A DNA stretch of 64,000 bases from Vulcanimicrobiota bacterium (GTDB lineage: Bacteria > Vulcanimicrobiota > JAJTBE01): the NCBI GenBank assembly GCA_021107945.1, contig JAIORV010000155.1, positions 1 through 64,000 on the forward strand, read 5' to 3'. Made by a program: the position numbers and the translations under genes. Below, piece by piece: positions 1 to 64,000 of the stretch. Numbering within the stretch: position 1 is the stretch's first letter; the number at the start of each line of letters is the position of its first letter. The notes under the pieces are model-generated. The model had not been told where the DNA came from and made no database searches. It saw nothing but the letters and a program-made list of their open reading frames with translations.

Positions 1-448
1 TGTAGCAAAGGCAGCATAGTGTATAGTCTCAAGCAGGAATGTTTCTTGAAAACTGCAGTAGCTTAATCGAGGCAGCTTCCGGATGTTATGGTATAGGCGT
101 GGAGAAAGCGGTATAATTTCTACTAAGCCTGACTCCACTGAAAACTGGGGAGCCATACTTAATCGATTTCCTATACTGCCCGCAAAATAGTCGCTATATA
201 TGCCCGGAGGAGGTGATCTATGCAAAATAACTGATAATTTCCCAACATTTTCCGAATTGTGAGAATAAAGGGGGATGGTACAAACAATGCCTCCCGTTGG
301 AGCATAAAGAGAAATAACCGGAAAACCAACGGGAGGTCAACACACCAGCGTTCTATATTGGTATGAGCTTCTTATCTGCTGCCAGCATTATTTTTCAGGT
401 TTTAGAAAAAATATTACTGCTGTCCTAATTATTTGCATTGCTAACTGT
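1..448. other. No convincing gene
   Basis: A reading frame open from the window edge stops at base 66 and could be the last 21 codons of a gene lying outside, but nothing identifies it. A good ribosome site (GGAGG) at about 206-212 precedes only a four-codon frame. The one clear structure is the inverted repeat at 290-336, listed separately. Confidence 0.5.
290..336. repeat. Perfect 11-bp inverted repeat, 25-base loop
   Basis: CCTCCCGTTGG at 290-300 pairs exactly with CCAACGGGAGG at 326-336. The stem is GC-rich in an AT-rich setting. No T-run follows on the plus strand, so it is not a standard terminator. It could be a stem in the leader of the gene starting at 494, the end of an old mobile element, or a protein-binding site. 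Confidence 0.6.
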
Positions 449-493
449 ATGAATTTTAGAAGAAGAATAAACAATAGAAAGGAAAGGATCACT

Positions 494-1081
494 ATGAAAA
501 ACTTATCACCTGAGACGATAATAGAGACTGTTCTTAAAAACAATCCAAAAGCCAATGTTGAACTTATCAGGAAAGCATTCGATTTTGCCTCTGAGATACA
601 CGAAGGACAACATCGGAGCGTCGAAGACAAGCCATATTTCATCCACCCATATCGCTCTGCCTTATATCTGGCTAACGAAGTGAGGGTCGGAGACGCAGAG
701 AATATCGTTATCGCGCTACTTCACGATACTTATGAAGACGGACCCGAGGGGACAGGTGAGAGAATTCTTGAGCAGTTTGGAAAGTTTATTTATGATTCAG
801 TCCTGGCATTGTCTAAAACAAAAGAACCAAGCATTGATAAAACAAAGATGAGAAGAGAATACTATCGAAAGATAAAATCCTTACCGAGATCTTTGATTCA
901 AATAAAGTTAAGTGACCGCCTGGACAATCTCAGGGCAGTTCATAAAAACAAGAAGCGGAGGTTAATAAAAGAGACCATGGAGCACTTATATCCTCTGGCA
1001 GAGAAATATTTTCCCAAGATAGCCAAAGACATACTCACGATTATGGAAGATGAACATGATGAACACTCAGATATTTTTTAA
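494..1081 (+). CDS. HD-domain (p)ppGpp hydrolase-like protein (small alarmone hydrolase type)
   Basis: The 195-residue product is an almost bare HD phosphohydrolase domain of the RelA/SpoT class. The metal-binding residues read in order: His51 (FIHP), His77-Asp78 followed by Glu81-Asp82 (HDTYED), and Asp141 in SDRLDNL. The HD..ED arrangement is the one found in hydrolase-competent RelA/SpoT proteins and in MESH1-like small alarmone hydrolases. No synthetase, TGS or ACT domain is attached, so I infer hydrolysis of (p)ppGpp or a related nucleotide. The start at 494 follows GAAAGGAAAGG. An upstream in-frame start at 449 would add 15 basic residues with no ribosome site. No partner synthetase is visible nearby, which leaves toxin neutralisation or housekeeping turnover both open. 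Confidence 0.8.
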   Translation: MKNLSPETIIETVLKNNPKANVELIRKAFDFASEIHEGQHRSVEDKPYFIHPYRSALYLANEVRVGDAENIVIALLHDTYEDGPEGTGERILEQFGKFIYDSVLALSKTKEPSIDKTKMRREYYRKIKSLPRSLIQIKLSDRLDNLRAVHKNKKRRLIKETMEHLYPLAEKYFPKIAKDILTIMEDEHDEHSDIF

Positions 1082-1274
1082 GTATCCTCTTATGGGATCA
1101 GTCCTCTGTCTGCAATTGAAACAGAAAATCAAGGAACTCTATTTGTAACCAAGAAGAAAACATCTTTAGGAAAGGAGTGGTGATAATAATAAAAAGAGAT
1201 TAGTTATCGAAACTGCTAAATCAGTTTCTATCGGGAGTCGGGTGAATTAACTTAAGGCAGGGAGGTATGTTGTA

Positions 1275-2315
1275 ATGAAAGGATGGAGGAGAAGGTTCTT
1301 CTGGATTAACCTGGCTATCTTTAATACGTTGTTGGTTGTTTTACTGCTATTCATATTCAGCTTCAAGGAATGGAAACTCAATATTCTTCAGAAAAACAGT
1401 GCAATAGAGGTAAGAAACAAAGATGGACTGATAGATGTAAAAGTTGAAGATCGTCAGTTCACAAAGATATTGAAGAAGCTGAAGAAAGCCAATAAGGAAA
1501 ACAAGGAATTAAGCAAAGAGTTGAAATCGACAGAGAATCACTTACAGCGGTTAAGCAGCTACCTCAGCGAATGCCGGAAAAGCGAGTTGTTCAGAACATA
1601 TTCTGATTATAATTCAGCTATACTAAAAGACCTTGATCAAGATGGAAAGGATGAATTAATTTGCTGGGGTTCGGATGTCTTTATTAAAATCGGAAACCAA
1701 AGAAATGATATTGCAGGCATAAGAATTTATGCCGCAAGCGGTGATAAGGCTAAGTGTTTCAAAGTTTTTGAGAGAACAAGCATGGGAAGATTTATGAGTG
1801 TTAAAACCGCTGACCTGGATGGCAACGGGACTCAAGAGGTCCTGGTGAAATGGGACTCCGGGGGATCAGGAGGTTACGGGGAAAACGATATTATTTTTTA
1901 TGAGAAAGGGAAATACAGAGAATATTCCTCTGACAAGCTCAGCGCCTATCCCGTCAAATTTCAGGATGTTGATAAAGATGGTAGAACAGAGATTTTGGCC
2001 AGAATTCATTTCCCAAAGGGATTATATAAATGTGGAGAAGTCCCCGTACCAATGCTGTACCAGTGGAATGGAAGCCGTGCCGTGAGCGCACCACGTTATG
2101 TGAAAGCCTATTACTATGAGAGTGTTTTTATTCCGGATATGCAGTGTGAAATTGCTTATCTGGAAAAAGAAAACAAACGAATTAATGGTTCTGATTCCCG
2201 GAAGTCAAGAAATATTCGGCATATTGAATATCGAAAAAGAGCAATTGAAGTGGCCAGGGATTTAATAGAAGGTAATACCGTAAGAGATCCCGGCTGGAGG
2301 GGACCGGGTGATTAG
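1275..2315 (+). CDS. Membrane-anchored protein with coiled coil and VCBS/FG-GAP-like repeats
   Basis: The 346-residue protein has a basic N-terminus and one membrane segment (about residues 9-30), so it should sit as a signal anchor with its body outside the membrane. A heptad-rich Lys/Glu/Leu segment (about 65-105) predicts a coiled coil. The rest carries at least three Asp-rich loops of the form DxDxDGxxE (LDQDGKDEL, LDGNGTQEV, VDKDGRTEI), typical of calcium-binding VCBS/FG-GAP beta-propeller blades. The start follows GGGAGG with nine-base spacing. I can assign no substrate; similar proteins are surface-exposed binding or scaffolding proteins. It lies on the same strand as the HD protein but almost 200 bases away. 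Confidence 0.65.
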   Translation: MKGWRRRFFWINLAIFNTLLVVLLLFIFSFKEWKLNILQKNSAIEVRNKDGLIDVKVEDRQFTKILKKLKKANKENKELSKELKSTENHLQRLSSYLSECRKSELFRTYSDYNSAILKDLDQDGKDELICWGSDVFIKIGNQRNDIAGIRIYAASGDKAKCFKVFERTSMGRFMSVKTADLDGNGTQEVLVKWDSGGSGGYGENDIIFYEKGKYREYSSDKLSAYPVKFQDVDKDGRTEILARIHFPKGLYKCGEVPVPMLYQWNGSRAVSAPRYVKAYYYESVFIPDMQCEIAYLEKENKRINGSDSRKSRNIRHIEYRKRAIEVARDLIEGNTVRDPGWRGPGD

Positions 2316-2345
2316 AAGTATTTTTTAAGATGAGAAGGTCAATTG

Positions 2346-2447
2346 ATGGGCAGGTTAATCGAGTGGGATAAGGTCATGGCAAATTACTATGATCTTACCC
2401 CACACGATTATTACGACAGATCCTTGCAAAAAAAGAAAAATTTTTAG
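2346..2447 (+). CDS. Possible 33-residue ORF, unknown
   Basis: A short frame with ATG at 2346 preceded by AGAAGG encodes a Tyr/Asp-rich peptide (contains DLTPHDYYDRS). It lies in the 384-base gap before the large NACHT gene. No homology is apparent and it may be chance. The rest of this gap (2448-2699) shows no supported gene; an antisense frame at 2355-2624 has no start signal. Confidence 0.2.
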   Translation: MGRLIEWDKVMANYYDLTPHDYYDRSLQKKKNF

Positions 2448-2699
2448 CGGGTAAGCAACTCCACATTTCTTCAGGTGGAATATAACAACAATGGAATTCC
2501 CTCCATTAATTCCCGGACATTTGATGAAAGTAGTTCTCGTTGTCCTCTCTGCAAGTTGAGCGGTATGGGTGACGAAACCCTGGGGATGTTGCAGGAGGTT
2601 TTGTTTTAGATAAACTTTATACATTATCTTATAGGGATAGAGCTAAGTTCTGAATAATAATATAAATGCGGTTTTATTACATTTGCCTGTTATTCAGGT

Positions 2700-5600
2700 A
2701 TGGATAGGAAGATGAGTATGCCCGGAATATCTCCATTGGATAAAGTAAAAGAACTTCTCGGTATTTTGCATGATAAATCCAGCTCTTATGGCAATAAGGA
2801 ATCTGCCTGGCTTGAGCTGAAGGCTTTGGGGAAGAGTCCTTTTGTTGGGGCTTACCGGGAAATTGTGGCGATGGATTATGATAATGCCATCAGGGAATTA
2901 GAGGAAATCGAGGTCCTATTTGAGACTGAGGAAGTAAAAGGCTTTTTCAATAATTCAGGTATCTATCAAAAAGATTATCGCATTGCCTTGGGTTATCTTT
3001 ACTGTGCTTTTGCTGCCGTTGAGGCAAAGGCGATGCCCGCGGTCAGAGATTATCAATCTTCAAATTTACTTGAAAATGCAAGAAATGCTATTATAAACCT
3101 GGAAACGGAGATAGAGGGGAAAGAAAAGGAAGAGACCGGGTTTACAGATAGTGATATCCAATGGGGATCTCCATCCCATCCTGTTGGACAGGCATTTGAC
3201 ATACTGAGGAACCGGGAAATGAAATCCCCTGAAGCAAGGGAATTTACTTTTTTTCTCCTGGGGAAGAAGCTGCCCTTACACAAAAAATTACCTTCTGATT
3301 TATTTGGAGGTAATGAAGAAGAAATGAAAGCACAGATAGAAAAGGCTATGAAAAATCCTTTCAATACAGAACCTGTACTTCTCAGATTCAGGCGGATTAA
3401 GGTGTATGCCGCTAGGCGAATCCCTATTAATAACCGTGTAGATGGCTGGTCAGGGACCCTTATTGTGAAGATGATAAGTCCCGGCAGGGGGAATTTTTAT
3501 TCATATCAGAATAATATGGTTCTGTTTTCCATGGACAACGAATTTCGCAAAGCCATCAACACTGCCTGGGAATATGCGAAAGACTTCCTCGAAGATAAAA
3601 ATGTGGATGTTTTCTGGAGACTGGAAACCAGTGATTCGCTATCCCTGAATGACAAATCCATCGGCGCTCCCATGGCCCTGGCATTAAGACAGCTTGTAAA
3701 GAACGAACCCATCGACCCTTCCTGCGCCATTACCGGTTCTATTGTATTTGACACAGAAGATGGGCTGGGGAAAGTGGGGGAAGTGGGACGCATAAGAGCC
3801 AAGGTTGAGAAGGCAATTGAGGATAAAATCTCAATCTTTATGCTGAGTAACCAGGAAAAAGAAGAAGAGATAAAAAGCGCCGGTGAAGCTGGGGCTGTGA
3901 TAAAACCAATAACTTCCGATGTCGTTGAGGAGGCTGAGAGGGTAGCCGAGAGGGATGACACAACCCGGGTTGTCAGGGTTGAAACTATAGACGAAGCTGC
4001 TGAATATGCCTCCGGGCTGCCGAAGGAAGTAAAGAGATACCTGGAATTTGTGGGGCAGGAGAGTGAAGAGCTTAATATTCTTAAGAGGTTGGGGAAGCAG
4101 ATTAATCTTAAAGATATTTACATCTCAGTGAAGACAACGAAATGGGAGAAGCGGGATTACCAGGAAGAACGGCGCCGGGAGATGGAGCGGATAAAGGGCA
4201 AGTGGGAAGAGGAGAAAGACTTAATATTTAAAGACCCCCGGATTCCCAGAGGTGGAGACAGGGAGAAGAAGGGAGAAGAAAAGGCAAAGGTTTTTCAGTG
4301 GAAAGATGAGAGGAAGAAGTATCGCAAATGCGCGTTTCTGGGCGATCCCGGCGCCGGTAAATCGACTTTGTTGAGGTGGGAATCGTGTCATGTTGTTGAA
4401 GATGGTTTGAAGACGATTGAAAAGGGGGAAAGATATTCCGATATTGAGATTCCCATGTTCATCAGGCTTGCGGAGATTTCATCTTCTCTTATGGAAAACA
4501 GAAAAGACGGAAATGTTCCTGACCTCCTGAATGTGCATATAAACAGCAAATTAAAGCCTGTTTTTCAGGATGACGGTTTCAGTAAATTCATAAAAAACCA
4601 GGCAAAGGAGGGGAAGGTCTGTTTTCTGCTGGACGCCCTTGACGAGGTGCCCGATGGGGAGAGGAAAGTCCTTGATGAAAGCCTGAAGAACCTGGAGATT
4701 TGCTATAAAAAATGTCGTTTTCTCCTGACTTCAAGAATCGTGGGATACAGCGGATGTCCCTTCAACTTGGCTGGAAAAATAGAGGATTATACTCTGACTC
4801 TGGTTCCATTCGGGTGGAAAGAGACGGAAAGGTTTGTTAAATCCTGGTTCCACGGGAGTGCACTGGCAAAAAAGGGTAAAAACTTCCTGAATGAGCTGAA
4901 GAAGAATCGGGAGATGAAGGGATTGTCCCAGAACCCGCTGCTTTTGACGCTGCTATGCGCGCTGTATGAAGAGGAGTCGGGGGATGGAAAGGGAGATGGG
5001 AAGATTCCGGTGAAAAAGAGTCAGTTGTATGATAAGTGTATAAATAACTTCCTCACGATATGGAAATCTACAAAAGACAAGGCAGAAACAGACCACAAAC
5101 TCAAACTTGATGCAAAGAGGATTCTTTATGCAGACATGGCTTTTCATTTCTTCAGTCAGGGAAAGGAATTCTTCCCTGAACAGGAGACGTTGAACTTCAT
5201 AAAATTCCATGATAGAGTAAAGGAATTTGCCGGGTCTCCGACATTTGATGAGGAAAGCATAACTGACTGGAAAAGATTTTTAATAAGCCTGAAAGATAGT
5301 GATAATAAACACACAGTTTTTGTCTATTCAAAATTGTCAAAGGAAGAAAGAAATCTTATTGATGAATGGAATGCTGATTGTAAAATAGATGAAGATCTGA
5401 TAACAGATATTACCATAGGGCTAAACAGAATATTACTTGATAAGAGGTTCTACAAAAATGAGTTGTTCAGGGACCTGGAGATTTTTCAGGAAGCCCAATC
5501 AACATCTGAGAAAAAAGGTGCCAATTTAAGAAGCAAGGAAATCCAGTTATTAAACCGGAACACTATAGAATCAATCTTCCCCAATTTAATTCAGAACTTG

Positions 5601-7796
5601 TACATCGATGAAATATTGTCCGACGGCATTCTTGTCCCTGCAGGATATGACAAATCTGGAGTAGCGAAGTTTATGTTCCTCCACCGGACATTCCAGGAAT
5701 ATTTAACAGCCTGCGCCCTATCAGAAGATCCCCTGTCTGAACCAGTCGAAAGACCAAGCATAACTGCCAAAAAGAACAAGCCTACTGTTAAACTCACTGG
5801 CATCGATTTCATAGAATCACAGTTGTGGGACTTCGAGTGGTGGGAAGAGGTTATCCTGCTTATGTCATCCCGGTTTGGTGATGAATCAGGCAAAACCGAT
5901 GGATACAATAATGGAGTTGGTGGACACAACAAAGCTGAAGACCTGGTGAAAATGCTTCTTGAGCATGATGATCAGAGATGTATAGAAGAAGCTTTTACAA
6001 ATCCCATAGAAGACAGGGAACCATTACGGCAAATGCTTTTTCTCGCTGTTCACTGCTGTGGAGATGGAAATGTCACGGGAGATTCTGTTGACAGTGTCAT
6101 CAAACTTCTGAATAGCCTAAGAAATAGGAAGAAAGAATACTATGCTCTTTACTGGGAAGTAATAAATGCCCTTGGTAAAATAGGCCCCAATGCTTTACCT
6201 GCGCTAAAAGAGATGTTGAAAGATGATGATTGGCCTGTTCGCATAGTGGTGGAGGAAGCCCTGGGTAATATCGGCTCAACCGAAGCTATACCGGCGCTAA
6301 AAGAGGCATTGAAGAATGATGGATGGTGGGTTCACAAGGGAGCGGCGGAAGCCCTCGTGGAAATCGGCTCCGAAGCTATACCCGCGCTAAAAGAGGCATT
6401 GAAGGATAGAGATAGGAGTATTGGCATGAGAGCGGCGAGAGCCCTGGGAGAAATCGGCTCCACCGAGGCTATACCGGCGCTAAAAGAGGCATTGAAGGAT
6501 GATAAAGATGATGAATCTTGGAGGGTTCGCGAGACAGCGGCGGGAGCCCTGGGCAAAATCGGCTCCACCGAAGCAATACCGGCACTCATAGAGGCATTGA
6601 AGATAGAGGCATTGAAGGATGAAGATCTGACAGTTATCGCTGCAGCGGCGAGAGCCCTAGGCAAAATCGGCTCCGTCGATGCCATAACGGCGATAATGGA
6701 GGCATTTAAGGGCAGAGATTGGTATGTTCGCCGGGTAGCGGTGGAAGCATGGGGCAAAATCGGCTCAACCGAGGCTATACCGGCGCTAAAAGAGGCATTG
6801 AAGGATGAGAACAAGCATGTTCGCAATGCAGCGGTGGAAGCATTGGGCAACATTGGCTCAGAAGCTATACCGGCGCTCATAGAGGCATTGAAGCATGATG
6901 ATTGGTGGGTTCGCAAGAGAGCGGCGGAAGCCCTGGGCAAAATCGGCTCCAATGAAGCTATACCTATGCTAAAAGAGGCATTGAAGGATGAGAACAAGTA
7001 TGTTCGCAATGCAGCGGTGCGAGCCTGGGGCAAAATCGGCTCCAATGAAGCTATGCCGGAGATAAAAGAGGCATTGAAGGATGATAAAGATGATGAATCT
7101 TGGAGGGTTCGCGAGACAGCGGCGGGAGCCCTGGGCAAAATCGGCTCCACCGAAGCAATACCGGCAATAGGAAAGGCATTGAAGGATGAGAACAAGTGGG
7201 TTCGCAAGGCAGCGGTGGAAGCATTGGGCAACATTGGCTCAACCGAAGCTATACCGGCGCTCATAGAGGCATTGAAGGATGATGATTGGTGGGTTCGCAA
7301 GACAGCGGCGGAAGCCCTGGGCAAAATCGGCTCCAATGAAGCTATACCTATGCTAAAAGAGGCATTGAAGGATGAGAACAAGTATGTTCGCAATGCAGCG
7401 GTGGAAGCATGGGGCAAGGATGATGAATCTTATAGGGTTCGCAATGCAGCGGCGAAAGCCCTGGGGGAAATCGGCTCCACCGAGGCTATACCGGCGCTAA
7501 AAGAGGCATTGAAGGATGATTGTTGGAGTGTTTTCCGTACAGCGGTGGTAGCACTGGGGGAAATCGGCTCAATGAATATTTTACCATTGGATGTCATCTT
7601 GACAATGATAGATAGAATGATTTATGATCCTTATAATGATGTGAAAATAGCCTGTTATAATGCTCTCCTTAACGCAACAAGAACCCTCAGGAGGGAGAAA
7701 AAGAAACTAAATCCACTGGAAAAAAATCCGCTTTCAGTTTTATTAAAAAATATAATGTCAAAATTTTCATCATGGTTTAAGATAAAGCCAAAATGA
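2700..7796 (+). CDS. Lon-type protease / NACHT NTPase / HEAT-repeat protein (bacterial NLR-like)
   Basis: This 1698-residue protein has three parts. Residues about 225-420 align with the Lon protease catalytic domain: Ser320 in DKSIGAP sits where Lon has its nucleophile in GPSAG, TGSIVF matches the TGE strand, and Lys368 in RIRAKVEKA sits at the Lon catalytic lysine. Residues about 540-800 form a NACHT NTPase with Walker A GDPGAGKST (548-556) and the acidic Walker B of FLLDALDEVP (about 640). From about 1145 to 1640 the protein is a run of 31-37-residue HEAT repeats with the core AIPALKEALKD. A triggerable effector, a STAND NTPase switch and a repeat sensor is the layout of NLR-type and Avs-type anti-phage proteins. 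I infer that ligand binding to the HEAT arch activates the protease. The first 220 residues match nothing I recognise. ATG at 2700 is the longest start; ATG at 2718 has a better-spaced AGGAAG. Confidence 0.8.
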   Translation: MDRKMSMPGISPLDKVKELLGILHDKSSSYGNKESAWLELKALGKSPFVGAYREIVAMDYDNAIRELEEIEVLFETEEVKGFFNNSGIYQKDYRIALGYLYCAFAAVEAKAMPAVRDYQSSNLLENARNAIINLETEIEGKEKEETGFTDSDIQWGSPSHPVGQAFDILRNREMKSPEAREFTFFLLGKKLPLHKKLPSDLFGGNEEEMKAQIEKAMKNPFNTEPVLLRFRRIKVYAARRIPINNRVDGWSGTLIVKMISPGRGNFYSYQNNMVLFSMDNEFRKAINTAWEYAKDFLEDKNVDVFWRLETSDSLSLNDKSIGAPMALALRQLVKNEPIDPSCAITGSIVFDTEDGLGKVGEVGRIRAKVEKAIEDKISIFMLSNQEKEEEIKSAGEAGAVIKPITSDVVEEAERVAERDDTTRVVRVETIDEAAEYASGLPKEVKRYLEFVGQESEELNILKRLGKQINLKDIYISVKTTKWEKRDYQEERRREMERIKGKWEEEKDLIFKDPRIPRGGDREKKGEEKAKVFQWKDERKKYRKCAFLGDPGAGKSTLLRWESCHVVEDGLKTIEKGERYSDIEIPMFIRLAEISSSLMENRKDGNVPDLLNVHINSKLKPVFQDDGFSKFIKNQAKEGKVCFLLDALDEVPDGERKVLDESLKNLEICYKKCRFLLTSRIVGYSGCPFNLAGKIEDYTLTLVPFGWKETERFVKSWFHGSALAKKGKNFLNELKKNREMKGLSQNPLLLTLLCALYEEESGDGKGDGKIPVKKSQLYDKCINNFLTIWKSTKDKAETDHKLKLDAKRILYADMAFHFFSQGKEFFPEQETLNFIKFHDRVKEFAGSPTFDEESITDWKRFLISLKDSDNKHTVFVYSKLSKEERNLIDEWNADCKIDEDLITDITIGLNRILLDKRFYKNELFRDLEIFQEAQSTSEKKGANLRSKEIQLLNRNTIESIFPNLIQNLYIDEILSDGILVPAGYDKSGVAKFMFLHRTFQEYLTACALSEDPLSEPVERPSITAKKNKPTVKLTGIDFIESQLWDFEWWEEVILLMSSRFGDESGKTDGYNNGVGGHNKAEDLVKMLLEHDDQRCIEEAFTNPIEDREPLRQMLFLAVHCCGDGNVTGDSVDSVIKLLNSLRNRKKEYYALYWEVINALGKIGPNALPALKEMLKDDDWPVRIVVEEALGNIGSTEAIPALKEALKNDGWWVHKGAAEALVEIGSEAIPALKEALKDRDRSIGMRAARALGEIGSTEAIPALKEALKDDKDDESWRVRETAAGALGKIGSTEAIPALIEALKIEALKDEDLTVIAAAARALGKIGSVDAITAIMEAFKGRDWYVRRVAVEAWGKIGSTEAIPALKEALKDENKHVRNAAVEALGNIGSEAIPALIEALKHDDWWVRKRAAEALGKIGSNEAIPMLKEALKDENKYVRNAAVRAWGKIGSNEAMPEIKEALKDDKDDESWRVRETAAGALGKIGSTEAIPAIGKALKDENKWVRKAAVEALGNIGSTEAIPALIEALKDDDWWVRKTAAEALGKIGSNEAIPMLKEALKDENKYVRNAAVEAWGKDDESYRVRNAAAKALGEIGSTEAIPALKEALKDDCWSVFRTAVVALGEIGSMNILPLDVILTMIDRMIYDPYNDVKIACYNALLNATRTLRREKKKLNPLEKNPLSVLLKNIMSKFSSWFKIKPK
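6160..7590 (+). repeat. Near-identical in-gene tandem repeats encoding HEAT units
   Basis: Roughly 93-120-base units recur with blocks such as GGCATTGAAGGATGA and AAAATCGGCTCC almost unchanged. Longer pieces are duplicated nearly perfectly: 6499-6588 matches 7079-7168, and about 6891-7010 matches about 7270-7400. Unequal crossing-over in the sensor region is the simplest cause. Assembly collapse or expansion is possible here. Confidence 0.85.
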
Positions 7797-8001
7797 ACTT
7801 GCTCACCATTTACTATGGGATATAGAAATCAGTAAAACAGAGGAATAATTGTTTTATCAATACGAACCTCCAACCCGAACCATCAGAATATTCTCAATTC
7901 AATAAATAATTTTGAATATTCCCTTCCTGAAATTCTTGGAAATAAATCTTAAATCACCACTTAATTTTTCACAACCAATCCTGTATGTACTTTTGAATTA
8001 G

Positions 8002-8279
8002 AACGGATGTTCCATAAAAAATGAATGCTTTCAAAGCCAGGAAACATAGATTTTTTCGAGCTTTGCGGTGTTGCCACTTGTTTTGTTGTAATGGTAACAC
8101 TTGATTTCTCTTATTACAAATGATTCTGATAAATCTTTAACCTAATTTTTAGCACACTAATAAAATGCTGTCAAGTATGAAAACGAAAAAATTGTAGTGT
8201 ACACTACGATGAGTCAAAAAATTGGTGTTAGCCTTGATATTATGGGCTTCAAGCCAAATTGCTCGCTGGAACATCCGTT
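8002..8279. mobile_element. MITE-like element with 13-bp terminal inverted repeats
   Basis: AACGGATGTTCCA at 8002-8014 is the exact reverse complement of TGGAACATCCGTT at 8267-8279. The 278-base segment has no ORF and holds further internal palindromes. This size and structure are typical of a non-autonomous miniature transposon. No clear target duplication is seen at the edges and no transposase with matching ends is in the window, so the mobile-element reading is an inference. Confidence 0.45.
8194..8207. promoter_or_regulatory. Perfect 14-bp palindrome, possible operator
   Basis: GTAGTGTACACTAC is a perfect dyad about 285 bases upstream of the FtsZ-like/VWA operon. Perfect palindromes of this length often bind dimeric regulators. 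It lies inside the MITE-like element, so it could equally belong to that element. Confidence 0.35.
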
Positions 8280-8492
8280 AGAATAAACAAAGAACTTCTG
8301 AGTTCATAAATCGGGAAAATATCCCAAAAAACAACTCCCCAAAATTTTTCAAAATTAATTTCAAAACACACTTAAGTTTTTCTCTCCTCTCCTGTAAATA
8401 GATATGATCCGGATCAAGAAAAGCGAGTCAGGAAATAGGCGAAGCTATAGTGAAAGCATCCCGAAAAACAAAAAAGGCAAGGAGTGGTGAAA

Positions 8493-10628
8493 ATGAATAC
8501 AGATTTCAATGGCAATAACGGCGAATATAACATCTTCATCGCCTGTGGCGGTAGTTTCCAGAAAACAATCGAAGAGGCCGGCAAAATATTTGGAAAATCA
8601 ATGGCCATCTATGTGGACACCGAAAAAGAAGTGAACAAGTGCAAGGCCAAAGATGTTATCAAAGTCAGCCTGGTAGAACACGCCAACACAGAAGAACTGT
8701 GCGGCAACTTCAAGGCTAATGACCGATACAGGGAAGCGGTTAAAAGAATCAACGCAGGACCCGGTATGGACATCGCCAAGGGAGCCGGGCAATACCCACT
8801 GATGGGTGAGATGCAATTTCAATATACCCTGAATAACACCAACCTTAAAAATTACCTGGAAAAAGAGATTACCGACAGGTTATACATGGAAACTCGGGGC
8901 GAGGTTAACAAGGTAAACATCAAGGTTCTTTCAGGCACAGGAGGTGGAGTGGGTTCAGGAACGACAATAGCAATTGTTAACCTGGTCGAAAGCATAGTTT
9001 ATAAATCCACAGGGACAAGGGCGGAAGTCTCCCTGGTCAGAATAGGGGGGCTGTCACACCTTGGCTGCGGTTCACGGGTAATAATGAACACAACCCACAT
9101 CCTGCCAGAGATGAAAGCCTGGGTTAACAACAGGGACGGAAAGGTCAGAGACCCCGGTGAAACCAGGAATGTTTTCCTTCTGGAAACTCCAATGGTCCAG
9201 AAAGACAGGGAGACCAGGGACAAGCTCCACAGAGTAACAGCTTCATCAATGTTCAGCCCAAAAGTAAGCGAAGAGTTCTCCGGTTGCTCAATAAATAATA
9301 ACGATTTTAGCGATTTTGTTTCCAACCCATTCCCGGGTGTCTATACCGTCAGGCCCTGCTACTGGGGAAACCTGGAAATCACTGATATAAAGGCTGCAGT
9401 AGCTGTTCATCTCATCAATATGATTGAACAGGCAGAAAACCGGGACGACGAATCCTCCTCCGGCAGTCCCGTGGAAATCTATGTGGAACTGGAGGAAACA
9501 GATACTAGTATAACAGATTCATCCCTCCTGGCAAATTCCTCCGGGGACAAGAACACCGATGAGCTGGCAGAGTTGGCAAAAGCCACCGGCAAAAGCTACA
9601 GCGCAGGCAACGTATTTGTCAAGGTCAGCAATGACTCGAAGATGCACCTGCGAAGCATCGTATCGGGAAATAAAAAAACAAACCCAAAAAACCTTGGGGA
9701 ATACCATGAGAGGATGCATTTCCTGAATGACATCAGGGCTAATATGGAGGAGCAATTCGAGAAAGCAAGCGATGAGTCATCCCGGAAAGAGATAAAACTC
9801 AAAAAGACCGGCAAGAAGCTGGACAAATGCATAAGAGACATGAGCCAGGAAAGCTTCGCCGTTACCAGGTTCTTTGATTCTGTTTCTTCATTCTTCTCAA
9901 AAAGCCACAACAAAAAGAAGAAGAAAACTTTCAGGGGGAACATCGAAAAATACCGCACGGTCAAAGCGGAGCAGGAGAGGCTCACCGCACTGAAAAACAC
10001 CCTGCGAATGAGTATAAGCTTCATCGAAGTGGAAATCAACAGGCTCAGGGAAAAAATGAACAACCTCACACGGATGTTGGGGAAGGTCAGAAATTCCGGC
10101 AGTATAATCGATCGCAACCTGGTACAGTTGAACGAGGACAACAGGTTTATCGGCAGACTCCTGGAAGCCTCCAGCCTGGGACAGGAAGCCCTCAACGAGG
10201 AGATAGAAAGGACAAGAGCTATAATCACAGAGTATGGAATCAGGAGAATCCTGAATCTGCCCGCTGATGCAACCAACCAACAAGTTGCCTGGAAACTTGT
10301 CCGGGAACAACCCGATATCATCGCTCCATACTGGGGAGGCAAAAGACCCAAGAACAGACCCCTTTTCAACTTCCTGGTGCTCCCGCCCGTCCAGAAGAAG
10401 CTTCAGAATGCATTGCAACAGGAAATAAAGAAACTGGACAGCGACTGGATTGTGGCAAATCGCACTTCAATTTCCGCCGGGATGGAGATCGTAAAAATGG
10501 AATACCATATTGCCACTACACAGGAGGCAGTAATAACTCCCCTCTACCAGCTTCAGCAGAAACACATAAAAGACAACCCCTTCTACCCGCCTTACATACC
10601 CAAGAACGGAGGTGTTGCACATGTTTAA
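8493..10628 (+). CDS. FtsZ/tubulin-like GTPase (VWA-associated family)
   Basis: The 711-residue protein begins with a Rossmann-like strand ending in ACGGSF, and carries the tubulin/FtsZ signature as SGTGGGVGSGT (residues 147-157), the loop that holds the GTP phosphates. The C-terminal half is much longer than in FtsZ and contains charged, coiled-coil-like stretches (about 410-560). FtsZ-like proteins paired with a membrane VWA protein were described by Makarova and Koonin as a distinct FtsZ-tubulin family with a proposed role in membrane remodelling. The next gene overlaps this one by eight bases and is such a VWA protein. The start at 8493 follows AAGGAG with eight-base spacing; a GTG nine bases earlier is less likely. 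This is not the cell-division ftsZ: no division genes are near and the tail lacks the usual FtsA-binding peptide. Confidence 0.8.
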   Translation: MNTDFNGNNGEYNIFIACGGSFQKTIEEAGKIFGKSMAIYVDTEKEVNKCKAKDVIKVSLVEHANTEELCGNFKANDRYREAVKRINAGPGMDIAKGAGQYPLMGEMQFQYTLNNTNLKNYLEKEITDRLYMETRGEVNKVNIKVLSGTGGGVGSGTTIAIVNLVESIVYKSTGTRAEVSLVRIGGLSHLGCGSRVIMNTTHILPEMKAWVNNRDGKVRDPGETRNVFLLETPMVQKDRETRDKLHRVTASSMFSPKVSEEFSGCSINNNDFSDFVSNPFPGVYTVRPCYWGNLEITDIKAAVAVHLINMIEQAENRDDESSSGSPVEIYVELEETDTSITDSSLLANSSGDKNTDELAELAKATGKSYSAGNVFVKVSNDSKMHLRSIVSGNKKTNPKNLGEYHERMHFLNDIRANMEEQFEKASDESSRKEIKLKKTGKKLDKCIRDMSQESFAVTRFFDSVSSFFSKSHNKKKKKTFRGNIEKYRTVKAEQERLTALKNTLRMSISFIEVEINRLREKMNNLTRMLGKVRNSGSIIDRNLVQLNEDNRFIGRLLEASSLGQEALNEEIERTRAIITEYGIRRILNLPADATNQQVAWKLVREQPDIIAPYWGGKRPKNRPLFNFLVLPPVQKKLQNALQQEIKKLDSDWIVANRTSISAGMEIVKMEYHIATTQEAVITPLYQLQQKHIKDNPFYPPYIPKNGGVAHV

Positions 10629-12075
10629 ACGAAGCATTTTTCTGATATTATTCTTAGCCCTGGCTTTCTACCTGGCAAAATGGGTCAGGCCCCTGGAAAT
10701 CCTGGTGGGAGTGGGAACAACCCTGGCAGTAATGTTCTTTCTCTACAAAAGATTTGAAGACAGCGGTGATGATGAGGAAGATTACGTAGATGATGATGAG
10801 CTGAAGGATGAGGGATGGGGAGCACCCATCCTTCAGGTGGGGGGTCTGGCAGTAATAATGTGCCTGGTATTCTCGGGAATCTTTACATGGGTTCTCCCCC
10901 CGGAACCGGCAAATGCCCAGGAAGACCCGCAGGTAATCCGGCAGAGGGAAATGACCTTCCAAAAGATTGACACATACACCGACGCCGGAAGCTTCGATAA
11001 GGCTGTGGATATCCTCAACGGTTTTATCAATAGTGGTATCAGGAATGGAGAACTCTCAGGGGAGCAGAAAAGTAAGCTCTTTGCAAGAAAAGTAAAGATA
11101 CTCATTGCCTGGAGCGATAATGAGGAAGATACAAATAAGCGGATGAAGCTGCTTGCCCAGGCGGGGGAGCTGGACAGGCGATATAACACCGGAAATGGAG
11201 ACCTGATTGACGAGAAGGTAAGGAATATAAAACTGGAAAATCGAGATGAAGCTGTAAAGCTGCCAGGCAACTACCAGTTGAAGGTTCATTCCAGCAAGGT
11301 TGCTGGCTTCTCACCAGTAACCATAGAGATGACAGTGTCCGTTCTCGATAATAAGGGAAATACTGTAAAGAATCTCAGGGAGAAAGACTTCAAAGCCCTC
11401 GTTGATGGAGATAAATGCGGACTGGAATTGTCCAGGATTCAACCTTCCCGCAACATTGTAATACTTCAGGACATCTCCGGTTCTATGAAACAGGAGCACC
11501 TGCACAAAGCCTGGATGGGAATAAAGGCTGTAGTCAATAATCTGAAAGAAACCGACAAGTTCTGCCTGGTGGCATTCAACGATAAACCCCACCTTGTCTG
11601 CAACTGGACAGGTAAGGTAGAAAGCGTGGAGAATGCCTTCAAGAAGCTGAAACCGGGAGGAAACACCGCCATATATGACTCAGTTCATTTTGCCCTCAAA
11701 GAAGTGGAGAGATGGGGGAGCGGAAAGAACTACATCATTATCCTCACAGATGGAACCGACAGCAGCAGCAAAAGAAGCCTGGAGCAGATTGTAAAAAAAG
11801 TCAGGGCGGCAAAAGTGCCGGTACTCGTAATTGCTCTCAAAACCAGTGAGTTCAATGCCAATCCCCTGAAAAAACTCTCCGGCATCTCCGGTGGGCAATA
11901 CTTCGAAACCAGGAATGTTACGGAACTCAAAGCACTCTTTGAAAATGCAGCCCGATTTATGGATAACCGTTACACACTCTACCTGAAACCGGATACAATC
12001 AAAGCTACCAGTGAACACACTATTTCATTGACTGTGGGGAGGAACCTGAATGTAAAAGAAACTATCAAACTTTGA
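10621..12075 (+). CDS. Membrane VWA-domain protein, partner of the FtsZ-like GTPase
   Basis: The 484-residue protein has two closely spaced hydrophobic segments at its start (about residues 3-19 and 24-40), an acidic loop rich in Asp and Glu, a third membrane segment (about 60-85), and then an Ala/Asn-rich stretch. The C-terminal half is a von Willebrand A domain with an intact metal-ion-dependent adhesion site: Asp284-x-Ser286-x-Ser288 in LQDISGSM, a later conserved Thr in GGNTAIYDS, and Asp in ILTDGTDSS. The start follows GGAGG and overlaps the end of the FtsZ-like gene, so translation is probably coupled. I infer that it anchors GTPase filaments to the membrane or binds an extracytoplasmic ligand. 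The partner ligand is unknown. Confidence 0.8.
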   Translation: MFKRSIFLILFLALAFYLAKWVRPLEILVGVGTTLAVMFFLYKRFEDSGDDEEDYVDDDELKDEGWGAPILQVGGLAVIMCLVFSGIFTWVLPPEPANAQEDPQVIRQREMTFQKIDTYTDAGSFDKAVDILNGFINSGIRNGELSGEQKSKLFARKVKILIAWSDNEEDTNKRMKLLAQAGELDRRYNTGNGDLIDEKVRNIKLENRDEAVKLPGNYQLKVHSSKVAGFSPVTIEMTVSVLDNKGNTVKNLREKDFKALVDGDKCGLELSRIQPSRNIVILQDISGSMKQEHLHKAWMGIKAVVNNLKETDKFCLVAFNDKPHLVCNWTGKVESVENAFKKLKPGGNTAIYDSVHFALKEVERWGSGKNYIIILTDGTDSSSKRSLEQIVKKVRAAKVPVLVIALKTSEFNANPLKKLSGISGGQYFETRNVTELKALFENAARFMDNRYTLYLKPDTIKATSEHTISLTVGRNLNVKETIKL

Positions 12076-12175
12076 AGTAGTTCGGAGATTGCTCTCGGAT
12101 TGATAAGAAAAAGAATGAACTCTAGACCACAGCAAAAGAATTGAGCACACAGAATAAAACAAACCACTCCGAGAA

Positions 12176-12209
12176 GGTTGATAGCCCGGTTTTCACCGGG
12201 CTATCAACC
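12176..12209 (+). terminator. Strong hairpin after the FtsZ-like/VWA operon
   Basis: GGTTGATAGCCCGG (12176-12189) pairs perfectly over 14 bp with CCGGGCTATCAACC (12196-12209) around a six-base loop. GAGAA and TTCTC can extend the stem. The T-run is weak, but position and stability suit a transcription end. Confidence 0.75.
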
Positions 12210-12260
12210 AAGTTTCTCGAATAATAAGGATAAATGACTTAAGTTTCATCGATAAACAAG

Positions 12261-12266
12261 TATAAT
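12261..12266 (+). promoter_or_regulatory. -10 element upstream of the GH5-like gene
   Basis: A consensus TATAAT lies 35 bases before the start at 12301. The -35 position (CTTAAG, 17-base spacer) is weak. A strong AAGGAGG ribosome site follows. Confidence 0.5.
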
Positions 12267-12300
12267 GATTTTGTGAGTATGAAAAAAAGGAGGATTAATC

Positions 12301-14049
12301 ATGAAAAATCATATTTTTATCACCAAAACTATAATTTTGATACTTTTTTACATTTGCTGCCTAATGGTAACGGGATGCAACAGTGATAGCAAAAATACGG
12401 GGGAAACAGAGGTAATACCACCGGTTTATCAATTCAATCCACTGGGGGAAAACAACGACTGGCAGGCACAGGATCATCCCAGCAGTCTTGCAGTGGAATC
12501 TGTGATATACTCCAACGGAAATTTAATACTTGATACCAATTTAATTGGTGAAGATTCCAATTATGCCAGCGGTGAAGTTTACCTGAACATGCGGTTTGTG
12601 CCCGGGTTGGAAAGTAAGGTGCCTATAAATATGAGTGGCAGGAAGATGAAAATTACGGTTAAAGTTCCTTCCGGATTTATCGGGAATCCAGATTCTCCAA
12701 ATGGAGTGCAGGCATTTGTTAAAGATTCTAACTGGAAATCTCAGTATTCGAAATGGGAAAACATTACCAGAATCAAAGGAAAACTCACAGAATATACTGT
12801 TTCAATTACACCCATTACTACTGGTATCCCCGAAGGGTATGTCACAGATGAAGGATTTGACCCTACCGGAATAGCTATCATCGGAGTTAAATTTGGAATA
12901 GGAAGAAATTCATCTCATACATACAAAGGTCCCCTTTATGTTACAGGAGTGGAGATAGATCCACCCATCGAGACCATATCACCCCCAGAGCTGCCGGAAT
13001 CCACGACTTCTCCTTCGTTTTCTCCCGGGGATATAATAGAAGCCAGGAGTGACGGAATCTATTTGAACGGAAAAAAGTGGTTTATAATAGGCACAAACTG
13101 GAGAATTCTCGAATACGGACAGAACTTTGGAGCTACAGACTGGTTCTTCAGGGGGAACGGAGTATCAAAACATCAGAACTATGTAAAACAATACATGGAA
13201 TACCTGAGCAGGTCCGGCGTTAAAGTAATAAGAGTGTTTCTGTTGACTGACGGCAGGTCAATGTTTGACAGAGAAGGTCATGTAGTCGGATATGATGATA
13301 TATTCAAAAATGATGTGAATACCTTATTATCCCTCGCAGAATCAAATGGATTGAAAGTGGAATTTGTATTGCTGGATTATCTTATTGCCGGAAAAGAAGA
13401 AGAAGTAAATGGTGTGTGGCTCAGAGGCAGAAGCAAGATTATAACAGATTCAACCTTGAGAAATGAGTTCATAAACAATTTTCTTGTACCATTTCTCACA
13501 AAATATGGAAATCATCCTTCTGTCATAGGCTTTGATTTGATGAACGAGCCGGAATGGATAATAAGCAAGGAAGACGGAGGAGGCTGGGAAGACTATTCCG
13601 ACTTTCAAACAAAAGCCAAGGAACCAATTTCCATAGAGCAGATTAATCAGTTCTTATCCCAATGTATATCAAACATCGATCTTCATACTCAGGGCAAACT
13701 GATAACTGTTGGAGTATCGTGCCCTTTCCATGGACTTCTAAAAGACCTGAATATTACTCACTACGGGCTTCATCATTATCCATGGATGGAGAACCTCAAT
13801 AAGTGTATTGCAGCACTTCCTGTAGGAAAACCATGGATTCTGGAGGAGTTTCCAACTCGTAATACTAACACAGGAGCAATTGATTACTATAACAAATCCC
13901 TTGATTTAAAGGGTTCAGGTGCTTACTTCTGGAACTACAGGCCCAATAGCGATGATTCGACAGTTACCTGGGATAACTTCAACATACTTCTGGAAGATAT
14001 AAGAGACTGGGTTGACGAGCATACAGATGATATCCACAAGAAGAAATGA
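12301..14049 (+). CDS. Lipoprotein glycoside hydrolase, GH5-like (cellulase/mannanase type)
   Basis: The 582-residue protein starts with a lipoprotein signal peptide ending in LMVTGC, so it is exported and lipid-anchored. Residues about 30-220 look like a beta-sandwich carbohydrate-binding domain. From about 245 on it follows the GH5/clan A (beta/alpha)8 pattern: ISRSGVKVIRVF-like strand 2, the acid/base Glu416 in LMNEPEW, the HHYPW strand, and the nucleophile Glu516 in ILEEFPT, followed by a conserved Trp near the end (YFWNYR). I infer hydrolysis of a beta-mannan or beta-glucan at the cell surface. Sugar specificity cannot be read from the sequence. It has its own promoter and SD (AAGGAGG). 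Confidence 0.75.
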   Translation: MKNHIFITKTIILILFYICCLMVTGCNSDSKNTGETEVIPPVYQFNPLGENNDWQAQDHPSSLAVESVIYSNGNLILDTNLIGEDSNYASGEVYLNMRFVPGLESKVPINMSGRKMKITVKVPSGFIGNPDSPNGVQAFVKDSNWKSQYSKWENITRIKGKLTEYTVSITPITTGIPEGYVTDEGFDPTGIAIIGVKFGIGRNSSHTYKGPLYVTGVEIDPPIETISPPELPESTTSPSFSPGDIIEARSDGIYLNGKKWFIIGTNWRILEYGQNFGATDWFFRGNGVSKHQNYVKQYMEYLSRSGVKVIRVFLLTDGRSMFDREGHVVGYDDIFKNDVNTLLSLAESNGLKVEFVLLDYLIAGKEEEVNGVWLRGRSKIITDSTLRNEFINNFLVPFLTKYGNHPSVIGFDLMNEPEWIISKEDGGGWEDYSDFQTKAKEPISIEQINQFLSQCISNIDLHTQGKLITVGVSCPFHGLLKDLNITHYGLHHYPWMENLNKCIAALPVGKPWILEEFPTRNTNTGAIDYYNKSLDLKGSGAYFWNYRPNSDDSTVTWDNFNILLEDIRDWVDEHTDDIHKKK

Positions 14050-14118
14050 TCCTATGGATCAGAGATTTTAAATTTAAAAATGGGGAAAACAAATAAAAAG
14101 AAAGGAGAAAGAAAGACA

Positions 14119-14565
14119 ATGTCACTTTATGAAATCGACTGGATAATAGAGAACCAAATTGCAGCTTCTCATTATCCTGACCATTCCACCGATCTCATGA
14201 CTTTTTGGAAAATGGGTATTCGAGCGATTATATCGCTTTCTAAAAACGCTCTTCCTGACGAATGGCTCGCGGATTTTGATTTTGAATATTTCCATCTTCC
14301 GGTACAAGACTTCACTGCTATTCCAACAAATAAGATTGAAAAGTTTGTTAATTTCGTCGAAAGCAACCTGCAACAACAGAAGCCTGTTATGGTTCATTGC
14401 CTGGCAGGGTTGGGACGAACAGGCACTATGTTAAGCTGTTATTTCGTTTTCAAGAAAGGAATGAAAGCCAAAGATGCAATTGCTTTTATAAGGCAGATTC
14501 GGCCTGGAAGTGTGGATTGCGTGGAATTTCAGAATACGGTTGTGGAATTCGAGGAAACTCTATAA
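14119..14565 (+). CDS. Dual-specificity protein phosphatase family protein
   Basis: The 148-residue protein is a compact cysteine-dependent phosphatase. The P-loop HCLAGLGRTG holds the catalytic Cys and the CX5R Arg. The general acid lies in PVQDF about 35 residues earlier, as in dual-specificity and archaeal/bacterial DSP enzymes. Substrates may be phosphoproteins or phosphoinositide-like or nucleotide ligands. The start at 14119 follows AAAGGAGAAAG; an upstream start at 14080 would add a basic tail. The gene is followed within 50 bases by the broken edge of a duplicated phage-like module, so downstream partners may have been lost. Confidence 0.8.
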   Translation: MSLYEIDWIIENQIAASHYPDHSTDLMTFWKMGIRAIISLSKNALPDEWLADFDFEYFHLPVQDFTAIPTNKIEKFVNFVESNLQQQKPVMVHCLAGLGRTGTMLSCYFVFKKGMKAKDAIAFIRQIRPGSVDCVEFQNTVVEFEETL

Positions 14566-14612
14566 AAGAAGATCACACGGTAAGAACTTCATCAAAGTAA
14601 AAAAATCATAAA

Positions 14613-15087
14613 GAAGTCTTATGTCCTGGAGAGTTATCGGGAAAAACTCGAGTTCCCATCGCTCATAAGAAAAGTAAAAGAGAAGTATGAATTGGTAAAG
14701 AATAAATACAAATGCTCAATCAAGCTCTTAATTGAAGACAACGGTTCCGGGACTCAGCTTATCCAGACTTTGAAAGCGGAATACCATATTTCTTCCCAGG
14801 CTATAAAGCCCGAGTATGACAAGGCGACACGACTGCAATCAGTCTCACATCTGATAGAAAACGGCTCCTGTCTCTTTCCTAATAATGAGCCCCATTGGTG
14901 GCATGACTTTCTTTATGAGCTTCTGCGCTTTCCCAGGGCCAAACATGATGACCAGTGCGACGCTCTTAGCCAGGCACTGGGAAATAAACCGGAAATTGCC
15001 AGACCCCCGTGTCGCTTGAGAGGACGCAAAAGAATAGATTGGTCTCTACCTTTGGGCTTCGTAAGAGGTGAATTTCAACTGCTATAG
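14613..15087 (+). pseudogene. C-terminal fragment of phage terminase large subunit
   Basis: The reading frame matches the nuclease-domain end of the intact terminase at 58351-59889 at high identity (IEDxGSG, HDDQCDALSQALGNKPEIA). It starts abruptly at about 14613, with no ATPase domain or start codon upstream; TTG at 14692 is the first possible start. Homology to the other copy begins exactly here, marking the boundary of a partial duplication or deletion. Confidence 0.85.
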
Positions 15088-15136
15088 TTGACTTTTCCTT
15101 CATTGTAAGCGTTACTTGTGTTGAGGAAGGTTAATA

Positions 15137-15616
15137 ATGAAGAAGAAGATTTACCTACCAAAAACAATGAAGGAGCTGCAATCGCAGGGAAACGACTGGC
15201 TCAAGGAATTATGGATGAGGTATTTCAAGGCTCTGCCGATAATGGCTTGTCCGAGAACGATAAGGACGCTATGGTACAAGATCCAATGTGAGAATCATAA
15301 TCTGCGAATTAAACAGAAGAATATCACCAGGCTGAACCGATATTCAACCGACCCGGACAAGTATATTGAGAAATCATACAAGACCAAGTATCATTTGAGA
15401 AACGGCCTGGAAATTGTGAAGACATACAAGGGTAATCAGTACCGAGTGCTGGTTCGCTCGCCGGGGGAATTTGTCTGCGACAACCAATCCTACAAAACCC
15501 TGTCAGCCGTTGCCAGAGCTATCTGCAACAAGAAGGTCTCCGGCTATGACTTCTTCGGGCTCACCAATAGGCATTATGAAAAGAATATTGTGGAGGATGA
15601 GAAATGCAAAGGATAA
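15137..15616 (+). CDS. DUF2924 protein (copy 1), recombinase partner
   Basis: The 159-residue basic protein carries the DUF2924 hallmarks: an N-terminal LxxLWMRYF helix, a central YxVLV strand and the C-terminal signature SAVARAICNKKVSGYDFFGL. DUF2924 genes are regularly found directly before large serine recombinases in mobile elements, and this one overlaps the recombinase start by 13 bases, so translation is probably coupled. Its role is unknown; a DNA-binding accessory or directionality factor is an inference. It is nearly identical to the copy at 59939-60409, which ends differently. Confidence 0.75.
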   Translation: MKKKIYLPKTMKELQSQGNDWLKELWMRYFKALPIMACPRTIRTLWYKIQCENHNLRIKQKNITRLNRYSTDPDKYIEKSYKTKYHLRNGLEIVKTYKGNQYRVLVRSPGEFVCDNQSYKTLSAVARAICNKKVSGYDFFGLTNRHYEKNIVEDEKCKG

Positions 15617-17520
15617 ACTGCGCCATTTATGTTCGAAAATCCACGGAAAAGGGACTGGAGCAGGAGTTTAATTCCCTTCACAATCAGGAGGAAGCCTGCA
15701 AGAACTACATCCTGTCCCAGGCCTTCAACAGTTGGGAGTACTACAAGACTTATGAGGATGGTGGCATCTCCGGCGGGACGATGAAGCGCCCATCTCTTAA
15801 AAGAATGTTGCATGATATGAAGAAGGGACTTGTTCAGACGGTCGTGGTTTACAAGGTGGACCGCCTTTCAAGGTCCATTATTGATTTTCACAATATGATG
15901 AAAGAGTTCGAGAAGCACAATTGCAGTTTCGTTTCCATCACACAGGCATTCGACACCTCCAATTCTATGGGCAAACTCACCCTCAACATGCTTCTGTCCT
16001 TCGCCCAGTTTGAACGAGAGGTTTCATCGGAGAGAGTCAGGGACAAGATTGCCGCCAGCAAGAAGAAAGGGTTGTGGACGGGGGGTTGCCCGCCGCTGGG
16101 TTATGATCTGTCTGATAAGAAATTGATTCCCAATCCGAAAGAAGCGGAACATGTCAGGTTCATCTTTGAGAAATATCTGGAGGTGAAATCGTTAAGCAAG
16201 TTAAGGGAATTTCTATCGAATACCGATGTGAGAACAAAGAAATGGGTCAGTGAAACCGGCTTTGAGAAAGGTGGAAAGGTATTTTTCTCCTCCATGCTGT
16301 CCCGCCTGCTTCGCTCCAAGGTCTATATCGGCAAAATCGAGAGTAAGAAAGACGGAGTCTCTTACCCGGGAAAACACCAATCCATCATCGACAGGAAACT
16401 CTTTGATCGGGTGCAGTCCCTTATTGACGACAACCGGAATCAGTTTAACAAAGCCTATAACAAAAACGCATATCTTTTGTCCAACAAGATAAGTGACGAT
16501 CGCGGCAATGTATTTAAGAATCAACAATGCTCCAAGAAAAACTCAAGAAAAAGCTTGAAAGTAGGCTCGATAAAATACCGCTATTATGCACTAAAAGGCA
16601 AATATCTGCCCTCAGGCGATGTGGACGAGATTACGACAAAGATTGTCAGGGATCTGCTGGATCATCCCCTGCATAATCTTCTGAGCAGATCCCAGGTCAT
16701 TGAGTTTAAAGCTATAGATTTCCAGTCCCTGACGCCGAACGAGCGGTCGAACCTTATTCGCTCAATGATCAACAGAATAATATATCACAACAACAAGCTG
16801 ACATATTTCATCAAGATTGACGACCTGACTTATCTGAAATCATCCCAGAAGAAGAATTATTTGAACACCACAAATGCCACTACTACATACAATGATAATA
16901 TTGCGAGTACGTCAATTAATGAGGTTTTACCGATTAATCTATCATTGAGATCAATGCAGCACCTAAGAGATAATCCGATGGCGAAAATATCACCACTTAC
17001 GGAGACTGCGATCAATAATGAAGAACATCATAGCATAACAATCGATGCCGACTATCACAACGAAATCGTATGTTATCCCGGCAAGCACAACGAGGCCGGA
17101 ACCCGCCTGAGCAAAGATAATGATGCCATAATTTTTCCGAGCAAAGATGCCCAGGAGTTGATCGTAGAAAAAGAGATTTGCATCAATAACCGCCCTTCAA
17201 CTAACAAATACCTGGGGAGCGGGAAGAAGATGATATCCATCGGGGAGAATTGCGACAACCTCATAAAAGCCCTGAGCACTGGATGGCGTTATGAGAAAAT
17301 GTCACAAAATGGCCAGTCCATAAAGAAAATCGCAGAGGCTGAAAGAATGGCGAAACGGACTGTCTACAAGTACTTGAATCTGAACTACCTCTCACCAAAC
17401 ATTATCAACAGCGTTATGGACAGCGAAGTCCCGACGCACATTAACCTACAGGCACTCTTCAAAATCGCTTCGAAGTATCCCAATTTCAATGATCAGGAAC
17501 GGGTATTCTATGATATTTGA
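15604..17520 (+). CDS. Large serine recombinase (copy 1)
   Basis: The 638-residue protein has the resolvase/invertase catalytic domain (residues about 5-150) with the nucleophile Ser13 in YVRKSTE, VYKVDRLSRS and ERExxSERVRDKI. The recombinase domain follows with GCPPLGYD. The C-terminal region holds a Hin-like helix-turn-helix (SIKKIAEAERMAKRTVYKYL). I see no zinc-ribbon Cys cluster. It would integrate, excise or invert DNA between short att sites. Compared with copy 2 (60586-62343) it has about 50 extra residues between roughly 420 and 510, a divergent linker. RBS GGAGGATGAGAA overlaps the DUF2924 end. Confidence 0.85.
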   Translation: MQRINCAIYVRKSTEKGLEQEFNSLHNQEEACKNYILSQAFNSWEYYKTYEDGGISGGTMKRPSLKRMLHDMKKGLVQTVVVYKVDRLSRSIIDFHNMMKEFEKHNCSFVSITQAFDTSNSMGKLTLNMLLSFAQFEREVSSERVRDKIAASKKKGLWTGGCPPLGYDLSDKKLIPNPKEAEHVRFIFEKYLEVKSLSKLREFLSNTDVRTKKWVSETGFEKGGKVFFSSMLSRLLRSKVYIGKIESKKDGVSYPGKHQSIIDRKLFDRVQSLIDDNRNQFNKAYNKNAYLLSNKISDDRGNVFKNQQCSKKNSRKSLKVGSIKYRYYALKGKYLPSGDVDEITTKIVRDLLDHPLHNLLSRSQVIEFKAIDFQSLTPNERSNLIRSMINRIIYHNNKLTYFIKIDDLTYLKSSQKKNYLNTTNATTTYNDNIASTSINEVLPINLSLRSMQHLRDNPMAKISPLTETAINNEEHHSITIDADYHNEIVCYPGKHNEAGTRLSKDNDAIIFPSKDAQELIVEKEICINNRPSTNKYLGSGKKMISIGENCDNLIKALSTGWRYEKMSQNGQSIKKIAEAERMAKRTVYKYLNLNYLSPNIINSVMDSEVPTHINLQALFKIASKYPNFNDQERVFYDI

Positions 17521-18240
17521 TATGAGACTGTCGAAAATGTATTTTTCACCGCAGAGATCGCGGAGTTCGCAGAGAATAACCGGAGAAAAAACTTTGATAT
17601 CTCTGTGTCCTCTGTGATTAATTAAAGACTTCAAACTACTGAAATCATAGGGTTTTTCGATACTCTCATACGAGAAGTGGTGTTTGTCTAATCTCCACCC
17701 AACCTTGCCCTCATTTTTCTTTTCAGAATTCAGAAAAACTATACCTTGAAGATTTCATATTGGCATCCCGGTAGGCTTCAACTGAATCGTCTTATCAGAA
17801 ATTACTTCATTATATATAAGATCACTTATAAAAAAAGATTGACTTTGCAAAAAAGCCCAATGTATGGAAATGGAGAATTTCGGCAAAAAACGCCCATATT
17901 TACAAGCTTACCAAAGTCAAACTTAATCCCCAGAGCACAAAACCCCGCCATTCCACGGGGTTCCATTTCATTAATCAATTGACTCTGGTATCCGAAAATA
18001 AAATGGCGGTGAACTAAAATTTCCCGATCTCGGCCATACTAGAATCTCACCTGAAAACATCAAAAAACAGGGAATTTACAGGGAAATATTAAGTTTTTGG
18101 GTAGGTTCACTGGCATAAGGGAAAATCGAGATGGAACAAACATAGTAAAACAGAGGCTTTCCCCGATCAAAAAATCTCATAAAAACCCGATTTCCCTAAA
18201 AAGATAACAGGGAATTTTTTTGGGGTAGCAGGGAAAGATT
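17521..18240. repeat. Conserved non-coding tail of the recombinase module (copy 1)
   Basis: No gene is present. From about 17840 to 18240 the sequence matches 62565-62990 downstream of the other recombinase. Shared elements include a hairpin AACCCCG/CGGGGTT, the block AATAAAATGGCGGTGAACTA, and four CAGGGAA motifs, one of them in an inverted repeat with TTCCCT. Conservation outside coding sequence suggests an attachment site, replication or packaging site, or a structured RNA. A dispersed repeat of the CACCGCAGAGATCGCGGAG type lies at 17549-17575. Confidence 0.6.
17941..17962 (+). terminator. Hairpin after recombinase copy 1
   Basis: AACCCCG (17941-17947) pairs with CGGGGTT (17956-17962). The same hairpin, two pairs longer, occurs at 62669-62694 after copy 2. 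It looks like a terminator stem with a short T-run. Confidence 0.45.
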
Positions 18241-19440
18241 CTGGACCATCGATGCATCGAGGAAAAGCTTTTCAATCAACAGAAGAAGACGAACCCCGAT
18301 AAACCCTATTCCACCCTTTATCTTTACGATGTTTCATCCTCTTATGTCGAGGGCGAATGCAACGAGTTTGCCGCCTTCGGATATAATCGCGATGGCAAGA
18401 AGGACAAAAAACAGGTAGTTTATGGGCTTCTCACCGACGAGTACGGCGACCCCATATCTATCAAGGTTTTCAGGGGTAACACGAGTGACCCCAAGTCCGT
18501 GGAAGCTCAGATTGACAAGCTCAAGGTACGTTTTGCTTGCGAACATGTAGCTCTGGTCGGCGACAAAGGTATGATCCGGGGACCCCAGACCACGGCGATT
18601 AACAAGGCAAATCTGAACTATATAACCGGCATCACAAAGGCGGAAATCCGGACTCTGTTGAAAGAGGAAGTTCTGTAAATGGAGCTCTTTGATGTGGATG
18701 TGTGTGAGGTGACCGATACAAGAGACGGAGTTCGATATATCCTTCGTAAAAATCCATATCGGGGCGATGAAATGGCTCGCAACCGTCAGTCGAAAATCGA
18801 TGCTGTGGAAAAGAAGGTTGCAAGGGCGAATCTTTTTTTGAAAGAGCATTCCAGGGCAAAGGCGACCACGCAGATAAAGAATCTGAACACCTATGTCGAA
18901 AAACTTAAAATTGACAAATACATCACCGCTCTTGCGGACGATTCCACGAGTATCCTGAGCCTTCGGATTAAAGAGGAGAAGATACGGGATGTCGGTAAAA
19001 CTCGACGGCTGTTATGTGATAAAGACGAATCTTCCCACAAAAGTTGCCGATGCTAAAACTATTCACAAGCGATATAAATATCTGGCTCTGATGGAAAAGT
19101 CTTTCCGGATAATGAAAAGCAAGTTGGAAGTGTGTGTGATTTTTGTTCGAAAAGCCAATCGAACCAGAGCACACTTTTTCGTGGCAATGCTGGCGTACAA
19201 GATTGAGCGATATCTTCGAAAAAGCTGGATGGACTTTGATGCAACCGTCAGCGAGGGCATCAAACTGCCCTCCATGACTACCAGTTTTGTGCTCACCATT
19301 AGGAGATCAACGGATTGTCCGGGTTCTAAAACCCAACTCCCGTTGCTTGCAACTGCTGTCCAGAATAAATGTGGTTCTCCCTGAAATATTATCCTACAAG
19401 GATGTGTATCTTGACACTAGAAAAAAACTAAATCAATGTC
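18241..19440 (+). pseudogene. IS1634-family transposase remnant
   Basis: Translation gives a transposase-like protein (LYLYDVSSSYVEG, VFRGNTSDPKSVEAQI, VALVGDKGMI) interrupted by a stop at about 18676 and by frameshifts near 18990 and later. The sequence is about 85-90 per cent identical by eye to the C-terminal two thirds of the chimeric transposase at 47947-50070. The N-terminal end is missing, cut at the border with the recombinase-module tail. Shared right-end sequence continues to about 19520. Confidence 0.85.
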
Positions 19441-19668
19441 GTAAGAGTTAAGTAAAATCAATGGCTTGAGGCACTATTTCACTGTGTTAATTCTATGGAA
19501 GGTCCGTTGAAATAGGTTTGAGACTATCTTGACATTATATGATTTTGGAGAAATGTGTCGCATTCAGCTACAGTCGTCACAACTTAAACGCTATGTAATG
19601 GTGAAGAAAAAAAATGCCCATCTTATTGAGTGTAAGTCTTTCCCTGTGTCTATCAATCAGAAAAAACA

Positions 19669-20685
19669 CTATGAAAGGATTTGATCTTTTTCTGGGGTGA
19701 TCAAATCAAATAACAGATCGCCCTCCTCATCAATATCCAGGGAAATCCTCTCCCCCTCTTTCACATTCATCCTTGAAACACCGGAGTTTACGAATTTTCG
19801 CACTATCTTTTTGACCTTCCTGGCCCCCTCTTCCTGTGAAAATGCCGTCCTAGCCAGAACTCTCTTCGCAATATCGGATACCTCAATGCTAATCCCCATA
19901 TCTTCTTCAAGAGATCTTATTTCAATATCAAAGAGCTTTTCTATGTCTCCGGCATTTAAACTGTGGAAAGTCACGATATTTGAAAGTCTCCCCAGGAATT
20001 CCGGGGGAAAATATTGCCTGGCTGCCTGGAAAAACTTTTTCTTTTCATCGCCGGATATACCCCGATCTTTTCGAAATCCCACGCTTTCTTCTTCTTTCCT
20101 GTTGCCAAGATTGGAAGTCAAAATTACTATTGAATGTCTGAAATCGGCCTTGAGCCCGCTCTGATCGGTCAGAGAACCTTCGTCCATTATTTGAAGTAAA
20201 ATAGTATAAATATCAGGATGGGCCTTTTCAATTTCATCAAAGAGAACAAGAGAGTAAGGATTTTTTCGGACATTCTCAGTCAGAACTCCGCCTTCCTGGA
20301 ATCCAATATATCCGGGAGGCGCTCCAATGAGCTTGGACTTGGTATGGGATTCGCTCAATTCAGAACAGTCGATTCTGACCATCCTTTTCTTATCTCCGAA
20401 GTGAGCTTCTGCCATGACCTTTGCCATTTCGGTTTTCCCACAACCGCTCGGACCAATGAAAAGAAAAGAACCCATAGGCTTATAGAGATCACTTTTCACC
20501 CTCCGGGCGCTGAGATGGTCCAGCACGGTTCTCTTTGCTTCCTCCTGCCCCACTATCTTTTCCTGTAATGCTTTCTCAAGGGCAGAAAGGTTTCCCTCTC
20601 CCGATCTTACCCTGATCCTTTCAACAGGGATCCCGGTCTTTTCCGATACAATTTCCAAAATAGCCTTTTCGAAAAGTTCTGTCAT
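19669..20685 (-). CDS. ClpB/ClpA-type AAA+ D2 protein (split unfoldase, C-terminal half)
   Basis: The 338-residue protein corresponds to the second AAA+ module of ClpA/ClpB alone. It has Walker A GPSGCGKTE (78-86), pore loop GAPPGYIGF with Tyr126, Walker B LVLFDEIEKAH (Asp150-Glu151), sensor TSNLG, an arginine-finger region PPEFLGRL, and a ClpB-like small C-terminal domain. No D1, N-domain or IGF/L ClpP-docking loop is evident, so disaggregase-like rather than ClpP-linked action is more likely. It overlaps the D1 gene by four bases. I infer that D1 and D2 proteins assemble as a two-ring unfoldase acting on conjugates made by the E1/E2 enzymes of this operon. It is the last gene of the operon. 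Confidence 0.8.
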   Translation of the reverse strand: MTELFEKAILEIVSEKTGIPVERIRVRSGEGNLSALEKALQEKIVGQEEAKRTVLDHLSARRVKSDLYKPMGSFLFIGPSGCGKTEMAKVMAEAHFGDKKRMVRIDCSELSESHTKSKLIGAPPGYIGFQEGGVLTENVRKNPYSLVLFDEIEKAHPDIYTILLQIMDEGSLTDQSGLKADFRHSIVILTSNLGNRKEEESVGFRKDRGISGDEKKKFFQAARQYFPPEFLGRLSNIVTFHSLNAGDIEKLFDIEIRSLEEDMGISIEVSDIAKRVLARTAFSQEEGARKVKKIVRKFVNSGVSRMNVKEGERISLDIDEEGDLLFDLITPEKDQILS

Positions 20686-22007
20686 TTCCTTTCACTCCAT
20701 TTCTTCAGCAATTCGTTTAGCCTCTTAGCCGTAGCATAATCCCCTTCCTCAATAGCTTGCTCTATCTCTCTTTTAATATCTTCAATAGAATCCGCAGGCT
20801 GACCGACTTTGCTCATCTTACTCGTTTCCATACTCACTCTTGCGGCCGCCTCGTCAATCAATCCCAGAGCCTTGTCGGGAAAAGACCTATCCAGGAAGTA
20901 ATACCCGGACACATCAATGGCCATTTGCAGAATTTCATCGGGAATCTCGATCCCGTGGTGATCCTCCAGGTCAGCTCTCAGCCCCTCTAATATCTGCAGG
21001 GTCTCTTCTTCATTTGGTTCATTCACGATTATCTTTTCAAATCGCCTGCTCAACGCTCCATCAGTCTCAATTTTCCTGAAATCCCTTGGAGTGCAGGCGG
21101 CGATTACCCTCATGCCTCCCCTGGCAAGAGCGGGTTTTAATATCTCAACAACCGGGATATCTCCGCGGGCACCAAGCAGGCTTTGAAGCTCGTCAAAGAA
21201 GATTACCAGATGAGGATTGCTCTCCGCCTCTTCAATTATTTCCTTGATTCTATTTTCCACTTCTCCCTTGATCCCGGCCCCGGCCATCAGGTAGCCAGAA
21301 TTTATTTCGATAATCCGGATCCGTTTCAAGGAAGGGGGCACTTCAGCTTTCACAATTCTCTGCGCCAGGCCATATACTATAGTGGACTTTCCAGTACCGG
21401 AATTTCCAACCAAAACTGCGTTGGGCTTTTCTTTTTTGGAGAGAATAACCAGGAGACTTTCCATTTCCCTCTTTCTTCCAATCACGGCGGGAAGTTTCCC
21501 TTCCCTTGCCATCTTTGTGAGATCCCTTCCAAACCGGGACATCTTGAAATCTCTTTCTTTTTCTTCTTTGGGAATCTCGTAAACAAACCGGCCCTTTCTT
21601 GGCATTTCCAGAGCCTTTCCATCCAAGCCCAGAATGGAATCAATCCCGCTGAGGGCTTCCGGCAACTTGGGGGGCGAATCATTGGCAATGATTAGCTTCT
21701 GTCTAAATAATCTTAATCCACTGTGAAAGTCTCCCTTTATCCTCGCTACAAATCGCGTTTTGCCGGGTTGTACAGCGCCACCCTGGATAGATTGCCATTC
21801 CTGGTTTCTTCCCCTATATTGCACATTGCTTCCGATGTACACTTCACAGAGATTTCCGTTCACTCCAAGAAAAACTACGTCAGTTTGAGGCGGCTCGAAA
21901 ACATCTGGCAAGGAAATCGAACTCAAGACGACGAGTCCATTCTGAGTAAATTCCTTTGACAAAGTATTAAAGAGGATGGGATCATTTATGAAAATATCAA
22001 ATGCCAT
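20682..22007 (-). CDS. ClpB-type AAA+ D1 protein with unusual N-domain (split unfoldase)
   Basis: The 441-residue protein has an N-terminal region (about 1-115) unlike the Clp N-domain and not recognised by me, then a ClpA/B D1 module. DLTKMAREGKLPAVIGR is the classic entry motif, Walker A is GNSGTGKST (201-209), and Walker B is LVIFFDELQSL. The D1 pore loop, normally with an aromatic residue before Arg-Gly, reads GIKG. The end has an M-like/UVR-like helix (IEEGDYATAKRLNELL). The start at 22007 follows AAGGAGG; a longer frame reaches 22049. With the D2 gene it rebuilds a ClpB-like enzyme in two pieces. The N-domain is the probable substrate-recognition element, perhaps for the conjugated tag. 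Confidence 0.8.
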   Translation of the reverse strand: MAFDIFINDPILFNTLSKEFTQNGLVVLSSISLPDVFEPPQTDVVFLGVNGNLCEVYIGSNVQYRGRNQEWQSIQGGAVQPGKTRFVARIKGDFHSGLRLFRQKLIIANDSPPKLPEALSGIDSILGLDGKALEMPRKGRFVYEIPKEEKERDFKMSRFGRDLTKMAREGKLPAVIGRKREMESLLVILSKKEKPNAVLVGNSGTGKSTIVYGLAQRIVKAEVPPSLKRIRIIEINSGYLMAGAGIKGEVENRIKEIIEEAESNPHLVIFFDELQSLLGARGDIPVVEILKPALARGGMRVIAACTPRDFRKIETDGALSRRFEKIIVNEPNEEETLQILEGLRADLEDHHGIEIPDEILQMAIDVSGYYFLDRSFPDKALGLIDEAAARVSMETSKMSKVGQPADSIEDIKREIEQAIEEGDYATAKRLNELLKKWSERK

Positions 22008-22578
22008 GTCTTGCCTCCTTGTAAGGTAAGTATTCACGCCCGGCCACAACCTTTATTGGAGAGTAGCAAACCCTGAGTCCCTCTCTTTCAACCGCCCAGG
22101 GCCATATGACAGGGACATCGTCAGGGTCGAAAGTGATAATCGGAGAGAAGAATCTCTTCATTTCGGGATTGTAATCAAATACAGCCTCAATATATCCCAG
22201 GTCTCCCTTTGCAAATCCGGCCTTTTTGCTGAGAAAACCGTTCCAATGAGTAGGATGAGAGTGGATGTCTCCTACCCATATATGCGAATCTTCGATTCGC
22301 AGCCAGAATGCAAGCCTATGATTTCCCCAGTCTGAGTCCGGGCGGAAGACAGATTCACCTGAACCAGAATTATCAAATTCGAACACATCAATGCCTTCCT
22401 GTCCCTTTGGTCCCCAGAGTTTACCTCCAGATTCAGACGGCATATTGCCGATCGTTTCAAGAAGGTGGTTCAATGCCCATTTCGTAATGAAAACAGGAGG
22501 CCCAATCGGGAACCCATTATCTCCGGCTACTCGAAAACTACGCACTTTGTCGATCACCAACCTTTCTTTTATTGTCAC
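21997..22578 (-). CDS. JAMM/JAB (MPN+) metalloprotease, soluble
   Basis: The 193-residue protein carries a JAMM zinc site: Glu49 in SESGGKLWG, His106-x-His108 in GDIHSHP, and Asp126 in KGDLGYI, with Ser117 between. The spacing from the HxH to the Asp is longer than the textbook S-x2-D. JAMM enzymes remove ubiquitin-like proteins or process tag precursors in bacterial E1/E2 operons. It lacks a signal peptide or membrane segment. GTG start at 22578. It overlaps the D1 unfoldase gene by 11 bases and follows the E1 gene by 13 bases. It is clearly paralogous to the JAMM domain at 23564-25042. Confidence 0.8.
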   Translation of the reverse strand: MTIKERLVIDKVRSFRVAGDNGFPIGPPVFITKWALNHLLETIGNMPSESGGKLWGPKGQEGIDVFEFDNSGSGESVFRPDSDWGNHRLAFWLRIEDSHIWVGDIHSHPTHWNGFLSKKAGFAKGDLGYIEAVFDYNPEMKRFFSPIITFDPDDVPVIWPWAVEREGLRVCYSPIKVVAGREYLPYKEARHGI

Positions 22579-22591
22579 CGATGAATTCTTC

Positions 22592-23473
22592 TCATGAAGG
22601 CTTTCCTAGGCATACCGGGCAATTGGGGTCAAATTCCGTCTTAAGCCAAACCGAATCCATTGAAAATAGCATGGATTTAATTTCCCGGGCATAGTCCCTG
22701 GGTTGCACCGGAAGATCACCCAAAATTGCGTCCCATACCATATTTCCCCAGAGATATTCGGGCGAGCACCTTACCATAATATCGTTTCGAAAATCCATCT
22801 CCCGGAAGAATTTGCCCATTAATGAATCTTGCCTCCGCTCCAGGATGGCTACCGAGACTTTGAGGGCAATCATATCAATGAATTGACAGTCAATGATGGA
22901 TCCCCTGGCACCGTGAAGATCGGTTGTTAAATCGCCCTGGCTCTTGAATTCCTGGAATCTTTCCCTGGCGATACACCGGTAGCAAGGCGTGATTCCTGGA
23001 ATTGTCCACACTATACGTCCGCCAAGTGCTCCAATGTGAACACCGATAAAAATTGCAGGAATATTATAGGCAACACTTAGATCGTTCAGTAAAGCCTGAG
23101 CTTTGAACTGGTCGGTACCAGCAATAATCAGGTCTGCTCCATTGACCAATTCCTGGATTTCGTCTCCGTCCATCTGGCAGATGTCCTTTCGAAATCTCTT
23201 AACCTTTACGTCAGGATTAATTTCCTCGATTCTTTTTCCAAGAGCGTCAACCTTGTATTGTCCAATGTCCTTCATTGTATAAACGGTTCTTGAAAGATTG
23301 GATATTTCAACTGTATCCATATCTCCAATGCGAATCTCCGCAGGACAAAGTCGGGCAAGTTTCTCTGTTGCATAACTCCCGGCTCCCTGGCCCACCACGG
23401 TAATCACCTTTTCGTGGAATTCCCTGGAGACAATCCCTTCCAGCCTGCTAATGTATTCTTTCATTGTATCCAT
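22592..23473 (-). CDS. ThiF/E1-like adenylating enzyme
   Basis: The 293-residue protein has the E1 superfamily nucleotide loop VGQGAGS (28-33), the catalytic Asp51 and Arg62 of DMDTVEISNLSRT, the GTD motif (Asp121), and a zinc site formed by CYRC (164/167) and CPVC (285/288). These mark an enzyme that adenylates the C-terminus of a ubiquitin-like protein or peptide and may take it as a thioester. Like Prok-E1 proteins in JAB/E2 operons it has no rhodanese or UFD domain. Neighbours on both sides are JAMM proteases. The start at 23473 has an ATG nine bases downstream as an alternative. Confidence 0.85.
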   Translation of the reverse strand: MDTMKEYISRLEGIVSREFHEKVITVVGQGAGSYATEKLARLCPAEIRIGDMDTVEISNLSRTVYTMKDIGQYKVDALGKRIEEINPDVKVKRFRKDICQMDGDEIQELVNGADLIIAGTDQFKAQALLNDLSVAYNIPAIFIGVHIGALGGRIVWTIPGITPCYRCIARERFQEFKSQGDLTTDLHGARGSIIDCQFIDMIALKVSVAILERRQDSLMGKFFREMDFRNDIMVRCSPEYLWGNMVWDAILGDLPVQPRDYAREIKSMLFSMDSVWLKTEFDPNCPVCLGKPS

Positions 23474-23563
23474 TTCATTTCACAATCCTTTACATCCAGA
23501 CAATATCTTGCGCAGGATACCCTGGCAGAAGATTCTCAGAACTTGTGCATATGCAAACTATTA

Positions 23564-25042
23564 TTAAGGCTTTATTCTCTTTCTGAAAGCCAGCAATGCG
23601 ATGGTTATCAACACCAGAACAATCAGGCACCACGCGGGCAGAGTATTATCCCAAAATAGTCCTCCAAATGCCAAAAGGTTCTTATTGATCCACAGAACAT
23701 AGAACTGCGCTATGCGCTCAAGCCAGGTAGGCTGGACAAATGAGATTGTCAAGATGCTTGTCAACGCCACAATAATCCCAATCAAAGTGGAAAAAATGGT
23801 CAATGATGGGAAGGTGTCCAGGGAATCCAATGCATCTTGGGACTTGCTCCAGAGCCCTTTCAGGCGAGGGAGAATTGAACGATCTTGAGCAAGAGCCTGA
23901 CAGGCGTCTTCATTGGAATCAGATTCATGTTTTGGTAGAGGTTTACTCGGAGGTTCCTCTCCCTTATTCGAGGAATCAACTTGAGAAGGTTCATATGAGG
24001 GAGATTGTCTATGGCGCCCACGAGTTTCTGGATTAGAGGGAAAATTTGAATCGGAAATAGCTGTAAAACTGGACATGCTTCTCAATCCCCAGGGAAAATA
24101 GGCATTCAACGACTTGAATATTGCAAGAGCATCAATTAAAGGTAAAACGGGTTGGTAAGGTTGAGAAATTGAAATATTGATATTAATAGGCTGAATGATC
24201 TCTTGCTTTCCCGATTTATCGCAGGAATTCTCATTTACAATCCCTGTCGGTTCTGCATGTCGCTCCTCTTCATTAGAAACTCTGGCTTCCTCTACGATTG
24301 ACTCCTTGTACTCATCGGAGATCCCTGTCCCGGTGGTATTATCTCGATTGGGAAAGGAATCCCGGGTTACAGTCTCTTCGGTTACAATATCTTTTTTGCT
24401 TTCAAGTTCTTTCTCCCAATATGGATTATAAATTCTTTCTGGAAATTTGTCAGCCTTACATACTACGAGTTCTGCAAAATATAATTCAGGCGGATTCCCG
24501 CGCCTGCAAATCCAGGGCCATAGCCTGGGAATCTTGCCTTTTCCGGTATTTGTCAGTATCGGCAGAGCAAAAAACTCCATCCATTCATTCTGCCTGAAGA
24601 CCTCCTCCACATACCCCATGTCCCCAAGACCTTCTCCAGATTTACTGGACGGACGACCAAATTTTTTACCAGGGTGGGTGTGGATGTCGCCGTTCCAGAC
24701 CCGCATAATGGTCTCCGGAACATCGAGATGGTAGTGTACCCTTTCTGAACCCCAATCTTTATCCGGGGCATATACAACCCCATTAGCTTGTCGGGAGCCA
24801 TTGATGTCAAATTCAATCCGATCAAAACCCATCAGGTCTTTTGGACCGAAACCCTTTGCCCCGGTTTCGGGGGGAAGTTTTCCGACGGTTAATAGCAGTT
24901 CCCTTATAGCTTCATTCGTAAAGCACATGGGCAATGGGGACTTTTCCACTTTACTGCCCAGGATATTTCTGGCATCCTCAAGCGAGGCAATCTGGAACTC
25001 CGGGCAATCAGCAAAGCAATTATTGCTTGAGTCACTACTCAC
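23564..25042 (-). CDS. Membrane-anchored JAMM/JAB metalloprotease
   Basis: The 492-residue protein has an N-terminal JAMM domain (about 35-210) with Glu59 in PPETGAKGF, His121-x-His123 in GDIHTHP and Asp141 in LGDMGY. A long low-complexity hydrophilic linker follows (about 225-405, Ser/Asn/Pro/Glu-rich, with a VPLI-like hydrophobic island). Two membrane segments end the protein (about 408-432 and 450-485) with a basic RKRIKP tail. GTG start follows GGAGGAAG. The design places a deconjugating or tag-processing protease at the membrane. It is paralogous to the soluble JAMM two genes downstream. Whether the catalytic domain faces the cytoplasm is inferred from the lack of a signal peptide. Confidence 0.8.
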   Translation of the reverse strand: MSSDSSNNCFADCPEFQIASLEDARNILGSKVEKSPLPMCFTNEAIRELLLTVGKLPPETGAKGFGPKDLMGFDRIEFDINGSRQANGVVYAPDKDWGSERVHYHLDVPETIMRVWNGDIHTHPGKKFGRPSSKSGEGLGDMGYVEEVFRQNEWMEFFALPILTNTGKGKIPRLWPWICRRGNPPELYFAELVVCKADKFPERIYNPYWEKELESKKDIVTEETVTRDSFPNRDNTTGTGISDEYKESIVEEARVSNEEERHAEPTGIVNENSCDKSGKQEIIQPININISISQPYQPVLPLIDALAIFKSLNAYFPWGLRSMSSFTAISDSNFPSNPETRGRHRQSPSYEPSQVDSSNKGEEPPSKPLPKHESDSNEDACQALAQDRSILPRLKGLWSKSQDALDSLDTFPSLTIFSTLIGIIVALTSILTISFVQPTWLERIAQFYVLWINKNLLAFGGLFWDNTLPAWCLIVLVLITIALLAFRKRIKP

Positions 25043-25057
25043 CAGCGCTTCCTCCTT

Positions 25058-25432
25058 TCAGGGGGGATTGGGAAATTTTCCCGATTCCATAAGAATGCTA
25101 AAGCATTGACACCAATAACGGGCTCTATAGAGCGCAGAAGAGAAATCTGGCTGATCCATACCAAGATCAATCAATCCGTCATATCGCAAATGTGAAGTTT
25201 GATATGAGTAAGGGTTTTCGCCCCAGGGATTGTAAATACAATATGCCCTGGCCTGTTCTCCATTGGGAGATGCCTTAATCTCGATCCGATAAATTCGCCC
25301 ATCGGAGTCAGTGAAGTCTTCAATGAAACATAGAATTCCGTCCTCAATGCCGATCAAGGCATTGGGATTAAGGCCCTTCATTTTTTCAATGATCTTATGT
25401 TGAACATCTACTCCATCACTTGTGGGTTCCAT
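25058..25432 (-). CDS. E2-like protein lacking the catalytic Cys (UEV-like paralogue)
   Basis: The 124-residue protein is a clear paralogue of the next upstream gene: NPNALIGIE, the RIYxIEIKASP strand, YNPWGENPYSY, SHLRYDGLIDLG and RARYWCQCFSILMESG all align. At the position of the candidate catalytic Cys80 of the paralogue this protein has Asp89, and it also lacks a ten-residue loop downstream. The UBC-like reading rests on the order strand, proline-rich loop, His motif, Cys site, helix. If correct, it resembles eukaryotic Cys-less E2 variants that act as partners of active E2s. RBS GAGGAG. It lies 15 bases before the membrane JAMM gene. Confidence 0.6.
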   Translation of the reverse strand: MEPTSDGVDVQHKIIEKMKGLNPNALIGIEDGILCFIEDFTDSDGRIYRIEIKASPNGEQARAYCIYNPWGENPYSYQTSHLRYDGLIDLGMDQPDFSSALYRARYWCQCFSILMESGKFPNPP

Positions 25433-25474
25433 TTCTGCTCACTCCTCATTCAGGATTCCCTGATAACTAATATA

Positions 25475-25843
25475 TCATGGATCGGGGAACTCCCCGGATT
25501 CCATTAAGCGGCTAAAAGCTGTGCACCAGTAACGGGCACGAAGGATTGCTGTCTCCACATCCATGGGAGAAGAATAAAGGTCCTTATGAACATCATTTCC
25601 AAGGCACAAGAATTCATCTTCATGCAAATGGGACTCTATATAGGAATACGGATTCTTGCCCCAGGGATTGTAACGGCAGAATCCGATTGCCTTTTTTCCA
25701 TCGGGAGTGGCCTGGATCTCGATCGAGAACATCCTTCCATCAGGATCTATGACATGCTCAACCATGCAAATTCGGCCATCGCTTTCTATACCGATAAGTG
25801 CATTTGGATTTAACTCCTTCATTATTTCTGAAGCTTTGCTCAT
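25475..25843 (-). CDS. E2-like (UBC-fold) conjugating protein, candidate catalytic Cys80
   Basis: The 122-residue protein has an E2-like order: a strand-rich N-terminal half ending in YNPWGKNPYSY, a His-containing turn SHLHEDEFLCLG with Cys80 where E2s place the thioester cysteine, and a C-terminal helix with RARYWCTAFSRLMES. Overall similarity to UBC proteins is weak, so the assignment depends on motif order and on the E1 and two JAMM neighbours. Cys107 is shared by both paralogues and is more likely structural. The start at 25843 follows GGAAAGGAGG; a longer frame to 25924 adds a basic stretch without an SD. It would pass an activated tag from the E1 to a target. Confidence 0.6.
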   Translation of the reverse strand: MSKASEIMKELNPNALIGIESDGRICMVEHVIDPDGRMFSIEIQATPDGKKAIGFCRYNPWGKNPYSYIESHLHEDEFLCLGNDVHKDLYSSPMDVETAILRARYWCTAFSRLMESGEFPDP

Positions 25844-25977
25844 GTTTATCCTCCTTTCCAAAGGTAGGGGAAAAGGGTGGCAGAATATTATGGGTTTGCG
25901 TCTTTTATTCCGCCACCCGATCATCCCATAGCGGCCCCTTACCGAATATGCCCGGGTGGGACCTCCTTGCGAGCCTT

Positions 25978-26172
25978 CTATAAGGCTTCTGGATCCACGT
26001 GATATTCGCCCGATGGCACAGATTGGCGCGCCTGCCTCAGGGCTTCAGCGTCAACGTGATACTCTCCACTAGGAACACTCTGACGAGCTCTCCTCAACGC
26101 TTCAGCATCCACTGCATAAGCCCCCTCAGGCACGACCACACCAACTGCGAGCAGATCTTTCCTTCCTACCAT
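25978..26172 (-). CDS. 64-residue tandem-repeat peptide of the ubiquitin-like operon
   Basis: After a short leader (MVGRKDLLAVGVV) the peptide consists of two full 19-residue units and one partial unit of the form VPSGEYHVDAEALRQARQS, ending HVDPEAL at the stop. The second and third units spell the same residues with different codons (for example Ser as AGT in one and TCG in the other, Pro CCT/CCA, Asp GAC/GAT), so the protein sequence and not the DNA is being conserved. It has no C-terminal Gly-Gly and does not look like a beta-grasp ubiquitin. The start at 26172 follows AAAGGAGG. As the first substantial gene before E2, JAMM and E1, it is a candidate tag, substrate or multi-core precursor. 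Confidence 0.65.
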   Translation of the reverse strand: MVGRKDLLAVGVVVPEGAYAVDAEALRRARQSVPSGEYHVDAEALRQARQSVPSGEYHVDPEAL

Positions 26173-26286
26173 ATTCACACCTCCTTTCATTATTATAAAC
26201 ACTATATAGGTGAAAATCTTGCACCGGGATTCCTCGAATTTATTTAAGAGATTCTGAGCAGAGAACATTTAGCTGTGAACAGATTT

Positions 26287-26343
26287 TCAAGCTGAGATTT
26301 CCAGGTTCTCAGCATCTACTTCGAACTTCTTCAAAATCGCCAC
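26287..26343 (-). CDS. Tiny leader ORF repeating the FEVDAENLxxxA motif
   Basis: An 18-codon frame (GTG at 26343; alternative TTG at 26332-26334 with a better distance to AAAGGAG, giving 15 codons) encodes a peptide containing KKFEVDAENLEISA. This matches the YxVDAEALxxA core of the repeats in the peptide gene 115 bases downstream. It lies directly behind a likely promoter. Such a short match could be chance, but its place as the first frame of the operon argues for a mini-tag or minimal substrate. Confidence 0.4.
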   Translation of the reverse strand: MAILKKFEVDAENLEISA

Positions 26344-26368
26344 TCTCCTTTATAAATTCCTATGTCCC

Positions 26369-26374
26369 ATTTTA
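26369..26374 (-). promoter_or_regulatory. Extended -10 promoter of the ubiquitin-like operon
   Basis: On the minus strand TGCTAAAAT gives an extended -10 element with TAAAAT at 26374-26369. Transcription would start about 20 bases before the tiny ORF. I see no clear -35 element, which extended -10 promoters can lack. Confidence 0.4.
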
Positions 26375-26567
26375 GCACCAAAACCCGTAAAAAAAGATGT
26401 TAAACACGCAGAAATCTCGTGATAATACAAATGTTTGAAAAAAACCGAGACTATTAAACCAAAAAAGCGGGGTAACCTTCAGGATGTGATGCAATTGGAT
26501 TTTCGCAATTAGAATGGCCAGAATCTTTATAACAAAAACATTTAATCTTTGTATGCGGCCAAAAACT

Positions 26568-26625
26568 TTGACAAAACAGCATTTCTTTGAAACAATAAAG
26601 AGGAAATGGCGAAAAAAGCCATTTC
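26568..26625 (+). promoter_or_regulatory. Divergent promoter and leader hairpin
   Basis: TTGACA (26568-26573), a 17-base spacer and AACAAT (26591-26596) form a plausible sigma-70 promoter for the gene at 26656. Immediately after it, GAAATGGC (26603-26610) and GCCATTTC (26618-26625) form a perfect 8-bp dyad at the expected start region, suitable as an operator or leader stem. The interval 26375-26567 holds nothing else I can identify. Confidence 0.45.
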
Positions 26626-26655
26626 AAAAGATTAGTTAAAGAGATTGGGGGTGGT

Positions 26656-26880
26656 ATGTTAGAATCAAAAGGGAAATATTATCAAAAAGACAATGGATTA
26701 GAAAATGAGAATCAACCAAGAATAGAGAGAACTGACAATGAGAGAGTTAATAGTGAAGAGATTTTCGAGAAAATCATGAAAAATGCAAGGAATGATAAGC
26801 TATTGCCGATCGCGAATTTTGAAGAAGCCCTTCGGGTTAATATAAATGAGACAGTTTTCTTCCCTGAATTTAGTGTATAA
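26656..26880 (+). CDS. Hypothetical 74-residue protein whose end overlaps an IS end
   Basis: The protein is charged and helical (Glu/Asn/Arg-rich) with no recognised domain. Its final 17 or so codons, ending FFPEFSV, lie inside a 113-base sequence (26831-26943) that is also the upstream end of the IS3 element at 50571-52326. The native C-terminus may therefore have been replaced by an inserted IS fragment. RBS GGGGGTGG. It is followed 29 bases later by 26910-27533. Confidence 0.4.
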   Translation: MLESKGKYYQKDNGLENENQPRIERTDNERVNSEEIFEKIMKNARNDKLLPIANFEEALRVNINETVFFPEFSV

Positions 26881-26943
26881 TTGGAGGGCGGGGAAGGAGA
26901 AAAAAGATTATGCATATGATGTCAGATGAGAGACTTTTGGAAG
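26831..26943 (+). repeat. Solitary IS3 end, 112 of 113 bases identical to 52218-52330
   Basis: This segment repeats the orfA-proximal end of the IS3 element further right (there on the minus strand), including the terminal TGAGACAGTTTT, the GGGAAGGAG ribosome site and the first ten or eleven codons of orfA. One base differs. It is a fragment: the transposase genes do not follow. Confidence 0.85.
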
Positions 26944-27533
26944 AAGGATATAAAGAATTTCTTAGATACAAACGGAATCTTCCTTTAAAGGTTTTGAAAA
27001 GACGAGAATTTAGAGAAGAAATGAGTCCCCGTCCCAAACAAATAACAAAGAATAAAATTATGCTGAAACTCTGGAGAAAGATACCTCCCCCATCATCTAT
27101 AAATCCCCCAAAATTTCTTTCATTCTCTCCAGATGAAAAGCGGATCATAGAATTCTATGGATCAATTCTTCAACGCGAAAGTTTTTATCTTTATATTCGA
27201 GAACAAAACCAAGAACCAAAAAATCTTGGAGTTTATTATTCTCCTTGGGAATTTAATACGCTTGTTGAGATCTTGATGAGTAAAGATCGGGGAGCTTTAA
27301 CTGGAGTAAAAGATAACGATTTACCTGGCTTAAAGGCTATTCCGGTACTTCAGAATATAACTCTCCCCTCTCATCTTATAAATAAAACAATAAAGTTTAT
27401 GAAAGAATACAAATTGACGAAGAAATTCATCAGCGATTCATTTAAAGAGAAAGAGCTTTTAAAGAAAAAAGTGGGGATAGAAAAGGAACTTTTTTTATTT
27501 ATACTCCAGTCCATTTTGAAGAATATAAGGTAA
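26910..27533 (+). CDS. Hypothetical protein with an IS-derived start
   Basis: The 207-residue basic protein is not recognised. Its first codons (MHMMSDERLLE) and its ribosome site are identical to those of the IS3 orfA at 52251, so a coding sequence has been joined to the start signals of an IS element. The body is rich in Lys, Phe and Leu, includes YYSPWEFNTLVEILMSKDRG and seems to be a genuine coding frame with normal composition. It ends one base from the end of the convergent response-regulator gene. It may be a truncated older gene revived by the IS end, or a pseudogene. Confidence 0.45.
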   Translation: MHMMSDERLLEEGYKEFLRYKRNLPLKVLKRREFREEMSPRPKQITKNKIMLKLWRKIPPPSSINPPKFLSFSPDEKRIIEFYGSILQRESFYLYIREQNQEPKNLGVYYSPWEFNTLVEILMSKDRGALTGVKDNDLPGLKAIPVLQNITLPSHLINKTIKFMKEYKLTKKFISDSFKEKELLKKKVGIEKELFLFILQSILKNIR

Positions 27534-27534
27534 A

Positions 27535-28803
27535 CTAAATGCAATTTCCATTGTCTTTTTTAAGTATTTGAAAGTCTTTTTCTACATCTTCTGATTCAAT
27601 TTCCTTATCAAGAGAAGCGCAAATGGCGTATCCTCCCCCTCCAGATCTCCATCTATACAGGAAACATTTCCCGCAGAAAATTTTGGGCATATTTTGATGT
27701 TCACAAAGGACAGCTTTCTGACTTATCTCTGGAAATAGCTGCAGAATCAATTTTCCTTTTTCATCTATATCTTTTCTTATATCCTCCACATGGTTCTTAA
27801 TCTTATCTTTAGTAAAATCCTTGCCGGGATATTCATCATCAATAAATCTGAGTTGTTTTACACAGAACTCTGCTAAATTGGCACATTGGTATCCTGTTTC
27901 TCCTGTCTTTAAGTGTCCTAGCGCTTTATTTTGAAGAGCAAATCCGCATAAATTATCGTTTGAAAGTAAGCACATAGGATTTTCCTTTGCTAAATCTATC
28001 TTAAAGCGTTCAATTATATTTTTTTTATTACTCATATTGAGTGGTGAAATACATTGAATTTTCTCATTTTGAATCTTATTAACGATATTTCTTAGCGTAA
28101 TTGGGGATCTGCCATGCTTAAATATCGTATTAAATGTAACTGCTTGACTTTTATGAAGTAAAAGGGCCATCTGATACTTTATATCTTTTTTTTTAATAAA
28201 GAGACCCATTTTATCTTCAAAAAGTTGTCCCTTTAAAATCGTTACCTCATAAGGCTGAGGCGCTAATCTTTTATCTATATCTTTTCTAATCTGGCGAAAG
28301 GGTTTAACAATGTTATCTAAGACATACTTGATAGTTTCAAGCAGTTGCTTACAGACTTTTTCAGATATATCTTCCGCTTTACCTTTCTTTATAATATATG
28401 GATAAGTGATTCCCGCTTTATGGGCCTTCTCTAAACCCTTCTTTCCTTTAATAAGATCATCATAAGCTGTAACTAAAATTCCTGCAGTTTTATATTCCGG
28501 ATGTCTTTCCTTGTTTTTTATTAAAATTGCTATTCCATCCATTTCCTTATCTGATTTAGAGCGCCCTGTTTCATGAGAAAACTCGTAATTTAGATCAGTA
28601 ATAATAATATCATATTCTTTGCTTAAAAAAAAATCTTCATAATCAGTAAAGCTTTGTGTGTAATCAATATCAATTGTAGCATTATTATCATTTTTTTCTA
28701 GCCATCCCCGTAATTGAGGCTCTATTTGTTCCTTGAAACCATCAATTACTTTGCCAATGTCATCTCCAAAAAGAAGAGTATAATTTTCACCTTGACCTGA
28801 CAT
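27535..28803 (-). CDS. Response regulator with unusual Cys-containing output region
   Basis: The 422-residue protein begins with a receiver domain: acidic residues Asp14-Asp15, phosphoacceptor Asp70 in YDIIITDLN, Thr in ILVTAYDD and Lys in YIIKKG. The C-terminal 270 residues match no output domain I know. They contain a possible winged-helix stretch (about 205-260) and a Cys/His group CEHQNMPKIFCGKC that could bind a metal. The start at 28803 follows GAGGTG. The histidine-kinase gene lies ten bases upstream, so the two form a two-component system closing the long operon. Targets are not evident. Confidence 0.7.
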   Translation of the reverse strand: MSGQGENYTLLFGDDIGKVIDGFKEQIEPQLRGWLEKNDNNATIDIDYTQSFTDYEDFFLSKEYDIIITDLNYEFSHETGRSKSDKEMDGIAILIKNKERHPEYKTAGILVTAYDDLIKGKKGLEKAHKAGITYPYIIKKGKAEDISEKVCKQLLETIKYVLDNIVKPFRQIRKDIDKRLAPQPYEVTILKGQLFEDKMGLFIKKKDIKYQMALLLHKSQAVTFNTIFKHGRSPITLRNIVNKIQNEKIQCISPLNMSNKKNIIERFKIDLAKENPMCLLSNDNLCGFALQNKALGHLKTGETGYQCANLAEFCVKQLRFIDDEYPGKDFTKDKIKNHVEDIRKDIDEKGKLILQLFPEISQKAVLCEHQNMPKIFCGKCFLYRWRSGGGGYAICASLDKEIESEDVEKDFQILKKDNGNCI

Positions 28804-28813
28804 TTTAATCACC

Positions 28814-31588
28814 TCATTCTAAATTCTTAGGAATGTAAATCACAAACTCAGCTAACTGTTCCTGTAGTTCCCATTTACTAACTCTACTATTGTATGGGGA
28901 TTTTTGCCTGTATAGCATATCTAATAAGAATAATATGAATCGTAAACCAAGCCCTGTACTTTCAGAACCAAGATTCTCAATTTCACTTTTTTTGCGCCTT
29001 CCCAAGCAACAAAAGCAAATTGGAAGTTCTAATTTATTAGGTTGAAAGATGGGGGAGATGGGGTCTTTGCAGCATTCGCAATACTCTGGAGCCCGATCAA
29101 TAATATCTGGAAGAGGTAGAGGATTAATAAGCTTCAATTCTACCCAACCATCTTTTTCAGAAGCATTTACGCCAACTTCAATGCTCTTGTTTTTCCAATT
29201 CTCCTCATTTTTATCATACGCTGCATTTAAGGCATTCTTGAGAAGCTCATAAACCACTAAAGAAAGTGCTGTTTTATGAATTGTCATCGTTGAGCAATCA
29301 GTAGAGACTTCAACATTGACAGGATAATTTAGCCAATATTTTTTTACGTGCATACTCTTTTCAATTCGAAGCTTGCTTGCAGATCTCCGCCATTCTGTTT
29401 TCCTAACCCTCTTTTCTATTTTCTTAAGAAATGGTATTAATTCAATACTTTCTGGTTTTGAAAAGAAAGTTTCTTTATTGCCAGATAAAAAGCGTGCAAT
29501 TTCCGAAAAAAAATCTACTTCAAAAGCCCTGATATCGTTTGTATATTTAAAGAACTCAGCATCCGATAGCAGAGATTCCATGGTCATAAACATATTTGCG
29601 TTCTTCTTTACCGTAACGCGGTCAGCATCTGAATTACATTGCATAAATTTATCTATATATTCTTTAATGAGGGGCTTTTCTAATTGGACTTTTATATCGG
29701 GTTTATTCAAGAAATTCATCGCTAAACAAAGGTGATCTGCGACGAAAGAATAGGCAAAAATTTCATTTTTGATAGAGTGGCTTAGCCAACTAGCAAAGTT
29801 TGTAACTTGATTGACTCTTTCTTTTAACATCCTATTCCAATTCTCTATCGCCCAAGAAATAGTCTTGGCAAAATCATCAAGACCCTCTATCAATTCCGAT
29901 TGTATAGTATTCTTGTGAAAGGGAAGAAGAAACTCAATACGGCCGATGATGCCCAAAGGAATTCTAACTCTTGAACAATAGCGCTTCTCCTTTTTATCCT
30001 CATTTTTTCTCCAGACACATTCTTTAAATTTATCACAAACAGCCTCCGTTATTTCTATTAGTGCTGTTTCTCGCAAATCCGGATCAACTTCTGCAATTTC
30101 TATACATCTGTCTGGAGCATAACCACATTCACTCTTGAATTCTTCCTCATCTTCAATCAGGAGAAGTTCCTCATACACATCCAGAAGGTTTTTCTTCAGG
30201 CCCTTGATAAACTCCTTTTCTGATTCCTTCTTGGAAACTTGCCCTATCTTTCCATACAATTTCTCGTTGAGATCTGAGAGGATGGCCTTATAGAAATCCC
30301 TGGTTTTGCTTTTTACCAGGTCAATCAAGTATTCTGCAAGTTTGACTCTTGCTTTATTCTCTTTTTCTTTTCCAAAATAAAGATAAATCAGCCCAAAAAC
30401 TTCCTTATGAATTTTAATAGGAATTATTTCAAGGCTTTTTGCCTTTTCTGTCGGATCCTTAAACGGGAATATGAATATGGTCCTCTCTAAAGGATATATA
30501 ATTTCATTGAGAAAATCCTTATAAATTCCTTCTTCAATTTTATAATATTCTATTTTTTTACTTTCTGGGTTAAACTCTTTTTCACTAAGAAATTCTGGCA
30601 AATTGGATATGGTCTTCCCCAACTTCCATCTCCTCATTTTTCCAATCGTGCCACTTGCTTGCTTTTGATCGAAATATTTCAGTAATAATAAAGGCGAAGT
30701 CCTGTCTTTAAGAAAAGGATAATATTCTTCCTTCTTATGGTTTGTCTTCCAATTTTTAAACTTGGTCTCAAATTCGCTTATCTTCCCAGGACAATTTTTA
30801 AATTCGTCTCTAATATCTCTCAACAATATTTGGCAGAATTCAGAGTTTTCATCAGAAGAGAAGGCTTTTAAAGCCTCCCTTGCTCTTTTTTCACACTGTT
30901 TTGTTTTTTTCCCGAAGATGTAAGTATCAACTACTTCTTTATCTTTCTCTCCTGGACAATAGATGAAATTACGCATTTCACTATCTTCAACCTTATTTCT
31001 TAATAAACAATATAATCCACATTTTTGATTATCTTTTCCACCCCCCCATATTTTTGAATATAATTTGCTGGCTGGTTCAACTAAATTTTCCATATTACTA
31101 ATCGTCTCTTTGAGGTACCAGAATTTCTTCTCCGTTTCCCTCCTTTCTGATCGCTTACATTCTTTTAGAGAATAGTAAATCTTCTCAATTTCCGATTTAG
31201 CAATTTGGTCTCCAAAACGACTTAGAATAGACTCAAATTCCTGCAGTGTATCCTGGTCATAAGAAGATAACACAAAATTTCTCTTCTGCCTTTGAGGCTT
31301 AATGGAGACTTCGATAGTGTATTGGTTACCAGATTTATGTAATGTAATTCCTTCTTCATCCCCATCCATCATATCTTCCACATGAACCTTTTTTTCCTCA
31401 AATTCCGGCTTCCTAAAGATTGTTAAAATCCATTTTCTTATTTCCTCAAAAATAAGATCAAAAAAATCTCTCTCTTCACTTCTAATCATTATCCAGAAGA
31501 CTTTTTCCAGAGAATGTGTCAAGAGATATTCAAAATTTACAGATTTAGTAGAATTCATATAATCGCCTCTATAGTTCTGGAATTCCAT
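28814..31588 (-). CDS. Large cytoplasmic histidine kinase with an inserted zinc ribbon
   Basis: About 924 residues. The C-terminus is a histidine-kinase core: H-box WLSHSIKNEI, N-box YELLKNALNAAY, and G-box STGLGLRF. Between the N and G boxes lies CECCKDP...CFCC, a four-cysteine zinc-ribbon-like insertion in the ATP lid. The long N-terminal region (about 600 residues) has no membrane segments and several Cys pairs, and part of it (about 320-420) may be GAF-like, so the signal is probably cytoplasmic. The start at 31588 follows GGAGG; other starts are 31645, which overlaps the previous gene, and 31558. The partner regulator follows directly. Confidence 0.75.
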   Translation of the reverse strand: MEFQNYRGDYMNSTKSVNFEYLLTHSLEKVFWIMIRSEERDFFDLIFEEIRKWILTIFRKPEFEEKKVHVEDMMDGDEEGITLHKSGNQYTIEVSIKPQRQKRNFVLSSYDQDTLQEFESILSRFGDQIAKSEIEKIYYSLKECKRSERRETEKKFWYLKETISNMENLVEPASKLYSKIWGGGKDNQKCGLYCLLRNKVEDSEMRNFIYCPGEKDKEVVDTYIFGKKTKQCEKRAREALKAFSSDENSEFCQILLRDIRDEFKNCPGKISEFETKFKNWKTNHKKEEYYPFLKDRTSPLLLLKYFDQKQASGTIGKMRRWKLGKTISNLPEFLSEKEFNPESKKIEYYKIEEGIYKDFLNEIIYPLERTIFIFPFKDPTEKAKSLEIIPIKIHKEVFGLIYLYFGKEKENKARVKLAEYLIDLVKSKTRDFYKAILSDLNEKLYGKIGQVSKKESEKEFIKGLKKNLLDVYEELLLIEDEEEFKSECGYAPDRCIEIAEVDPDLRETALIEITEAVCDKFKECVWRKNEDKKEKRYCSRVRIPLGIIGRIEFLLPFHKNTIQSELIEGLDDFAKTISWAIENWNRMLKERVNQVTNFASWLSHSIKNEIFAYSFVADHLCLAMNFLNKPDIKVQLEKPLIKEYIDKFMQCNSDADRVTVKKNANMFMTMESLLSDAEFFKYTNDIRAFEVDFFSEIARFLSGNKETFFSKPESIELIPFLKKIEKRVRKTEWRRSASKLRIEKSMHVKKYWLNYPVNVEVSTDCSTMTIHKTALSLVVYELLKNALNAAYDKNEENWKNKSIEVGVNASEKDGWVELKLINPLPLPDIIDRAPEYCECCKDPISPIFQPNKLELPICFCCLGRRKKSEIENLGSESTGLGLRFILFLLDMLYRQKSPYNSRVSKWELQEQLAEFVIYIPKNLE

Positions 31589-31613
31589 CCAAGATTTGCC
31601 TCCTGGCATACCT

Positions 31614-33140
31614 TCAGGGCAATTGACTACTCCTGCATTTTGCATCTTCTCGATATTTATTGGTAAAATACTTACTCCACTTATATTCCGGGTGGCTCAG
31701 GTAGTAATCCCTTACATTCGGGCGGTGGTGCTTGATCCTGATTTCCCCATAAAGTATTTCACCATTAACCTCTCTCATTCCTTCCATGCGGATTTTTTCA
31801 AGCTCCTGGCCTGTCAAGTGCTTAGTTCTTATTGCCGCCCTTTCAAAAGTGAATAATTCATATTTATTCTCATCAATCAGGTAGCCTTTTTTCTTGCATT
31901 CCCAATAAAAAGGAGTTCCAGGATATGGCGTTACAAGGAAAAACAATGCCATACTCAGTCCACATTCATCTTTGAGATATTTTGCAAATTCTATGGTCTT
32001 TCTTATGTCTTCCTCAGTTTCCTCCGGGAAACCAATCATGAAGCCGCCCTCGGTCTCAATGCCAGCCTCGGTAAACTTTCTGCAGAGCCTGGGGACGTTT
32101 CCCAATTCTTTATGAAAGTCCCTCCATCTTGTTTTATAGTTCTCAACAATCTCGATATTGAGGGACTCCACTGGAAAATAGACCCGGGAACATCCATATT
32201 CAATAATTATGTCTATCATCTCATCGGTTAATCTGGCAAGGTTCAATCCATTCAGGATACTCCAATAGAATCCCATCTTATTCAGCATTTCGAAGACTTT
32301 GACTGACAATTCGGGTTTCAAAAAGACATCGTTATCTTCCAGGAGAATTTCGTCATATCCCAACTCCTTGAGATTTTCCAATTGGTCTTGAATCCTATCG
32401 AGATCAAAAAAACGGCATTTATTTCCAGTCATCATATAGGATGCACAAAAGGTACAAGCCCAATCGCAACCCCTCGAGAAAACATAATCAGTAATAAATT
32501 TCCCCCTGATCACTGCCGTATGGAAGTGTCTATTGGGATAAAGCTCCTTCTTGAAAATGGTGTAGTCCGGGTCGGGTAGTGCATTGAGGTCGGGAACTCT
32601 TTCTATTTGATTCTTTAGAGTTTCCCCATCAATATTAGTTGCAATGCCCGGGACATTACAAAGATCTATCTTTCCTTCCAGATACTCCATTAACTTTACA
32701 ATGGAAAGTTCTCCCTCTCCCCTTGCAATGAAATCTATGTTCTTGTCTAGCAAAATCTTCTCATAATCTCCAGTGGCGTGAGCGCCACCAATAAGTGTTA
32801 CAATTCCGGGATTAACTTCCTTGACGAGTCTGCAAATATCCCTCACCGCCGGGAATTGTGGGGTCCTAATATTGGTAACCCCGACAACCTGGGGATTATA
32901 CCGGGCAATTCTTTTTTTTATTTCATCATAATCCAATCCCACCCGTATTAAATCGTTCTTCACAAAAATCTCGTTTTCAACTGCCTCGGCAGTGGCGTCT
33001 ATATACTCAACTTCATATCCATTTCTTTTCAGCACACTGGACAAAAATGCACAAGCCAGACTGGGGCCGATCCGGAAATAGTCGATTTCGGGATTATAGA
33101 ATTCGTGGGGTTGGATCAATAGTATCCGACTAACCTTCAT
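31614..33140 (-). CDS. B12-binding radical SAM enzyme (class B methyltransferase type)
   Basis: The 508-residue protein has an N-terminal cobalamin-binding-like domain (about 1-150, with LIGGAHAT) and a radical SAM barrel with the cluster motif Cys225-x3-Cys229-x2-Cys232 in FSRGCDWACTFC. The ordering and length match class B radical SAM methylases, which act on unactivated carbons in peptides, antibiotics and lipids. The C-terminal tail is variable and may bind substrate. The start at 33140 follows GGAG with five-base spacing; two GTG/ATG choices lie within six bases. Its place in the operon suggests methylation of the operon's product. It lies 151 bases after the preceding radical SAM gene, the largest gap in the operon, in which I found no small gene. 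Confidence 0.8.
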   Translation of the reverse strand: MKVSRILLIQPHEFYNPEIDYFRIGPSLACAFLSSVLKRNGYEVEYIDATAEAVENEIFVKNDLIRVGLDYDEIKKRIARYNPQVVGVTNIRTPQFPAVRDICRLVKEVNPGIVTLIGGAHATGDYEKILLDKNIDFIARGEGELSIVKLMEYLEGKIDLCNVPGIATNIDGETLKNQIERVPDLNALPDPDYTIFKKELYPNRHFHTAVIRGKFITDYVFSRGCDWACTFCASYMMTGNKCRFFDLDRIQDQLENLKELGYDEILLEDNDVFLKPELSVKVFEMLNKMGFYWSILNGLNLARLTDEMIDIIIEYGCSRVYFPVESLNIEIVENYKTRWRDFHKELGNVPRLCRKFTEAGIETEGGFMIGFPEETEEDIRKTIEFAKYLKDECGLSMALFFLVTPYPGTPFYWECKKKGYLIDENKYELFTFERAAIRTKHLTGQELEKIRMEGMREVNGEILYGEIRIKHHRPNVRDYYLSHPEYKWSKYFTNKYREDAKCRSSQLP

Positions 33141-33291
33141 AACCACTCCATCCGATCATTACATATTCGATTCAACTTAAATCATTGCTTCGTTTATAAA
33201 GAATCGTCTTGAAAAGAATTTCTTATCTACACAATTCTTCCCAAGACTAAATCTTCCTGTTCCTGTGGAGATCAAAGCATTAAACCAGGAA

Positions 33292-34212
33292 TCAAGTATA
33301 GAATCGCTCCTTGACAGGACAAGTAAATTCTCCAATTCTCACAGGATATTTCATTTGCTTAATCTCAAGGAGTTCCTTCAATGTTTTTTGCCTGATATTT
33401 CCAATATCAGCAGGGATCTCTGAACAAAATTTTGCATCACCCTTGTTTCCAATAAACAAGCCATATTTCCAGACTATGCAACCCTTATGGGAACAAGCTG
33501 ATTCTTCACAAGTAACTTGGTTCATTACTCTTAGAATTTCTTCCCTGGTCGGCTTTATTTCATCTTCATATTTAATAGCCCTGCCATGTATCCCTATTAT
33601 ATCCACAGTGGGCTTAATATTTCTTTGTAAGCACCAATCCACAATTCTCGGAATCTCATCGAGATTTGATTTGATGTATAATGACGCTGTAGCTATTCTC
33701 GTTATTCTTCCATTTGTCTTGCTATATCCGGCTTTCGATAATCTTTCTATTGCCTGCAAAGACTTTTGCTGAGACCCCCTGGATCTTGTGTAGTAGTCCT
33801 GGATTTCCGGGCGTAATGAATCGAGTTTAACAATGGGAGTAACATTATTTCCAAACATAAACCTTGCCATTTTCTCATCAATTAAAGATCCATTGGTATA
33901 AACAACAGAAACCATACCAGAATTGTAAGCATATTTGATCACTTCTTCAAAATCAGAATCCAGAAGAGGTTCGCCAGCACCTGCAATAACAAGCGACTTT
34001 GCTCCCAATTTAAGAGCTTGATTGAGTATGTCAATCTTCTCAGCCCTGGTAAGTTCTCCAGAATCCCTCTTCCCGGCGCTTTCAAAGCAATATATGCAAT
34101 TCATATTGCAGGCTTTAGTCATATCCAATCCGATAAATAAAAGCTTATTCTCCTGTTCCTCAGAGCCAATTTCCACTATATCGTCCAAACCGTGTAAAGC
34201 CAGTTGTTTCAT
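33292..34212 (-). CDS. Radical SAM enzyme with auxiliary-cluster-like tail
   Basis: The 306-residue protein has the radical SAM motif Cys35-x3-Cys39-x2-Cys42 in KACNMNCIYCFES, the GAGEPL and VYTNGS strands, and further cysteines near the end (CSHKGC, KFCSE, EFTC) suggestive of a short SPASM/twitch-like cluster. Such enzymes modify peptides or act in cofactor assembly. It follows the ABC transporter genes by 27 bases. The presence of three radical SAM enzymes in one operon points to multi-step modification of one substrate. No substrate can be read from the sequence. Confidence 0.75.
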   Translation of the reverse strand: MKQLALHGLDDIVEIGSEEQENKLLFIGLDMTKACNMNCIYCFESAGKRDSGELTRAEKIDILNQALKLGAKSLVIAGAGEPLLDSDFEEVIKYAYNSGMVSVVYTNGSLIDEKMARFMFGNNVTPIVKLDSLRPEIQDYYTRSRGSQQKSLQAIERLSKAGYSKTNGRITRIATASLYIKSNLDEIPRIVDWCLQRNIKPTVDIIGIHGRAIKYEDEIKPTREEILRVMNQVTCEESACSHKGCIVWKYGLFIGNKGDAKFCSEIPADIGNIRQKTLKELLEIKQMKYPVRIGEFTCPVKERFYT

Positions 34213-34239
34213 ATTCGCATCCTCATTTTAACAATTTCT

Positions 34240-34980
34240 TCAAAGCTTATTGTTTCCGTTTCCTCCCATATTTAAACGGAAACTTAATATTTCTTGCGCC
34301 ACTTCATCATTGCTGATGAACTCATCTGTCTTTCCCATAAACTTTGTGGCGCCACAATCCAGGAAACAAACCTTATTTGAGATTTCAAGAGCCTTTTTCA
34401 TGTTCTGTTCCACTATCAATAAGGAGGTTCCAGTCTGATTAATTTCATTGAGCTTGCTGAATACCTTTTCAATTACTATTGGCGCAAGGCCCAAAGAAGG
34501 CTCATCCACCAGCAACAGATGTGGTTTGAGCATAAGTCCCCTTGCAATAGCAAGCATCTGTTGCTCTCCACCACTTAGATTGCCGGCAGATTTTTTCTCC
34601 AACTTCTTTAGCTCTGAGAATAAACTATATACATTATCAATTCTCTTGTTGACAACTTCTCTTGATTTAACAATATAAGCGCCCATTTGCAAATTTTCTC
34701 TCACTGTCAGTGTTGGAAAAATGTATCGCCCCTGGGGAACCATTACAATTCCACTGCGAAGTATTTCATCAGTATTCTTACCGGAAATTTTCTTATTCCG
34801 CCATATAATTTCCCCGGAATCTGGCTTGAGAATCCCAAATATGGCTTTCAAAAGGGTTGATTTTCCTGCTCCATTGGGGCCAAGTATAGCGATGACCTCG
34901 CCTTCCTCCATTGTTAAGTCAAAATCCTTCAGGACAATATTTCTATCATAGGAGACTTGTAACTTTTCAATTTTCAGCAT
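34240..34980 (-). CDS. livF: ABC transporter ATPase, branched-chain amino acid type
   Basis: The 246-residue protein is a complete ATPase of the LivF class: Walker A GPNGAGKST, Q-loop VPQGRYIFP, signature LSGGEQQ, Walker B LLLVDEPSLGLAP and the switch His region replaced by IVEQN, as is usual in LivF. It would drive import together with LivG. It begins two bases after the livG stop. In this operon the transporter may carry a peptide, amino acid or other small product or cue rather than Leu/Ile/Val. Confidence 0.9.
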   Translation of the reverse strand: MLKIEKLQVSYDRNIVLKDFDLTMEEGEVIAILGPNGAGKSTLLKAIFGILKPDSGEIIWRNKKISGKNTDEILRSGIVMVPQGRYIFPTLTVRENLQMGAYIVKSREVVNKRIDNVYSLFSELKKLEKKSAGNLSGGEQQMLAIARGLMLKPHLLLVDEPSLGLAPIVIEKVFSKLNEINQTGTSLLIVEQNMKKALEISNKVCFLDCGATKFMGKTDEFISNDEVAQEILSFRLNMGGNGNNKL

Positions 34981-34981
34981 A

Positions 34982-35770
34982 TTATTTTAGACCCCAATAT
35001 CTTTTCAAGACATCTTCATTTTTGAAAACCTCTTCAGGTCTTCCTTCTACAATCTTTTTACCTTCGTCAATGAATATTATCCAATCACTGATTTCCCGTG
35101 TCGCTTTCAAATTGTGTTCTATGAAGAAGATGGTTTTCCCAAAATCCTCTTTTAATGAAATCAACAAGTTCATAATTTTCTCGACCAATCCCGGATAAAC
35201 TCCAGATAGGGGTTCATCGAGTAGAAGAAAAGGGGCATCAGCCATCAATGCTATAGATAATTCAACCAATTTCTTTTGTCCATAAGAAAGATCACCTGTC
35301 AAAGAATTCTTTTTTCCTTCCAATCCCACAAAATCAAGCCATTTAAGTGCTCTCTCTCTTGCTTCTACTTCCTCCTTCTTCACTGACCTTCTTCTAAAAA
35401 TTGAGTACCAAAAGGATTTTCCCAGAGGGTAATTTCCTGCCAGCATCACATTTTCCAATGCTGTAAGTTGCGGAAATATTCTAGTATACTGGAAAGTCCG
35501 GGAAATACCCAATTGAGCTATCTTATAAGGGGGCATTCTGACTATGGATTTTCCCTCGAAAAATATATCTCCCCCATCAGGCTCAAGGAAACCCGAAATT
35601 ATATCGAAAAGCGTGGTTTTTCCGGACCCGTTAGCGCCAATTAAAGCGGAAATAACTTTTCCTTTCTCCACGACACAAGTTAAGTCATTTACGGCCTTAA
35701 GTCCATCGAAGCATTTTGTCAGTCCCTTTATTTCAAGAATGGCTTTTTTGTCCGCCAAAGTAATAATCAC
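34982..35770 (-). CDS. livG: ABC transporter ATPase, branched-chain amino acid type
   Basis: The 262-residue protein is LivG-like, with Walker A GANGSGKTT, signature LSYGQKK, Walker B FLLLDEPLSGVYP and the switch IEHNLKA. The signature GQ is followed by KKL, as in this family. GTG start at 35770 overlaps the end of livM by 38 bases, and a later TTG is also possible. It pairs with LivF as the second ATPase subunit. Confidence 0.9.
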   Translation of the reverse strand: MIITLADKKAILEIKGLTKCFDGLKAVNDLTCVVEKGKVISALIGANGSGKTTLFDIISGFLEPDGGDIFFEGKSIVRMPPYKIAQLGISRTFQYTRIFPQLTALENVMLAGNYPLGKSFWYSIFRRRSVKKEEVEARERALKWLDFVGLEGKKNSLTGDLSYGQKKLVELSIALMADAPFLLLDEPLSGVYPGLVEKIMNLLISLKEDFGKTIFFIEHNLKATREISDWIIFIDEGKKIVEGRPEEVFKNEDVLKRYWGLK

Positions 35771-36620
35771 CCCACAATCCTTTCGGCCTTAAGGTAACAA
35801 TAAGTATCAAAAGAATTCCATAAATCAACTGACGAAGGGGAGCGCTTATAGCACCCGGGATATTGAGAAAGCGAAGAATTTCAGGTATGGATATTAATAC
35901 AGCGGCACCAACAATCGGGCCGCGAATATTCCCCATACCGCCAATGACCACCATTGTCAGTATTGTTATTGATTCCATAATCGTAAAACTTGATGGATCA
36001 ATAAATGTTATGTAATGAGCATATAGACTTCCGGCAATTCCTGCAAAGCCGGATCCAACGAGAAAGGCGATTATTTTATATCTTGCAATGTCGATTCCAC
36101 GGACCTGGGTTGCCTTTTCATCCTCTCTTATTGCCTTAAGAATGCGGCCGAATGGTGAGTAGATAGCCGCTCTCAATATAAGAATTGTGATTAATAGGAA
36201 GGAAAGTGTCAAAATGAGATATTTTGTGGGAGAATCAAACGAAAATCCAAGAATCTCAGGCTGCGGAATTCCCGGCATCCCCATTGGCCCCCCGGTAATG
36301 GAAGTCAGATTGTTAAATATCGAATAGGCTATGATACCAAATCCAAATGTGGCTATCCCCAGAAAGTCTCCTCTTAGCCGTAGAGACGGAAGCCCGACAA
36401 CGAAGCCTATAAGAACGGAAACAAGAACCGATAACAGAATACTTGCCCAGAAGGGAATTCCAGCTTTCAAGGCTAACAAAGCCGAAGTATATGCCCCTAT
36501 TCCCATAAAAGCTCCCTGGGCAATTGAAAACTGACCGGAAACCCCAATAATAATATTCAGACTCAATGATAGAATCATATATATACATACAATATTGAGA
36601 AGGTGAATTACGTATGCCAC
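35733..36620 (-). CDS. livM: ABC transporter permease, LivM type
   Basis: The 295-residue membrane protein has about eight hydrophobic segments and the family motifs GAYTSAL, GDFLGIATFGFG and the EExA loop LKAIREDEKAT that contacts the ATPase. The GTG at 36620 overlaps the livH stop codon and follows GAGGAA. An ORF extending to 36716 would add a non-homologous tail inside livH, so the shorter start is better. Confidence 0.85.
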   Translation of the reverse strand: MAYVIHLLNIVCIYMILSLSLNIIIGVSGQFSIAQGAFMGIGAYTSALLALKAGIPFWASILLSVLVSVLIGFVVGLPSLRLRGDFLGIATFGFGIIAYSIFNNLTSITGGPMGMPGIPQPEILGFSFDSPTKYLILTLSFLLITILILRAAIYSPFGRILKAIREDEKATQVRGIDIARYKIIAFLVGSGFAGIAGSLYAHYITFIDPSSFTIMESITILTMVVIGGMGNIRGPIVGAAVLISIPEILRFLNIPGAISAPLRQLIYGILLILIVTLRPKGLWGDYYFGGQKSHS

Positions 36621-37498
36621 TATGTTTCCTCGATTCTCAACTTGACTGCGAAAATTCCGCCTGGTCGAATAAGCAAGAATATAATAAGTAGAGCAAAAGA
36701 GATTGTATCTTTCCACACCGATGGAATAACCAATATTCCCAGATTCTCGATTATCCCCAATAGAAGTCCTCCGACAAAGGCGCCATTAAGAGAACCCATA
36801 CCGCCAATAATTGCAGCTATTACGCCCTTAAGAATAATGTTCATACCCATGGACGGACCGAGATTTGATTCTACACCCACAAGTATTCCAGTACAGATTC
36901 CAATTATAGAGCTTAACAAAAAGATGTAGAGAATTGTCTTGTCGATATTTATTCCAACAATACGGCTCGCATATATATTATCAGATAAGGCCCGAATAGC
37001 AATTCCTATCTTTGTGTATTTGAGCAATAAGTTAAGGAGCAAAATTAAGAGGATGTTAATGATAATAATCAAAATCTGATGATCAGTTATTCTAGCCCCT
37101 AAAAAGCTATGTCCCTCCTGAACCATTCCAAAGTTAATTGTCCTGATCTGAGATCCAGCCAATATCTCGATAATGCTTTGAATAGCTATGTAAACCCCAA
37201 AAGAACTGATGAAAAAGATCAAGCTTGGAGCCCTCTTGATTCTTAATCCCTTATAAGCCAAAAATTCTATGAGAATTATCAATAAAATTCCAATAGCAAT
37301 AGACAAAGCGAGAGAAGTTATGATTCCCAGCTTAAGCTTCTCAAAGAATAAATAGAAAGAATAAGCCCCAACAGCAATTATCCCACCGTGAGCAATATGA
37401 AAGAATTTCACAGCGCGATAAACGAGATTGAAACCAATAGCTGCCAAGGAATAAATGCTTCCAGCTATTATGCCATATATGAGGAACTGCGATATCAT
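36620..37498 (-). CDS. livH: ABC transporter permease, LivH type
   Basis: The 292-residue membrane protein starts with FLIYGIIAGSIYSLAAIGFNL, the typical LivH opening, and has about eight membrane segments with the ATPase-contacting loop RALSDNIYASRIVGI. It overlaps the binding-protein gene by four bases. It forms the heteromeric channel with LivM. Confidence 0.9.
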   Translation of the reverse strand: MISQFLIYGIIAGSIYSLAAIGFNLVYRAVKFFHIAHGGIIAVGAYSFYLFFEKLKLGIITSLALSIAIGILLIILIEFLAYKGLRIKRAPSLIFFISSFGVYIAIQSIIEILAGSQIRTINFGMVQEGHSFLGARITDHQILIIIINILLILLLNLLLKYTKIGIAIRALSDNIYASRIVGINIDKTILYIFLLSSIIGICTGILVGVESNLGPSMGMNIILKGVIAAIIGGMGSLNGAFVGGLLLGIIENLGILVIPSVWKDTISFALLIIFLLIRPGGIFAVKLRIEET

Positions 37499-38685
37499 TC
37501 TTCCTCAAACAGGGTGAATTTGCCGTTTTTCACCACATATACATCATATTTCTTTGTGACTTCTCCATAAACATCGAAGGTAGTTGAGCCCGTGACTCCC
37601 TGGAAATCCTTAATCTTATAGAGAGCGTCCTTAAGGCCTTCACCGGTTTCCCCGTCCATTTCCAGCGCTTTTCCAACTATTTTCATGCAATCATATGCAG
37701 TCGCCGCATAGACTTCAGGATCTTTTTTGAATTTCTTTTTGAACTTGGTGACGAAATCCTTAACGATAGGATCATCGCTATCAGGCGCCCAATGCATATT
37801 GACCACATATACTCCTTCAGCGGCCCCTCCGGATAGCTTGATTAGCTCTGGTGCAAAACACCCCTCCGGAGCGACAAATTTTACTTTGAGTCCTATCTCC
37901 TTAGTCTGTTTGAGAATTAATGCTCCTTCCTTATATTGGGAAGAGAGAAAGACAACACCTGCACCCGAATTTTTGATCTTCGCTAATTGCGCCCTAAAAT
38001 CAGTTGCGCCCTGATCGAAGCCTTCCACTGCCAATACCTTTCCACCCAAATTCTTGAATTGTCTTGAAAACACATTTTTCAATCCTGCGCCATAATCGTT
38101 ATTAATGAAAAGAATGGCGGCTTTCTTCAATCCGAGCTCCCTAAATGCGAAATCCGCCACCACTTTGCCCTGATAGTTATCAGATGGCCAATTTCTAAAA
38201 ATATAGTTTCCTGCATCTTTTATCTTATCGTTAGAACAGGTGGGTGAGATGTAAACTACCTTATGCTTTTCGGCAATAGGGGCACAAGCGAGCATCACGG
38301 AAGAACCCGTTCCCTGAATTACAAGAGGAACCTTATCTATCGTAATGAGCTTCGTGATAATTGAAACTCCTTTTTTGGGATCCAATTGATCGTTATCATA
38401 AATAACTTCAATTTTTTTGCCCCTTATACCCCCGGCTGTGTTAATTTCGTCAACAGCCAGTTCAGTTCCATATTTGACCATTTCGCCATAATAAGCAGCA
38501 TCACCCGTCAAAACGCCTATCCATCCGATTCTTATAACACCTTTCTCTTTGGGTGTTTCCTTCGTCGGACTTGCAGGTGTTGGGCTTACCTGAGGCGGCC
38601 CTTCTCTCCTTGTGCACCCCAAGAGACACACAAAGAGGAATAAAATGATCATAATTAATCCCAGAAGTTGCCTTCTCTTAAACAT
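37495..38685 (-). CDS. Lipoprotein periplasmic-binding protein, LivK type
   Basis: The 396-residue protein has a signal peptide with lipobox VCLLGC, a Pro/Thr/Ser-rich linker, and a type I periplasmic-binding fold of the Leu/Ile/Val family (IRIGWIGVLTGDAAYYGEMVKYG, then LAVDEINTAGGI). The start at 38685 follows AAGGATGG. Members bind amino acids, amides, aromatic acids or short peptides, so the ligand is open. Its location among peptide-modifying genes suggests the transporter serves that pathway. Confidence 0.85.
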   Translation of the reverse strand: MFKRRQLLGLIMIILFLFVCLLGCTRREGPPQVSPTPASPTKETPKEKGVIRIGWIGVLTGDAAYYGEMVKYGTELAVDEINTAGGIRGKKIEVIYDNDQLDPKKGVSIITKLITIDKVPLVIQGTGSSVMLACAPIAEKHKVVYISPTCSNDKIKDAGNYIFRNWPSDNYQGKVVADFAFRELGLKKAAILFINNDYGAGLKNVFSRQFKNLGGKVLAVEGFDQGATDFRAQLAKIKNSGAGVVFLSSQYKEGALILKQTKEIGLKVKFVAPEGCFAPELIKLSGGAAEGVYVVNMHWAPDSDDPIVKDFVTKFKKKFKKDPEVYAATAYDCMKIVGKALEMDGETGEGLKDALYKIKDFQGVTGSTTFDVYGEVTKKYDVYVVKNGKFTLFEEE

Positions 38686-38699
38686 TTGGCACCATCCTT

Positions 38700-39317
38700 T
38701 CAAGCATTGATTTTTGCCAATTCATCATTTATTAATTCCAACAACTCAAAAGTTCCGTAATCCCTTGATTTCAAACTTGCAATTGCCGGTCTGCCCAATT
38801 TGAAATTCCATGACTTGGCAAGGCTAATATCCAAAAGCCCGCATAAAATGCAAGCCAAGATTCCTCTATGAGATATAATGGCTATAGAAGCTTCATCATT
38901 GTAATGTTTTGTAATCTCCTTGACCTTTTCCATTGCCCTTTTCTGCGCCTCAGGAATTGTCTCCTTTGCCCCGGAAATTATACATTTATCCATTTCATAG
39001 AAGAAAATCCTTCCCTCATCGCTTCTTTTGAATGTATCACGGGATTGACCTTCAAAATCTCCCATATCTATTTCCCGGAATTCTTCAATAACGCTGGGCT
39101 TGACATTCAATATAGCGCCAATTGATTGAGCGGTTTCTTTAGACTGGATTGAAGATCCGGAATAAATTTTATCTATCCTTACTTTGTTTCTAAGAAATTT
39201 ACCGATCCTCCTTGCATCTTCCACGCCCTTCTTGCTAAGAGAGGAATCCAATTTTTCGCTGATAATTAAATCTTGAAACTTCTCTCTTTCTGTGACTGGT
39301 ATGAGAAGGATTCTCAT
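38700..39317 (-). CDS. Histidine-phosphatase-fold protein without the RHG motif (paralogue 2)
   Basis: The 205-residue protein follows the phosphoglycerate-mutase/histidine-phosphatase fold (SKETAQSI, EFREIDMGDFEG, IAIISHRGILACIL). The N-terminal RHG that carries the phospho-accepting His is replaced by PVT at residues 7-9, and the second-motif Arg is also lost. The later His of SHRG remains. It is probably not a conventional phosphatase and may bind a phosphorylated or anionic ligand. It overlaps the SPASM enzyme gene by one base. It is paralogous to 43000-43611. Confidence 0.7.
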   Translation of the reverse strand: MRILLIPVTEREKFQDLIISEKLDSSLSKKGVEDARRIGKFLRNKVRIDKIYSGSSIQSKETAQSIGAILNVKPSVIEEFREIDMGDFEGQSRDTFKRSDEGRIFFYEMDKCIISGAKETIPEAQKRAMEKVKEITKHYNDEASIAIISHRGILACILCGLLDISLAKSWNFKLGRPAIASLKSRDYGTFELLELINDELAKINA

Positions 39318-40663
39318 TACTCAATGCTCCCTTCAATAGTCATTTTTCTCGAAATTAAATCCCTGATCATCTCAATTTCGCAATTCTCAATTAATTCCTT
39401 GTGGCAGAAAGTATCGGTGATATTTCCGTTTTCCATAACGCAATGTAATCTACATCCACCAAGACAGAGGGGCAAATAAGCACACTTCCTACATTCATCA
39501 TTATCCCAAGGAGTCATTTCGATGTATTTGTAGATTCTTTCAATCAAGTCCGGAGAGAATCCTTGAGACACATTTCCGATTTTATATTCTTCCATACCGG
39601 GCATGCCAATACATTTGTATATATTTCCCAAGGGATCAAAAACAAGATGGCTCAATCTCCAGAAAGTACAGGGCCCTTTATCAAAGATTCTTATGGGATT
39701 GCAGGAAAATCCTTTTCGGGCAGCTATTTTTAATAGATCTGCCCAAATATGATAATATTGCTTTGATGGCAGGCGATAATTATTGCAATGTTCTAAATTG
39801 CATTTTGTCTCAAACACAGGTGAAAAGGCAATCGCAAAATTCTGATCTTTAAATTCGGAGATTTCATCCAGAAAGCTGGGAAGAGCCTGGTAATTTTGAA
39901 GGTCAAAGTTTATCAATAATAAGACTTTTGAATTTGTGTCCCGCAAGATTCTATTTATATTCTTATGGATAACTTTATAACTTCTTTTTCCTGTCTTGAA
40001 TGGGCGTCTCTTATTATGAATCTCAGGAGGGCCATCTAAAGTGATTTGGAGATATTTAAATTTATAATTTTCTAATACCTTTATAAGATGATCATTAAGA
40101 ATTGTCCCGTTAGTATACATATAGAATTCGGGAGTAATTCCTTCTCTTGATGTTGCACAAATTAATTCTTCAGGAAAAAACTCCAGCATTTCGGGATTTA
40201 ATGTTGGTTCTCCGCCATAAAAATATACTTTCATTTCTTTGCTCTTATGTTTTTTGGCAAATTTGTGTAGCCAATTGATTATTCTTGACGCTGTCTCTCG
40301 ATCCATATCCAATTGCCGATTCTTAATATATCCATCCTCAAAACAATATGTACAGCCAAGATTGCATCTTGAAGTTAAAAGAACCACTGCCTTTATAATT
40401 GATGTGTCAAGTTTTATATTTTCGAACCACCTTCTAAATAAGTCAATCTCATCTACAGAGTCTTCCAAAACAAGTCCGGTTGTTTTCAGCAGATTTAGAC
40501 TTTCATCATCTAATAAAGCAAGGCTACTGACATTATCATACATTTTTTCCAATACAGAGGCTTTATCTGGAGATAATTCAACAATTGCCCTATTTAGGCA
40601 GTTAATTATTGCTTTAAATTTCCCGTTTAACGATATTAATTTGCAAAACCGGGATAGTTTCAT
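39317..40663 (-). CDS. Radical SAM/SPASM peptide-maturase-like enzyme
   Basis: The 448-residue protein has an N-terminal domain of the kind seen in peptide-modifying radical SAM enzymes (ILxNxLNRAIVEL, about 1-70). The radical SAM motif is Cys100-x3-Cys104-x2-Cys107 in TSRCNLGCTYCFED, with YFYGGEPTL and the strand YTNGT. The C-terminal SPASM domain has CIGMPG and the NDECRKCAYLPLCLGGC cluster. This layout is that of ranthipeptide/sactipeptide-type and anaerobic sulfatase maturases. The 53-residue Cys-containing peptide encoded about 1.7 kb upstream in the same operon is the natural substrate candidate. It overlaps the MtxX-like gene before it by four bases. Confidence 0.8.
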   Translation of the reverse strand: MKLSRFCKLISLNGKFKAIINCLNRAIVELSPDKASVLEKMYDNVSSLALLDDESLNLLKTTGLVLEDSVDEIDLFRRWFENIKLDTSIIKAVVLLTSRCNLGCTYCFEDGYIKNRQLDMDRETASRIINWLHKFAKKHKSKEMKVYFYGGEPTLNPEMLEFFPEELICATSREGITPEFYMYTNGTILNDHLIKVLENYKFKYLQITLDGPPEIHNKRRPFKTGKRSYKVIHKNINRILRDTNSKVLLLINFDLQNYQALPSFLDEISEFKDQNFAIAFSPVFETKCNLEHCNNYRLPSKQYYHIWADLLKIAARKGFSCNPIRIFDKGPCTFWRLSHLVFDPLGNIYKCIGMPGMEEYKIGNVSQGFSPDLIERIYKYIEMTPWDNDECRKCAYLPLCLGGCRLHCVMENGNITDTFCHKELIENCEIEMIRDLISRKMTIEGSIE

Positions 40664-41460
40664 CCTTTTTGCTTCTCCTTCTTAATGTTTACAAGGGCAC
40701 AGGCAAATTTTAGAGCATTCAGGTATGTCTTAGGACCAAGTCTTCCAGTTGCAGAGACAAAGATTCTTTCCGTTAATGCTGGCTGTGCAATAAGATCTGC
40801 TCCAGCAGAGAAAAATGTGCCTCCCATAAGATAAGCTCCGGTCCAGTTGTGAGCAAATAATATATTTCTTCCATGATCTAAGGCTTCTTTGACTTTGTCA
40901 CCGTAACTCTTGGCGTTAATGTTTTCTTTTGATAAGAAAGAAGTCAGATAATTGCCTTCAAATATAATTCGATCTACATTTGGATCTTCTCCCAAATATT
41001 TTTCCAGGCAGTAGAAGATTGCTACTTTAGGCTCAATTGCCAAATCCTTCATTAAAGATACGGCAAGTTGGAGTATACTCAATTTGAATATCATATTATC
41101 TATTCCTGTTGTGCGAAGCGGTCCTATAAAAAAATAATGATTATTAAAATGCATAAGGTTTAGCCTGAGAACCTTTTCCATATATTGATTCTCCAGAGCA
41201 TTAATTATTTTTTGCTTGCCAAAATTCCAATGGACAATTCCATCTACCTCACCGGAAATTAGCATTGAAGACATATCTTGTGCAGTGATCTTTGGGTAAT
41301 TCTCATAACCGGACACTTTAGTTCCTGCAATTACAATATCAGCATATTCTTTTGATTGAGTGAGTATTTCCAAAATTTCCTGGTCAACCTTTTTTAGGGC
41401 AATCGCAATTATAGGCTTGCTTAACTTTGCCTTTTCCAAGATTTGTTTATACAAGTTCAT
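40660..41460 (-). CDS. MtxX/phosphotransacetylase-like protein (copy B)
   Basis: The 266-residue protein resembles the MtxX (methanogenesis marker Mmp4) branch of the phosphate acyltransferase fold: an N-terminal half with IAIALKK and DIVIAGTK, and a C-terminal half with PKVAIFYCLEKYLGEDPNVD, FEGNYLTSFL and the GAYLMGGTFFSAGADLIAQP segment. Function of the bacterial relatives is unknown. The start at 41460 aligns with the start of the tandem paralogue and follows GGAGG; a longer TTG start lies at 41493. It overlaps the SPASM gene, so it is probably made with it. Confidence 0.55.
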   Translation of the reverse strand: MNLYKQILEKAKLSKPIIAIALKKVDQEILEILTQSKEYADIVIAGTKVSGYENYPKITAQDMSSMLISGEVDGIVHWNFGKQKIINALENQYMEKVLRLNLMHFNNHYFFIGPLRTTGIDNMIFKLSILQLAVSLMKDLAIEPKVAIFYCLEKYLGEDPNVDRIIFEGNYLTSFLSKENINAKSYGDKVKEALDHGRNILFAHNWTGAYLMGGTFFSAGADLIAQPALTERIFVSATGRLGPKTYLNALKFACALVNIKKEKQKG

Positions 41461-41485
41461 TACAAGTTTTACCTCCGAGATATTC

Positions 41486-42295
41486 TTATCCAAACTTCTT
41501 TTTATTCACAAGTGCTGTCGCCATTATAATTGATCTTAGTAGACCGCCTTTGGTGGAGGAACTGTGGACATATATGCATTCATCCATAAATACATGTTCA
41601 TACAGCCAATCCCCTCCTGCAAGATTAACAAGAACGTCGCCTATGAATTGAGTTATCATGCTACCAGGAGTTATAATAAGGTTGCATCCTTCTTTTACTG
41701 CTTTGCTAGTTTTTTTGTAATAGTTTGTTATATTAATTCTATCCCGATAGAAAGATGTAAGCATCTCAGCTTCTGCCATACTCTGATCAACCAGAGGGTC
41801 TTTCCCCAAATGCCCAAGATGCCCGGCGGAAATTACTCCAACCTTTGGAGTACCTCCCCACGATCTTATGAAGGCGGTGCCCTTCTCAATTAATTTCATT
41901 CTATCCTCCATAGAATGCTCATTGGTAATTCTATCAGGGCCAATATAGAAATAGAATTCTCCCTTCTCATTGGCAATTTTCAATAGAGCCATTCGAATAA
42001 CTTTCTCAAGGTTAAATAACCTCTGTATTTCATCCAATAAAATATCCGATTGAAAATTTCCCTTTACAATGGCCTCAACTTTCCCATCTTTTACTAAATT
42101 GACCAGAGTAGAAAAATCTCCCTCAAGGCTCTCAAAACCCTCGATCTTTTCTCCGACTACAACAATGTCAGCCCATTTCTTGCCTTCATTAATCTCAGAA
42201 ATTAGCCTATCCCCCGCCTTTCTTAATCCAATAGCGATTCTGGCTTTTGCCTTCTCAGCAGTCTTGATCATATTTTCAAATACTTGCAGTGCCAT
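41486..42295 (-). CDS. MtxX/phosphotransacetylase-like protein (copy A)
   Basis: The 269-residue protein is paralogous to the next gene over its whole length: ARIAIGLRKAG, DIVVVGEKI, VEAIVKGNFQSD, PKVGVISAGHLGHLGKDPLVDQS, AEAEMLTSFYRDR and GDVLVNLAGGD. Copy A keeps the motif GHLGHLGKDPLVD close to MtxX phosphotransacetylase-like proteins, while copy B is more divergent there. A hetero-oligomer is plausible. RBS AAGGGGGG, ATG at 42295. It lies 57 bases after the peptide gene. Confidence 0.55.
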   Translation of the reverse strand: MALQVFENMIKTAEKAKARIAIGLRKAGDRLISEINEGKKWADIVVVGEKIEGFESLEGDFSTLVNLVKDGKVEAIVKGNFQSDILLDEIQRLFNLEKVIRMALLKIANEKGEFYFYIGPDRITNEHSMEDRMKLIEKGTAFIRSWGGTPKVGVISAGHLGHLGKDPLVDQSMAEAEMLTSFYRDRINITNYYKKTSKAVKEGCNLIITPGSMITQFIGDVLVNLAGGDWLYEHVFMDECIYVHSSSTKGGLLRSIIMATALVNKKKFG

Positions 42296-42352
42296 AAAAA
42301 AATGCCCCCCTTCGGCCTCGATATGAAATTGCTTATGGAATATCTATGATCT

Positions 42353-42514
42353 TTAGCATTTGTAGTGAGTCATACAATCTGGAAGGAATTGATAGGCGTT
42401 AAAGAGATCCTTGGGAGGCTTTACAATCTTGATACCCCTATTCACATTATGAATATTGGTGTTTTTCCCTTTAGATCCCTTATCTTTGGTTTTATTTTCT
42501 TTTACTTTTTTCAT
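42353..42514 (-). CDS. 53-residue peptide, candidate modified-peptide precursor
   Basis: The ATG at 42514 directly follows the HIT gene stop codon (TAG at 42517-42515), so it is read by coupled translation. The product has a Lys/Asn-rich first half (MKKVKENKTKDKGSKGKN) and a second half IKIVKPPKDLFNAY followed by QFLPDCMTHYKC at the stop. Two Cys and an Asp near the end, a small size, a leader-like basic start and a position upstream of three radical SAM enzymes fit a RiPP precursor. An alternative is a small structural or metal-binding protein. No homologue is recognised. Confidence 0.6.
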   Translation of the reverse strand: MKKVKENKTKDKGSKGKNTNIHNVNRGIKIVKPPKDLFNAYQFLPDCMTHYKC

Positions 42515-42973
42515 CTACAAGACACCTGCCTGGATCTGTGAAGTTTGCTTCGATAGATGCATCCTGATTTCGTTAATTATTTCTGCATATTCTTCGTCCT
42601 TCAATTCTACTTCAGGTTGAGGCTCAACCCAAATGGCAGTTCCCCAGTTAACTTCCCATTTATACCTTGGTATTATATGCCAATGTAAATGAGGAACTTT
42701 ATTACCCATTAAAAGATAATTCATATGATCTGGACTAAAGATTTCCTTTACCGCCTTTGCCATTTTTAGCATGTCCTGGTAAAGACCGAGATTCTCTTCG
42801 TCAGAAAGCTCTGTTATATTTTCCTTATGATCGTGAAAATATACCGTTATATATCCACGGTTATATTGATCCTTTTTAAGCCTGACAATAGATGATGACA
42901 ATCTTGTAATAAAGAATCTATCAGTCTCAGTGGTTGTTAGATATTTGCATATTTTGCAATCATCTTTTGACAT
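42515..42973 (-). CDS. HIT-family hydrolase
   Basis: The 152-residue protein has the histidine triad PHLHWHIIPRY, the N-terminal CKICKYL zinc-like motif common in HIT hydrolases, and the usual RGYITVYFHDHKENI strand before the helical middle. HIT enzymes cleave nucleotidyl groups from phosphoramidates, phosphate esters or dinucleoside polyphosphates. The start at 42973 follows GGAGA. The next gene (the peptide) abuts its stop codon, and the preceding phosphatase-like gene is 26 bases away. A role in nucleotide-linked intermediates of the operon's product is an inference. Confidence 0.85.
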   Translation of the reverse strand: MSKDDCKICKYLTTTETDRFFITRLSSSIVRLKKDQYNRGYITVYFHDHKENITELSDEENLGLYQDMLKMAKAVKEIFSPDHMNYLLMGNKVPHLHWHIIPRYKWEVNWGTAIWVEPQPEVELKDEEYAEIINEIRMHLSKQTSQIQAGVL

Positions 42974-42999
42974 AAACAACAATCTCCTTCATCCATAAT

Positions 43000-43611
43000 T
43001 CATTTCAAATTAATTTCGCTAATCTTAGCACTATTTATGATGTCATGCAACACAAAAGAATCTTCACTTTTCATTTCAATTATTATAATCGCACAGTTGC
43101 CGATTTTGAGCCTCCAGAAATTAGTAAAATTGTCACCTAGTATTCCACACAAAATCGCTCTCATAGTACCGCCATGGGTGACGATGAGAATTGCCTTCTC
43201 ATTTTTATGCTTTTGAAATAACTCCTTTATTTTTAGCTTAATTAACTCCAGGGTTTCAAAGATTGTCTCCTCAACACCAGGGATAACACATCTTTCAATG
43301 CTGGAGAAAAAGATTTTTCCCTTCAATGAAGTCTTAATTTCCTGTTTTGTCTTACCGTCAAATTCTCCAAGGTCTATTTCGTTAAACTCATCAATTATTT
43401 CGATATCATTTGAAATGAATTTGGCAGTTTCTCTGCACCTTCCCATTGGACTCGAATAAACTTGAGCGAGAGTAAGTTCCTTTAGTGCTGTACCTACATC
43501 TTCTGCCATCTCTTTTCCCGCTTCTGTCAAGGGAGAATCATAATTCCTGCCAGAGACCCTTCCTTCTCTATTTGCATCGGTCTGAGCTAGTCTTAAAAGT
43601 ATTAAATACAC
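43000..43611 (-). CDS. Histidine-phosphatase-fold protein lacking the catalytic His (paralogue 1)
   Basis: The 203-residue protein is a recognisable histidine-phosphatase (SPLTEAGKEMA, YSSPMGRCRETA, IDLGEFDGKTKQEI, ILIVTHGGTMRAIL). The nucleophile motif, normally RHG with the phospho-accepting His, reads Arg7-Leu8-Ala9. The other active-site residues (Arg in the second motif, Glu, and the His of THGG) persist. This suggests a pseudo-enzyme that still binds phosphorylated ligands, or an altered mechanism. GTG start follows GGAGG. It is the first gene behind the promoter at 43647-43674. Confidence 0.75.
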   Translation of the reverse strand: MYLILLRLAQTDANREGRVSGRNYDSPLTEAGKEMAEDVGTALKELTLAQVYSSPMGRCRETAKFISNDIEIIDEFNEIDLGEFDGKTKQEIKTSLKGKIFFSSIERCVIPGVEETIFETLELIKLKIKELFQKHKNEKAILIVTHGGTMRAILCGILGDNFTNFWRLKIGNCAIIIIEMKSEDSFVLHDIINSAKISEINLK

Positions 43612-43646
43612 TATGATAACCTCCGAATATAAATTCTCTCGAGGAG

Positions 43647-43674
43647 ATTATAACATGATGATGATGGAGCCAAA
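43647..43674 (-). promoter_or_regulatory. Promoter of the radical SAM/transporter operon
   Basis: On the minus strand TTTGGC (43674-43669), a 16-base spacer and a perfect TATAAT (43652-43647) precede the GTG start at 43611. It is the best promoter in the region and marks the start of the operon. Confidence 0.6.
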
Positions 43675-43678
43675 GGAA

Positions 43679-43705
43679 AAATCACGTGTTTTTTGCGTGT
43701 GATTT
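43679..43705 (-). terminator. Terminator of the TPR-HEPN gene
   Basis: Read on the minus strand, AAATCAC, a 13-base loop and GTGATTT followed by further T residues form a rho-independent-like hairpin just after the TPR gene. It separates that gene from the operon starting at 43611. Confidence 0.55.
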
Positions 43706-43712
43706 CGGTATT

Positions 43713-45527
43713 TCAAATAAATGAGCCAAAACTAGCAATTTCTTGAAAGAGGTTTTTGTCACATTCAAATATGATGGCCCGATATTGTTCACAAATATGC
43801 TTCGAGATAAAAGGACTTACTCTAATGTGCGCTATGTCATTTCTGAGGTCTATAAGGTTCTTTCCATCAATTCTTTGTGATAAAATTTTCCTAATATTAT
43901 CTCCTATGTTTTTCTTTTCCTCCCCACCTAATTTCTCTCTTATTAAAATAATCTGTGAACTTCTTCTTCTTTTTACGTCTTCCTCCTCCCGTCCCTGATG
44001 ATCGTCCTGTATTTCATCAACGTCAACAATGTATGGAATTTTTCCAAGTCCGAAGCGCATGTTGAGCTTAGCAAATTTTCCATTATTACCTAACTTGATT
44101 GGCAAGCACTCTCCTTTTTCATCTCGATTCTCAACTAATTTGCACAACGGAGTTATGACTAAATCTCTAAAAAATCTTTCTATGGCAAGACACCAAGAAA
44201 AGGAAATCATCCAAAAGTTAACTCTTCCTTGAATTATATTTGAGTTAAATTCCTCCTCGGCCTTGACAAGAATATCCATTGAAATTTTACTATTGTCTTG
44301 TATATTTTGAAATGTATCTTCTCCCAGCAACACCTGCAGAATGCTCTCTAATATATCGTCCTTCTTCCTTATCAAGTCTAATTTGCCTGTTGGCCTATTA
44401 AATAAACAATTGAGATACATTTGAAGTGCCTTGGTCAATTCGCCTTTTTTGTCATAGAGCTCGCCAAGATTTCTGTAATAAGAAAAGTTCGTATAATCCA
44501 ATTCAACTGCTCTTAGCAGTGATTTCTCGGCATCAATAATACAATCAAATCTCTGACAGCATCGAGCGATTTCTTGAAATAGAGAAGCCCTCTCTTTACT
44601 TGATGATATGTAAATTAATGCTTCCTCGTAAACTTCTTTTGCTTTCCTGTAATTGCCACAATTATATTCAGTGTCTCCATCCTCAATTAATTCGTTTTTT
44701 ATTTTTTCTTTATCTTTGGTCTTTTCTCCAAATTTCAAGAAGAGCTTGACGACATTCATAGCGGTTTTGGGAGAGGAGTAAACTAAAATGGATGATAACA
44801 ATCTATAGTAAGTCTTTGGTATATTGTCAGTTTCTCTGGATATGCAAATTGCCTTTATTAGATATTCCAATGCACTATCAAAGTAATTATTTTCAATCCC
44901 ACGGATATTTATTTTTCCCAAATGATAATTCACACTCGCCAGATTGTACATAACCTTAGTATTTAGAGCATCATAATTCAATGCCTCCGAATATAATTTC
45001 TCCACTTCATTAAGAAAATTAATTACCTTACTTTTATCCCAATTCTCTTTGTTTTCCAAAGTATATTGAAATAAGAAATTCCCCATATTCAGGAATATGC
45101 TATGAAATTCTCTTTCTGATGATAGCTGACTGTATTTCGTTTTAAATGTATTAAAGATTTCCATTGAAGTTTCAATTAACTGCACATTAGCATATCCCAA
45201 CTTTGAAGATGTGGAGTATAAAAAAAGATTGGCGACAATATAATTATTTAATATAGCAACATCCTCAATCACTGAAGATATCTTACCATAATAACTGCAA
45301 GCCTGCTCTAAATATGGCTTTGCTTCTCTAAAGCGACATCTATCAAACTCTAATTTTCCTTTGAGAAGCTCTGCGTTTCCTAGTTGTAAAAATATTTCAC
45401 CTTTTTTTATGTCACTTCCACATTTTCCTATTAATTCTTTGAAGACATTTATCGCTTTATCATATTTTTTAAGTTTCATACAGCATGATCCCAAGCACAG
45501 GAAAGCAAGAATACAATTAGGATGCAA
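43713..45527 (-). CDS. TPR-repeat protein with C-terminal HEPN-type Rx4H motif
   Basis: The protein (604 residues from a TTG) is filled with TPR-like helical pairs (for example MKLKKYDKAINVFKEL, YRNLGELYDKKGELTKALQMYL) through about residue 400. The last 150 residues contain LIDLRNDIAH, matching the Rx4H motif of HEPN ribonucleases. The reading frame stays open without ATG to about 45614, and its upstream residues continue a TPR pattern, so the real start is uncertain or a frameshift separates it from the gene at 45563-46006. It could be a stress- or phage-activated RNase, by analogy with other HEPN proteins; that is inference. Confidence 0.55.
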   Translation of the reverse strand: MHPNCILAFLCLGSCCMKLKKYDKAINVFKELIGKCGSDIKKGEIFLQLGNAELLKGKLEFDRCRFREAKPYLEQACSYYGKISSVIEDVAILNNYIVANLFLYSTSSKLGYANVQLIETSMEIFNTFKTKYSQLSSEREFHSIFLNMGNFLFQYTLENKENWDKSKVINFLNEVEKLYSEALNYDALNTKVMYNLASVNYHLGKINIRGIENNYFDSALEYLIKAICISRETDNIPKTYYRLLSSILVYSSPKTAMNVVKLFLKFGEKTKDKEKIKNELIEDGDTEYNCGNYRKAKEVYEEALIYISSSKERASLFQEIARCCQRFDCIIDAEKSLLRAVELDYTNFSYYRNLGELYDKKGELTKALQMYLNCLFNRPTGKLDLIRKKDDILESILQVLLGEDTFQNIQDNSKISMDILVKAEEEFNSNIIQGRVNFWMISFSWCLAIERFFRDLVITPLCKLVENRDEKGECLPIKLGNNGKFAKLNMRFGLGKIPYIVDVDEIQDDHQGREEEDVKRRRSSQIILIREKLGGEEKKNIGDNIRKILSQRIDGKNLIDLRNDIAHIRVSPFISKHICEQYRAIIFECDKNLFQEIASFGSFI

Positions 45528-45562
45528 GTTTTTCGTTTCTTCAAAGATGGTTTCGCAATTCT

Positions 45563-46006
45563 TTATTTCATATTCGCTTTTGGAAATTGAAAGCAGTAGA
45601 TATCCTTCAATAGATCATAATCAGTAATATAAATATCAATTAAATCTAATAGTCCAGAAATATTCTTCATTATTTTAAATTCTCTTGGAATATCCCGCCC
45701 AACTTTGGCAAAGAAATCCAGAATATTCCTAGTATAATCTTCGCTCTTACAAATATTTCCCCATAATAACTCATTAGAAAGATTATTCGGAATCTCCTGC
45801 TCCGGGATTATTTGAGGATTGCCCGGAAATCCTATTAAGGAATACTTCCAAATTTTATTGCTTTTAGGATTTGACTTGTCAGTTAATAACAGAATAATGT
45901 TTCTATCAGATTTATTAAGGATAAATACAAAATAATCTTCCTTTTCAAACTTAACCGTGTAATAACAACCTGTAGTGACTATATCTAAATTCGCAGGTTC
46001 TTGCAT
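45563..46006 (-). CDS. Hypothetical 147-residue protein, perhaps the start of the TPR gene
   Basis: The start at 46006 follows a run of eight G with seven-base spacing. The product contains no known domain: an N-terminal strand-rich half (GCYYTVKFEKEDYFVFIL) and a helical C-terminal half. Its end overlaps the upstream-extended open frame of the TPR gene in another frame. The two may be coupled genes or one frameshifted gene. Confidence 0.5.
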   Translation of the reverse strand: MQEPANLDIVTTGCYYTVKFEKEDYFVFILNKSDRNIILLLTDKSNPKSNKIWKYSLIGFPGNPQIIPEQEIPNNLSNELLWGNICKSEDYTRNILDFFAKVGRDIPREFKIMKNISGLLDLIDIYITDYDLLKDIYCFQFPKANMK

Positions 46007-46339
46007 TTTGTTTACCCCCCCCTTATTGGGCATGGATTCTTGATTACATATAGTTTAATATTTATTCTTGTCTGAACCACTTCTTTCCTCCTCCGTCCAA
46101 TGAAATCCGGCACTGATTAGCTCAAAGAATAATAACCACGAATTTATCAAGCTTTGCATAGTTGGAATTCTAAAGTGGACCCTATTGTCAAGACAATTTT
46201 AAAAAATATTTTAGTTAGCTTGCGACCCTTTTTTTGTTTTCCATGCTTGACACAAAATTGAATAACAATCAATCATTGTTTACAACAACGCCCATCTTCT
46301 CTGGAGGGAGGGAGCGGGGGTTTTAAATGAGGAATACTA

Positions 46340-46446
46340 CCTTGCGCCCTGTGCTATAATTGAGGTTTTGCGATCAGTGCCGAGATAGCCTGGCTCTTCC
46401 CCGTCGGTCGGTCGCATCAAAAACCTCGATGCACAGGAGGGCAAGG
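46340..46446. repeat. Long imperfect hairpin inside the IS3 left end
   Basis: CCTTGC-GC-CCTGTGC at 46340-46354 pairs with GCACAGG-A-GGGCAAGG at 46431-46446, and inside it GAGGTTTTGCGATC pairs imperfectly with the CGCATCAAAAACCTC region. It can fold as a structured RNA or a DNA cruciform. It could be an inserted small element; no other copy is in the window. Confidence 0.5.
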
Positions 46447-46461
46447 TGGAGATTCCTTTCG

Positions 46462-47304
46462 CTAATTGCCATGATAAATACTGGCAGGCGTCTTGTATTT
46501 CAAGCTCTGATGGGGTCTTTCGTTGTTGTAAAAAACAATATAGCTTCTGATACCCGCCCGTGCTTCCCGCGGGGTCGGATAATCCTTCAGATACACCTCC
46601 TCATACTTCAAACTTCTCCAGAATCTCTCGGTGAAAATGTTGTCGATGGCACGCCCCTTGCCGTCCATGCTTATCAATACATTTCTGTCCTTCAAAAGCT
46701 CAATATACTTCGGGCTTGTGAAATGGCTCCCCTGGTCGCTGTTGAATATGATCGGGCAAGACCTGGGAAAAGCCCGCTCCACAGCTTCAAGAACAAAAGG
46801 CATCTCAAGTGTCTGGTCCAACTCCCAACTGACGATAAATCGGGAATACCAGTCGATGACGGCGACCAGATACATCCACGACTTTTGAAGCTTGATATAA
46901 GTAATATCAATTCCCCAGACCTGGTCGGGTTGATGAATTTCGACATTCCGCAACAGGTAGGGATATATCCTGTGTTGCAAGTCCCGCTTGCTCAGGTTCG
47001 GACCGGGATGGATAGCTTCAATTCCCATTTCTCTCATATGCCTCTGCACTGCCTTGCGATTTATCGGAAACCCTTCGTTCTTCAGCGTCACGGCGATTCT
47101 TCTTGAACCGTAGAAAGGATAAGCTGTGTAAATCTTGTCAATCCTGTGTTTTGTGGCGATCTCCTCCGGCGATGGAGGAACCGCCCTGTAATAGATTCCG
47201 CTTCTGTTAAGCCCCAAGAGGGATGCCTGGGTGGAGATGGAAGACTCTTCCTTGTTCAAGTCCAGCAAATCCAGACGCTCGGCTCTACTCAAATTTTCCA
47301 CCAC
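46462..47304 (-). CDS. IS3 transposase, orfB (DDE integrase domain)
   Basis: The 280-residue protein has the rve integrase core with Asp in WGIDITYI, Asp in NSDQGSHFTS and Glu in FTERFWRSLKYEEV, and a HTH_21-like N-terminus. GTG start lies 20 bases inside orfA. A run of nine A residues precedes the overlap in the transcript (47305-47315), suited to -1 programmed frameshifting into an OrfAB transposase. Confidence 0.9.
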   Translation of the reverse strand: MVENLSRAERLDLLDLNKEESSISTQASLLGLNRSGIYYRAVPPSPEEIATKHRIDKIYTAYPFYGSRRIAVTLKNEGFPINRKAVQRHMREMGIEAIHPGPNLSKRDLQHRIYPYLLRNVEIHQPDQVWGIDITYIKLQKSWMYLVAVIDWYSRFIVSWELDQTLEMPFVLEAVERAFPRSCPIIFNSDQGSHFTSPKYIELLKDRNVLISMDGKGRAIDNIFTERFWRSLKYEEVYLKDYPTPREARAGIRSYIVFYNNERPHQSLKYKTPASIYHGN

Positions 47305-47584
47305 ATTTTTTTTTGAGCCAGGACAGCTGGGAAGTCAGCTTTCCTATCTCAGCATACAGATTGTTCAACTGCTTTTCGTGCTTCGCCTTGAGTTGATTTA
47401 TAGGCTTCTGCTCGTTCTGAAACACCACGGGAGCATTCTGTATAAATTGCGTCTTCCATTTGGACAACTGATTGGGATGAACCCCATGCTCCGAAGCAAT
47501 CTGCGAGAGTGGCTCTTCTTCCCTCAAAATCCGCAAGACCATCTCAGCCTTTGCCTCGGGGGTGAAAGTTCTACGTTTTTTCAT
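47285..47584 (-). CDS. IS3 transposase, orfA
   Basis: The 99-residue protein has an N-terminal helix-turn-helix (RTFTPEAKAEMVLRIL...LSQIASEHGVHPNQLSKWK) and a C-terminal leucine-zipper-like helix. It binds the IS ends and joins orfB by frameshifting. Confidence 0.9.
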   Translation of the reverse strand: MKKRRTFTPEAKAEMVLRILREEEPLSQIASEHGVHPNQLSKWKTQFIQNAPVVFQNEQKPINQLKAKHEKQLNNLYAEIGKLTSQLSWLKKKCGGKFE

Positions 47585-47665
47585 TTTTTTAGGACCTCTC
47601 TTCCAAATTAATTGGTCCTAACCAACTAAAAACCTACTGATTTTTTGTCCGGTTTATGGGGTCCA

Positions 47666-47946
47666 TTATATTCCTGGCATTCTGCAGATAATGGATAACA
47701 TCAACGAATATAAATTTCTCAGAAGTCTCCATTTTTTTAGCCAGATTCGATCCAGAATCGTCAAGGAACATCGGTTACCGATTAAGGATTCTTCTCGATG
47801 CATTATAATTGCGAGGAAATTTGGACAGTATCCCGACTTCCTTATGGGGTCATTATAACATCCCCATAAATTCTAAATTGTAATATAGGACAGGACTTCC
47901 GCGAAATTAATATTTTTTTTCTTTTCTTGCATGAGTTTTCTTATGA
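47666..47946. other. AT-rich spacer with one short ORF
   Basis: A 55-codon frame at 47691-47858 (contains RIVKEHRLPIKDSS and ARKFGQYPDF) has no clear ribosome site and could be a transposase remnant or chance. Nothing else is supported here. Confidence 0.35.
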
Positions 47947-50070
47947 ATGAAAAAAGAATATGATATTATGCAAAACACATATTCTTTTTTCAGAAAAAGC
48001 CAACTACTGATATCAACAGCTGTCGGCAAGATTATCAATATTTCATATTTTGTAGATATTGTTGGACTAACTTACTACAAATACCTTCTCGTTTACATTA
48101 TTGGATTAATAATTCTTGAAAGAAATCCGAATATGACCAGGATAAGCAAGCGGATGAGGTTTTGTGTCGAAGACAGTCTTTACAGGATGCTGAACTTTAT
48201 GACGCTTCCTTTGCGAGCATTGTCAACTTTTCTCATAGCATATATCAGCAAAACCCGCAAAACTCCCGGCTATCTCATCATCGATGATACCGTCATTTCA
48301 AAGAAATATTCAAAGAAAATCGGATACACGGGCTACGCCTGGTCATCCAGCGATAATTGTGTTGTTCTTCTCTGGAGCGACGGAAATAGAAAGATCCCTG
48401 TGAGTTTTTTGCTCTGGCGTCCCCGTAGCAAGACAAAACATTACAAAACAAAGCTTGATTTATCTCGACAGCTTGTTTGTGATAACATAGAGTTCTGTAG
48501 AAGCTGTGATTATCTGGTTTTTGACAGTTGGTATTGCAGTAAAAAATTTCTGAGTATAATGAAAAACCTGGGAATTCCCTGTGTGAGTCGCCTGACCAGA
48601 AACAGGAATGTCATTTTCAAAGGACAGAAAATGAAAGTCACCGATTTTGCTAAAGACAGCTTCAGCAGGGTCAATCTGCCGGGTTTTGGAGATATTCTCC
48701 TCTGCTGTGTAAAGATAAACAAAGCGTTGAATTATTTGGTAAGCACCGACCCGGAGCTTACTTTCAAGGAGGTGAAGCGCAGATACAAGAGCCGTTGGGT
48801 TGTGGAGGAATATTTCCGTATAACGAAACAATGCTTGGGCTTGCAGGCTTGCCAGTGTCGAAGAGACAAGGCGGTGGTAAACCACATAACCCTGGTATTT
48901 CTAGCTTATTTGGTATTGGAGATAACTTCGAAACAGTTAAAAATCAATCATTATCAGGCAAAATCCAAACTTCAGGATAAATTCTATGGATGGAAAATCC
49001 GATACAACCGCGACGGCAAGAAGGGCAAAAAACAGGTTGTATTTGGGCTTCTTGCCGACGAGGACGGCGACCCCATATCCATCGAAGTTTTTAGGGGCAA
49101 CACGAGTGATCCCAAGACCGTGGAAGCTCAGATTGACAAGCTCAAAGGACGTTTTGCCTGCGAACATGTAGCTCTGGTCGGCGACAAGGGTATGATCCGG
49201 GGACCTCAGACCATGGCGATTAACGAAGCTAATCTGAACTACATAACCGGCATCACAAAGGCGGAAATCCGGACTCTGTTGAAAGATGAAGTCCTTCAAC
49301 TGGAGCTTTTTGATGTGGATGTGTGCGAGGTGACCGAGACCAGGAGCGGGGTTCGATATATCCTTCGCAGAAATCCGACCCGAGCTGAGGAAATAGCTCG
49401 CAACCGCCGGTCGAAAATCGACGCTGTGGAAAAGAAGATTGCAAAGGCGAATCTTCACTTGAAAGAGCATTCCAGGGCAAAGGCGGCAACGCAGATAAAA
49501 AATCTGAACGCTTATGTCGAAAAACTTAAAATCGACAAATACATCGCCATTTTTGCGAACGAATCCACGAGAACCCTGAGCCTTCGGGTTGACGGGGAGA
49601 AGATGCGGGATGGCGCAAAACTCGACGGCTGTTATGTGATAAAGACGGATCTCCCCAATGAAGCTGCCGATGCCAAAACCATTCACAAGCGGTACAAGGA
49701 TCTTGCCCTGGTGGAAAAATCTTTTCGGACGATGAAAGGCATGCTGGAAGTGCGTCCGATTTTTGTTCGAAAAGCCAATCGAACCAGAGCGCATTTTTTC
49801 GTGGCAATGCTGGCATACAAGATTGAGCGGTATCTTCGAAAAAGCTGGAAGGACCTGGATATGACCGTGGGCGAGGGAATCAGAATGCTTTCCACGATTA
49901 CCGGCATTGTGCTTACGATTGGAAATCAGCGAATAGTCCGGGTTCCGGACCCCAACTCCCTCTGCCTTCAACTACTGTCAAAGATCAATGCGGTTCTCCC
50001 TGAAATATTACCCTGCAAGGAGGTATATCTGGACACTAGAAAAAAACTACATCAATGTCGCAAGAGTTAA
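47947..50070 (+). CDS. Chimeric transposase: IS4/IS701-like N-half fused to IS1634-like C-part
   Basis: The 707-residue frame joins two transposases. Residues 1 to about 345 have a DDE layout of the IS4/IS701 type (IIDDTVISKK, FDSWYCSKKF, RWVVEEYFRITKQCLGLQ). From about residue 348 (RYNRDGKKGKKQ) it becomes the C-terminal two thirds of an IS1634-type transposase (FRGNTSDPKTVEAQ, VALVGDKGMI, KSFRTMKGMLEVRPIFVR), nearly the same as the pseudogene at 18241-19440. The fusion keeps the frame, but the IS1634 part lacks its own N-terminus. The most likely event is insertion of one element into another followed by deletion. Confidence 0.75.
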   Translation: MKKEYDIMQNTYSFFRKSQLLISTAVGKIINISYFVDIVGLTYYKYLLVYIIGLIILERNPNMTRISKRMRFCVEDSLYRMLNFMTLPLRALSTFLIAYISKTRKTPGYLIIDDTVISKKYSKKIGYTGYAWSSSDNCVVLLWSDGNRKIPVSFLLWRPRSKTKHYKTKLDLSRQLVCDNIEFCRSCDYLVFDSWYCSKKFLSIMKNLGIPCVSRLTRNRNVIFKGQKMKVTDFAKDSFSRVNLPGFGDILLCCVKINKALNYLVSTDPELTFKEVKRRYKSRWVVEEYFRITKQCLGLQACQCRRDKAVVNHITLVFLAYLVLEITSKQLKINHYQAKSKLQDKFYGWKIRYNRDGKKGKKQVVFGLLADEDGDPISIEVFRGNTSDPKTVEAQIDKLKGRFACEHVALVGDKGMIRGPQTMAINEANLNYITGITKAEIRTLLKDEVLQLELFDVDVCEVTETRSGVRYILRRNPTRAEEIARNRRSKIDAVEKKIAKANLHLKEHSRAKAATQIKNLNAYVEKLKIDKYIAIFANESTRTLSLRVDGEKMRDGAKLDGCYVIKTDLPNEAADAKTIHKRYKDLALVEKSFRTMKGMLEVRPIFVRKANRTRAHFFVAMLAYKIERYLRKSWKDLDMTVGEGIRMLSTITGIVLTIGNQRIVRVPDPNSLCLQLLSKINAVLPEILPCKEVYLDTRKKLHQCRKS

Positions 50071-50129
50071 GTAAAATCAACGGCTTGAGGCACTATTACA
50101 CTGTGTGAATTTTATGGAAGATCCGCTCC

Positions 50130-50453
50130 AACAGTGCTGGATGTAAGACATGGTGTATCGCTCTTGTCTCAGCAGTTATTATTATCATAGCTGATAAAGG
50201 TAAACCCAATTATATATGGATATCAATAATACCCATTGCTTTGTTTTTTCTTTTAGACTCCTATTATTTGGGATTGGAGAAGCGCTTTAGATCTTTATAT
50301 AATGAATTCATTTATAAACTTCATTTTGGGTCTGCGACTTTAGGCAATGTTTTTATTGTGACAACCGAAGACGGAATGTGTAAGGCAATTGTGTCAACAC
50401 TTGAAGCATCTACATCGTTTTCGATTGGCCGTTTTACGGCTTACTTGCTTTAA
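50130..50453 (+). pseudogene. Truncated two-membrane-segment protein
   Basis: The frame gives NSAGCKTWCIALVSAV, a hydrophobic stretch, then IIPIALFFLLDSYYLGLEKR and RFRSLYNEF. This resembles a widespread family of about 190-residue two-TM hypothetical proteins that have a W/Y-rich second membrane segment and the motif DxYYLxxERxFRxLY. The N-terminal start is missing, cut by the adjoining IS1634 right end. No promoter or start is visible. Confidence 0.5.
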
Positions 50454-50620
50454 TGCTTGCTATTGTTAAGATAATAATACTGACACCTTGAATGAGGTTC
50501 CGATAGTAAACGGACAAAAAACTTCTATCTTGAATTATTAAGAGAATGAAGAACTTGCCAAGGCGGAGCATGTCAATAGTTTGAGACAATTTTTTTTAAG
50601 AGTTTAATGTATCACTCCTT

Positions 50621-51637
50621 TCACAATAAGTGGTTTTCGCGGAATTTATTCTTTCCTGGTTTTTCCGGCGGATTAATCCAGACTGCCTGGGGAGGTTCGG
50701 GAGGGGACGGGGGCTTTCTTACAAAGCGTTCGGGATGAGTCAGAAACGCCCCATTAAGAACCTCTTGCCGGTGGGCTGTTATTGTTTCCGCCAGGCCGTA
50801 GTGGACGGAACCGGGAGTGAGAAGCCCAATGCCGGAGTGATGGTGCTTCCAGTTATACCAGTTAAAGAAGTTTCCGCAAAAGCCCCTGGAATCCTCGATA
50901 CAGCCAAACTTTCCGGGAAATCCCGGCATGTATTTCAGTGTTTTAAATTGGCTCTCTGAAAATGGATTATCGTTGGAAACATGAGGACGGCTGTGAGTTC
51001 TCACCACGCCCAGATCCATCAGAAGCTGGCTCACTGTTTTGGATTTCATCGACGAACCCCGGTCGGCATGCACCGTGAGTTGTCCAGGCTTAATCCCTTG
51101 CTTCTCGCAGGTGTCTTTTATCAGTCTTTTTGCCAGTTCTGCGGATTCCCTGTGCGCCACCATCCAGCCAACCACATAGCGGCTGAAAATATCCAAAATC
51201 ACATACAGGTGGTAATAAGTCCATTTAGCGGGGCCCAGAAGTTTTGTTATGTCCCAGGACCATACCTGATTTGACCCCGTCGCCAACAATTCGGGCTTCC
51301 TGTAATTGGGATGTCTGAGTTGATCCCTCCTTTCCCTGACCTGGTTGCTGTCTCTCAAAATCCGGTACATTGTAGATATCGAGCAGTAGTAGTCGCCCTC
51401 ATCAAGGAGGGTGGCATAGACTTCCGCCGGAGCCCTGTCGCAAAATCTTTCGCTGTTGAGGCATCCCAGAACAGCCTTCTTTTCCTCGCAAGATAATGCC
51501 CGGAAGTGCCCGGAGCGAGTCTCTTTTGGGGAATCGGGAGGCTTTAAGAAACGGTAATAGGATGCCCTTGCCACTCCCAATGCCTCGCAGGCGAAATCTA
51601 TGGCAACACTCCCTTCGACCTCTTTCACAGCCTTCAT
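50621..51637 (-). CDS. IS3 transposase, orfB (DDE integrase domain)
   Basis: The 338-residue protein has an N-terminal helical HTH_21-like part and the integrase core with Asp in WSWDITKLL, Asp in VHADRGSSM and Glu in PFSESQFKTLKY. The start overlaps the orfA stop as ATGA. A Pro-rich tail (PPSPPEPPQ) ends it. Confidence 0.85.
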   Translation of the reverse strand: MKAVKEVEGSVAIDFACEALGVARASYYRFLKPPDSPKETRSGHFRALSCEEKKAVLGCLNSERFCDRAPAEVYATLLDEGDYYCSISTMYRILRDSNQVRERRDQLRHPNYRKPELLATGSNQVWSWDITKLLGPAKWTYYHLYVILDIFSRYVVGWMVAHRESAELAKRLIKDTCEKQGIKPGQLTVHADRGSSMKSKTVSQLLMDLGVVRTHSRPHVSNDNPFSESQFKTLKYMPGFPGKFGCIEDSRGFCGNFFNWYNWKHHHSGIGLLTPGSVHYGLAETITAHRQEVLNGAFLTHPERFVRKPPSPPEPPQAVWINPPEKPGKNKFRENHLL

Positions 51638-52251
51638 AAGTCGCTTTCTTCGCTCCCGGGGTCTCTCAGGGGGATCCCCGTGAGCTCGGAGACTTTTTTT
51701 TGAATATCCAAAAGAAGCTCAGCGCGCTCAAGACGCTTGCGCAAACGCCTGTTCTCCTTCTCAAGCTCATTGATATGTTCTACATCTGCAGGATCTTTCT
51801 TGACGGGTTTAGTCCCCCTTTTCTTTGGACTCAAACCGGCAAGCGCTCCTCTTTCTCGCTGCTTGCGCCAGGACTTGATATGAGAGGAATATAATCCCTC
51901 TCGCCGCAAGATAGCTCCAATTTCGCCGCGCAGGGTCGCAGAATCTATCTCCTTGAGAATGCGAAGTTTGTATTTTGCCGTGAATCTCCTTCGCCTGGGA
52001 CGCTCAAGGACTTCGGGATCGGGGACTTCGACCACGGGGTGAAATTCGCAAGTGTTGTAGTCAGGGATAACAATCCCCGGAGCCTCAGAATCCCGCATTT
52101 TCGCCTTGGAAACTCTTTGCCCCGACCTTGTTGTTGTTGTTACTTTCTTTAAGGATTTGTTATCCGGAATATCCACTGTGGCATCTTCCAATCCAGGACT
52201 CTTTTGGTTCGTTACTCCTTCCAAAAGTCTCTCATCTGACATCATATGCAT
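51634..52251 (-). CDS. IS3 transposase, orfA
   Basis: The 205-residue protein has a central helix-turn-helix (RRRRFTAKYKLRILKEID, EIGAILRREGLYSSHIKSWRKQ) and a C-terminal coiled coil (ELEKENRRLRKRLERAELLL). The N-terminal 60 or so residues are low in structure. Its start region and RBS are repeated at 26881-26943. Confidence 0.8.
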   Translation of the reverse strand: MHMMSDERLLEGVTNQKSPGLEDATVDIPDNKSLKKVTTTTRSGQRVSKAKMRDSEAPGIVIPDYNTCEFHPVVEVPDPEVLERPRRRRFTAKYKLRILKEIDSATLRGEIGAILRREGLYSSHIKSWRKQRERGALAGLSPKKRGTKPVKKDPADVEHINELEKENRRLRKRLERAELLLDIQKKVSELTGIPLRDPGSEESDL

Positions 52252-52338
52252 AATCTTTTTTCTCCTTCCCCGCCCTCCAATTATACACTAAATTCAGGGA
52301 AGAAAACTGTCTCATTTATATTAACACGAAGGGAGGCC

Positions 52339-52366
52339 ATTGACTTAAATAGCAATTTAAATCAAT
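52339..52366. repeat. 12-bp imperfect inverted repeat
   Basis: ATTGACTTAAAT (52339-52350) pairs with ATTTAAATCAAT (52355-52366) with one mismatch around a four-base loop. It lies just outside the IS end, 80 bases before the short ORF and the ATPase gene, and may be an operator. Nothing else is evident between 52367 and 52446. Confidence 0.4.
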
Positions 52367-52446
52367 GATAGATAAAATATTCTTATTTGCCAAATATGAA
52401 TCACATGCAGATTTACCAATATCAAACAATAAACAACAGTTCTTAG

Positions 52447-52566
52447 ATGCCAAAAAAAGAAGAATTAGAAGAGGATTTATTACATAAAACCTGTAAATCT
52501 TCGTTGTATAAGTATAAGAATATTTCACTTCCTAATACAGGTTCAATTGGAGGCTTGCAAAAATGA
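52447..52566 (+). CDS. Short ORF overlapping the ATPase start
   Basis: A 39-codon frame starts just after a TAG and ends as ATGA in the start of the ATPase gene, an arrangement typical of coupled translation. The peptide (MPKKEELEEDLL, then HKTCKSSLYKYKN) is charged and unknown. It has no strong SD of its own, so it may be a leader ORF or chance. Confidence 0.3.
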   Translation: MPKKEELEEDLLHKTCKSSLYKYKNISLPNTGSIGGLQK

Positions 52567-55166
52567 GCAACATAATTAATGAACTGAGGACATGGGCAAC
52601 TGAATTACCTTATTGGGAACAGGCTTCACTAGAAAAAATATTGTCAGGAATACAATTAAATGACTCTGATTATAATGAATTACTAGAGTATCTTTTGGAA
52701 GACGCAAATTCAGTCAAGAAAAGCGAACAACGCCCAAATTTATGCTTTCCCAAGGTTGCTATCGATATCTCCCAGGCAGCAACCGGGCCAGCGAGACTAA
52801 TAAAAATTTTTAATTTGCAAAATATCAACGCCTTGGTGCCCGGGCAGAGTCTGACATTTGGACCAACTTTAACAGCGATTTATGGAGCAAACGCTTCAGG
52901 AAAGTCAGGCTATGCCCGTGTTATTGGCTGCGCCGGATTCACCCGTGGTAATAAAGAAGTACTTCCCAATATAATGCAAGCCACCATAGATGACACGATA
53001 CAAACGGCAGATATCGAGATATTCGACGGAAACTCAAAGAAAGTCATTCACTACAAGATCAGTAGTCAATGCCCCGAACTTTGCTCCTTCTATATGTTCG
53101 ATAGTACCAGTGTGCAGGTTCATTTAACAAAATCAAATATGTTCAGTTTCTCTCCATCCGGTCTTTCCTATCTTACCCGACTGGCCGATGTTACGGATGA
53201 GGTTCGAAAACGCCTGTGTAACAAAATAAGTGAATATTCACAACCACACAATTTTGGCCCCTTATTTCGAGGTGAATCAGAAGTAACCGAGTTGATCGCC
53301 AACCTCGGTCCAGACACGGATCTTGGAAAAGTAAAGAAGGTGGCTAAGTTATCGCCGGACGAAGAAAGAAGAGCCAAAGAATTAGATGTCAAAATTGCCC
53401 AACTTAAAAGTCAAAATATTCCCAAGCAAATAATGGAAATTAAGCAAACAATAACAGACTTGGAAAATTTTGCAGGAAAATTGCAACAGGCAAAAAACAA
53501 TCTCAATGATAAGGTAATGGCCGAAATTGCTAATTCAATCAAGGTATATATAGAAAGAGAAAAGGTGGCCAAAGGTGTCAGTGTCGACCAATTCAAGTCT
53601 AAATATTTTTCTCAAACTGGGAGTAATTTATGGCTCAATTTTGTAAATGCAGCTAAGGTTTTGGCCGACGCAGAACAAGCTCCAGAAAAACCTTATCCAC
53701 AAAAGGACAGCCATTGTTTACTTTGCCAACAAGCCCTTTCGCCGGAAGCTTACAATCTAATAATTCGCTTATGGAAATTCCTCGAAGGCGAAGCACAAAC
53801 AGCACTGAAACAAGCTCAAATAGCATTAAATAGCCACCAAGTGAAATTACAAAGAACCGACCTCGCCTTTTCTATCGAACAGTCAGTCTCGTATAGGCAT
53901 ATAGAGAAAAATAATAAGGAACTATTGAAAAAGATTATGAATTTTCTCTCAGCTTGCCGGAAACGACAAGAAAGCGCCCTCGATAATATCAATACAAGTA
54001 CCCTTGCCCCCATACCACCACTTCCTGCCAGCGAAGCTTCCGAAATAGCAAACATGATCAAAGCTTTAAAATTACGGCAAGTCCCGTTGCAAGATAAAGA
54101 TCCCACCAAAGAAATCAGTGAGTTAGAAAAACGAATATTGGAGTTGCGACACAGAAAGTTATTAAGCCAATATCTTCCACAAATTGAAAAATATGTGAAA
54201 AAGCAAATCTGGACAAGGCGAGCAATTGGAATTGGTGGGAATACAACACATATCACAAGAAAAAACAACGAGTTATTCAACAAGTTGGTCACTAAACGCT
54301 ATATAGAACTGTTCGAAAAAACTCTTAAAGATCTACAACGTCCACTTAAAGTTGAAATACGGACAAGAGGGCGTAAAGGTAATACGTACAAACAAATTGT
54401 CCTAAGTGCCATTCCATCTACATCAGGTGGTAAAGCCACACCAGACAAGGTATTAAGTGAAGGTGAAAAACGCGCTATTGCTCTTGCAGATTTCTTAACA
54501 GAAGTTGCACTGGATATTACAAGTAGTGGGATTATACTAGATGATCCAGTTACCTCCCTCGACTTGGAGTGGAGGGAAACCATAGCCTGCATTTTGGCGA
54601 ATGAAGCTCAGAATCGGCAGGTGATTGTCTTTACACACGATCTACCATTCCTATACCACCTCAAAAAGTATGCCGAGGAAAAGAGCATAGAGATCATTAC
54701 GCACTGGATAAAAAGAGGAGACAGCAATGACAAACCAGGTTATGTATTTCTCAACAACAGCCCTGCGCTGGAAAAAGGATATTGTAAGAGCACGAAGGCA
54801 AGAGAATTTTACAAAAAAGCTAAGAATGCATCAGCAGAAGAACAAGAATCTCTTCTACGTCAAGGGTTTGGTGCCCTGCGCGCATCTTATGAAGCATTTA
54901 TTATCTTTAATCTTTTTAATGAAGTAGTTCTGCGCTTCAATGAGCGTATAAGTTTTGGGCGATTGAAAGACATTGTATGGGATGAATCTATTGCCCAAGA
55001 AATCATAAAAAAATGCGAGCTTCTCTCAAAATATATAGAAGGACATCTACATAGCGACGCTTTCGCTGCAAAGAAGCCGACTTGTAAAATATTAATAAGA
55101 GAAATTGAAGACTTTGACACTCTTAGAAAAAAATTGAAAGACCTCAAAATAAATCGTAGTAACTGA
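52563..55166 (+). CDS. SMC/Rad50-like AAA ATPase with zinc hook (AAA_13/RloC-like)
   Basis: The 867-residue protein has Walker A YGANASGKSG (about residue 107), a long helical region carrying the hook CLLC at about 383, the ABC signature LSEGEKRAIAL (about 630), Walker B GIILDDPVTSLD (about 656) and the switch FTHDLPFLYHL. The end carries RASYEAFIIFNLFNEVV and HLHSDAFAAKKP motifs seen in stand-alone AAA_13 proteins next to restriction or other defence genes. I cannot see the anticodon nuclease motif of RloC. Defence by DNA-break or phage sensing is an inference. It is isolated between an IS and a convergent gene. RBS GGAGG. Confidence 0.7.
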   Translation: MSNIINELRTWATELPYWEQASLEKILSGIQLNDSDYNELLEYLLEDANSVKKSEQRPNLCFPKVAIDISQAATGPARLIKIFNLQNINALVPGQSLTFGPTLTAIYGANASGKSGYARVIGCAGFTRGNKEVLPNIMQATIDDTIQTADIEIFDGNSKKVIHYKISSQCPELCSFYMFDSTSVQVHLTKSNMFSFSPSGLSYLTRLADVTDEVRKRLCNKISEYSQPHNFGPLFRGESEVTELIANLGPDTDLGKVKKVAKLSPDEERRAKELDVKIAQLKSQNIPKQIMEIKQTITDLENFAGKLQQAKNNLNDKVMAEIANSIKVYIEREKVAKGVSVDQFKSKYFSQTGSNLWLNFVNAAKVLADAEQAPEKPYPQKDSHCLLCQQALSPEAYNLIIRLWKFLEGEAQTALKQAQIALNSHQVKLQRTDLAFSIEQSVSYRHIEKNNKELLKKIMNFLSACRKRQESALDNINTSTLAPIPPLPASEASEIANMIKALKLRQVPLQDKDPTKEISELEKRILELRHRKLLSQYLPQIEKYVKKQIWTRRAIGIGGNTTHITRKNNELFNKLVTKRYIELFEKTLKDLQRPLKVEIRTRGRKGNTYKQIVLSAIPSTSGGKATPDKVLSEGEKRAIALADFLTEVALDITSSGIILDDPVTSLDLEWRETIACILANEAQNRQVIVFTHDLPFLYHLKKYAEEKSIEIITHWIKRGDSNDKPGYVFLNNSPALEKGYCKSTKAREFYKKAKNASAEEQESLLRQGFGALRASYEAFIIFNLFNEVVLRFNERISFGRLKDIVWDESIAQEIIKKCELLSKYIEGHLHSDAFAAKKPTCKILIREIEDFDTLRKKLKDLKINRSN

Positions 55167-55283
55167 TGCTCTTTAAAACAAATCTTTCATGAGTTTTAAA
55201 TGTGGAAGATCCGTTGAAGATGATAAAATCAAGAAGACAATCAAAATGCGCCAATTAAATATTCTGATGACAGACTCATGATA

Positions 55284-56504
55284 TTACGTCTGAGAATTCT
55301 CAAGCTTTTCTTTACGCCTTTTTCTTTCGTTTCTTTTATCCGTGGCTCTGCGGGAGTTCCAACATTTTTTATTGTAATCAGGACCACAAAACTTTTTATT
55401 TTTATGTCCAAAAATGATTTTTCCACATAATTCGCAAGTCCTCATTGAGTCTATATTTTCTTCGGCCATTCTGTTCAATTCCCACCAAAAGTAACCAACC
55501 CAGGTATATATCCTTATTACCGGATACTCTTTTTCATGAAGCACATAGGAAAGGTCTTTATCCTTCAAAACCTCGTTTAATGTTTCATAATGCTTATTAA
55601 ATTTAAGTTCTCCCTCAAGCTCTGTAAGAATAATGTCTTGGGCCTCTTTTTTTTTCTTCACTTCGTTATGAAGCATTTTAGGCAAGAGCCAGGCTTTGTA
55701 AAAATTGCTATAAGCTTGTGAAATATATTTTGAGCTTGTTGTTTTAATTCTCGATAAATCCTTATTTTTCAGGCATTTCTTCATCGCTAATTGATTGCTT
55801 ACGACATCAGGATTAACTCCAAGGCAGAATAAATCATTCAAAACTCGAATGCCAATTTCAAAGATAATATTTACAGTATCTGAAATTTCATAATTAAAAG
55901 CGTCTGAAGGCCAATCTGATCCCTGTGTTCCTAAGCTTTCGACGAAAGGTTCGCTATTTAGAATCTCCATTGCATCATCTATCTTACATTTTACACCCGG
56001 CCCGATAGATAGATTGTAAGTCGCCCATTGAATATCTTCATCTTCCGTAATATAAGGCCCGATTATCTTTGATGTTGGCTTGTTCTTTAATACAAAATAT
56101 CTTATTTCACTTGCAATAAAGAAATTAATAAAGTCCTTGGGCATTATTGTCCAGCTTTTTGGCAACCCAATTGGATTCAATGGAAAGATTTCTCGGTCTT
56201 GATTTATGTGGATGATACTTATCAGATTGAAACTTTTGCTGGGAATTGCCATTTCCGATAAAAGTCCGTTTTTCCATCTGTGAATTTTCTGTATATTAGG
56301 CATAAGCCAGATTCTGTCCTCTCCCTTCCACTCCAGTGCAGCTTTTTCTATGTTAAATCTGAAGTCCTCATTTAAAATACTAAAATGCTGGAATGGTATC
56401 CACAATTGAACTAGAGGCCTGGGGAGAACATTTTTTTTCTTCATAATCGCATCTTCCACAAAAAAAGCGTCGCAAGACATGTCGCAACATATTTGGACAG
56501 CCAT
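55284..56504 (-). CDS. Hypothetical protein with C-terminal CxxC...C...C zinc-finger-like motif
   Basis: The 406-residue protein is mostly of unknown type. The end carries CELCGKIIFGHKNKKFCGPD and a Cys a few residues later, followed by a very basic tail RRATDKRNERKRRKEK; this recalls the CGNR/HTH-type zinc fingers of transcription regulators. The body has several aromatic-rich strands (WTIMPKDFINFFIASEIRYF). The start at 56504 lacks an SD; ATG at 56444 follows GGAAG and may be the true start. In that case the direct repeats GTCGCAA at 56469-56475 and 56481-56487 lie upstream and could be an operator. Confidence 0.55.
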   Translation of the reverse strand: MAVQICCDMSCDAFFVEDAIMKKKNVLPRPLVQLWIPFQHFSILNEDFRFNIEKAALEWKGEDRIWLMPNIQKIHRWKNGLLSEMAIPSKSFNLISIIHINQDREIFPLNPIGLPKSWTIMPKDFINFFIASEIRYFVLKNKPTSKIIGPYITEDEDIQWATYNLSIGPGVKCKIDDAMEILNSEPFVESLGTQGSDWPSDAFNYEISDTVNIIFEIGIRVLNDLFCLGVNPDVVSNQLAMKKCLKNKDLSRIKTTSSKYISQAYSNFYKAWLLPKMLHNEVKKKKEAQDIILTELEGELKFNKHYETLNEVLKDKDLSYVLHEKEYPVIRIYTWVGYFWWELNRMAEENIDSMRTCELCGKIIFGHKNKKFCGPDYNKKCWNSRRATDKRNERKRRKEKLENSQT

Positions 56505-56548
56505 TTTAGTGTATCATATATTCATAGCGAAGAGAAGCTACCGAAAAT

Positions 56549-56573
56549 ATTCTTCTTGACAACTGAGAAGAAT
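56549..56573 (+). promoter_or_regulatory. Inverted repeat upstream of the methyltransferase gene
   Basis: ATTCTTCT (56549-56556) pairs with AGAAGAAT (56566-56573) across a nine-base loop. TTGACA at 56556-56561 lies inside it, so a regulator could cover a promoter here. A -10 match is weak. Confidence 0.35.
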
Positions 56574-56608
56574 GATCGGAAAAGAAAATCAAAGTAGGAG
56601 AGATTATT

Positions 56609-57943
56609 ATGTCAAACCAAAATTTGAGGGTTGAATACGTTACCATGGAAAGTATAACACCATACACAAATAATCCGAGAATCCATAAGAACAAGCAAAT
56701 AAGGCAGATTGTGAACTCGATCAAGGAGTTTAGTTTTAATAATCCCATCTTGATTGATGAGGATAATGTCATTATTGCCGGTCATGGCCGCCTTCTGGCC
56801 GCTGAGCACTTGAACCTTCTCAAGGTTCCGGTGATAAGATTGACACACCTTACGGAAGCTGAGAAGAAGGCGTATCGCCTTGCTGATAACAAGCTCACTG
56901 AGAACGGCGAATGGGATGTTGATTTGCTGAAACTTGAACTTGTAGAGATTGAAAAGCTTGAACTCGATTTTTCTCTTGATATAACCGGGTTTGATACTGC
57001 AGATATTGATTTGATGCTTGACAACAGCCTGGCCGACAAGGAGATTAAGATAGACGAAAAGGCCAATGCGGTTCCCTTCATCCCAAAAAATGAAGTGATA
57101 TCGGAGACCGGCTGGGTATGGCAGTTGGGCAAACATCGGGTCATCTGCGGCAATGCCATTGAGAAGGAATCTTATACTCGCCTGTTTGCTGATAAAAAAG
57201 CGGATATGGTATTCACTGACCCACCATATAATGTTCCGGTCCATGGTCATATATGCGGAAACGGTAAGGTTAAACATTCTGAGTTTAAAATGGCCTCCGG
57301 CGAAATGTCGCCGGAAGAATTCCAACTGTTTCTCTCTTCCAATTTCATCCTGTTAAAAGAGTTCTCTAAAAACGGGTCTCTTGTTTTCATCTGTATGGAC
57401 TGGAGGCATATCAGGGAAATCATTAATGCCGAGACTGAAGTCTTTGAGGAGTTCAAGAACCTTTGCGTCTGGAATAAAGACAACGGGGGAATGGGAAGCC
57501 TTTACCGTTCAAAACACGAACTCATTTTCGTTTTCAAGAATGGCAGAAGACCCCACAAAAACAATGTTGAGCTGGGTTCCCATGGCCGATACCGCACCAA
57601 CGTTTGGGACTATCCGGGAGTCAACTCATTCAGCGGCGATAAGGACAAACTGAAGATGCACCCCACGGTGAAGCCGGTGGAGATGATTAGGGACGCCATT
57701 CTGGACGTAACAAACCGCGGCAACATTGTGCTGGACAGCTTCCTGGGCAGCGGCTCCACACTTATCGCTGCCGAACAGGCAAGCAGGATTTGTTACGGCA
57801 TTGAGTTGGAACCTCTATACGTGGACACAACCATCCGACGATGGCAGGAGCTTACCGGCAAGTCCGCAGTTCACGTGGGAACCGGCAAAACATACCGGGA
57901 ATTGCTTGAAATTCATCTGATAGAAGAAAACAATGAAAAGTAA
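56609..57943 (+). CDS. ParB-like domain / DNA adenine methyltransferase fusion
   Basis: The 444-residue protein starts with a ParB-type nuclease-like domain (TPYTNNPRIHKNKQIRQI, IIAGHGRLLAAEHL; about 8-95) and ends with an N6-adenine methyltransferase core: DPPY at about 204 and the SAM-binding FLGSGSTLIAA at about 375, the beta-class order. Such fusions are common in prophages and mobile elements, marking or protecting element DNA. RBS AGGAGAG. Its end overlaps the DUF5681 gene. Confidence 0.85.
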   Translation: MSNQNLRVEYVTMESITPYTNNPRIHKNKQIRQIVNSIKEFSFNNPILIDEDNVIIAGHGRLLAAEHLNLLKVPVIRLTHLTEAEKKAYRLADNKLTENGEWDVDLLKLELVEIEKLELDFSLDITGFDTADIDLMLDNSLADKEIKIDEKANAVPFIPKNEVISETGWVWQLGKHRVICGNAIEKESYTRLFADKKADMVFTDPPYNVPVHGHICGNGKVKHSEFKMASGEMSPEEFQLFLSSNFILLKEFSKNGSLVFICMDWRHIREIINAETEVFEEFKNLCVWNKDNGGMGSLYRSKHELIFVFKNGRRPHKNNVELGSHGRYRTNVWDYPGVNSFSGDKDKLKMHPTVKPVEMIRDAILDVTNRGNIVLDSFLGSGSTLIAAEQASRICYGIELEPLYVDTTIRRWQELTGKSAVHVGTGKTYRELLEIHLIEENNEK

Positions 57944-58361
57944 TCAATACGAAATAGGTTACGGCAAGCCTCCCAAAGACCATCAATTTAAGCCGGGAGA
58001 GTCGGGCAACAATAAGGGACGCCCCAGGGGGAGTAAAAACACTTATACCATCCTCAATGAAATCCTGAACCAGAAGATTACAATAAAGGAAAATGGGGAA
58101 ACGATGAGGATTTCAAAAAAAGTAGCCATGCTCATGCAGCTTGTCAACAAGGGAGTGAAAGGAAATATCAGAGCTATTCAGACCTTGTTTCCCCATCTGA
58201 TATTTGCGGATATGAAAGAGGAAGAAATGAAAAGAATCTTGACCGCCCTGAACACGGATGACCGGACAATCATCAATACATATTTGTCCAACATGTTTTT
58301 ATCCAACCAGGACGGTTTGAAAATCATAGCGGAGGATGAGGATTGTGAAGATGACAACTAA
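57933..58361 (+). CDS. DUF5681 protein (putative small terminase role)
   Basis: The 142-residue protein has the DUF5681 opening VGYGKPP-like (IGYGKPPKDHQFKPGESGNNKGRPRGSKN) and a helical remainder. The family sits between methyltransferase and terminase large-subunit genes in prophage-like clusters and is thought to take part in DNA packaging recognition. It overlaps both neighbours (11 bases and 11 to 26 bases). Confidence 0.75.
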   Translation: MKSNQYEIGYGKPPKDHQFKPGESGNNKGRPRGSKNTYTILNEILNQKITIKENGETMRISKKVAMLMQLVNKGVKGNIRAIQTLFPHLIFADMKEEEMKRILTALNTDDRTIINTYLSNMFLSNQDGLKIIAEDEDCEDDN

Positions 58362-59889
58362 TGAAGAGAAGCGGCTCTTTAAAGCCGTATTGCGAGAGAT
58401 TTTCAAACCTTTCGTCAACAAGGTTTTTAACGAGGTTTCTCCAAATGACGAATACCTGGATAACTGGCATATTGACGTTATCTGCCATCATCTAATGAGG
58501 GCCTCCGATGAAAATAACGATGAAAATCGGCTGATCATCAATGTCCCGCCACGCTATATGAAATCCATTATCTGCTCCGTCGCCTATCCCGCCTTCATCC
58601 TGGGACATAATCCCAAAGTCAATATTATATGCGTAAGTTATTCCGACGAACTGGCCGAGAGGTTTGCGCTAGACTGCAAACGGGTGATGGAAACCGCATG
58701 GTATAAAGACCTGTTTCCTAAAACTGTGATAGCTCGGGATAAAAAAGCAGTCGGCGATTTCACCACCACCAGAGGAGGAGGGCGCTACGCTACATCTGTC
58801 AACGGAACTTTGACCGGGCGGGGTGGGGATTATATCATAATTGACGATCCAATGAAGCCGATAGAAGCCCTTTCCGACACCTTGAGAGATAAGACCAACC
58901 AGTGGTATGGCCACACGCTCTATTCCCGTCTCAATAACAAGAACACGGGTAAGATCATCGTCATCATGCAAAGGCTTCACGATGAAGATTTTACAGGATA
59001 CCTGCTTGATACCGATCCTAGATTCAAGCATATCAAGATACAGGGCATAGCGGAGCAGGATGAAGAATGGATTATTGAAGACCGCCCCACGGGCAGACGG
59101 AGGATAATCATAAGAAAACAGGGTGAAGCTCTCCACCCCGCCAGGGAAAATCTTGCCGAGCTTCAAAATACAAGAAAAACTAATGGGGAGTATAATTTTG
59201 CCGGACAATATCAGCAGAACCCTGTTCCACGGGAAGGAGCGATTATCAAGAGTGACTGGCTCCAATATTATGACCCGGAAGAATTGAAAAAGGGGCTGGA
59301 AGACGGAAGCATTAAGCCCCACTGTGTTGTGCTGTCCTGGGATACGGCCAATAAAGTGGAAGAGCATAACGACTATTCCGCCTGTGTCACAATATTGTTC
59401 GACATGCAAAAAAAGTCTTACGTCCTGGAGAGTTATCGGGAGAAGCTCGAGTTCCCATCGCTCATAAGAAAAGTAAAAGAGAAGTATGAAGTGGTAAAGA
59501 ACACATACAAATGCCCAATCAAGCTCTTTATTGAAGACAAAGGTTCCGGGATTCAACTTATCCAGACTTTGAAAAATGAATATAAAATCTATCCACAAGC
59601 TATAAAGCCCGAATACGACAAGGCCACGCGTTTGCAATCGGTTTCCTACATGATAGAAAACGGCTCCTGTCTTTTTCCCAATAATGAACCCCATTGGTGG
59701 CATGACTTTCTTAATGAGCTTCTGCGCTTTCCAAAAGCCAAGCATGACGACCAATGCGACGCATTGAGCCAGGCGCTGGGAAATAAACCGGAAATTGCCA
59801 GAGCCCCGTGTCACTTGCGAGGACGTCGTAAGAGAATAGACTGGGATAGAGCTTTGGGTTTCGTAAGAGATGAATATCAACTGCAATAG
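58351..59889 (+). CDS. Phage terminase large subunit
   Basis: The 512-residue protein has an atypical Walker A VPPRYMKSI, a Walker B region IIIDDPMKP and the RNase-H-like nuclease with LSWDTA, LFIEDKGSG and AKHDDQCDALSQAL. This is the Terminase_6-like arrangement of an ATP-driven packaging motor with a nuclease domain. The start at 58351 follows GAGG; another lies at 58336. It is the intact form of the fragment at 14613-15087. No portal, capsid or tail genes follow. Confidence 0.85.
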   Translation: MTTNEEKRLFKAVLREIFKPFVNKVFNEVSPNDEYLDNWHIDVICHHLMRASDENNDENRLIINVPPRYMKSIICSVAYPAFILGHNPKVNIICVSYSDELAERFALDCKRVMETAWYKDLFPKTVIARDKKAVGDFTTTRGGGRYATSVNGTLTGRGGDYIIIDDPMKPIEALSDTLRDKTNQWYGHTLYSRLNNKNTGKIIVIMQRLHDEDFTGYLLDTDPRFKHIKIQGIAEQDEEWIIEDRPTGRRRIIIRKQGEALHPARENLAELQNTRKTNGEYNFAGQYQQNPVPREGAIIKSDWLQYYDPEELKKGLEDGSIKPHCVVLSWDTANKVEEHNDYSACVTILFDMQKKSYVLESYREKLEFPSLIRKVKEKYEVVKNTYKCPIKLFIEDKGSGIQLIQTLKNEYKIYPQAIKPEYDKATRLQSVSYMIENGSCLFPNNEPHWWHDFLNELLRFPKAKHDDQCDALSQALGNKPEIARAPCHLRGRRKRIDWDRALGFVRDEYQLQ

Positions 59890-59938
59890 TTGACTTTTCC
59901 TTCATTGTAAGCGTTACTTGTGTTGAGGAAGGATAGCA

Positions 59939-60409
59939 ATGAAGAAGAAGATTTACCTGCCAAAGACAATGAATGAGCTGCAATCGCTGGGAAACGACTG
60001 GCTCAAGGGATTATGGATGAGGTATTTCAATGCCCCACCCATAATGGCTTGTCCGAGGATGATAAGGACGCTATGGTACAAGATCCAGTGTGAGAATCAT
60101 AATTTGCGCATCAAACAGAAGAATGTCACCAGGTTGAACCGCTATTCAACCGATCCGGACAAGTACATTGAGAAGTCATACAAGACCAAATATCATTTGA
60201 GAAACGGCCTGGAAATTGTGAAAACATACAAGGGCAGACAGTACCGGGTTCTTGTCCGCTTCCCGGGGGAATTTGTCTGCGACAACCAATCTTACAAAAC
60301 CCTGTCGGCTGTTGCCAGAGCTATTTGCAACAAGAAGGTCTCCGGATATGACTTCTTCGGGCTTAACAATAAGTGTATGAGAAATAGCAAAGCGGGAAGT
60401 TCTCAATGA
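59939..60409 (+). CDS. DUF2924 protein (copy 2)
   Basis: The 156-residue protein is almost identical to the copy at 15137-15616 through the SAVARAICNKKVSGYDFFGL signature, then ends differently (NNKCMRNSKAGSSQ). A roughly 180-base insertion separates it from the recombinase, breaking the overlap seen in copy 1. Confidence 0.75.
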   Translation: MKKKIYLPKTMNELQSLGNDWLKGLWMRYFNAPPIMACPRMIRTLWYKIQCENHNLRIKQKNVTRLNRYSTDPDKYIEKSYKTKYHLRNGLEIVKTYKGRQYRVLVRFPGEFVCDNQSYKTLSAVARAICNKKVSGYDFFGLNNKCMRNSKAGSSQ

Positions 60410-60567
60410 TACTTACTCTAAAATCTAATCTCGAATCTTCTCGTCCCAGAATCAACAAGCTGTTTTCAATCAAAAAACCACCCTTGAAAGCTATCACCAT
60501 TTTGTCGGCGGCACGAGATCCCAATTGAGACAAAAGTGAATTCGGAATATGTTTTGCCATTTTTAAA
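60380..60567. other. Insertion between DUF2924 and recombinase, copy 2 only
   Basis: Copy 1 lacks these bases. The minus strand is open from ATG at about 60562 to 60363 and encodes a peptide with LLSQLGSRAADKMVIAFKGG and IENSLLILGRED, a protein-like sequence with no recognised family. It may be a foreign fragment captured here. Confidence 0.4.
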
Positions 60568-60585
60568 ATGGCTGGAGGATGAGAA

Positions 60586-62343
60586 ATGCAGAAAGTAAAT
60601 TGTGCCATATACGTTCGAAAATCCACGGAAAAAGGTCTGGAGCAGGAGTTCAATTCTCTCCATAACCAGGAGGAAGCTTGCAAAAACTATATCCTATCCC
60701 AGGCCTTCAACGGGTGGGAATATTACAGGACATACGAGGACGGCGGTATCTCCGGGGGGACGATGAAACGCCCGGGTTTGAATAGGATGCTGAGCGATAT
60801 GAAGAAAGGACTCGTCCAGGTTGTTGTGGTTTACAAGGTTGACCGCCTTTCGCGCTCCATTATCGATTTTCACAATATGATGAAGGAATTTGAAGAATAT
60901 GGATGCAGTTTTGTTTCTATCACCCAGGCATTCGACACCTCCAATTCCATGGGCAAACTTACTCTCAATATGCTCCTGTCCTTCGCCCAGTTTGAACGGG
61001 AGGTCTCCGCGGAGAGGGTCAGGGACAAGATTTCCGCCAGCAAAAAGAAAGGGTTATGGACCGGTGGATGCCCGCCGCTGGGTTATGACGTGTCGGACAA
61101 GAAATTGATTCCAAATCCGAAGGAGGCCGAGCAGGTCAGATTCATCTTTGAGAAATATCTGGAGATGAAATCGTTAAACAGGCTGAGTGAATTTCTTCTG
61201 AGCATCGATGTGAGAAGCAAGAAATGGACCAGTGAGAACGGACTGAAAAAAGGCGGAAAGGTATTCTCCTGTTCCATGCTTGCCCGCCTGCTGCGCTCCA
61301 AAGTCTATATCGGTAGAATTGAGAGTAAAAAAGACGGGAACTCCTACCTGGGTAAACACCAATCCATCATCGACAGGAAACTCTTTGATCGGGTGCAGTC
61401 CCTTATGGACGAAAACCGGAACCAGTTTAACAAAGCCCATAACAAAAACGCATATCTTCTGTCCAACAAGATAAGTGACGATCGCGGCAACGTATTTAAG
61501 AATCAACAATGCTCCAAGAAAAACTCAAGAAAAAGCTTGAAAGTAGGCTCGATAAAATACCGCTATTATGCACTAAAAGGCAAATATCTGCCCTCAGGCG
61601 ATGTGGACGAGATTACGACAAAGATTGTCAGGGATCTGCTGGATCATCCCCTGCATAATCTTCTGAGCAGATCCCAGGCAATTGAGTTTAAAGCCATAGA
61701 TTTTCAGGCTTTAACGCCAAACGAGCAGTCGAAGCTGATGCGGTCAATGATCGGCAGAATCATCTACCATGACAACAAGCTGACATATTTCATCAAGATT
61801 TACGACTTGACATACCTGAAGGAATTCCAGATGAAGAATTATTTGAATGCCACAAATTTTGCAGGTAATGAAGGTGGTCGGAATGGTAACGGAAGGCGTC
61901 TGAGTGAGCAGGGTGAAGCCGGAATATACCTGAGTAAGGATGATAATGCAATAATTTTTCCGAGCAAAGACGGCCGGGAATTGATCGTAGAAAAAGAGAT
62001 TTGCATCAATAATCATCCTTCAACTAACAAATACTTGGGGAATGGGAAGAAGATGATATCCATCGGGGAGAATTGTGACAACCTCATAAAAGCCCTGAGC
62101 ATTGGATGGCGTTATGAAAAGATGCCACAAAAGGGTCAGTCCATAAAGAAAATCGCAGAAACGGAAAAAATGGCAAAACGGACTGTCTATAAATATATCA
62201 ACTTGAACTACCTCTCACCCAACATTGTCAACAGCATTATGGACAGCGAAGCCCCGACGCACATTAACCTACAGGCACTCTTCAAAATCGCTTCGAAGTA
62301 TCCCGACTTCAACGACCAGGAACGGGCGTTTTATAACGTCTGA
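60586..62343 (+). CDS. Large serine recombinase (copy 2)
   Basis: The 585-residue protein has the same catalytic domain (Ser13 in YVRKSTE), GCPPLGYD and C-terminal helix-turn-helix as copy 1. The linker between about 420 and 460 is shorter and different. A tract of about 190 bases (61497-61677) is identical to copy 1 while neighbouring parts differ, which points to gene conversion. RBS GGAGGATGAGAA. Confidence 0.85.
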   Translation: MQKVNCAIYVRKSTEKGLEQEFNSLHNQEEACKNYILSQAFNGWEYYRTYEDGGISGGTMKRPGLNRMLSDMKKGLVQVVVVYKVDRLSRSIIDFHNMMKEFEEYGCSFVSITQAFDTSNSMGKLTLNMLLSFAQFEREVSAERVRDKISASKKKGLWTGGCPPLGYDVSDKKLIPNPKEAEQVRFIFEKYLEMKSLNRLSEFLLSIDVRSKKWTSENGLKKGGKVFSCSMLARLLRSKVYIGRIESKKDGNSYLGKHQSIIDRKLFDRVQSLMDENRNQFNKAHNKNAYLLSNKISDDRGNVFKNQQCSKKNSRKSLKVGSIKYRYYALKGKYLPSGDVDEITTKIVRDLLDHPLHNLLSRSQAIEFKAIDFQALTPNEQSKLMRSMIGRIIYHDNKLTYFIKIYDLTYLKEFQMKNYLNATNFAGNEGGRNGNGRRLSEQGEAGIYLSKDDNAIIFPSKDGRELIVEKEICINNHPSTNKYLGNGKKMISIGENCDNLIKALSIGWRYEKMPQKGQSIKKIAETEKMAKRTVYKYINLNYLSPNIVNSIMDSEAPTHINLQALFKIASKYPDFNDQERAFYNV

Positions 62344-63000
62344 TACGAGACTGTCGAAAAAGGCATTTTTCACCGCTGAGATCGCGGAGTTCGCAGAGGT
62401 CATTCCGAAACCTGGGCTAAGCTTGTTTCGGAAACTAATAGCGACGTCGTTTGATGAATAGATCCTGAAACAAGTTCAGGATGACGTCTTCAGGATGCCT
62501 GCCCCGAACCTGTTTCAGGGACGAATCCAAGCCATTCTGTCTCAAAATTGCGTGACTACCGCAAAAGATTGACTTTGCAAAAAAGCCCAATGTATGGAAA
62601 TGGAAGATTCCAGCAAAAAATGCCCGTTTTTGCAAGCTTACCTGAGTCAAACTTAATCCGCATAGCGCAAAACCCCGCCACACCACGGGGTTTTCGCCTG
62701 AAAAAAGATTGATTCGGGTATGTAAAGTTAACCGAAAATAAAATGGCGGTGAACTAAAAATTCCCTATCTCAACCATACTAGAATCTCACCCACAAAGCA
62801 TACAATAACAGGGAATTTACAGGGAAATATTAACTTTTTGGACAGGTACACTGGCATAAGGAAAAATCGAAATGGAACAAATATAGTAATAAAGGGACTT
62901 CCCCCGCTCAAAGAATCCCGCAAAATCCCAAATTCCCTGAAAAGATAACAGGGAATTTTTTTGGGGTAACAGGGAAAGATTTTTTGTTATCTCTGAAAAG
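62341..63000. repeat. Conserved non-coding tail of the recombinase module (copy 2), with dispersed repeats
   Basis: 62565-62990 matches the tail after copy 1 (about 17840-18240), including the hairpin AAAACCCCG/CGGGGTTTT (62669-62694, terminator-like) and a perfect inverted repeat AATTCCCTG / CAGGGAATT at about 62932-62958. Upstream (62370-62530) lie short repeats of the types common as dispersed repeats in many bacterial genomes, such as CCTGAAACAAGTTCAGG. No gene is seen. Confidence 0.65.
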
Positions 63001-63015
63001 TATATTATGAATTAG

Positions 63016-63243
63016 TTACTGACATTGTAAATAGGATTTGGCTCTTCGGAATTCTTCTATTGATGATCGACTTGCCGTCGGGTTCGGAAATCCATCCTGT
63101 AACATCAAAAAAGCTATAGGAGATAGTATCACTGCTCTGCACAAGACTTCTATCGGGTTGAGATTGGGATAATACAATCGGTGGGAGTTTATTAAAATGT
63201 CATCGTAATTTCGGAATTGAGCGTTAACTCTCTCCACCCCCAT
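63016..63243 (-). CDS. Small protein overlapping the HerA-like gene
   Basis: The 75-residue protein starts at an ATG inside the end of the HerA-like gene, with AGGAGTAATC as a ribosome site. It contains NPIEVLCRAVILSPIAFLML, one possible membrane segment, and matches nothing I recognise. The overlap and SD make it a probable partner rather than a chance frame. Confidence 0.45.
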   Translation of the reverse strand: MGVERVNAQFRNYDDILINSHRLYYPNLNPIEVLCRAVILSPIAFLMLQDGFPNPTASRSSIEEFRRAKSYLQCQ

Positions 63244-64000
63244 GATTACTCCTTCTTGGCCTGATAGAGACAATGCCGACCTTTTCTTTTTCATCATCTA
63301 CTAAAACAGCTTCTCCCACTCTCCCCAGTTTTCTGATATAGGTTTTCAATTCATTTCCCATATAATCGGCACTCAATGCATTGATCGAATGAATATCTCC
63401 CTTTGATGTCAATTTATGACATAGAATGAGGTCACATTGTGAGAGAATCTCGGAATCAATAGCAGAAGGCTGTTGTGAAGCGACTATGAGTGAGAGCCCG
63501 GGCTGTCTGCCTTCCTTTACAAAACGAATAAGGTGCTCCTTCGCAAGCGTGCTCTTCCCGGAAGGAGCGAATTGATGTGCTTCATCAATTGCCAACCAGA
63601 CTTTCGGGATATCTGTAAATATTTCCAATTCTTCCATGGCTCTTGCTTTTAGCCTGGCCTTAAAAAGTTGTTTGGTTAGTATTGAGACTATCAGATTTCT
63701 TAAATTGTATCTGCCCGGGTCAAGACTTTTCATATCAATGATGTTAATATGGTCAGTTTCGAATATATCAAGAAATTTTTGGTAATTTTGAGAAAAAATA
63801 TTCAAGCTTTCTGCCCATTCCAACCGATTTAAAAGAGCTTCTCTGGTTCTATCCTGAACTTTTGCATCCATTTCCACAGCATTGATAATGTCTGAAAGGT
63901 AAAAGCTCTTTCCCATACGTCTTTTTAAATTTTGAATAGCTCGAAACAGGCATATACCCTGGACGTCAGTCATTCCCAAATTAAAAAAGTCACACCAACC
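63224..64000 (-). CDS. HerA/DUF87-like ATPase, C-terminal part (cut by window edge)
   Basis: The frame is open to the end of the window, so the N-terminus with Walker A lies outside. The visible part has Walker B KVWLAIDEAHQF, the sensor ASQQPSAID and the arginine-finger region EGRQPGLSLIVASQQ typical of HerA/FtsK-type translocases. HerA proteins work in DNA end resection and in anti-phage systems such as HerA-SIR2 or HerA-DUF4297. Partner effectors may lie outside. The stop overlaps the small gene after it. Confidence 0.75.
   Translation of the reverse strand, partial: GWCDFFNLGMTDVQGICLFRAIQNLKRRMGKSFYLSDIINAVEMDAKVQDRTREALLNRLEWAESLNIFSQNYQKFLDIFETDHINIIDMKSLDPGRYNLRNLIVSILTKQLFKARLKARAMEELEIFTDIPKVWLAIDEAHQFAPSGKSTLAKEHLIRFVKEGRQPGLSLIVASQQPSAIDSEILSQCDLILCHKLTSKGDIHSINALSADYMGNELKTYIRKLGRVGEAVLVDDEKEKVGIVSIRPRRSNHGGGES

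Follow-up and report, generated by a model that had tools for sequence, protein, structure and literature searches.

Eight tightly spaced genes, all on the minus strand of the window (the whole stretch of 64,000 nucleotides that was analysed) and running from 26172 to 19669, may encode an E1-E2-JAMM conjugation module that acts on a short tandem-repeat peptide and not on a β-grasp ubiquitin-like protein (Ubl), a reading advanced here tentatively and with somewhat less than even confidence. The peptide stands beside related enzymes in four loci, in bacteria not related to one another, two of the loci having been reached by the JAMM profile only, and is therefore a recurring, conserved partner of the E1, E2 and JAMM genes and not a one-off. 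Counted against the module are the variable ends of the peptides, a TAG in the window copy, the lack of a universal non-zinc Cys in E1, and a related locus (L082) without the peptide. To our knowledge, known E1-E2 pathways pass on folded β-grasp proteins; Pup is a known unfolded tag, with a ligase unrelated to E1/E2. If the reading is correct and the cascade works on linear repeats some 11-26 residues long, ubiquitination chemistry would be uncoupled from its fold, in a very small, testable conjugation system.

Organization of the operon

From 26172 downwards the order is repeat peptide, E2a, E2b, JAB2, E1, JAB1, D1 AAA and D2 AAA, with the following features:

26287..26334, minus strand: putative micro-ORF with a TTG start (MKKFEVDAENLEISA), read by eye and lying just before the peptide gene
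25978..26172, minus strand: repeat peptide, 64 residues up to a TAG, with a homologue in L030 and a motif common to L080 and L081
25875..25918, minus strand: 13-bp perfect hairpin between the peptide gene and E2a
25475..25843, minus strand: E2a, E2-like protein with the catalytic motif HLHEDEFLCLG
25058..25432, minus strand: E2b, E2-like paralogue without the Cys (DGLIDLG)
23564..25042, minus strand: JAB2, JAMM protease with a low-complexity linker and two C-terminal transmembrane helices
22592..23473, minus strand: E1-like adenylating enzyme of the ThiF/MoeB/UBA5 type, with two CxxC pairs
21997..22578, minus strand: JAB1, soluble JAMM protease, from family matches and alignment
20682..22007, minus strand: D1 AAA protein, an N-domain of no recognised family followed by a ClpB-type NBD1 and a truncated middle domain
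19669..20685, minus strand: D2 AAA protein, ClpB/ClpA-type NBD2

Every gene named in an earlier, sequence-only reading of this DNA (an E1, two E2-like paralogues, two JAMMs, the D1 and D2 AAA proteins and a repeat peptide) was confirmed as present; the gene set stood, and the starts of the peptide (26172), E2a (25843) and D1 (22007) were revised.

Related loci

Draft genomes are among the sources of the loci checked, a further point against the module. L030 holds the same cassette as the window, and L013 a decayed piece of it; DUF2924 and a serine recombinase occur in the window and in L013, a mobile-element context and the only feature with a possible bearing on anti-phage defence. In Planctomycetota, the JAMM profile by itself led to L080 and L081, where JAMM and E1 form one fused protein (JAMM:E1) accompanied by a short E2 and a small repeat peptide. 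L082 contains E2, E1 and JAMM with no peptide visible on its short contig. The order peptide-E2-JAMM-E1 is present in three of the four peptide-bearing loci (window, L030 and L081). Two traits of the sequence-only reading, a split ClpB and a pair of JAMMs, did not hold up as general: in L030 there is a single AAA protein and a single JAMM, and L080 and L081 have no Clp. The unfoldase is accessory to the module, being split in the window, single in L030 and absent from the Planctomycetota pair.

A scan for the JAMM motif returned 22 loci, 20 of which were chance matches. No relative was found in 149 genomes of the window's phylum, nor any among 388 relatives. The plasmids, phages and viral contigs searched contained no member of this family, and E1 queries of them returned only generic ThiF/MoeB and CBASS Cap2. 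Two faecal 'phage' records (MT839708 and MT836827), in which homology points to a JAB and to an E1, were set aside as the repeat peptide is absent from them. The literature search, in which the Bub literature was covered incompletely, found no description of this gene combination. Such loci may have been overlooked as incomplete because the peptide is too short and divergent for the family libraries searched.

The repeat peptide

Preceded by the Shine-Dalgarno sequence AAAGGAGG, the window peptide starts at 26172 and reads MVGRKDLLAVGV-VVPEGAYAVDAEALRRARQS-VPSGEYHVDAEALRQARQS-VPSGEYHVDPEAL, with a period of 19 residues that none of 100,000 shuffles equalled. Between the three full repeats, synonymous differences (0.64-0.95) exceed nonsynonymous ones (0.19-0.29), and the repeats are under purifying selection. 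An in-frame TAG (25978-25980) breaks a fourth repeat-like stretch, beyond which the frame runs on as KARKEVPPGHIR up to a TAA at 25939-25941. Pyrrolysine read-through of the TAG was ruled out, as no PylS occurs in the window's genome; because of this TAG and the missing PylS, the window copy of the gene may be decaying. The micro-ORF MKKFEVDAENLEISA echoes, by eye, the VDAEAL motif of the peptide.

The L030 homologue is 73% identical to the window peptide, and all four peptides (window, L030, L080 and L081) have in common the core [VIT]PxGx[YF], followed in most copies by H. Across loci the repeat units span about 11-26 residues and the peptides 60-140 residues; the Gly of [VIT]PxG is invariant. 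The C-termini differ (...EAL, or ...HIR past the TAG, ...VELSVH, ...FHAG and ...FHVL), with no constant terminal Gly. In the 605 kb of fetched DNA that were scanned, duplicate loci included, two PxGx[YF] within 45 residues matched only these peptides and one enzyme N-terminus. The claim that a repeat peptide takes the place of a β-grasp protein has been strengthened: the peptide partner recurs in the four loci and no β-grasp was recognised. In the Ubl families searched no operon product found a match, a weak test in that short divergent Ubls can escape it.

An FlgM-like anti-sigma identity of the peptide was rejected: the Pfam match (3.2e-5 in the window, just under the cut-off) falls to 0.047 in L030 and is absent in L080 and L081, and since it fades across loci it is taken to reflect a local similarity of the repeat. 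The same match would suit the idea that this is an ordinary E1-E2-JAMM system with its β-grasp Ubl elsewhere in the genome and the peptide as an accessory regulator, as would the precedent of systems like CBASS Cap2/Cap3, in which the protein conjugated is not a dedicated Ubl. That explanation is considered distinctly improbable; the peptide is the first gene, the position of the Ubl in Bil-type operons, and it recurs in four loci, which together with the weakness of the FlgM match outside the window speaks against it.

In each of the four loci a strong hairpin lies directly after the peptide gene (z -2.0, -2.2, -3.9 and -4.3); its place in L030, L081 and L080 matches that in the window, and in L080 it takes the form of a terminator. 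This arrangement points to a need for more peptide than enzyme.

The enzymes

The E1 matches ThiF in Pfam (1.7e-33) and in the PDB (3.7e-12). Its proposed adenylation site is present in the sequence residues (a glycine-rich nucleotide site and the adenylation-site K and D), and GDxDxVExSNLxR and CxxC zinc pairs were found as well; K74, D121, C164/C167 and C285/C288 are invariant with L030. By eye, C236 is the only non-zinc Cys common to the window and L030, is replaced by Met in L080 and L081, and no non-zinc Cys is conserved in the alignments of all loci. In the tree, these E1s cluster apart from ThiF/MoeB/UbaA and Cap2 with moderate support (84/80), in a cluster that also takes in an E2-E1-JAMM locus without a visible peptide.

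ThiF-fold enzymes with peptides as adenylation substrates exist, a point for the conjugation module: MccB (a weak match, 5e-5) and PaaA both occur among the E1's matches in the PDB. This relationship also favours a RiPP-like maturation, held to be unlikely, in which the repeat peptide is the product, activated by E1 as by MccB, modified or cyclised at its repeats by the E2-like proteins and cut into cores by the JAMMs, with the AAA and membrane parts serving export or immunity. A multi-core precursor gene placed first, followed by a hairpin or terminator and then by the enzymes, and the near-identity of the repeats would fit as well, but JAMM proteases and E2-like proteins that conserve a catalytic Cys belong to conjugation systems, the operon shows neither a transporter nor a leader peptidase, and usual RiPP cores are variable whereas the repeats here are constant.

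Both predicted E2-like proteins are present (58% identical), but the catalytic Cys of the LCL motif is kept only in E2a (25475-25843); E2b reads LIDLG and is possibly UEV-like. The catalytic loop H-x5-G/E-x2-C-L/W/Y, followed by a helix, occurs in E2a, both L030 E2s and L082, carries a three-residue insertion in L080 and L081, and is absent from E2b and the L013 E2; at least one E2 with the Cys is found in every complete locus. The check that the sequence-only reading had set for its own refutation, a structure prediction with no UBC fold in the E2-like pair, gave a mixed result. A UBC fold is favoured by a confident model (pLDDT 84.7) with the right element order (α-β4-Cys loop-α) and by a full-length hhalign alignment to Prok-E2_B (115 columns, score 27.2, P 0.0011; 60 column shuffles ≤16.9), but not by Foldseek against the PDB, where the best match had an E-value of 0.79 and no UBC was among the matches listed.

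The E2 C-tails of the window and L030 (SGEFPDP and TGEFPNPG) carry [ST]GxF, which resembles the repeat core; this resemblance weighs against the module, as it would suit docking no less than tagging. Along with LPQGRFY at the start of the L080 JAMM:E1 fusion and the variable peptide C-termini, they accord with a multivalent scaffold, judged quite unlikely, whose repeats would be docking motifs that gather E1, E2, JAMM or AAA subunits or are bound by the AAA N-domain, the modifier being another protein or E1 and E2 acting on each other. However, [ST]GxF is missing from the E2 tails of L080 and L081, E1 and E2 would be left without a substrate, and the hairpin or terminator suggests a peptide in excess over the enzymes.

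Among the JAMMs, HxHP...S...GD is invariant in four relatives, with an insertion between S and D in the alignment; PADLOC gives a JAB match of 5e-5. The JAMM profile retrieves Planctomycetota proteins that pass the Prok-JAB cut-off of Pfam, and the JAMMs of L080-L082 are of the compact HxHP...SxxD form and above this cut-off.

D1 matches residues 135-443 of ClpB (NBD1) and D2 residues 529-847 (NBD2); the two AAA modules of a ClpB/HSP100 protein, with Walker A/B and pore loops, are present as separate ORFs. By eye, the pore loop of D1 reads GIKG where KYRG would be expected, its middle domain is incomplete, and D2 has a VGF tripeptide in the region of ClpC's ClpP-docking loop. The D1 N-domain also occurs in the AAA protein of L030; a β-grasp or nuclease fold for it was dropped (model pLDDT 53, Foldseek result meaningless).

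Proposed pathway

In the conjugation module favoured here, the peptide is most likely the substrate that E1 and E2 activate and hand over, once a JAMM has processed it at the invariant Gly. It would be made in excess, the hairpin or terminator setting its gene apart from those of the enzymes, and a JAMM would cleave the precursor at the Gly of [VIT]PxG to leave a Gly C-terminus. E1, whose site is seen in the sequence, would adenylate this Gly and hand the peptide to the E2 Cys, with the Cys-less paralogue as a putative UEV-like partner, and E2 would join it to a target. In the window version, the split HSP100 unfoldase may act on proteins that carry the tag, close to the membrane to which one JAMM is predicted to be anchored, and the JAMMs would take the tag off. 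The tag, conjugate, unfold and deconjugate scheme of the sequence-only reading is likewise putative. The system would probably serve in a response to stress or conflict.

Comparison with known systems

As a protein tag, the repeat peptide may represent a kind so far unrecognised. A wider proposal, held with less confidence than the module itself, is a class of E1-E2-JAMM conjugation systems in which a precursor of tandem [VIT]PxGx[YF]H repeats is cut to yield a short peptide as the modifier. Such a peptide would add a third type of tag to β-grasp Ubls and Pup/UBact, and in one lineage the system would work with an HSP100 unfoldase of its own. Pup/UBact is alike in that a short non-β-grasp peptide would be the tag for an AAA machine; it differs in being ligated by PafA and not by E1/E2, and no PafA or Mpa/ARC-type ATPase family occurs among the operon products. 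Microcin C7 MccB is likewise a ThiF-type enzyme adenylating a short peptide, but the product is an antibiotic, and E2 and JAMM are lacking.

Bil, which conjugates its product (PMC11354881), resembles the present system as a compact operon in which a small first gene accompanies those for E1, E2 and JAMM. It differs in its double β-grasp BilA and in its E1, which carries a Cys domain and a second adenylation domain; found here instead are a repeat peptide of 60-140 residues and a short ThiF-type E1, with HSP100 added in the window and L030. Bil, Bub and 6e operons encode a β-grasp Ubl, whereas none was recognised in the window operon. FtsH-ternary conflict systems with a Ubl tri-ligase couple E1/E2/JAB to an AAA+ ATPase, as here, and also to a separate peptide-processing system, FxSxx-COOH (PMC7159879); their own Ubl fused to EAD1, RING E3, MoxR-vWA and FtsH are all absent from this operon.

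Class 6e of Iyer, Burroughs and Aravind combines a polyUbl, an inactive E2/RWD and a JAB:E1 fusion (PMC1779556). It is similar in the fusion, as in L080 and L081, in a small tandem-repeat protein and in an E2-fold protein; its repeats are folded Ubl domains, in contrast to the short units here, and its E2-like fold is inactive, whereas at least one E2 with a Cys is present here. Type II CBASS, with Cap2 (an E2-E1 fusion) and Cap3 (a JAB), differs in that the present operon has no CD-NTase or effector and that the E1s separate in the tree; it is similar in its JAMM-type partner, and the active-site loop of Cap2 (PHVERDGVLCL) is the same as that of E2a (HLHEDEFLCLG).

Organization of the operon and its enzymes

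The eight genes between 26172 and 19669 of the window, all on the minus strand, are treated as a single operon, because the intergenic gaps are short, the genes at the operon end overlap (JAB1/D1-AAA and D1-AAA/D2-AAA), and most are preceded by Shine-Dalgarno sequences.

25978..26172, minus: repeat peptide, first gene
25475..25843, minus: E2a, E2-like
25058..25432, minus: E2b, E2-like paralogue
23564..25042, minus: JAB2, JAMM protease
22592..23473, minus: E1
21997..22578, minus: JAB1, JAMM protease
20682..22007, minus: D1-AAA, unfoldase module
19669..20685, minus: D2-AAA, unfoldase module

Family and PDB matches identify the E1 as a plain ThiF/MoeB/UBA5-type enzyme, and the paralogous proteases JAB1 and JAB2 both contain HxHP...S...GD, with two TM helices at the C-terminus of JAB2. 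D1-AAA corresponds to NBD1 and D2-AAA to NBD2 of a ClpB/ClpA-type protein, with most of the middle domain missing; by eye, the D1 pore loop is altered, reading GIKG rather than KYRG, and D2 carries a VGF in the stretch that serves ClpC for ClpP docking. By its enzymes the system is a variant of the known E1/E2/JAB kind. These families are included in the classes of Iyer 2006 (PMC1779556) and Kaur 2020 (PMC7159879) and are likewise present in Bil and CBASS.

Related loci

No relatives of the operon were found in 149 genomes of the window's phylum or among 388 relatives, and a scan of 84,980 genomes with the JAMM motif GDxGYxExV[FY] returned 22 loci, two of them real. L030 (JABTUV010000006.1) holds a whole cassette of peptide, two E2s (Cys kept in both), JAMM, E1 and one AAA protein, the last being a D1 N-domain joined to an NBD2 module; directly after it a two-TM protein is encoded, which may take the place of the TM segment that the window carries as part of JAB2. 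The L030 E1 frame (3242-4171) is disrupted by two compensating frameshifts, the mark of a sequencing (MAG) error or of recent pseudogenization. Evidently a remnant, L013 (JAUSFB010000030.1) retains nothing of the cassette but a Cys-less E2 and a JAMM that carries a coiled coil and a TM segment.

A four-member JAMM profile matched two genomes ascribed to Planctomycetota, the phylum of the centre genome L018 (4e-13, 2e-10), and a third one less strongly (2e-5). L080 and L081 share a JAB:E1 fusion (47% identity), a short E2 carrying the motif H...G...YVCW, and a small repeat peptide, which was not part of the search that found them; in L082, E2, E1 and JAMM are present, and no peptide is visible on the 6-kb contig. 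The common minimum is peptide, E2, JAMM and E1. The gene order of the window recurs in L030 and L081 (peptide-E2-JAB:E1 in L081), but not in L080, where peptide and E2 lie on the opposite strand within 4 kb. A PP2C-type phosphatase and two vWA-like proteins adjoin the L080 peptide locus (3128-6395), and a WD40-repeat protein of 1325 aa adjoins the L081 operon.

In a 16-row tree with ThiF, MoeB, UbaA and Cap2 E1s for comparison, the E1s of the window, L030, L080, L081 and L082 fall on one side of a branch (84/80), a suggestive grouping of moderate strength; the four peptide-bearing rows by themselves do not form one side of any branch in this tree.

The E2-like pair

E2a and E2b are 58% identical, and only E2a has the Cys (HLHEDEFLCLG vs HLRYDGLIDLG in E2b). 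The predicted structure of E2a is confident (pLDDT 84.7) and shows helix, four strands, Cys loop and long helix in the order of the UBC core, but Foldseek against the PDB gave no significant match, and UBC was absent among the hits listed. In a first profile comparison with nine Prok-E2_B domains, the catalytic loop alone aligned (P 0.0035); after the E2s of the newly found relatives were added, the alignment spanned 115 columns with a score of 27.2, against a highest score of 16.9 in 60 column shuffles. Short of proof, both proteins can be regarded with fair confidence as E2-like. The E2 C-tails in the window (25058-25843) and L030 (5038-5888), SGEFPDP, SGKFPNPP, TGEFPNPG and TGTFPGL, are similar to the core of the peptide, [ST]GE[YF].

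The repeat peptide

Repeat cores (window, L030) or repeat peptides (L080, L081), with the stem of the hairpin 3' of each peptide gene

Window: VPEGAYAV, VPSGEYHV (x2), VPPGHIR; 13 bp
L030: VPRGAYCV, TPTGEYHV (x2), TPTGEYHW; 12 bp
L081: MLMSTPSSPPHAGIDVIPRGIFAAGEPEKNHSDSSDKDEIPPGTFHGESSDKDEIPPGTFHVL; 13 bp
L080: MLQKQKQKMIPAWRDVVPEGTFHGEDVVPPGTFHGEDVVPPGTFHGEDVVPPGTFHAG; 11 bp and T-run (terminator)

The first repeat deviates from the later ones in all four peptides. A scan for two PxGx[YF] within 45 residues across all fetched loci (605 kb, including duplicates) matched only these four genes and the N-terminus of the L080 JAB:E1 (LPQGRFY), and strong peptide matches are restricted to the operon locus in the genomes of the window and L030. 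Pairwise differences among the three full window repeats amount to 0.64-0.95 (synonymous) and 0.19-0.29 (nonsynonymous), and two L030 repeats differ by seven synonymous and no nonsynonymous changes. The window gene has a TAG after the third core that is probably recent or an error, since the frame beyond still matches the repeat (KARKEVPPG) and no PylS was found in the genome. The L030 peptide (5970-6100, minus) ends in a zinc-knuckle-like tail, CWNCGGFHPPQHC, absent from the others.

Each of the four peptide genes has a stable hairpin on its 3' side (z-scores -2.0, -2.2, -3.9 and -4.3). This arrangement would suit a peptide needed in excess of the downstream enzymes.

In Bil operons the JAMM trims the Ubl, which E1 and E2 transfer (PMC11354881). 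On the simplest reading, the repeat peptide would fill the role of this Ubl: the JAMM would cut at the invariant Gly to release units with PxG at their C-terminus, which E1 and E2 would transfer. Against a modifier speak the varying natural C-termini of the peptides, an E1 without a universally conserved thioester Cys, and the likeness of the window and L030 E2 tails ([ST]GxF) to the repeat, a likeness that fits a docking motif as well; RiPP-like maturation of the peptide is the other serious reading. If the peptide is a modifier, as in the Bil-like reading, it would represent a new type of tag; no description of such a repeat peptide was found in the open-license papers covered, including PMC1779556 and PMC7159879.

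Genomic context

Phage-like elements are the probable carriers of the cassette: a DUF2924 and serine recombinase module and a terminase fragment lie near it in the window, and a similar-looking gene pair occurs in L013.

Window 15137-17520: DUF2924 and serine recombinase module adjoining the operon
Window 14692-15087: terminase fragment
L013 7172-8000: similar-looking DUF2924 and serine recombinase pair

A second phage-like block at 56609-62343 of the window (ParB-DNA methylase, terminase, DUF2924-like, serine recombinase) resembles that at 14.7-17.5 kb. A Tubulin_2 (PF13809) protein is encoded within ≈ 10-20 kb of the operon in the window (8484-10628) and in the genome of L030 (L035, 7975-10764), and L034 also contains MoxR-AAA and vWA-like genes; these neighbors may reflect chance or a shared conflict island.

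Follow-up and report, generated by a model that had tools for sequence, protein, structure and literature searches.

The minus strand of the window, the 64,000-nucleotide stretch of DNA analysed here, carries a tandem pair of paralogous E2-like proteins (E2a and E2b) which show a cysteine and an aspartate, respectively, at the predicted active-site position. The pair belongs to an operon encoding, in this order, a short repeat peptide, E2a, E2b, a JAB protein, an E1, a second JAB protein and two AAA ATPases (AAA1 and AAA2). Taking together the pair, its motif, the predicted E2-like topology and the synteny with a related locus, all of them results of computation, the operon may be read, with roughly even chances, as a compact ubiquitin-type conjugation system equipped with paralogous E2-like proteins, a peptide tag and a split ClpC-like unfoldase.

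The two E2-like genes occur as intact tandem ORFs at positions 25058-25843 of the minus strand. E2a (25475..25843, 122 aa), the candidate active conjugating enzyme, starts with an ATG preceded by the ribosome-binding site GGAAAGGAGG and contains His72 and, in SHLHEDEFLCLG, Cys80, which is encoded by the TGC codon at 25604..25606. E2b (25058..25432, 124 aa), a candidate non-catalytic partner in this lineage, shows Asp89 in SHLRYDGLIDLG, encoded by the GAT codon at 25166..25168. Both proteins share 54% identity over 120 aa (E = 1e-44), which is no chance match at the sequence level, and Cys80 and Asp89 fall in one alignment column with no gaps nearby; the ORFs and this alignment confirm the paralogue pair with opposed Cys80 and Asp89 described in the initial annotation. 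His72 of E2a, located at the position of the histidine of the E2 HPN motif, is retained in E2b and invariant in all four sequences, and a second cysteine, Cys56, is equally invariant in the four known family members. Judged from their codons, both genes are clearly coding and look to be under purifying selection. Owing to the difference between pS (0.81, saturated) and pN (0.29) in the comparison of the paralogues, E2b appears free of any sign of decay.

When about 85,000 species genomes were scanned with the JAB alignment, a single relative emerged, the locus L028 from a Planctomycetaceae MAG, in which the gene order matches that of the window: peptide, E2, E2, JAB-E1 fusion, AAA1 and AAA2. 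Identities between the two loci amount to about 52% for the E1, 42-52% for the JABs, 40-47% for the E2s and 30% for the AAAs, and their all-against-all comparison yielded no conserved gene beyond the peptide, E2s, JAB, E1 and AAAs. L028 adjoins genes for a NikA-like protein and for a TrwC relaxase, and the ORFs farther out read as an ATPase resembling VirD4/TraG and as a tyrosine recombinase. With such neighbours, L028 seems to belong to a mobile element; the operon is probably mobile. Beyond the window and L028, no E2 homologues were found in plasmids, phages and IMG/VR contigs, and no further ones occurred among 149 genomes of the window's own phylum or in two sets drawn from the Planctomycetota, one of 392 genomes at the level of the phylum and one of 398 at that of the class.

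The tandem E2 pair is thus present in two phyla. Since both E2 proteins of L028 carry a cysteine (in GHVSESGFICLG and MHLYGDGQICLG), the tandem pair is conserved and the C/D split is not. In this respect, the conservation of Cys80 on which the initial annotation had made its reading depend is borne out by both homologues found, E2a and E2b of L028. Among the four known sequences, the aspartate is confined to E2b of the window, and its positional counterpart in L028 carries a cysteine (MHLYGDGQICLG), contrary to the idea that the C/D difference could be fixed. The proposed pairing of an active and a variant E2 therefore stands for this genome but not as a fixed C/D feature: the inactive-partner reading would apply at most to the lineage of the window, and the pairing is, as far as these sequences tell, a local change and no fixed design. 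A quartet tree of the E2 proteins prefers the within-genome pairing, the alternatives not being rejected (AU p 0.08 and 0.10).

The assignment of the pair as E2-like is likely, and is based on four sequences from two loci (the window and L028), which are all that are known. In the AF2 model of E2a, built from an alignment including the two L028 homologues (pLDDT 85, pTM 0.80), the predicted topology consists of an α-helix, four β-strands, an active-site loop and a long α-helix, and the same topology is predicted with moderate confidence (pLDDT 77) for E2b of L028. Structure prediction, as suggested initially, thus delivered an E2-like topology for both models but no significant Foldseek match: none was found against the PDB at E <= 0.001, and two E2-fold entries, the central domain of FANCL (TMq 0.31-0.35) and, with a TMq of 0.40, the UEV of Vps23, are listed only at E > 1, so that these matches are to be taken as suggestive and nothing further. 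The profile comparison seems more telling. Using hhalign, the GQICL stretch was set on the catalytic GSICL of four eukaryotic E2s (p 0.004; human UBE2D2, UBC9, UBE2N and UBE2L3) and on GLLCL of Prok-E2_B (p 0.0025), the real score exceeding those of 200 out of 200 column-shuffled profiles against each of the two E2 references. A catalytic-type cysteine in register with that of E2 enzymes follows the fourth strand in E2a and in both L028 proteins, an aspartate occupying this place in E2b of the window, and the H-to-C spacing of 8 (H-x7-C-L) is shared by a curated Prok-E2_B protein (PHVEKDGLLCL, locus L031). The E2-like proteins gave no match in Pfam, NCBIfam or PADLOC, and relaxing the Pfam threshold to E <= 10 brought up no E2 family either; they reach no curated cut-off of the Prok-E2_A to E Pfam families, and a two-sequence profile (E2a and E2b) found nothing among the PDB sequences. 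Taken together, the predicted topology, the motif and profile evidence and the E1/JAB context support the E2-like identity advanced in the initial annotation.

The operon genes that follow the E2 pair, all on the minus strand, encode two JAB proteins, an E1 and two AAA proteins. The first JAB/JAMM-like protein (23564..25042) reads as an N-terminal domain of about 190 aa, followed by a linker and a hydrophobic C-terminus which is probably membrane-anchoring, and the second JAB-like protein (21997..22578) is 40% identical to it. The residues of the JAB metal site (Glu, HxH and Asp) are invariant in all three sequences, with an S-to-D gap longer than usual; Pfam Prok-JAB stays below its cut-off and the PADLOC JAB match is weak. 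The E1/ThiF-like adenylating enzyme (22592..23473) matches PF00899 at E = 1.7e-33 and has conserved ThiF nucleotide-binding motifs. Compared with the PDB, its profile finds UBA5 and MoeB best, ThiF being matched as well and BubCD, MccB and Cap2 ranking lower; PaaA is also matched. Its two CxxC pairs (CxxC...CxxC) form a probable zinc site, and the invariant Cys196, the candidate thioester cysteine, would sit in a region resembling that of the catalytic cysteine of UBA5. AAA1 (20682..22007), a ClpB/ClpC NBD1-like ATPase with a conserved N-domain of its own, and AAA2 (19669..20685), an NBD2-like one, are the counterparts of ATPase modules one and two of ClpB/ClpC, split over two genes, and ATPase motifs were found in the pair. 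AAA2 exhibits a VGF tripeptide at a position which, from the sequence and from knowledge of the family, we take to be the ClpP-loop; it occurs in the window and is absent from L028. The genome of the window encodes ClpP. Two additional candidates from this genome were discarded, a further JAB candidate (C30) being spurious and located among Rhs-like genes, and a second E1 (C49) being an ordinary MoeB/ThiF protein.

The first gene of the operon encodes the short repeat peptide (25978..26172, minus strand), a candidate modifier which is conserved in L028. In the window it consists of 64 aa, with three copies of the 19-aa unit VPxGxYxVDxEALRxARQS, the last one cut by the stop codon, and in L028 of 40 aa; VPxGxYxVDAxxLxxAR units occur in both. 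The cross-phylum motif VPxGxYxVDAxxLxxARxxVPxGEYH shows 17 identical residues out of 27, the alignment score of 89 compares with a maximum of 43 among 5000 shuffles, and the peptide reaches E = 1e-7 in the all-against-all comparison of both loci. Because the three repeat copies differ from each other mostly at synonymous sites (pS 0.64-0.95, pN 0.19-0.29), the protein sequence of the peptide is under selection. The repeat pattern continues in frame past the TAG stop, at 25939..25977 of the minus strand, with KARKEVPPGHIR and then TAA; the TAG at 25978-25980 may be a nonsense mutation of recent date, a codon that is read through or an error in the sequence. Upstream of the peptide gene, a mini-ORF (26287..26334, minus strand) with a TTG start and an upstream AAGGAG encodes MKKFEVDAENLEISA, which resembles one repeat unit (YAVDAEAL). 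The window peptide scores 26.7 bits against Pfam FlgM (cut-off 25) over 26 residues only, the L028 peptide has no FlgM match and the NCBIfam FlgM model stays below its cut-off; we regard the match as an unproven resemblance of short motifs.

The peptide lacks a Gly-Gly end and is too short for a β-grasp fold. Six-frame comparison of the window and L028 loci disclosed no hidden Ubl gene, and no β-grasp Ubl conserved between the two operons and no match to a Ubl family were found. Beyond the genes named above, the two loci have none in common, which leaves the peptide as the sole candidate for the modifier unless a Ubl gene lies elsewhere. The peptide-like matches that other genomes yielded are weak and appear to be fortuitous, falling seemingly in unrelated frames.

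The most economical reading of these data would be a conjugation pathway, comprising the E1, an active E2a, the JABs and the unfoldase, which acts on or with the peptide. According to this scheme, the E1 (22592-23473) would adenylate the C-terminus of the repeat peptide (25978-26172), possibly after trimming by a JAB protein, and the peptide would be handed over to Cys80 of E2a for conjugation to a target. E2b, whose Cys is replaced by Asp but which is otherwise conserved, would form no thioester in this lineage and could act as a partner or adaptor in the manner of a UEV, that is to say as a pseudo-E2 keeping both the fold and the histidine in the window. The two JAB proteins would process or remove the tag, and the split ClpC-like AAA1 and AAA2 would unfold the tagged proteins, possibly for ClpP. 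All of these reaction steps, like the modifier role of the peptide, the partner role of E2b and the link to proteolysis, are what we infer from the operon. A more specific proposal has the E1-E2-JAB machinery conjugate, in place of a β-grasp protein, a peptide that is short, repetitive and non-globular and derives from a multi-copy precursor cut by the JABs; it further includes a dedicated split ClpC-like unfoldase for the tagged proteins and a tandem E2 pair with a lineage-specific pseudo-E2. It is put forward tentatively, as less probable than not.

The main rival to conjugation is a RiPP-like pathway, in which the peptide would be a precursor modified itself by the E1, E2-like and JAB proteins, as MccB does on MccA, with the AAA proteins serving for maturation or immunity and no protein target being involved. 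A short repeated peptide beside an E1-like enzyme, repeats resembling those of multi-core precursors and an E1 profile that also matches MccB and PaaA all speak in its favour. Two E2-like proteins, the JABs and a ClpC-like pair are, however, better suited to conjugation and unfolding, the conserved operon comprises no transporter, and the E1, as read from its sequence, begins at the ThiF domain, with no domain for precursor binding at its N-terminus, so that such a pathway is considered rather unlikely.

Doubts on the pair itself concern either the role of E2b or the fold. Instead of an inactive partner, E2b could be a relaxed duplicate heading for loss or could act through the invariant Cys56, consistent with the greater branch length of the Asp copy (0.57 vs 0.31) and with a Cys56 column invariant in four out of four sequences, which the Cys80 column is not. 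Against this explanation, to which we give the same low probability as to the RiPP-like pathway, the ORF is intact with a pN of 0.29 for a pS of 0.81, Cys56 is placed by the model in strand four, outside the active-site loop, and the profile alignment sets Cys80, not Cys56, on the catalytic cysteine of E2. It is less probable still that the proteins have no UBC fold, that their ICLG motif is coincidental and that they fulfil another role, e.g., as an adaptor of the AAA ATPases. The missing Pfam E2 family match at E <= 10 and the Foldseek searches devoid of a significant match would agree with it, but the shuffle-controlled profile match that places Cys on Cys, the E2-like topology of the models and the occurrence of the operon with E1 and JAB in two phyla all point to an E2-like identity.

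In eukaryotes, a Cys-bearing E2 is paired with an E2-fold protein devoid of the cysteine, as in the UEV-containing UBE2V-UBE2N complex. The window resembles this arrangement by a Cys-bearing E2-like protein next to a Cys-less one, the partnership being putative here, and differs from it in that the Asp variant occurs in one lineage only and has a Cys-bearing counterpart in L028. The parallel with eukaryotes, qualified as striking in the initial annotation, is weakened by an earlier account of bacterial operons with E2 folds that are RWD-like, lack the cysteine and are inactive, Cys-less E2-fold proteins having already been proposed in bacteria (PMC1779556). Bacterial E1/E2/JAB operons were described as types 6a-6e by Iyer et al. 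2006 (PMC1779556), type 6e combining a polyUbl with an inactive E2-like protein. Like the present operon, these types gather an E1, an E2-fold protein and a JAB, often on mobile elements, and include Cys-less E2-fold members; the JAB-E1 fusion of L028 has its equivalent in the polyUbl type (PMC11354881). In contrast, the present operon possesses tandem E2-like paralogues, has a short repeat peptide where these types have a β-grasp Ubl, and includes a ClpC-like ATPase divided into a pair of proteins; its E2 proteins fall outside all Prok-E2 Pfam models. BilABCD also uses a Ubl, BilA being a two-domain Ubl (PMC11354881). BilABCD/BubCD and the CBASS Cap2/Cap3 proteins share with the operon the kinds of enzymes and an E1 whose relatedness shows in the profile search (the PDB matches include BubCD and Cap2), but differ by the conserved Ubl missing here, by the additional AAA pair and second E2, and by E2 proteins which have no PADLOC match in the present case.

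Pupylation, which relies on Pup, PafA and Mpa, employs a glutamine-synthetase-like Pup ligase and not E1/E2 enzymes. It is likened to the present system by a small non-globular tag, a proposed one here, and by an AAA unfoldase, and is distinguished from it by this ligase, as opposed to the E1/E2-type enzymes found here. No description of a peptide-E2-E2-JAB-E1-ClpC-like system was found in a literature search which covered the key papers in part. If the peptide is a modifier, ubiquitin-type enzymes would work without the ubiquitin fold, the history of the enzymes would be separable from that of the tag, and bacteria would possess, in addition to tmRNA and Pup, a further peptide-tagging route that leads to unfoldases. 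Along with its Cys/Cys relative, the C/D pair represents a small natural experiment on the origin of a pseudo-E2 beside an active E2.

Other regions of the window contain further genes worth mentioning. As read from the sequence, an ORF at 8484-10628 of the plus strand shows the tubulin/FtsZ-like signature GGGVGSGT and is followed at 10612-12075 by a membrane protein of the VWA type, and a 1698-aa protein on the same strand (2700-7796) combines a NACHT-like P-loop region with numerous HEAT-like repeats and resembles a STAND-type NTPase. On the minus strand, 27535-31645 encodes two large proteins that look response-regulator-like and histidine-kinase-like, with no NCBIfam matches. Finally, two very similar serine recombinases occur at 15604-17520 and 60586-62343, each preceded by a terminase-like stretch and by a small gene that is likewise similar in the two copies, which suggests that a mobile element has been duplicated.

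Follow-up and report, generated by a model that had tools for sequence, protein, structure and literature searches.

A short, sometimes tandem peptide with a conserved C-terminal motif accompanies E1/E2/JAMM genes in two operon lineages and is a possible linear modifier

A short peptide, sometimes built of tandem units and conserved at its C-terminus, is associated with E1, E2-like, and JAMM genes in two operon lineages, and this association is a firm result. In the 64,000-nucleotide stretch of DNA analyzed here (the window), the peptide gene is the head of an operon of E2-like, JAMM, ThiF/E1, and Clp-type genes (Table 1). Of 13 related gene clusters, 12 have a peptide beside the E1/E2/JAMM genes, namely the window, an orthologous operon (L022), and 10 sister operons of a second lineage. 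All 12 peptides carry [LIV]xxG[TE][LY]H near the C-terminus, as VPSGEYH, VPTGEYH, LPDGTLH, LDSGTLH, and similar forms. E1/E2/JAMM operons are widespread in bacteria, some of the types described list no gene for a ubiquitin-like (Ubl) protein, and the substrate they activate is an open question. Here, a tiny and easily missed ORF with a common C-terminal signature occupies the modifier position in both lineages. There is an even chance that the peptide is a short, largely unstructured, dedicated substrate of the neighboring E1/E2/JAMM enzymes, either a poly-peptide modifier that replaces the beta-grasp Ubl protein or an activated carrier.

Table 1. Features of the peptide operon in the window, in order of transcription.
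Feature	Position	Strand	Remarks
Shine-Dalgarno sequence AAAGGAGG of peptide gene	26180..26187	-	perfect, 7 nt before ATG 26172
Repeat peptide gene, 64 aa, proposed modifier precursor	25978..26172	-	orthologue L022:8751-8873
Unit 1, VPEGAYAVDAEALRRARQS	26077..26133	-	diverged, without GEYH
Unit 2, VPSGEYHVDAEALRQARQS	26020..26076	-	
Unit 3	25981..26019	-	truncated to 13 aa, VPSGEYH plus tail VDPEAL
Strong hairpin between peptide gene and first E2-like gene	25875..25918	-	z -3.58
P0006, E2-like	25475..25843	-	H-x7-C motif intact; no E2 match in Foldseek search of PDB
P0005, E2-like paralogue	25058..25432	-	Cys replaced by Asp, presumed inactive
P0004, JAMM peptidase	23564..25042	-	hydrophobic, probably membrane-spanning C-terminus
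P0002, E1-like ThiF adenylyltransferase	22592..23473	-	CxxC..CxxC zinc site, Cys in DCQF
P0003, second JAMM peptidase	21997..22578	-	E, HxH, S, D all present
P0007, Clp/Hsp100 first AAA+ domain	20682..22007	-	with new conserved N-terminal domain
P0008, Clp/Hsp100 second AAA+ domain	19669..20685	-	

The product of the minus-strand ORF 26172-25978 is MVGRKDLLAVGVVVPEGAYAVDAEALRRARQSVPSGEYHVDAEALRQARQSVPSGEYHVDPEAL, followed by a stop. Its start codon is preferred over an in-frame ATG further upstream, which gives 96 aa, because of the Shine-Dalgarno sequence. The original prediction placed here three 19-residue copies of one repeat, the same in protein. The repeat is real and was correctly located, but only two copies are full and the third has 13 residues. 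Units 2 and 3 share 12 of 13 residues, 8 of them through different codons, including AGT against TCG for Ser. Unit 1 has diverged and reads VPEGAYAVD, GEYH being present in units 2 and 3 only; it nevertheless matches unit 2 at 15 of 19 residues, 10 of these again through different codons. The predicted use of different codons, including both Ser families, was thus borne out.

This pattern is far from what chance would leave. The same number of random nucleotide changes is expected to replace 12.4 residues between units 1 and 2 and 7.7 between units 2 and 3, where 4 and 1 are observed. Among 20,000 simulations, none was as conservative as the observed units 1 and 2 or units 2 and 3, and 0.36% were as conservative as units 1 and 3; the differences between units lie mostly in synonymous codons (p<=0.004 against random substitution). 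None of 5000 protein shuffles reached the self-similarity of the window peptide. Judged by codon usage, the repeat units are selected at the protein level, in agreement with the purifying selection on each unit that had been proposed, and recent DNA duplication as the source of the repeat is ruled out. A leader or non-coding explanation of the ORF is likewise ruled out by synonymous drift across loci; the ORF looks translated and is under selection as a protein.

The peptide does not resemble a folded modifier. It is too short for a beta-grasp protein and is predicted to be mostly unfolded: an AF2 model, for which the two-sequence alignment is a poor basis, has a pLDDT of 61, a pTM of 0.26, and two short helices, in keeping with a linear tag. 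A hidden beta-grasp was rejected on account of these low-confidence short helices, the lack of any Pfam Ubl match in the peptide, and the lack of a Multi_ubiq protein in the genome of the window. Nor is there a Gly-Gly C-terminus, as had been noted from the outset; the common end is G-x-[LY]-H. The hairpin that follows the gene has a counterpart at the equivalent place in L022 (8945-8977, z -4.32), different from that of the window but equally strong. It is a possible attenuator or mRNA stabilizer and would be consistent with higher expression of the first gene than of the enzyme genes.

The enzymes support the E1/E2/JAMM operon that was originally proposed, with the E2 call resting on motif, predicted topology, and context, because Foldseek finds no solved E2 that would confirm it. 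P0006 and both E2-like copies of L022 have the H-x7-C motif, with spacing equal to that of a Pfam Prok-E2_B protein (L050), and the AF2 model of P0006 (pLDDT 85) has a helix, four strands, an active-site loop, and a long helix. For P0006 and its paralogue P0005 (57% identity), profile searches also gave no E2 match in the PDB and hhalign gave a weak match; beyond the catalytic motif, none of these comparisons lends solid support to E2 homology. The E1, P0002, matches Pfam ThiF (E=1.7e-33), and the adenylation residues (G.G, D.D, N, R, K, D) and the zinc cysteines (CxxC..CxxC) are invariant in 11 of 11 E1 sequences; the Cys that the window E1 has is missing from the sister E1s. Among solved structures, the best profile matches of P0002 are UBA5 and MoeB, then ThiF, BubCD, Uba4, MccB, PaaA, and Cap2. 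All 12 aligned JAMMs have the same E, HxH, S, and D residues, and the Pfam Prok-JAB match is weak for P0003 and above cut-off for several relatives.

P0007 and P0008 together make a split Clp/Hsp100 AAA+ ATPase. P0008 carries VGF where ClpA and ClpC have the ClpP-docking loop, and the genome encodes ClpP; L022 is without this loop, so degradation by the Clp-like ATPase is put forward as a possibility. The N-terminal domain of the first Clp gene (window 22007-21500, L022:11758-12250) is conserved as FEPxxxDxVFxxxGxxCEVxxGxxVxYRG. It is a candidate tag receptor, which might read the tag.

Just downstream of the operon, at 14692-17520 (+), are a terminase RNaseH-like fragment, a DUF2924 protein, and a large serine recombinase, and the region may therefore be mobile. 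At 2700-12075 (+), a large NACHT-like and HEAT-repeat protein is followed by a Tubulin_2-like protein that overlaps a VWA-domain protein, in what looks like a conflict or defence-type cluster. On the other side, two neighboring genes of 425 and 943 aa with no Pfam match adjoin the operon at 27535-31645 (-).

When GTDB genomes were scanned with both JAMMs of the operon, one locus was obtained, L022, in a Planctomycetaceae MAG. In gene order, it encodes the peptide, a pair of E2-like proteins that both have the H..C motif, JAMM fused to E1, and the Clp D1 and Clp D2 proteins; a TrwC relaxase and a type IV coupling protein come next and place it on a conjugative element. The E1 proteins of the window and L022 are 52% identical. 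The L022 peptide, MQSGPKVLEFVVPNGTYCVDAADLEAARSGVPTGEYHNPK, has 40 aa with a degenerate first unit and one GEYH, and keeps VVPxGxYxVDAxxLxxAR..VPxGEYH in common with the window peptide. Several hundred genomes of the phyla of the window and L022 contained no third operon of the window type. A scan of genome contigs used a poorly chosen automatic pattern and returned a single relative; further ones probably exist.

The second lineage is more distant. Among 398 genomes from the Planctomycete class, the E1 profile detected 10 E1 loci (L036-L045) in eight genomes; in these loci, genes for a TM protein and a HerA/TraG-like ATPase come after the E2-like, JAMM, and E1 genes. When the small ORFs upstream of the E1 genes were all clustered and a motif search was then run, a peptide of 17-33 aa emerged in 10 of 10 operons, always in the order E2, peptide, JAMM, E1, and most of the 10 have a Shine-Dalgarno-like sequence upstream. 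Their core is G[IV]EE[LIV]xxGTLH, with an invariant EE pair that the window peptide lacks; besides the G-x-[LY]-H end and GIEEL, little is conserved. The cores differ by 345 synonymous and 154 replacement codon changes, and no antisense match to the core occurs in 148,624 bp or in the window. Two peptides, those of L038 (MKFVLNGIEELDSGTLHGIEELDSGTLHA) and L045, consist of two exact head-to-tail units with different codons, which in L038 again draw on both serine families (AGC/TCT). The refutation that had been set beforehand, an absence of any conserved repeat peptide from other genomes with the same genes, did not come about: L022 conserves the peptide, and all 10 E2-JAMM-E1 operons have a comparable short one, tandem in two of them.

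These Planctomycete mobile elements also encode a Replic_Relax protein, their TM protein has 215-230 aa and their HerA/TraG-like ATPase 620-630 aa, and two genomes (G167 and G207) hold two copies each of the E2-JAMM-E1 element. In five elements, a conserved protein of 70-95 aa with the motif ..CEYxxxxGEAVEISSxDGxIxHAILCFPELQKLLRFR.. lies just upstream of the E2-like gene (e.g., L037:5658-5942 and L045:9317-9538).

Taken together, the 12 peptides have an N-terminal extension with a first motif, sometimes directly adjoining a second unit, and a short tail. The tail after the last His has 0-6 residues (VDPEAL, NPK, none, A, TGR, and others), and the peptides of L036, L040, and L043 stop exactly at GTLH, where the other sister peptides have 1-3 further residues. 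Four of the 12 precursors are repetitive, with G-x-[LY]-H twice in those of the window, L038, and L045 and once in that of L022. The exception among the clusters is L057, a contig from a viral collection that has E1 and JAMM genes and, beside an HNH-like ORF, a truncated E2; no peptide is recognizable in it. It was the only relative in plasmids, phages, and IMG/VR; the plasmid ThiF loci examined belong to MoaD/ThiS, thiamine, or CBASS-like clusters or are without annotation. Directly after the E1 gene of L057, a Cys-rich, zinc-finger-like protein without a Pfam match (6861-7442, +) replaces the usual TM protein. In the E1 tree, the window and L022 group with support of 99/99 and the second lineage with 83/93. 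It does not unite these groups as sisters and is therefore compatible with both common descent and convergence of the peptide.

At the level of sequence, then, the peptide is conserved, is linked to the enzyme set, and is accompanied by intact catalytic residues. This anatomy is compatible with cleavage of the peptide into units and with its attachment to targets. Since the extreme C-termini of the peptides differ, activation would need a trimming step, in which JAMM would remove the tail of 0-6 residues and cut repeated units after G-x-[LY]-H. The proposed cut is placed after His because three sister peptides stop at GTLH; these displaced a first guess, a UFM1-like single-Gly end at VPxG. E1 would adenylate the newly made C-terminus, and the E2 with H-x7-C would accept the peptide as a thioester and pass it to a target amine, with the second, Cys-less E2 serving as a scaffold. 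JAMM could also undo the attachment; in operons of the window type, tagged proteins would be acted on by the Clp-like ATPase. The full proposal is a ubiquitin-type conjugation class, carried by mobile elements, that has no folded modifier: E1 and E2 would activate a free linear peptide (~11-39 residues, single or tandem, with Gly-x-Leu/Tyr-His at its end), and JAMM would cut and recycle it. We hold this proposal tentatively, at a little short of an even chance.

The main rival, although unlikely, is a RiPP-type precursor. Here, the ThiF-like enzyme would activate a side chain or the C-terminus of a core peptide, JAMM would cut the core from its leader or tail, the repeats would be multiple cores, and the product would be a modified small molecule. 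Pantocin synthesis works on adjacent Glu residues, which recalls the invariant EE pair of the sister peptides, but the pair is missing from the window and L022 peptides. MccB and PaaA are among the profile matches of the E1, yet the best are UBA5 and MoeB. Microcin C and pantocin A are made by ThiF-like enzymes, and some microcin C clusters include ClpA homologues (PMC12250964); E2-like proteins, which are sometimes active/inactive pairs, and JAMMs have no place in the known ThiF RiPP clusters, and no exporter is found among the ORFs of the operon.

A rather improbable alternative is that the peptide binds the enzymes or the Clp-type ATPase non-covalently, as a docking or regulatory peptide with repeats for avidity, and that the modified protein is something else, for example, one encoded elsewhere. 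The helix-capping pattern VDxEAL, the two predicted short helices, and the conservation of helix positions between the window and L022 are consistent with docking, as is L057, which keeps E1 and JAMM without a peptide. However, the most conserved residues in all operons are those of the C-terminal G-x-[LY]-H, where the peptide often ends, as expected of an activated end, and the sister operons retain almost only this end and GIEEL. The chance is slight that the peptide is a sulfur carrier, with a JAMM-trimmed C-terminus converted to a thiocarboxylate for a reaction in biosynthesis or on tRNA. ThiS-like carriers (QbsE/QbsD) are known to undergo JAMM trimming and then E1-dependent thiocarboxylation, and MoeB and ThiF are among the best E1 matches, but the operon has no rhodanese, desulfurase, or sulfur genes, such pathways do not involve E2-like proteins, and the known carriers are beta-grasp proteins with Gly-Gly. 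Identity as a FlgM-like anti-sigma peptide is rejected as highly improbable, since the Pfam FlgM match (E = 6e-6, 26.7 bits, cut-off 25) spans only 26 residues, NCBIfam FlgM scores 22.5 against a cut-off of 40.75, the L022 orthologue has no match, no flagellar genes are nearby, and the context is an E1/E2/JAMM operon.

If the peptide is indeed the conjugated substrate, folding would not be a requirement for a modifier, other operons that appear to lack a Ubl could be searched for short ORFs, and two or three small enzymes could, together with a peptide of 17 residues, serve as a minimal protein-tagging tool. No short tandem peptide with E1/E2/JAMM is described in the literature searched, an absence that is not proof of novelty.

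Among known systems, Pup resembles the proposed modifier as a small, disordered protein that is handed to an AAA+ unfoldase; it differs in using the glutamine-synthetase-like ligase PafA instead of E1/E2/JAMM and in ending in GGQ/E. The Bub and Bil systems share E1, E2-like, and JAMM-type genes with the operons described here, and the E1 profile matches include BubCD of Citrobacter. Both use folded Ubl proteins, whereas no Ubl gene is present here. ThiF-dependent RiPPs such as microcin C and pantocin A likewise combine a ThiF-like enzyme with a short precursor peptide, but the E2-like and JAMM partners found here are not mentioned for them (review PMC12250964). Operon types 6a-6c are tabulated without a Ubl among their components (Iyer et al. 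2006, PMC1779556). The polyUbl operons (type 6e) encode beta-grasp repeats of 70-75 aa and similarly place a repeated modifier gene beside a JAB-E1 and an inactive E2-like protein, with sporadic distribution (Iyer et al. 2006, PMC1779556); the JAMM-E1 fusion recurs in L022. Here, in contrast, the units have 11-19 aa, no beta-grasp is predicted, and the genome has no Multi_ubiq. The closing comparison is with Cap2/Cap3 of type II CBASS, an E1-E2 fusion and a JAMM that act on the C-terminus of a CD-NTase. As proposed here, enzymes act on the flexible C-terminal tail of a non-beta-grasp protein, and both systems are found on mobile elements. The substrate there is a single-copy enzyme of ~400 residues, whereas here it would be a stand-alone peptide of 17-64 residues, sometimes tandem, with no CD-NTase and with E1 and E2 as separate genes. 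According to a 2025 review, no E1/E2-type system other than Cap2 is known to have a non-beta-grasp substrate, and further systems hidden by non-canonical substrates are predicted (PMC12355090).
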